A stretch of 13,713 nt of DNA from Candidatus Methanophaga sp. GoMg3.2. GTDB lineage: Archaea; Halobacteriota; Syntropharchaeia; Alkanophagales; Methanospirareceae. The first letter of the stretch is position 1, and each line of letters opens with the position of its first letter. Below, in pieces: positions 1 through 13,713 of the stretch. The stretch covers positions 1-13,713 of the forward strand of contig QBUN01000390.1 of assembly GCA_013180565.1 (NCBI GenBank), given 5' to 3'. A model generated the notes under the pieces. It did no database searches. It was not told the DNA's origin and saw only the letters and a list, made by a program, of their open reading frames with translations. The translations under genes were made by a program, and so were the position numbers.

Positions 1-16
1 TTTTGATAATTATCAT

Positions 17-147
17 AGACACAGATTTCACAGATTTACACAGATGCTACTGTCCAGATTATTAAGTTTTTACAGGTTGAATCAAAATTAAATTTATGAA
101 TCAATACACTATTTTAAATCTGTGTTAATCAGCGTTAATCTGTGTCT
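17..147. repeat. CACAGATT-type inverted repeat pair, copy 1
   Basis: Positions 17-45 carry three ACAGAT units spaced about 10-11 nt. Positions 116-147 carry the same units on the opposite strand (AATCTGTGTTAATC and so on). The two arms face each other across about 70 AT-rich bases. The reverse complement of the right arm begins AGACACAGATTAACGC and the left arm begins AGACACAGATTTCACA, so they are related but not identical. Similar arms occur near 2.55, 4.77 and 5.87/6.03 kb, so this is a dispersed family. The function is unknown. The arms could form an imperfect cruciform or RNA hairpin. Confidence 0.75.
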
Positions 148-231
148 TAAAAATCCTTGAAAAATGATACAGTCCTGGTAAATTATTATTTGTAAGTTCC
201 CTGAAATGGAGAAAGAAGTAAAATCATGTCA

Positions 232-315
232 TGCGGGGGGAGGGATTCGAACCCACGTATCCCTACGGAACAGGATCTTAAGTCCTGCGCCTTTGTCCAG
301 CTCGGCTACCCCCGC
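232..315 (-). tRNA. tRNA-Leu (anticodon UAA)
   Basis: Read on the minus strand from 315, the sequence folds as a type II (long variable arm) tRNA of 84 nt including the discriminator A at 232. The acceptor stem is GCGGGGG (315-309) with CCCCCGC (239-233). The D arm has AGCCGAG and GGAC. The anticodon stem is CAGGA/TCCTG (287-283 and 275-271) with loop CTTAAGA, giving anticodon UAA (280-278). The T loop is TTCGAAT. One T-stem pair is a U-U mismatch, so a small irregularity remains. No intron is seen and CCA is not encoded. It reads UUA leucine codons. Confidence 0.95.
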
Positions 316-341
316 TTTGCTTAAGTCTATCTAATTTCTTG

Positions 342-354
342 TATATTATATATA
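342..354 (-). promoter_or_regulatory. TATA box for tRNA-Leu
   Basis: The minus strand has a run of TATATAATATA centred near 348, about 30 nt upstream of the tRNA 5' end at 315. This is the spacing expected for an archaeal TBP/TFB promoter with a short 5' leader. Confidence 0.6.
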
Positions 355-391
355 GGATATTCTTCTATTAACTGTTTTCACCTATCCCATT

Positions 392-417
392 CCTCACATT
401 TCGCTTCGATTGTGAGG
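392..417. other. Stem-loop in tRNA upstream spacer
   Basis: CCTCACA (392-398) and TGTGAGG (411-417) form a perfect 7-bp stem with a 12-nt loop, followed by a T-rich stretch (GGTTTTT). On the plus strand it has terminator form, but no plus-strand gene lies to its left, so its role is unclear. The rest of 361-531 shows nothing recognisable. Confidence 0.4.
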
Positions 418-531
418 TCAGGTTTTTCTGTGATGACTGTGACCGTCTAATCAATAGCTTGAGACGGGCTGCCAAGGCTAAGAGAAAGGAAGAATAAGAG
501 AAAGACCAAGATTACAGCTATTTTTTTGTAT

Positions 532-843
532 TCATGTTCTATCACTTCCTAACTTTTTTCTGATATGTAAAATGGTCCCAATAATTATCATGATGATATT
601 TGCTGTGGTGACGTCAAAAGAGTGCAAAAAGGGGGATGACTTAGCAATGGTTATTCCAATAGGTTTGGATTGTGCGATTTCAGTGCAGGCATTCACGAAA
701 GCGAGAGCTGTATATTTCCCTTTTTCTGCATCTGAAGTGTCCCAGAAGAGTTTAACGTGCTTTTCTTCTCCTACTGTTAGCTCTTCCGGAAAGCACAGGA
801 TTTCTTCCACTTTCCACCTTTCTTCTCTACCATTTCCCGCTTC
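532..843 (-). pseudogene. C-terminal fragment of a membrane-anchored surface protein
   Basis: The minus frame is open from a TAA at 844-846 to TGA at 532-534. It reads EAGNGREERWKVEEILCF onward, with no ATG. A GTG at 810 is the only evident start and has no convincing ribosome-binding site. The first 60 or so residues look like the last strands of an extracellular beta-sandwich (FPEELTVGEEKHVKLFW, KYTALAFVNA). They are followed by a hydrophobic segment (TTANIIMIIIGTILHI) and a positively charged RKK tail, the usual C-terminal anchor of archaeal surface proteins. This suggests the 3' end of a larger gene whose upstream part is gone. The family is not recognised, and a short intact membrane protein is the alternative. 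Confidence 0.4.
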
Positions 844-875
844 TTATTTAGAGTAGGTAATACACACATGTAGCC

Positions 876-1148
876 TTATAGTATGTTGGGGGTATATAAA
901 CGTAACCCTGATAATGTTAGGAGAATAAACACATACCACGCAAATGTCATTTTTCTTCCACAATTTGGACATTTTGGCGTCCATTTATTCACTTTCGTAA
1001 TTTCGACATCGTGGAGGTTATCTTTTTCCGCGAGGCGAAATGCCTCCCAGTTGAGATTGTCCTTGAATATGTGTCTGATCGTGAGACGGGCATCTGTAGT
1101 AGACAGAGGAGAACGAGGATGAGATATCTTCTGGGTGTGAAGAAAAGG
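876..1148 (-). pseudogene. Gene fragment with CPNCG zinc knuckle
   Basis: The minus frame is open between a TGA at 1149-1151 and TAA at 876-878 (90 codons) and has no start codon at its beginning. The stretch from about 1095 to 950 has good protein character: DARLTIRHIFKDNLNWEAF, then KCPNCGRKM, one half of a zinc-binding site. The last 20 residues look like random read-through. The N-terminal composition loosely recalls the zinc-binding leader of IS91-like transposases, but this is a weak impression. It is most likely a truncated remnant, on the same strand as the fragment at 532-843. Confidence 0.3.
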
Positions 1149-1173
1149 TCATATGTGGTGACATATACGAAAG

Positions 1174-1183
1174 TTATTTAAAT
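1174..1183 (+). promoter_or_regulatory. TATA box for the RHH gene
   Basis: TTATTTAAAT is preceded by a purine-rich GAAAG stretch that could serve as BRE. Its centre lies about 40 nt before the ATG at 1218, predicting a leader of roughly 14 nt. Confidence 0.5.
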
Positions 1184-1217
1184 AGTTGAACCAATAGTTA
1201 TATAGGTGCTATCGAAA

Positions 1218-1364
1218 ATGGTAAAGGTATCTTTGGATTTGGAAGAGAATTTGCATAAGGCGATAAGAAAGAGGGCGATAGATAAAGGGATAACAATGAA
1301 GGCATATCTAGTTGAGCTTATCGAAAAAGGCGAAAGTATGGAAGAAGCTGAAAGTATTGCATAG
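1218..1364 (+). CDS. Small ribbon-helix-helix protein (48 aa)
   Basis: The gene encodes 48 residues starting MVKVSLDLEENLHKAIRKRA and ending in an acidic tail (MEEAESIA). The order is a short beta strand (VKVSLDL), a helix (EENLHKAIRKRAIDKG), then ITMKAYLVELIEKG. This is the strand-helix-helix plan of CopG/ParD/Arc-type DNA-binding proteins, which dimerise through the strand. Such proteins usually act as antitoxins or small repressors that bind their own promoter. No toxin gene follows within 360 nt, so it may be an orphan antitoxin or a stand-alone regulator. ATG is the only sensible start. A TATA box lies about 40 nt upstream, but no strong Shine-Dalgarno is seen. Recognition is by pattern, not by alignment. 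Confidence 0.7.
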   Translation: MVKVSLDLEENLHKAIRKRAIDKGITMKAYLVELIEKGESMEEAESIA

Positions 1365-1731
1365 ACAAAGAATATAAAGAGTACGGATGGTGATTAGATC
1401 GGTTAAATTACTAAAGTTGATTTAGATACGAATAGTGATTGGTATATAGCGATACAAAAAGAGGTAATGAATATTGTAGTGGCAATAGTGGCGTAGATGA
1501 CCAAGCCTATTAATGGCTGTGCGAATACAAAAGCATACGAAATTGTGGAAGTGGTATGTGAGCGTGAAATTGTCGGGTCATAATGCTGCCACATACCCAC
1601 ATAATGCAATAAATATGGGTCATAAGCACATGATAATAAGTGTCCACTTATTGACATTATATAAGAAGGTTACCTTTTTAATATAAGAAGTACAATCTTT
1701 TTAACAGGGCTGGTAAAAAGGTGGGGTTATT
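1365..1731. other. AT-rich spacer upstream of serine recombinase
   Basis: No convincing gene is visible in this stretch of about 370 bp. The plus strand is full of stops, and a minus-strand frame at 1403-1657 has only low-complexity hydrophobic content. It contains two GGGTCATAA direct repeats (1575-1583 and 1617-1625), a perfect palindrome (1635-1652), a TATA-like TTTTTAATATAAG near 1675-1687 and a GGTGGGG ribosome-binding site just before 1732. The repeats could be recombination or accessory binding sites for the recombinase encoded next. Confidence 0.45.
1635..1652. repeat. Perfect palindrome, possible recombinase crossover site
   Basis: AATAAGTG (1635-1642), TC (1643-1644), CACTTATT (1645-1652): two perfect 8-bp half sites around a central dinucleotide. 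Serine recombinases act on inverted half sites and exchange strands around a 2-bp core, and this palindrome lies 80 nt upstream of such a gene. It is shorter than a typical full resolvase site, so the assignment is inference. An operator is the other possibility. Confidence 0.4.
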
Positions 1732-2340
1732 ATGATAGTAGGAATATATGCACGGGTATCAACGGAGAAGCAGGAAGAAAGTTTGGATGAGCAGGTGCGA
1801 ATATTGGTCGAGTTCTGCGAAAGGAGCAAATATGAGATCTATAAGGTCTATTCGGAGACAGGATCAGGCGCAAAGAGCAAGCGTGAGATGTTCATGGAGA
1901 TTATGCGTGACGTTGAAGCGAAGAAATTCGATGCGGTCGTTGTTCTTAAGCTGGATAGGTTTTCGAGGAGCATGCTAGACCTGTTAACGAGTGTTGAGCG
2001 GTTAAAAGAGAAGGGAGTTGATTTCATAAGTGTAAATGACCATATCGAGACGACCACACCACAGGGCAAGCTAATTTTCCATATAATGGGCGCTCTTGCC
2101 GAATTTGAACGGTCGCTCATCTACGAGCGTACGAAAGTGGGTATAGAGCGTGCGAAACGAGAAGGGAAAGTATGTCACAGGCCGAAGAAGAACATAAACC
2201 TCGACCGGGTCGTAGATAGATATAAGAAGGGCATTCCGTTGACGGAAATTGCAGCTATCGAGCATGTGAGTTACAGCACTTTGAGGAACAGACTGCGTGA
2301 ATCGGGCATTAAACTGGAAACGCGGCTGACAGAGGATTGA
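1732..2340 (+). CDS. Small serine recombinase (resolvase/invertase family)
   Basis: The 202-aa protein has the full resolvase plan. The N-terminal catalytic domain starts GIYARVSTEKQ, with nucleophile Ser10 and Arg8. The conserved KLDRFSRS block (73-80, Arg76 and Arg79) and the helix around EFERSLIYERT (124-134) complete the active-site arginines. The C-terminal NLDRVVDRYKKGIPLTEIAA region followed by VSYSTLRNRLRES is a Hin-like helix-turn-helix. Length matches Tn3/gamma-delta resolvases and Hin invertases, not the large serine integrases. Such enzymes cut both strands at paired sites and resolve cointegrates, invert segments or drive IS607-type transposition. No transposase, TnpB or paired inverted sites are seen nearby, so it stands alone. 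ATG 1732 has GGTGGGG upstream. Confidence 0.93.
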   Translation: MIVGIYARVSTEKQEESLDEQVRILVEFCERSKYEIYKVYSETGSGAKSKREMFMEIMRDVEAKKFDAVVVLKLDRFSRSMLDLLTSVERLKEKGVDFISVNDHIETTTPQGKLIFHIMGALAEFERSLIYERTKVGIERAKREGKVCHRPKKNINLDRVVDRYKKGIPLTEIAAIEHVSYSTLRNRLRESGIKLETRLTED

Positions 2341-2544
2341 AATCGCGAAGCGGTGCATTCTTTGCGCTATTTTCGCCACCGTCACATTCGCGTTTTTAGC
2401 GACTTTCTCGTTGTGTCGCGATGTTTACTATTACCCTTGCGATTTTATTCGTTTCTAGCGCAAATAGGAACTTCGTTTTTGGGCGGGCGCGAGAAAATAA
2501 TATTTTACCAAAAAGGTACTAAAATTTTCCAATGATTTTTTTTT
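2341..2544 (+). terminator. Spacer with T-run terminator after recombinase
   Basis: No gene is recognised here. The first 150 nt are rich in GCGA/TCGC words (TCGCGAAGCG, TTCGCG, GTCGCG). The stretch ends in an uninterrupted run of nine T (2536-2544), a plausible archaeal poly-U terminator for transcripts from the recombinase. The repeat pair at 2545-2611 follows directly. Confidence 0.35.
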
Positions 2545-2611
2545 GAGACACTGATTAACGCAGATTAACGCAGATGAAAATAAAAAAGATAAATCTGTGT
2601 AAATCTGTGTC
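2545..2611. repeat. CACAGATT-type inverted repeat pair, copy 2
   Basis: The left arm, 2545-2577, has ACTGATTAACGCAGATTAACG units. The right arm, 2591-2611, has AAATCTGTGTAAATCTGTGTC, the opposite orientation. Only about 13 nt separate the arms, the tightest spacing of the copies here. It lies between the convergent 3' ends of the recombinase and bud32. Confidence 0.75.
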
Positions 2612-2665
2612 GGAAATGTGTTGTTATAATATTTATTTTTATTTCATTTTATTGCGGATAGCCAG

Positions 2666-3280
2666 CTATTGTGTTTTGACTTTTGCACTTTCCATTTTGC
2701 TTTTTCTTACATATCTCCCCCGGCGTTCTATTTCCGCAACCCGTTTCAATACTTGCGCGGCTGCATTAGGAAACGACCTCTTGTAGCCTTTAATAAATGA
2801 CTCTTTTAAATGCTCATGCGATTCATGCGTACCTCGAAGGCACTGTAAAAATACATGGACGTCTACTCCCTTTGTCTCTACACTCGATTCGATAAAGGCC
2901 AACCCGAAATCTATGAAGTATATGATCTTGTCGTGGCCCACAATGATATTAGAAGTGGTCAAATCGCCATGAATTATACCATTTCTGTGCAATACTCCGA
3001 CAAGCTCGCCTATTCGCTCGCTTATAGCTTCGTCAATTACCTCGCGCGCTAAATCGCCTTCTATCCGCTCCATCACCAATTCGTGATCGTGGACATCGAA
3101 GATGATAGGGGTAGGCACGCCTTTTCTTCTCGCTTCTGAGATAAGTTTCGCTTCGCTTTTCGTTCGCTCTTTCCTTATCCGCTTGTCTAGCTCCTTTACC
3201 CTATACCGCTTCTCTATCCGCCTCTTATACACGAGGTCGCCCTTTAGCTCTACTATCGCTTCTGCACACTGTATAATCAA
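2666..3280 (-). CDS. bud32: Bud32 / PRPK kinase of the KEOPS complex
   Basis: This 204-aa protein is a small atypical kinase/ATPase. With Kae1, Cgi121 and Pcc1 it makes the N6-threonylcarbamoyl group on A37 of tRNAs reading ANN codons. Visible motifs: CAEAIVEL at the reduced glycine loop, Lys19 in VYKRRIEKRYR, HGDLTTSN (104-111, catalytic Asp106), YFIDFGLAF (metal-binding Asp124) and the C-terminal RRGRYVRKSK basic tail that is typical of Bud32. Length fits stand-alone Bud32. In many euryarchaea the domain is fused to Kae1, but here it is separate. The start is TTG at 3280-3278, which overlaps the TGA of the upstream gene as TTGA. No other start exists in the frame because a TAA lies just upstream. 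The overlap implies translational coupling to the DsrE-like gene. Confidence 0.95.
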   Translation of the reverse strand: MIIQCAEAIVELKGDLVYKRRIEKRYRVKELDKRIRKERTKSEAKLISEARRKGVPTPIIFDVHDHELVMERIEGDLAREVIDEAISERIGELVGVLHRNGIIHGDLTTSNIIVGHDKIIYFIDFGLAFIESSVETKGVDVHVFLQCLRGTHESHEHLKESFIKGYKRSFPNAAAQVLKRVAEIERRGRYVRKSKMESAKVKTQ

Positions 3281-3681
3281 AGAGTAATGACCTTCTTAGC
3301 ATTGCCCAATTCTTTCAGGAAGTCTGGCAACTCCAGCTTCTGCAGCCCCTCGGGAACATCAAACCGTGGTGGTTTTCCGCCCAGCAGTTTCATCCAGGCC
3401 TGGCAGGCATATAGGGGCACACCTGCGCTGCTTGCCATTTTTATCAGTTCAAGCGGGTCTGAAGGGACACCCATCTCCGCGGCATTCTTATCTATATCTG
3501 CTGCATAGGTTTCTAACCCCGGGTCATACCTAAACTTCTTATCTATGAGCGCAGCCAAACCCTCTTGTACGAATACTACTACTATATCTTCGCCTGCTTT
3601 CTTACTATTCGCGGCGATGATAAGAGCACTCAAATATGAGTTCACCGTCCCCTCCTTACATATTACTATTGTCTCAGCCAT
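3277..3681 (-). CDS. DsrE/DsrF-like sulfur-relay family protein
   Basis: The 134-aa protein has an alternating beta/alpha pattern (ETIVICKEGTVNSYLSALII, DIVVVFVQEGLAAL, AGVPLYACQAWMKLLG) like the DsrE/DsrF/DrsH superfamily of small sulfur-carrier or sulfurtransferase-type proteins. Cys93 in YACQ is where the family's conserved cysteine is expected. Its substrate cannot be told. I chose ATG 3681 over GTG 3693: GGTGA lies 9 nt before the ATG, and the TATA box (3716-3724) predicts transcription starting near 3695, leaving almost no leader for the GTG. The gene is first in a two-gene unit, and its TGA overlaps the TTG of bud32. A link to tRNA modification is possible only by position. Confidence 0.75.
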   Translation of the reverse strand: MAETIVICKEGTVNSYLSALIIAANSKKAGEDIVVVFVQEGLAALIDKKFRYDPGLETYAADIDKNAAEMGVPSDPLELIKMASSAGVPLYACQAWMKLLGGKPPRFDVPEGLQKLELPDFLKELGNAKKVITL

Positions 3682-3715
3682 TTTCTTTTTCACCAGATAA
3701 AATGAGTGCTTGCGA

Positions 3716-3724
3716 TTTTATAAA
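3716..3724 (-). promoter_or_regulatory. TATA box for the dsrE-like/bud32 operon
   Basis: TTTATAAAA on the minus strand is centred near 3720, about 39 nt before the chosen ATG at 3681. The predicted start of transcription near 3695 gives a leader of about 14 nt that contains GGTGA. Confidence 0.65.
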
Positions 3725-3801
3725 GTTCTTGCTTTTTGTCTCTGTATGCGGAATGCCTGATACAAATTTGACTTGAAGCCTCGCAATTTCTCGTTAGATG
3801 A

Positions 3802-3859
3802 GGGGTCTGGCCCCTTAACTATGGGCTGGGAGGGTTGATAAGGGGGGTCTGGCCCCTTA
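3802..3859. repeat. Twin GGGGTCTGGCCCC palindromic repeat
   Basis: The 16-mer GGGGTCTGGCCCCTTA occurs twice, at 3802-3817 and 3844-3859, 42 bp apart. Each has GGGG/CCCC arms and is GC-rich in an AT-rich spacer. The second copy includes the TAA stop of the metallo-hydrolase gene (3859-3857, minus). The hairpins may act at the 3' end of that mRNA. They resemble the REP-like GGGGTC-type palindromes scattered through many prokaryotic genomes. Flanking bases (3725-3801) show nothing else. Confidence 0.7.
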
Positions 3860-4714
3860 TTTGAAGAGCTCTTTCCTTCGCGCTTCCAGTATATCTATCT
3901 CGCGCCCGACATATTCCGCAGCAGTTATTACCTTTACGTCTTTTTCCGCAGCGTATTCATACACCTCTGCTATCCGCTCCTTATACTTCAAGTCGCGCAT
4001 GAAATGATGCTCCACCATGATGCACTTCACTGACGTCTCACTCAATATCCTTTTTATATTCGCTATGGACAATGCCAGACTCTTATACGAATACCGGAAG
4101 CCGAGCATATAAGTCATAGGTCCGTCTAAAATGACGATGTCGGGATCCTCCTGAATAATGAATTCCACCTGGTCATCAACAGCAGGACCTTCAACATCGC
4201 TACTAAAAACCAACTTCTCACCGCTGCATGATATGCTCACCTCTACCACGTAACCCAATTTCGAGTTTGTACCGTGAAAGACAGGCGATGAGAATTTTAT
4301 AGCGGTAGATCCATGCTTGAACACCATACCATCAGCAATATCAAGGGACTTTGGCATCCCATTTAGCTTATCCAGGAAATAAGAAGCGCGTTTGGCTTGG
4401 CTCTTGTTTATGCTCTCCTTCGGATCTTTTAAGTAAACTATCTTGTCTTTGTATATCTCCGGCTCTTCGGGATCATAATGGTCATAATGATAATGTGTAA
4501 CTATGAGGACATCGCTCCGGGTTGCGTGTTCCTTTATATCAGCCCAAGTCTCACTCAGCCGTTGCTCCTCTATTGGATGCGGTGGTAATTTATATCTACT
4601 CGAAGCTAATGATACGCCCGGATCTATCAAAAGAGTTATGTCATCAGTCTGCACGAAAGTTGCCATAGACCGCACGCCAAAGCTATCAAATGCCAGTGGC
4701 TTCACAATTAGCAT
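3857..4714 (-). CDS. UPF0282-type metallo-beta-lactamase-fold hydrolase
   Basis: The 285-aa protein opens MLIVKPLAFDSFGVRSMATF and continues LIDPGVSLASSRYKLPPHPIEE. This N-terminus is characteristic of the archaeal UPF0282 family (predicted Zn-dependent hydrolases of the metallo-beta-lactamase superfamily). Metal ligands are visible: HYHYDH (residues 74-79), His147 in VFHG, Asp173 in SSDVEGP and the late EHHFMRD (235-241). The substrate is unknown for the family. A longer start at 4738 is possible. I prefer ATG 4714 because GGAG lies 9 nt upstream, family proteins begin here, and the TATA box at 4752-4762 predicts transcription starting near 4731, downstream of the 4738 ATG. The gene is divergent from the Vms1-like gene. 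Confidence 0.9.
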   Translation of the reverse strand: MLIVKPLAFDSFGVRSMATFVQTDDITLLIDPGVSLASSRYKLPPHPIEEQRLSETWADIKEHATRSDVLIVTHYHYDHYDPEEPEIYKDKIVYLKDPKESINKSQAKRASYFLDKLNGMPKSLDIADGMVFKHGSTAIKFSSPVFHGTNSKLGYVVEVSISCSGEKLVFSSDVEGPAVDDQVEFIIQEDPDIVILDGPMTYMLGFRYSYKSLALSIANIKRILSETSVKCIMVEHHFMRDLKYKERIAEVYEYAAEKDVKVITAAEYVGREIDILEARRKELFK

Positions 4715-4751
4715 TTTCGCTATCTCCACAAAGAGCATGGTGTTAGCAGTT

Positions 4752-4762
4752 CATATATTTTT
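4752..4762 (-). promoter_or_regulatory. TATA box for the UPF0282 gene
   Basis: AAAATATATGA on the minus strand is centred near 4757, about 43 nt ahead of the ATG at 4714. It supports the shorter start for this protein. Confidence 0.55.
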
Positions 4763-4764
4763 TT

Positions 4765-4797
4765 GTTGTTGTGAGAATCTGTGCAATCTTGTGGTTA
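4765..4797. repeat. CACAGATT/CACAAGATT repeat, single arm
   Basis: The minus strand reads ACCACAAGATTGCACAGATT followed by CTCACAAC: three units with about 11-nt spacing, similar to the arms near 5.87 and 6.03 kb. Only one arm is present. It sits in the divergent promoter region between the UPF0282 and Vms1-like genes, so it could affect either promoter. Confidence 0.6.
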
Positions 4798-4818
4798 TAA
4801 GAGGAGCTAAATAGATTT

Positions 4819-4827
4819 GTTTATACA
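4819..4827 (+). promoter_or_regulatory. TATA box for the Vms1-like gene
   Basis: GTTTATACA lies about 46 nt before the ATG at 4870, predicting a leader of about 20 nt that ends in TAGGAG (4856-4861), a strong ribosome-binding site 8 nt before the start. A second TATA-like stretch, ACATATATATAG, follows at 4831-4842 but would place the start of transcription at the ribosome-binding site itself. Confidence 0.5.
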
Positions 4828-4869
4828 CACACATATATATAGAAAAGAGCTGTGTTAGGAGAATGATAA

Positions 4870-5844
4870 ATGCTTGGTGGATTATTTAATCGTAAGGAAC
4901 AGGAAAGAAGAATAGAATTACTGCAAACGCGTATAAACGAGCTTGGATATGAGAATAAATCGTTATCCGAACGCATATCAAAGCAGGCTGCGCGCGCAAA
5001 AAAGGCGTTATCTGAGAAGCAGGGGGCTGACCTCGCATTGAAGAAAGCGGAGGAACGGATAGATACCATCGAGCGTGAACTTAAGAACTTGAAAGAGAAA
5101 GAGGATGCCCAACTCAGCGTAAGAGAAGCGGTAACATTAACGGCCGATCGCGCTTCTGACCTGCTATTCCAAATCGGCTCGCTCAGGTCGAGAAATGAGG
5201 ACCTACTTACGGCTTATCTGCGGCCAGAAGAGACAGTCCGCGACCTCGACCGCTTTGAGCTAGATAACTCGGTCAAATACATGATGGCTAGGATTGAATC
5301 TCCAACTGGTATAATACTCTTCTATGATTTGAAAAGTACGGGTATGGCGCCGCAGATCGTGGCACCGCCATTTATGATACCGGAATCACAGTGGAAACTG
5401 GATTATGCATTTGATACCACGCAGTTGCAAGAGCTATTGGACACTAACCGTATCATTTGCATCGTATTGGCGCATGCGGGTGAGTCATTTATCGGGATAT
5501 CAGACCGAGAGAGAGTTATAGAGTACAAGATAGTTCGCAGCAGTGTAAAGGAGAAGCACACGAAAGGTGGAATGAGTCAGCGTAGATTCGAACGGCTCCG
5601 AGATGAGGACATCCGGCATCATGGAGAGAAAGCACGATCCGCATTTGAGGCGCTGGTAGCGGGGTATAAAAGCGAACTCGAAATGGTGGTTGCCAGTGGT
5701 GAGCATAACCTGATCAAGATGATCACACGGGACAACGATTTCCCACTACTTTCTAGAAGTATAGACCCAAAAGCAGTATTAGAGAAACAGAACATAGATA
5801 AGATACGGGTACTGGCATGGTCTTCGCGATGGTATGTGCTGTGA
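4870..5844 (+). CDS. Vms1/VLRF1-like peptidyl-tRNA hydrolase
   Basis: The 324-aa protein has an N-terminal coiled coil (about 8-85, rich in E/K/R/L heptads) and then a mixed alpha/beta domain. The diagnostic segment is KGGMSQRRFERLRDE (232-246) followed by IRHHGEKA. This is the loop of Vms1/ANKZF1-type release factors (VLRF1), relatives of eRF1 in which a Gln (here Gln237) replaces the GGQ glutamine. In eukaryotes Vms1 cuts the peptide from tRNA on stalled 60S subunits during ribosome quality control. In this archaeon the same role on stalled 50S subunits is an inference. The C-terminal part (FPLLSRSIDP, IRVLAWSSRWYVL) fits the rest of the eRF1-like domain. TAGGAG ends 8 nt before the ATG. 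It is transcribed alone, divergent from UPF0282. Confidence 0.85.
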   Translation: MLGGLFNRKEQERRIELLQTRINELGYENKSLSERISKQAARAKKALSEKQGADLALKKAEERIDTIERELKNLKEKEDAQLSVREAVTLTADRASDLLFQIGSLRSRNEDLLTAYLRPEETVRDLDRFELDNSVKYMMARIESPTGIILFYDLKSTGMAPQIVAPPFMIPESQWKLDYAFDTTQLQELLDTNRIICIVLAHAGESFIGISDRERVIEYKIVRSSVKEKHTKGGMSQRRFERLRDEDIRHHGEKARSAFEALVAGYKSELEMVVASGEHNLIKMITRDNDFPLLSRSIDPKAVLEKQNIDKIRVLAWSSRWYVL

Positions 5845-5867
5845 CTAAAAGCAGAGTTTAGTTAGGG

Positions 5868-6052
5868 ACCACAAGAGTACACAGATTTTCACAAACCTTT
5901 TCTATCAAACTTTAAGAAAGTTTGATCAAAACGCTTCGCGGAAAGAAAAGCTTTACCAAAAGAACTTTTTTTCTTTTAGCACAGGCTAAATTTTCTTTTT
6001 TCCTAAAAAAGAAAAATTATAGTGTTGTGTTAATCTTGTGGAATCTCGTGGT
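5868..6052. repeat. Composite repeat: CACAAGATT arms enclosing stem-loops
   Basis: The left arm, 5868-5897, carries ACCACAAGAGTACACAGATT. The right arm, 6024-6052, reads on the minus strand ACCACGAGATTCCACAAGAT. Between them lie a perfect 10-bp hairpin (ATCAAACTTT, 5904-5913, with AAAGTTTGAT, 5917-5926, loop AAG), a TTTTAGC/GCTAAA stem-loop near 5975-5990 and a T-rich stretch near 5965-5978 that may terminate the Vms1-like transcript. Short open frames here are low-complexity and not genes. The stretch from 6053 to 6151 shows nothing recognisable. Confidence 0.7.
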
Positions 6053-6151
6053 TTTTAAGATTAGCTATACAAATACTCGCTGGATAATTCGACAGTGCCG
6101 CACCAAGTATCTTTATCCGCCTTCCGTAGCCCTTTTGCTCATATAAGTGCG

Positions 6152-6265
6152 TCAGTAATCGCAAAAAACATCTTCCAACTCGTTATAACAGTCTTCGCAC
6201 AGCAGTTTTTCACCAAATAGCTTCAGCTCTTCCGTTTCTATTCCACATATCTCACATTCAAACAT
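6152..6265 (-). CDS. 37-aa double-CxxC zinc protein
   Basis: This short gene encodes 37 residues starting MFECEICGIETEELKLFGEK. Two CxxC pairs, CEIC and CEDC, separated by 17 residues, make a treble-clef or zinc-ribbon-like site. The acidic tail (YNELEDVFCDY) holds a fifth cysteine. The start is set by a near-perfect ribosome-binding site, GGAGGTGA (6281-6274), 8 nt before ATG 6265. An in-frame ATG at 6298 lies upstream of the predicted start of transcription (TATA at 6313-6324). The protein could bind rRNA, tRNA or another protein; the function is unknown. It is downstream of nothing and stands alone. Confidence 0.75.
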   Translation of the reverse strand: MFECEICGIETEELKLFGEKLLCEDCYNELEDVFCDY

Positions 6266-6312
6266 TTTCTTCTTCACCTCCTCGATTTGATCTTTCATCT
6301 ATAATACCCCTT

Positions 6313-6324
6313 GTTATATATAAC
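6313..6324 (-). promoter_or_regulatory. TATA box for the small zinc protein
   Basis: GTTATATATAAC is centred near 6318, predicting transcription from about 6293 and a leader of about 28 nt containing GGAGGTGA before ATG 6265. Confidence 0.6.
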
Positions 6325-6347
6325 TTTTTCAAGAACATGCTCGCTTT

Positions 6348-7503
6348 CTATTCATACTTCCGGGGGATCAGCCGCAACAGAGGTTTTATGAGTTCGCCCA
6401 GAAGAAGTAACGCCGCCGCGGCTACCAAACACAGCGCCTACTGTTCCAACGTGAGGAATCTAGATCTGTTGCGCCTTCTCCTGCGACACGCTTAATATCT
6501 CCCTCTGTACTGTAGCCGTGTCCGGTCACGTGGTAGCTGGCACCGGGGAGCACGAGCGTAGTGACGGTCATCTGGTTCATGGTTAGCGTTCCGGTCTTAT
6601 CCGAGCAGATCGCAGAGGTAGAGCCGAGGGTTTCCACAGAAGAAAGACGCTTGATTATGGCGTACTTCCTGGCCATGGCTACTGACCCCAAGGAGAGAAC
6701 AGTGGTAACGACAGCGGACAGGGCGTCTGGAATCGAGCCGACCGCCAGCGCAACACCAAGTTGGAAAAGTAAATCGAAAAAGTTGCCGCGAGCCAGGCCA
6801 ATGGCCAAAACACCTACAAATATCGCCGCTGCAATTAGCAGTATGATCCGGATAAGCTGGTTTATCTGCTTAGTGAGCGGTGTATGCATCGCTTTTGTCT
6901 CTCGCAACATCTTGGCGATATGGCCTACCTGAGTGGACATACTGGCTTCTGTTACTAGCATTTCGGCCCGGCCCCGAGTGACGTTCGTGTTCATGAACAC
7001 CATGTTAGTGCGATCGCCAAGGGGTACTTCCGGTAATGCGATGGTGTCGACGTTCTTTAGCACGGGCACGCTTTCGCCCGTTAGCGACGATTCTTCCACT
7101 TCGAGCGTGGCAACAGAAATTAGGTTAGGCGCCCATCTGTGGGGATACGATCGCCCTCACGGATGAGCACTATGTCTCCCGGAACCACCTGCGCTGCTGC
7201 TATTGAGATTAATAATCGTGGATAATGATACTGACTAGCGTCATGGCCGACAGAACAATCTGCATGAGCGAGTGATACTGGCGCAGGAACGCTTTGATAG
7301 CTGATTCTTCTTTTTGCCTCGGCAAGTTCGTTGTGCCCATATTTTTGCAGACGCTGGGCGGATTCATTAGTGCCCAATCCCGTATCGGGATCTACCTCCA
7401 GTCTGCGGGTACATTCGTCCGCGCTGAGTGTGTACCAGGCAGCGGTATCTTTCGCCGGTGCGCTTGTCGCCGGAGTTGATTCGCTGTTTGAGTTTCTGGT
7501 CAT
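6348..7503 (-). pseudogene. Degraded P-type cation-transporting ATPase
   Basis: This is a remnant of a roughly 900-aa membrane pump of the Ca2+/cation (PacL/SERCA-like) type. In order it keeps the cation-ATPase N-terminal domain (WYTLSADECTRRLE, YGHNELAEAK); a piece of TM1 in another frame (SAIKAFLRQYHSLMQIVLSA, frameshift at the T run 7311-7315); part of the actuator domain (VVPGDIVLIREGDRIPTDGRL); a frameshift near 7115; VEESSLTGESVPV; the TM3-TM4 region with the ion-site motif altered to GSIPDALSAVV; and the phosphorylation motif CSDKTGTLTMNQM. After GATDLDS the sequence jumps to the last membrane helix and C-terminus (ALLLLGELIKPLLRLIPRKYE, 6433-6348) in a different frame. Two large deletions (TM1-TM2 region; most of the P and N domains and TM5-TM9) and at least two frameshifts rule out pump activity. 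Confidence 0.93.
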
Positions 7504-7613
7504 TGCTGCTATGTTATAAATATATAGATAGTTCATATAAGTTAATAGTCTTCTTGCAATGTAACATTATCTTTATACCACAAGCTATTGAGCAATTACG
7601 CCAATAGGATCAG

Positions 7614-8093
7614 CTAACAAAAAGTTCCGGCTATCCAATCGCCAACATAATGTGTTATAATTATAACTGCCAGGGCAATAACCAGATGTTCTATAACCAC
7701 TTTCCAGGGTTTAACGTCTTGCTCTTTAGCAATATAAAAGCTAAAAAGACCTAACAGAGTAAAACCCCAAACAATGCTAACATAAATCGCGGTTGTGAGT
7801 GGAAACAGCAGAACCGGGATGACAAATGTCAACGCGAAAGCAAATTTGGACACGAAAGTAGCGATTGTTGATTCCCATATCTCCTTCGTCGTGTGCTTAT
7901 TCTCGGACTCTTCAGAAATGTGGATGCCTAATGCGTCTGAGAACGCATCTGCTATTGCTATTGTCAATACACCGCCAATAACCACTAGTTTTGAATGCGT
8001 GCCCGAATTTAAACCTACCATTAACCCGAGAGTTGTGATTATTCCCGAGGTTAAGCCAAAGCTAAACCCTATTTTCACTGAGTGGTTCATCAA
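7614..8093 (-). CDS. VIT1/CCC1-like membrane transporter, short form
   Basis: The 159-aa protein has about five membrane segments (roughly residues 10-30, 36-57, 80-98, 101-121, 133-153). The first carries GLTSGIITTLGLMVGL and the second IADAFSDALGIHISEESE, matching the start of the VIT/CCC1 family of iron/manganese transporters, with the conserved acidic residues after TM2. It lacks the long cytosolic metal-binding insert of plant VIT1 and is shorter than typical members, as in other short archaeal relatives. Metal transport out of the cytosol is inferred from the family. Starts at 8093 or 8090 (adjacent ATGs) both fit. The TATA box at 8111-8122 places transcription almost at the start codon, so the mRNA is probably leaderless. 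Confidence 0.8.
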   Translation of the reverse strand: MMNHSVKIGFSFGLTSGIITTLGLMVGLNSGTHSKLVVIGGVLTIAIADAFSDALGIHISEESENKHTTKEIWESTIATFVSKFAFALTFVIPVLLFPLTTAIYVSIVWGFTLLGLFSFYIAKEQDVKPWKVVIEHLVIALAVIIITHYVGDWIAGTFC

Positions 8094-8110
8094 TTTTTAA
8101 AGGTTGTTGA

Positions 8111-8122
8111 CAAATATAAATT
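8111..8122 (-). promoter_or_regulatory. TATA box, leaderless VIT-like gene
   Basis: AATTTATATTTG on the minus strand is centred near 8116, so transcription should start near 8091, at the ATG pair. No ribosome-binding site precedes the gene, which fits leaderless translation. Confidence 0.5.
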
Positions 8123-8187
8123 GTTGGAGAAAAGGAATGTATAAGTACGCGGTGTAGAGTCCCGAAATTATTTCGTCAAGAAGCTTA

Positions 8188-8212
8188 GCTTCACCTCAAC
8201 TTATGGTGAAGC
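8188..8212. other. Perfect 8-bp stem-loop
   Basis: GCTTCACC (8188-8195) and GGTGAAGC (8205-8212) with a 9-nt loop. It lies in the 8123-8403 spacer, about 90 nt ahead of a possible 22-codon gene at 8303. It could be a structured leader, an operator, or the loop of a decayed element. The rest of the spacer has only a weaker ATAAGA/TCTTAT stem at 8307-8322. Confidence 0.45.
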
Positions 8213-8302
8213 GAACAGACAAAAAGATGCATTTATCTGGAAAATGAGATCTGAGAACACGCTTGGAATGCTCTTCGAGTGGAGTGAAAGGGAGGTAAGA
8301 TT

Positions 8303-8371
8303 ATGTATAAGAAATCTCTTATGTTATGTATAGTAAGCGAAATAATATTAGGACTCCACCCATACGCCTAA
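8303..8371 (+). CDS. Possible 22-aa hydrophobic peptide
   Basis: ATG 8303 is preceded by GGGAGGT (8290-8296), spaced 6-7 nt, the best ribosome-binding site on this part of the plus strand. The frame reads MYKKSLMLCIVSEIILGLH and ends PYA-stop. It has a positively charged start followed by a hydrophobic run, like a signal peptide or tiny membrane protein. It may be the surviving 5' end of a lost secreted-protein gene, or a real small protein or leader peptide. No clear TATA box was found at the right distance, so confidence is low. Confidence 0.35.
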   Translation: MYKKSLMLCIVSEIILGLHPYA

Positions 8372-8403
8372 CCCATTTCTTATTTCTTAATCTTTTAATA
8401 ACT

Positions 8404-9636
8404 TTATAAATTGCCCTTAAATAAGAGGATAGTTTCTGGCCACGCTTTAGCTAGTACAGATGCAGAGATGTCTGCTTCCCCGCCGAACAATAAATTTTCC
8501 ATAGTTTGAGCTGCTGGAAGGAATGCATGTGTTGTAAGATGTCCTGCGAATTTGTCATTGAAATGGATGACATTTCCGCCAGCACGACCTATGCGTTCCT
8601 CAATATCTTTAGCAAATTGATCAGCAGGCCAAATGGCATCATCACCTCCAGATGTAATTAAAACGGGAGCTTTAATTTTCTCTACGAGAATACATGCTGC
8701 TTCAGCATCTTTTGGATACTTATAAAGTCCGCGTTCGTATGCTTCACGGAAAGCAATGGGTTTGCCAGAAGTTAACTCAGAAAACATTTTTGGAGTAACA
8801 TACATTGGTACAAAAGGTAGTGGCTTACCATTGTAACTCCATGAGCTTTTTAATTCCCCTTTCTTGGATAGTCCTTGCCAAACGTATGAACTTGGAGCAT
8901 AAGCGATAACGGCTTTAATAATTGGTTCACGTGAAGCAAATAGTAGAGCAAGTTCTCCGCCTTTAGAAAAACCAAAAATTCCTAGTCTATCAGTATTAAT
9001 CATTGGTTGTTTTTTTAAATAAGTGACCGCCAAATCAAAAAATTCAAGAGGAACTTCTATTAGCTCTTCTGGAAGAGGATCAATACCAAAGTAAGCCACG
9101 GAAAAAACAGCAAAACCTTTTGATGCTAATAATGCAGCACGAGGCTCGTTAAATTTTCCTGCAGAACCACTAATGAAAATAATTACAGGGTGTGGACCAT
9201 CTGCTTCAGGGTAAAACAGTGTGCCAATTAGTTTACCTTCATTAACAGATACACGCGCGAAATCATTTTTAGGTAGAAAACGGCGTTTTAGTTTCGCTAC
9301 TCGAGAGCCAGAATTAGATTCAAATGAGATAGTAAAACTCAGTGGTTCAATGTTCCTTTTTTCAAATATCGGGATATATCTCTTATTTGACGGTTGTCTT
9401 GGACGCATTCGAGTAAATAAACCCTCCGGATCAATGCCTTCTAATTCGACAGATGCGTTTTCATCCGTTTTTCATTCAATGTTACTATTCCATATAACGC
9501 CATCATCATCTTTGGTTTCTGCACTCAGCTTAATTGTCTCACCTTGCGTAAGGTTGGTAATGCGTATCCTAAATTCCTCATCAACCATTATATCGGTTTT
9601 AGATAGTTCAATTCTTGGTTTTGTTTCGCTATTCAT
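8404..9636 (-). pseudogene. Acyl-CoA thioesterase/BAAT-family hydrolase with one in-frame TGA
   Basis: The reading frame from ATG 9636 to the stop at 8404 is 411 codons, the full family length, broken only by TGA at 9474-9472 (codon 55). Codons 1-54 (MNSETKPRIELSKTDIMVDE onward to GVIWNSNIE) and 56-76 (KTDENASVELEGIDPEGLF) make the N-terminal beta domain of the acyl-CoA thioester hydrolase/bile acid-CoA:amino acid N-acyltransferase family. The C-terminal alpha/beta-hydrolase domain keeps its triad: Ser224 in GFSKGGE, Asp in SGGDDAIWP (332/333) and His366 in AGH. A serine nucleophile indicates thioesterase activity. Either the gene died recently by a nonsense change, or the stop is suppressed, or a shorter protein starts at ATG 9408 (334 aa), lacking most of the N-terminal domain. 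The gene is richer in A/T-ending codons than the 2.7-5.8 kb genes, suggesting acquisition from elsewhere. Confidence 0.85.
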
Positions 9637-9660
9637 CTTTCTAATTTCAGATAGTTTCTT

Positions 9661-9674
9661 TTTATATATAAATG
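9661..9674 (-). promoter_or_regulatory. TATA box for the thioesterase gene
   Basis: CATTTATATATAAA on the minus strand is centred near 9667, about 31 nt upstream of ATG 9636, predicting a leader of only about 5 nt. An intact promoter and full-length frame argue that the gene broke recently, or is still used. Confidence 0.55.
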
Positions 9675-9869
9675 ATGAGGCTACACTAGGCTACGTCATC
9701 AACTGGAAAAAATACATATTAACCCATATTATTTGATGGTTTTTAGTATGCTTCCAGAACTATTGGTCACCCATTTAGGGATAAAAAGTATAAATCCGCG
9801 TTTTCCCATGCTCATCATCACGACATTTTTAAATGTTATAAATGATTATATAGATAATATAGAGGGCGG

Positions 9870-10555
9870 ATGACTTACACAGAAGAAGAAGCAAAACAGA
9901 AAGTGGGAGAACTCGTTGCGCGGTTCCGTGCGAACATAGACGTTTACAAGAGGTCAGCGTATAAGGAAGCGCAGGTAAGATGCGAATTCATTGACCCTTT
10001 CTTTGAAGCTCTGGGCTGGGACGTGAGCAATAAGCAGGGCTTTGCGGAACAATACAAGGAGGTTGTTCTCGAAGATACAATAAAGGTCGGGAGTTCGACC
10101 CGAGTACCTGATTACGGTTTCAGAATCGGCAGCCAGCGTAAATTCTTCGTGGAAGCGAAAAAACCGGCAATAAACATAAAAGATGAAGTCAGCCCCTCAT
10201 ACCAACTGAGACGGTATGCATGGAGCGCGAAACTGCCGCTATCTATTGTTACGGACTTCGAGGAGTTCTCGGTATTCAACTGTCAGATGAAGCCCAGTCC
10301 AACGGACAAGCCCGGTATAGGTCGGATTGCATACTATACGTTTGACGAGTATCTCGACAAATTTGACGCGATCTACGACGTATTCTCAAAGGAAGCGGTG
10401 CTCAAGGGTAAAAGGGCTTGCAGGCTAAGTAAAAAAATGAGATTGGTGGATATCGAGATGATGATAAATGGTCTGAGGTTCATGAAGCTATGATTGACGC
10501 GATGTGTAGGTTAGAAAAATCTCTTAAACCTTACATTTCGAAATTAAAAATATAG
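9870..10555 (+). pseudogene. Truncated restriction enzyme: N-terminal PD-(D/E)XK nuclease plus foreign tail
   Basis: Residues 1-180 match the N-terminus of large type IIG/Eco57I-like restriction-methylation enzymes. The series is AQVRCEFIDPFFEALGWDV, then RVPDYGFRI and FFVEAKKPAINI, giving the nuclease motif PD81...E95-x-K97, then the AWSAKLPLSIVTDFEEFSVF core strand. Full enzymes are about 1000 aa with a methyltransferase and specificity domain; here coherence ends at VFSKEAVLKG (residue 180). The frame runs on to 10493, but bases after about 10430 make better protein sense in another frame ending at 10555: EIGGYRDDDKWSEVHEAMID, then RLEKSLKPYISKLKI. That resembles the end of DUF4268-type proteins. 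So a deletion seems to have joined two gene ends out of frame. Cleavage activity is unlikely to be regulated or useful. TATA-like motifs and GAGG precede ATG 9870. Confidence 0.8.
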
Positions 10556-10595
10556 ATGCTCCAATAAAAAATCCAAGCCTATCTTGACGGCATGG

Positions 10596-10661
10596 CTAGT
10601 TTTCCTCCAGGAACTCTTCAAAAACCTGCTTTATTGTTTCCATTTCTTCATCTCTAAGCGA
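10596..10661 (-). pseudogene. Short C-terminal remnant, 21 codons
   Basis: On the minus strand a 21-codon frame between TAA and TAG reads SLRDEEMETIKQVFEEFL and ends EEN-stop. The amphipathic, acidic pattern is protein-like and resembles the end of a small helical protein, but it is too short to assign. It may be the tail of a deleted gene in this decayed region. Confidence 0.25.
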
Positions 10662-10727
10662 TTAATTGCTATTTTAAAATATAGTGGGCAGTTATGTAAA
10701 AGAACTTCGTGAGCTCGGATGCGAGGC

Positions 10728-10843
10728 AAGAATGGACATGGACATATAAGGCGTGTCTCATCAGTTGCCCTCAAGTACTTCTTCGTGCCCAGTGCATTGA
10801 GTTCGGACCTTTTCGGATCCCAGAATATCTTTACATTTGACAT
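10728..10843 (-). pseudogene. 5' remnant of a thermonuclease-like (SNase-type) gene
   Basis: ATG 10843 begins MSNVKIFWDPKRSELNALGT followed by KKYLRATD. From memory this is the opening of a bacterial/archaeal family annotated as thermonuclease-like. After ATD the coherent continuation DTPYMSMSI lies in another frame, one base shifted near 10760. After that the similarity stops, so the gene is both frameshifted and truncated to its first 40 or so codons. The longer open frame down to 10631 is out-of-frame read-through (ETRLICPCPFLPRIRAHEV). Family identification rests on recall of the N-terminal wording, not on catalytic residues, which are not present. Confidence 0.45.
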
Positions 10844-10899
10844 TTTAAATCGGCTATATCCTACTTCATCGCTTTATAATTATGTTAGTTTTAATAAAG

Positions 10900-11166
10900 T
10901 TACAACTTACGATATGCTTCTCTACGATGACGGACATGATAAATGATTACAATTTTCGTTTCAGTATCCAGTTGGTAGATCACTCTGTAATCTCCAACTC
11001 TGATCCGATAATCTCGTTCGGAACCCCGAAGTTTACGGTGTTGCGACGGAAGAGGATTATCAACGAGCGATTCAACAGCCTTAATAATTCGAGGGACTTG
11101 CTGTGGATCGATATTCCGCAAATCTCGTTCTGCTGAGTTTTTCCAGTGAATCTCATAGGAGCCCAT
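10900..11166 (-). CDS. RelE/ParE-type toxin (mRNA interferase)
   Basis: The 88-aa protein has the RelE/StbE fold sequence: SYEIHWKNSAERDLRNID (strand and first helix), VPRIIKAVESLVDNP (second helix), KLRGSERDYRIRVGDYRVIY (central sheet with Arg54, Arg56 and Arg61), IVIIYHVRHRREAYRKL (C-terminal strand with Arg79, His80 and Arg81). Toxins of this type bind the ribosomal A site and cut mRNA. The basic residues of the RIRVGDYRVIY and HVRHR motifs are those expected for activity, and length is normal. The start ATG 11166 overlaps the last 14 nt of the antitoxin gene, so the two are translated together. It appears intact, the only complete toxin-antitoxin pair in this stretch. Confidence 0.93.
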   Translation of the reverse strand: MGSYEIHWKNSAERDLRNIDPQQVPRIIKAVESLVDNPLPSQHRKLRGSERDYRIRVGDYRVIYQLDTETKIVIIYHVRHRREAYRKL

Positions 11167-11371
11167 CTTGGTTCAACCGTTTCTTAAGTTCCTTGAAATC
11201 TATTATAGGCTCATCCCTACGTTCAGCGATTATTGCCAGATCGTGGAGATCCTCTAAGAGTTCTTCATACTCCCCAACTGGCAGGACTACTGCTGTCTTT
11301 TCTCCCTTCTCGTCTATAATATACCGCTCTTGAAATTTCCGTTCTCCCTTTAGTTGAACCCTCTCGCTCAT
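11153..11371 (-). CDS. Antitoxin partner of the RelE-type toxin
   Basis: The 72-aa protein opens MSERVQLKGERKFQERYII, then GEKTAVVLPVGEYEELLED, and ends in a charged helix (FKELKKRLNQDGLL). It has the build of Phd/YefM-like or related antitoxins that pair with RelE toxins: a short N-terminal DNA-binding part and a C-terminal segment that wraps the toxin. The pattern VVLPVGEYEELLEDL is common in such archaeal antitoxins. The start is fixed by GAGGTGA (11380-11374) just before ATG 11371; longer starts upstream are not used. The promoter TATA is at 11417-11426. Autorepression by the complex is expected from the family. Confidence 0.85.
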   Translation of the reverse strand: MSERVQLKGERKFQERYIIDEKGEKTAVVLPVGEYEELLEDLHDLAIIAERRDEPIIDFKELKKRLNQDGLL

Positions 11372-11416
11372 TTTCACCTCGGCATTTTCAATTATGGTAA
11401 TGTATCGTATGCTTAA

Positions 11417-11426
11417 TAAATATAAG
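11417..11426 (-). promoter_or_regulatory. TATA box of the RelE-type toxin-antitoxin operon
   Basis: CTTATATTTA on the minus strand is centred near 11421, about 50 nt before ATG 11371, predicting a leader of about 25 nt containing GAGGTGA. The 11441-11549 spacer beyond it shows nothing recognisable. Confidence 0.5.
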
Positions 11427-11549
11427 TTCATGCATAGCATCCAAAGCCTTTTAAGAAAACGTGAAGAATATCATACAATGTCAAATGAAATACAGACCCT
11501 CAGATGTATCCTGAGATAAATCTCTGTCAATTTTAAAGTTCACTACCGC

Positions 11550-11714
11550 TCAAACATAGAACCGCCTCAGCCCAAATGCGATAAACCTTTCGAAGTGCGT
11601 TCTGTTCAACGTAGACAGCATGGCATCTTGATTTATGCAAATTGCGGCAATCATTGTATCGAACCGCCCTGCCGGTTTGCAAATCTTCAAGATGTCAGTA
11701 TCTAAGACTATCAT
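11550..11714 (-). pseudogene. vapC: VapC (PIN-domain) toxin reduced to its two ends
   Basis: From ATG 11714 the frame reads MIVLDTDILKICKPAGRFDT, then MIAAICINQDAMLSTLNRTH, then FERF. The first nine residues are the PIN N-terminus with Asp5. From GRFDTMIAAI on it is the PIN C-terminal half, with Asp19 and the TLNRTHFERF segment. A normal VapC has about 130 residues, so about 75 residues including a central catalytic acid are missing. The join is in frame, giving an open 54-codon frame. It should not be a functional RNase. The gene overlaps the 3' end of the 48-codon gene upstream, typical of antitoxin-toxin order. Confidence 0.8.
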
Positions 11715-11841
11715 CGAAATCTCTCTTCTCAGCTCTTTTACTGTAAATTGCATTAAGAATTGCCTCTTTTTCTTCACTGCTTAGCACAATAATTTCTCTA
11801 ATCTTTTTAAGCACTTCGATCCCTTTCCCGCCCACAATCAT
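11695..11841 (-). CDS. Possible antitoxin (48 aa) of the degraded vapC
   Basis: The frame starts at ATG 11841 (MIVGGKGIEVLKKIREIIVL) and ends FDDSLRY at TGA 11697-11695. It is helical and charged, and its end overlaps the vapC start at 11714 by 20 nt, the usual arrangement of a VapB-type antitoxin and its toxin. It starts 9 nt after the stop of the truncated HicB frame. No clear ribosome-binding site is seen. It lacks a recognisable DNA-binding motif and may be only the C-terminal part of a longer antitoxin. Confidence 0.45.
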   Translation of the reverse strand: MIVGGKGIEVLKKIREIIVLSSEEKEAILNAIYSKRAEKRDFDDSLRY

Positions 11842-11849
11842 TTTTTCGA

Positions 11850-11960
11850 TCAAATTTCATCAATTGTTTCTCCTTGCGCATTTGCACCTGGCAACTCCTC
11901 AACAAAGGCTATCCACCATTTATCCGTCTTTTGAAAGACGGCAGTAAATCGGCTCTCCAT
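11850..11960 (-). pseudogene. hicB: Truncated HicB-type antitoxin
   Basis: From ATG 11960, with TAGGAGT 5 nt upstream, the frame reads MESRFTAVFQKTDKWWIAFV, then EELPGANAQGETIDEI, and stops at TGA. This is the N-terminal half of HicB antitoxins (strand, WIAFVEELPGANAQGET hairpin). Complete ones have about 70 residues with a following helix (ENLKEAIEL type) that is missing. No hicA toxin is nearby. A TATA-like motif (GAATATAAATAG on the plus strand, 11991-12002) lies upstream. It probably reflects loss of a HicAB locus by deletion against the vapBC-like genes. Confidence 0.75.
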
Positions 11961-12003
11961 TTTTTACTCCTAGGTATTACAAAGCTATCAGAATATAAAT
12001 AGA

Positions 12004-12214
12004 TATGCCGTGTTTGATGGTAAAGTACTGATACCCGAGGAGGCGGTTAATTTGGAGCCAAACGCGCGTTATCTCGTGGCCATCGAGCGTAAAGAGGAAA
12101 TAAGTAAGCAGAGCCTTTTGGATGGATGTACTTAGCGAGTTCTTCGGAACGGTTGAAGGGCCAAGAGATTGGTCCGAAGAGCATGACCATTATTTATATG
12201 AGCGCAAAAATTGA
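12004..12214 (+). pseudogene. AF2212-like (VapB-type) antitoxin with 4-bp duplication frameshift
   Basis: The first frame (12004-) reads YAVFDGKVLIPEEAVNLEPN, then ARYLVAIERKEE, and stops at TAG 12133-12135. The next frame carries DVLSEFFGTVEGPRDWSEEH, then DHYLYERKN-stop (12212-12214). Joined, they make the AF2212-like (DUF104) antitoxin family, which normally precedes a PIN-domain VapC. The join falls on a tandem GATG-GATG near 12120-12127; removing one copy restores the frame exactly (SLLDVLSEFF). There is no in-frame ATG before YAVFDG, so the 5' end is also lost. The gene runs divergently from the HicB remnant. Confidence 0.82.
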
Positions 12215-12315
12215 TAATAGAAAAGAGCTTAAAACGCGAAGATAGGGTGGAGCCATATATTTATATAGTGTTAAATCAAACTATTCCTAGAAGATAATAT
12301 CAAGGCGGTTAAATC

Positions 12316-12573
12316 ATGTCGATCGCAAAAAAACTCTCGCAATTACTTGAAAATATGACGCCTCAAGAGCGTGCTGAAGTCGAGACATTCGCAGCTTTTG
12401 TTATAGCACGGCGGAAATTGCATGACCTCTCTGTTCTGACCGATGACATACCCACTCAAGAACTCATGCAACTTGTCACGGAATCCGGGAGTTTCGACTG
12501 GCTAGATGCCAAAGAAGAAGGCGTCTATTCCATTGAAGATGGTGAAGCGGTAAAATGGCTCAGCGAATCGTAA
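12316..12573 (+). CDS. MazF-associated antitoxin (85 aa)
   Basis: The protein starts MSIAKKLSQLLENMTPQERA, a helical segment (EVETFAAFVIARRKL), then SVLTDDIPTQELMQLVTESG and SFDWLD, and an acidic end (EEGVYSIEDGEAVKWLSES). It is not AbrB-like MazE. The pattern of a short helical N-terminus and an acidic tail fits the DUF2281-like antitoxins found beside MazF/PemK toxins. AGGCGG precedes ATG 12316 and a TATA-like stretch is at about 12256-12268. Its last 19 nt overlap the mazF start at 12555, so the pair was an operon. The gene itself has no defect. Confidence 0.72.
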   Translation: MSIAKKLSQLLENMTPQERAEVETFAAFVIARRKLHDLSVLTDDIPTQELMQLVTESGSFDWLDAKEEGVYSIEDGEAVKWLSES

Positions 12574-12918
12574 GACGAGGTACTATAGTTCTTGTCCGCT
12601 ACCCGTTTACTGACCTGAGTAGCATAAAAGTCCGTCCAGCGGTAGTGGTTTATGCCTGACCAATTAATGCGCAAATTAGATGACGTTCTCTGCCTTTTCA
12701 TCTCCTCCTCGATGCCCGCGAAAACACTCTCGACTGATTTCGTCCTTGAACCAAATCATCCTTCCTTTCCGAAAACGGGTTTGATTTATCGCTCGGTATT
12801 TAAAACGCATAAGTTAGCGTTGCTCCATAAGTCGCTTGTGCTGCGCGTTTTAGGTGAAATGGACAGGGATTTGATGAACGAAATAGATCTGCGATTGCGT
12901 ATTGCGTTGGGGCTTTGA
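12555..12918 (+). pseudogene. mazF: MazF/PemK-type toxin with one-base frameshift
   Basis: ATG 12555 opens MAQRIVRRGTIVLVRYPFTD, then LSSIKVRPAVVVYA, the MazF N-terminus with the KVRPAVVV core, and meets TGA at 12657-12659 after 34 codons. Skipping the single T at 12657 restores DQLMRKLDDVLCLFISSSMP, then the rest of the fold (FPKTGLIYRSVFKTHKLALL, RDLMNEIDLRLRIALGL) to TGA 12916-12918. The joined product would be about 120 residues, the usual size. MazF cuts mRNA at specific sites; with the frameshift it should be inactive. The UGA followed by C resembles the context of programmed +1 shifts, but there is no visible stimulator. A sequencing error cannot be excluded. Confidence 0.85.
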
Positions 12919-12973
12919 AGTACCGTAGAAGAACCAAAAAAATGGAGACAAAAAGAAGCAGGGGGACTTCAAA

Positions 12974-13713
12974 ATGAGCGTGCTTCGAGAGAAAATATTT
13001 GAGCGAAAAGGCGAAGGAACTTTAAAACCCCAAAATACAGATTTAGGACATATAGAAATTCCTGTTACGTTTACATGTGCACAGTATCGTGATGGTGTTA
13101 TTGATGGAACGATAACCTTAATTGAAGAGGATCACGCCCCGTATATGGACTTATTTTACATTCACGAAGATACAAAATACAGCCTATGTGCATATCTCGA
13201 CGCTGAAGAGTTAAACATAGAACCGCTTAGTATTTCTAACATCTCACCGCAAATGGGTGAGCGAGTAGAATTTCGAGATATTGCTTTTATTGCTGATTAT
13301 CTAAAATTGAAACATAGAGAAATCACATCCGCCACAAATAAAATATTCTGTCGCTTTGATGTATCCAATCTTAAATCTTTTATGTCAACTTTTGAGATTG
13401 AAGAAGGAAAAGTTACCTTTTTTCAGTACGAAGACGATATATGGAAAGATATAGGAATCTACAAAAAGTCAGGTATAACGGGCGGTGTTCAGATTGAGCT
13501 AAATGACGATGTTAGACTTCAGACAATAGAAGCGTACAAATCATTACTGTTTAACAAAATCAATAAAATATTGCGGTTCGCATCGTTATCTCAGGGCACT
13601 TACATTGATTGGGCTTCCTTTGTGCTATGTGAGCAAAATAGTGAAGGTGTGTATGAACGGATATATTCAGAAAGGAAAAATATTCGAACTGAGTTCTCTG
13701 CGAGACATGAATT
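12974..13713 (+). CDS. Unidentified protein, runs off the right edge (246+ aa)
   Basis: ATG 12974 follows AGGGGGA with a spacing of about 8 nt. The frame stays open to the end of the window (246 codons). The first 170 residues look beta-rich (GEGTLKPQNTDLGHIEIPVT, GVIDGTITLIEE, ERVEFRDIAFIADYLKL). Then come IFCRFDVSNLKSF and FEIEEGKVTFFQYED, a second strand block (GVQIELNDDVRL) and, from residue about 183, helices (YKSLLFNKINKILRFASLSQ, then IDWASFVL). A beta N-terminal domain followed by a helical domain at the edge of a restriction/toxin-antitoxin region recalls defence proteins of the abortive-infection kind (for example ApeA/HEPN), but no catalytic motif is visible in what is present and I do not recognise the family. 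The base composition is AT-rich. Confidence 0.7.
   Translation, partial: MSVLREKIFERKGEGTLKPQNTDLGHIEIPVTFTCAQYRDGVIDGTITLIEEDHAPYMDLFYIHEDTKYSLCAYLDAEELNIEPLSISNISPQMGERVEFRDIAFIADYLKLKHREITSATNKIFCRFDVSNLKSFMSTFEIEEGKVTFFQYEDDIWKDIGIYKKSGITGGVQIELNDDVRLQTIEAYKSLLFNKINKILRFASLSQGTYIDWASFVLCEQNSEGVYERIYSERKNIRTEFSARHE

Follow-up and report, generated by a model that had tools for sequence, protein, structure and literature searches.

Loss of function in chromosomal toxin-antitoxin (TA) loci has been described in E. coli, where point mutations, insertions and rearrangements have deprived ccdO157 and copies of hok-sok of their addictive function (PMC2654758). In Haloquadratum walsbyi, deletions at short direct repeats of 4–20 bp are reported together with many pseudogenes (PMC3119063), and a survey of marine genomes counted 4386 orphan toxins against 3099 orphan antitoxins in one database (PMC12654330). 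TA decay in ANME-1 was seen in none of the titles and abstract openings of the openly licensed ANME-1/Methanophagales papers listed, and the words "toxin" and "pseudogene" are both missing from the main texts of PMC9894754 and PMC9012536.

The locus described here spans positions 10900–12918 of a 13,713-bp stretch of ANME-1 (Methanophagales) DNA, the whole of which is referred to as the window. One intact ParE/RelE-RelB operon is found there together with remnants of VapBC, HicBA, the antitoxin of a pair with a PIN-domain toxin (PIN pair) and MazEF. The features are as follows, with genomes of relatives given as G numbers and their contigs as C numbers.

10900..11166, minus strand: RelE/ParE-type toxin gene, intact, 88 aa (PF05016, TIGR02385)
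11153..11371, minus strand: RelB-like antitoxin gene, intact (PF18506); the open frame reaches upstream to 11440
11566..11732 (upper bound approximate), minus strand: VapC (PIN toxin) remnant, codons about 1–15 and 88–130, by DNA match to G017:C101
11687..11855, minus strand: VapB antitoxin remnant, codons 26–80, N-terminus lost, by match to a fuller copy
11856..11960, minus strand: HicB antitoxin remnant, first 35 codons, 91–97% DNA identity to several relatives
11961..12006, minus strand: HicB upstream region with a TATA-like stretch, common to other HicBA copies (aligned starts)
12005..12200, plus strand: antitoxin remnant of the PIN-toxin pair, codons 9–71 in two frames, by match to a fuller copy in relatives
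12316..12573, plus strand: MazE-like antitoxin gene, 85 aa, full length, 83.5% identity over residues 1–85 to the intact copy of G034
12555..12918 (12555–12659 and 12652–12918), plus strand: MazF/PemK toxin gene split by a frameshift (PF02452, second piece)
12974..13713, plus strand: first part of a gene that measures about 454 aa in relatives, running off the window, without a Pfam or PADLOC match

We consider this to be a TA/defence region of an ANME-1 archaeon under ordinary pseudogene decay by deletions and frameshifts, with a probability of roughly 0.78. The original prediction of one complete RelE-type pair among remnants of four further TA families was borne out by Pfam and NCBIfam profiles and by fuller copies in ANME-1 relatives. 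The product of 10900–11166 matched ParE_toxin PF05016 over its full length (1.5e-14, profile positions 1–89 of 89) as well as RelE_StbE TIGR02385 (28.2 bits, cut-off 27.9), and the frame at 11153–11440 matched the RelB-like family PF18506 (31.2 bits, cut-off 27), its start at 11371 being our choice. As the toxin gene is full length and the antitoxin gene lies upstream of it with a 14-bp overlap, 10900–11371 has the gene content of a RelBE/ParDE type II system and probably represents one. For the remnants, a convincing Pfam match was obtained for the second MazF piece only, and the families were named from intact relatives: PemK PF02452, VAPB_antitox PF02697 and PIN PF01850 for the intact VapBC pair of G017, PIN PF01850 again for the PIN pair, and PF07927 for HicA, whose partner HicB scores below Pfam cut-offs in the relatives. 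Every piece could be matched to a fuller copy of a TA pair in ANME-1 relatives, far beyond chance, most of them with a whole-stretch E-value of 1e-40 or below. An Rfam scan of the window at gathering thresholds returned only a tRNA at 232–315.

Both genes of VapBC (11566–11855) are partial, and about 215 bp of VapC are missing at 11687 relative to G017. HicB breaks off after 35 codons, at window position 11856 where the HicB matches of the relatives all end, and is continued by VapB from codon 26; HicA was not found, so that 11856–12006 holds one gene of the pair at most in part. The TATA-like stretch 5' of HicB may act as a promoter. This upstream DNA is joined directly to codon 9 of the divergent PIN-pair antitoxin, which has lost its start and is carried as codons 9–47 and 46–71 in different frames. 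Its PIN toxin partner was not found in the window; the intact relative of the antitoxin sits in front of a PIN-domain gene. The name "AF2212-like" given to this antitoxin earlier is not supported by Pfam, the 81-aa intact relative matching 0 families and thus not PF01954. The MazE-like protein is so called by position only; it did not match a known MazE family, with no hit in Pfam or PADLOC and a weak and unrelated one in NCBIfam. The two MazF pieces correspond to residues 1–32 and 33–120 of the G034 protein in two frames, the second (12652–12918) matching PemK/MazF PF02452 from profile position 33 on, and the toxin frame is therefore not intact.

When DNA of 10500–13713 was compared with 59 relatives, matches were observed in 24, in blocks that ended repeatedly at the same bases, with sharp junctions at 11687, 11855/11856, 12005/12006 and about 12200. 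Since matches in many relatives stop at the same window bases, the junctions mark places where the window is broken and fuller copies continue. The lesions are of several kinds, as had been claimed. Contrary to the earlier claim, not all losses are independent, because the HicB/VapB and HicB/antitoxin junctions each cut two operons. Contig 52 (28,048 bp) of G001, the closest genome among those compared, carries the same frames and lesions at 99.75% identity over 9500–13147, and recurrence in this near-identical public contig makes sequencing error unlikely. Pieces of the arrangement were also observed further afield: G005 has in common with the window the stretch from the antitoxin tail through most of MazE (12157–12540), and in G002, of the window's genus, VapB and the HicB upstream region are neighbours, 108 window bases (11848–11955) being absent. 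Parts of the arrangement may accordingly be older than the window's strain.

In a search of 53 genomes from the order with operon DNA of the five families, matches were found in 14 genomes for HicBA, 16 for VapBC, 21 for the PIN pair, 8 for MazEF and 9 for RelBE, copy numbers per genome being lower bounds throughout. A look for intact versions at the same site had been proposed as a check; full-length relatives of all four broken pairs were recovered from other ANME-1 genomes, coexisting with damaged copies. G034 and G069 have a full-length MazF, and five different lesions of this gene were recorded across the window, G008, G033, G071 and G005; VapC, HicBA and PIN-pair copies in relatives showed other internal deletions, and the HicB frame is broken at codon 51/52 in G007, G004:C74 and G070:C95. 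RelE of G005 and G069, which belong to two genera, lacks the same 111 bp (37 codons) with a 16-bp overlap, and that of G069 additionally runs to the contig end. As similar modules are found in other decay states elsewhere in the order, the site exemplifies a turnover of accessory genes across the clade.

The overlap of matching pieces was scored at 13 deletion junctions and averaged 5.2 bp (range -7 to 16), against -1.0 bp over 707 simulated random-deletion junctions scored in the same way (resampling P 5e-5). The simulated deletions were made in full or nearly full copies, RelBE was not part of the null and one template was the window's own, frameshifted MazEF. The mean fell to 4.25 bp when the RelE deletion of G005 and G069 was counted once. 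Overlap thus exceeds that of random deletions, as is characteristic of deletion between short direct repeats; this excess stems from about half of the junctions, since 6 of the 13 overlap by 0–2 bp only, the window's VapC junction (1 bp) among them, and one junction carries a 7-bp insert. An observation against the decay account is that the MazF deletions of G071, G005 and G033 share a nearly identical right end (query 481–484), which random deletion does not predict.

The order of loss was evaluated by calling a gene full length if it reached 90% of the reference length in one frame. Among the matches listed, 50 copies comprised 17 with both genes full length, 11 with the antitoxin only, 1 with the toxin only and 21 with neither; at a threshold of 85% the numbers were 17, 13, 1 and 19, respectively. 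The imbalance of 11 to 1 gave a sign test P of 0.006, or 0.014 against the larger length share of toxins, and 10 to 1 (P 0.012) with the shared RelE deletion counted once, other shared ancestry being uncorrected in all of these tests. Left out of the 50 were HicBA matches that were weak or upstream only (G011:C130, G002:C179) or ran off the contig (G064:C54), VapBC matches of 45 bp or less (G018, G026, G019, G022), distant or tiny PIN-pair matches (two contigs of G022, G007:C70, G001:C25 and C212, G012, G002:C18, G011, G064, G023, G037 and G005), the PIN pair of G008:C29 that ends at a contig edge, MazEF of G006 and short RelBE matches (G008, G026, G002, G003, G004, G066); G001:C52 was counted once, as the window, and RelE of G005 (51 aa) was scored as not full length. 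Within the window only MazEF lost its toxin and kept its antitoxin, the other three broken pairs having lost both. The earlier statement that toxins break while antitoxins stay held in the window for MazEF only and clade-wide as a bias, but not for HicBA (1 antitoxin only and 1 toxin only, n = 14), and "several" open antitoxins came down to two of full length, RelB and MazE. That the toxin is lost first holds weakly, with the clade-wide bias uncorrected for ancestry and confounded with gene order.

The confounding by gene order amounts to a rival explanation of this bias, in which the promoter-proximal part of an operon is kept whatever its role and selection plays no part. The antitoxin gene comes first in 5 of 5 reference operons, and a comparable pattern was seen in a gene without any TA family match. 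This multi-copy gene of 258 aa, named KDLYPAV after its start, often adjoins these TA copies; no Pfam or PADLOC match was found for its protein, in which we read a possible nuclease-like motif. It gave at least 82 matches in 27 of the 53 genomes, 6 of them near full length, and of the 76 partial matches among those listed 31 extend to the 5' end and 13 to the 3' end; match depth is about 45–48 over the first fifth of the gene and drops to about 9 in the middle. KDLYPAV is thus broken at least as strongly as the TA genes with mostly its 5' part kept, which means that fragmentation is not confined to TA genes nor the 5' bias to antitoxins. On the other hand, the depth gradient is shallower in TA operons than in KDLYPAV, and MazEF copies with a whole antitoxin often retain the 3' end of the toxin as well. 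An effect of position is on balance a possible, tentatively held account of the bias.

Two further explanations concern the array itself. TA genes could move as integron-like units with defined ends, the array then being a row of cassettes of which some are damaged. HicBA copies of 85–98% identity do have a common 5' edge, located about 50 bp ahead of the start codon, and upstream of this edge the DNA is unrelated in several copies. The edges of the PIN-pair copies, tried as unit ends, were rejected since direct alignment shows them to fade rather than to be sharp, and an integron integrase model scored over its cut-off in 0 of the 53 relatives' genomes (the window's own assembly not among them); weaker integrase matches lacked model positions about 180–230 in the best rows and were also present in 14 of 14 control genomes. 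Cassettes are thus improbable. Junctions and frameshifts might instead have been made by metagenome assembly of related strains, given that the titled matching records are metagenome or other draft assemblies and that the gene at 12974 is cut off by the contig end in two contigs of the nearest genome. The same lesions are however found in a second contig, which differs elsewhere by gaps and by about 3–21% (500-base blocks before 7000), and the antitoxin-tail/MazE arrangement of G005 and the VapB/HicB-upstream neighbourhood of G002 recur as described above. The RIO-kinase/DsrE pair of the window, taken as a control, was moreover rarely interrupted. It gave matches in 49 of 53 genomes at E 0.001, some resting only on a 25–45 bp repeat near query 976–1028; of the 53 genomes, 36 had a single uninterrupted match spanning 85% or more of the kinase gene and 41 had one spanning 70% or more, a gap of about 80 bases was seen in the kinase/DsrE region of G013, and the remaining genomes had low-identity, partial or no matches. 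The kinase match being uninterrupted in most genomes, conserved genes are rarely interrupted, and an assembly artefact is very unlikely indeed. The DsrE-like protein is 93% identical to WSZT01000182.1 (Methanophagales archaeon GLR107) and 96% identical to the ANME-1 record AG-394-G06.

Three genomes of the window's genus, G002, G004 and G005, have TA genes or TA remnants close to nreA, and two of them, G002 and G005, also have there a Fic gene and the 454-aa gene whose start lies at window position 12974. PADLOC assigned the Fic protein and, in the window, the type IIG restriction-like fragment at 9870–10493 to defence families. The mix of TA pieces differs among these three sites, which supports turnover in a defence region; the left flank of the window differs from the nreA site, so these sites may not be its locus. 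The suggestion of a turnover hotspot is therefore sustained in so far as the TA/defence mix near nreA changes among relatives, but, as KDLYPAV illustrates, decay is not special to TA genes. Viral contigs gave no relative of MazF, the 258-aa protein or the PIN toxin in three scans that covered close relatives only, and a plasmid collection gave no match to 9800–13713.

Returning to ordinary decay, several unrelated type II TA operons would have come to adjoin one another. Small frameshifts and deletions, some of the latter between short repeats, would then have removed parts of operons and sometimes joined neighbours; the operon-to-operon junctions are observed, and the short-repeat step is suggested by the overlap statistics in relatives. 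RelBE is still intact, MazEF is without an intact toxin frame but has its antitoxin, and VapBC, HicBA and the PIN pair are presumably dead. Toxins would generally go first, the simplest reason being the harm done when an antitoxin is lost before its toxin. A rather unlikely extension is that joining of operons by deletion is a source of new antitoxins in ANME-1, promoter-bearing fragments being fused to other antitoxins. In G004:C111 about 46–50 HicB codons continue in frame into an AF2212-type antitoxin tail (L035:3783–4031), 27 of 35 residues of which are identical to L047:4501–4710; if the idea is true, such fusions are hybrid regulators or antitoxins and not only debris.

The locus is a real and well-resolved case of gene decay in a fast-changing defence region, and thereby a new example of a known phenomenon. 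With it, stages of TA decay can be read as a series within an uncultured archaeal order, and a way is shown of testing whether toxin or antitoxin goes first, along with a gene-order confound that readings of a single locus miss. For annotators there is also a warning: a short TA "orphan" in an ANME-1 genome can be the product of a deletion. In all other respects the locus is ordinary genome decay.

Compared to the described systems, the marine survey (PMC12654330) likewise reports many TA partners without their other half, whereas in ANME-1 antitoxin-only copies outnumber toxin-only ones, as measured on copies of known pairs. With Haloquadratum walsbyi, as described in PMC3119063, the region shares archaeal genome decay by deletions with short direct repeats; it differs in that the deletions affect TA genes and show shorter overlaps on average, the word "toxin" being absent from the text of that report. 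As for ccdO157 and hok-sok of E. coli in the account of PMC2654758, chromosomal TA decay is common to both, but here five type II families are involved within 2 kb of an uncultured archaeon, and the operon-to-operon junctions are a feature of the ANME-1 window, unlike those cases.

Identity between the window and its near-identical counterpart in genome G001, the GLR107 contig (contig 52), was evaluated in blocks of 500 bases and was found to shift sharply along the alignment. Over window 1-7000, identity spanned 79-97%, with gaps, whereas past about 7500, within the stretch 7197-13147, it rose to 98.8-100%. Because the change between these two stretches is abrupt, the alignment suggests either recombination or a mixed assembly. 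The GLR107 contig also lacks about 266 bp of a P-type ATPase gene (window 6931-7197). The genes and fragments considered here are as follows.

232-315, minus strand: tRNA gene (Rfam RF00005)
6422-7536: P-type ATPase gene, two open frames (6422-7099 and 7120-7536)
8404-9636: acyl-CoA thioester hydrolase of BAAT type, its C-terminal portion at 8404-9408 and a separate N-terminal piece at 9472-9636
9870-10493: HSDR_N fragment of 207 aa, resembling the N-terminal part of a type IIG restriction enzyme-methyltransferase roughly 1000 aa long
12974-13713: gene that in relatives encodes about 454 aa
L123:413-1189 (a stretch from a relative) and its relatives: multi-copy 258-aa gene, protein start MHEKDLYP

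The P-type ATPase gene is apparently broken, and the thioester hydrolase is possibly another split gene. The restriction-like fragment covers positions 5-183 of the 1011 in the PADLOC profile; pieces of the same sequence lie beside HicB remnants in the related genomes G017 and G025. A dispersed short repeat of about 25-70 bp, which occurs many times in ANME-1 genomes, was observed at window 2547-2707 and 119-146.

The gene starting at 12974 matched no Pfam or PADLOC profile. In G002, G005 and contig 63 of G001 it adjoins toxin-antitoxin remnants or sits in the nreA/Fic region. What survives of the 258-aa gene is in most copies a 5' fragment, about 60-190 bp long, and some copies have undergone a large internal loss with both ends joined.

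Deletions were also observed in toxin genes of the relatives. An identical 111-bp deletion in RelE, with a 16-bp overlap, is common to two genera (copies L134 and L135), which may reflect shared descent, transfer or recurrence. Three MazF deletions from different genomes (L124-L127) have a nearly common right-hand end, at positions 481-484 of the MazEF operon query, while their left ends differ. In G004, L035:3783-4031 is an in-frame chimera in which the N-terminal part of HicB runs on into an AF2212-type antitoxin tail.
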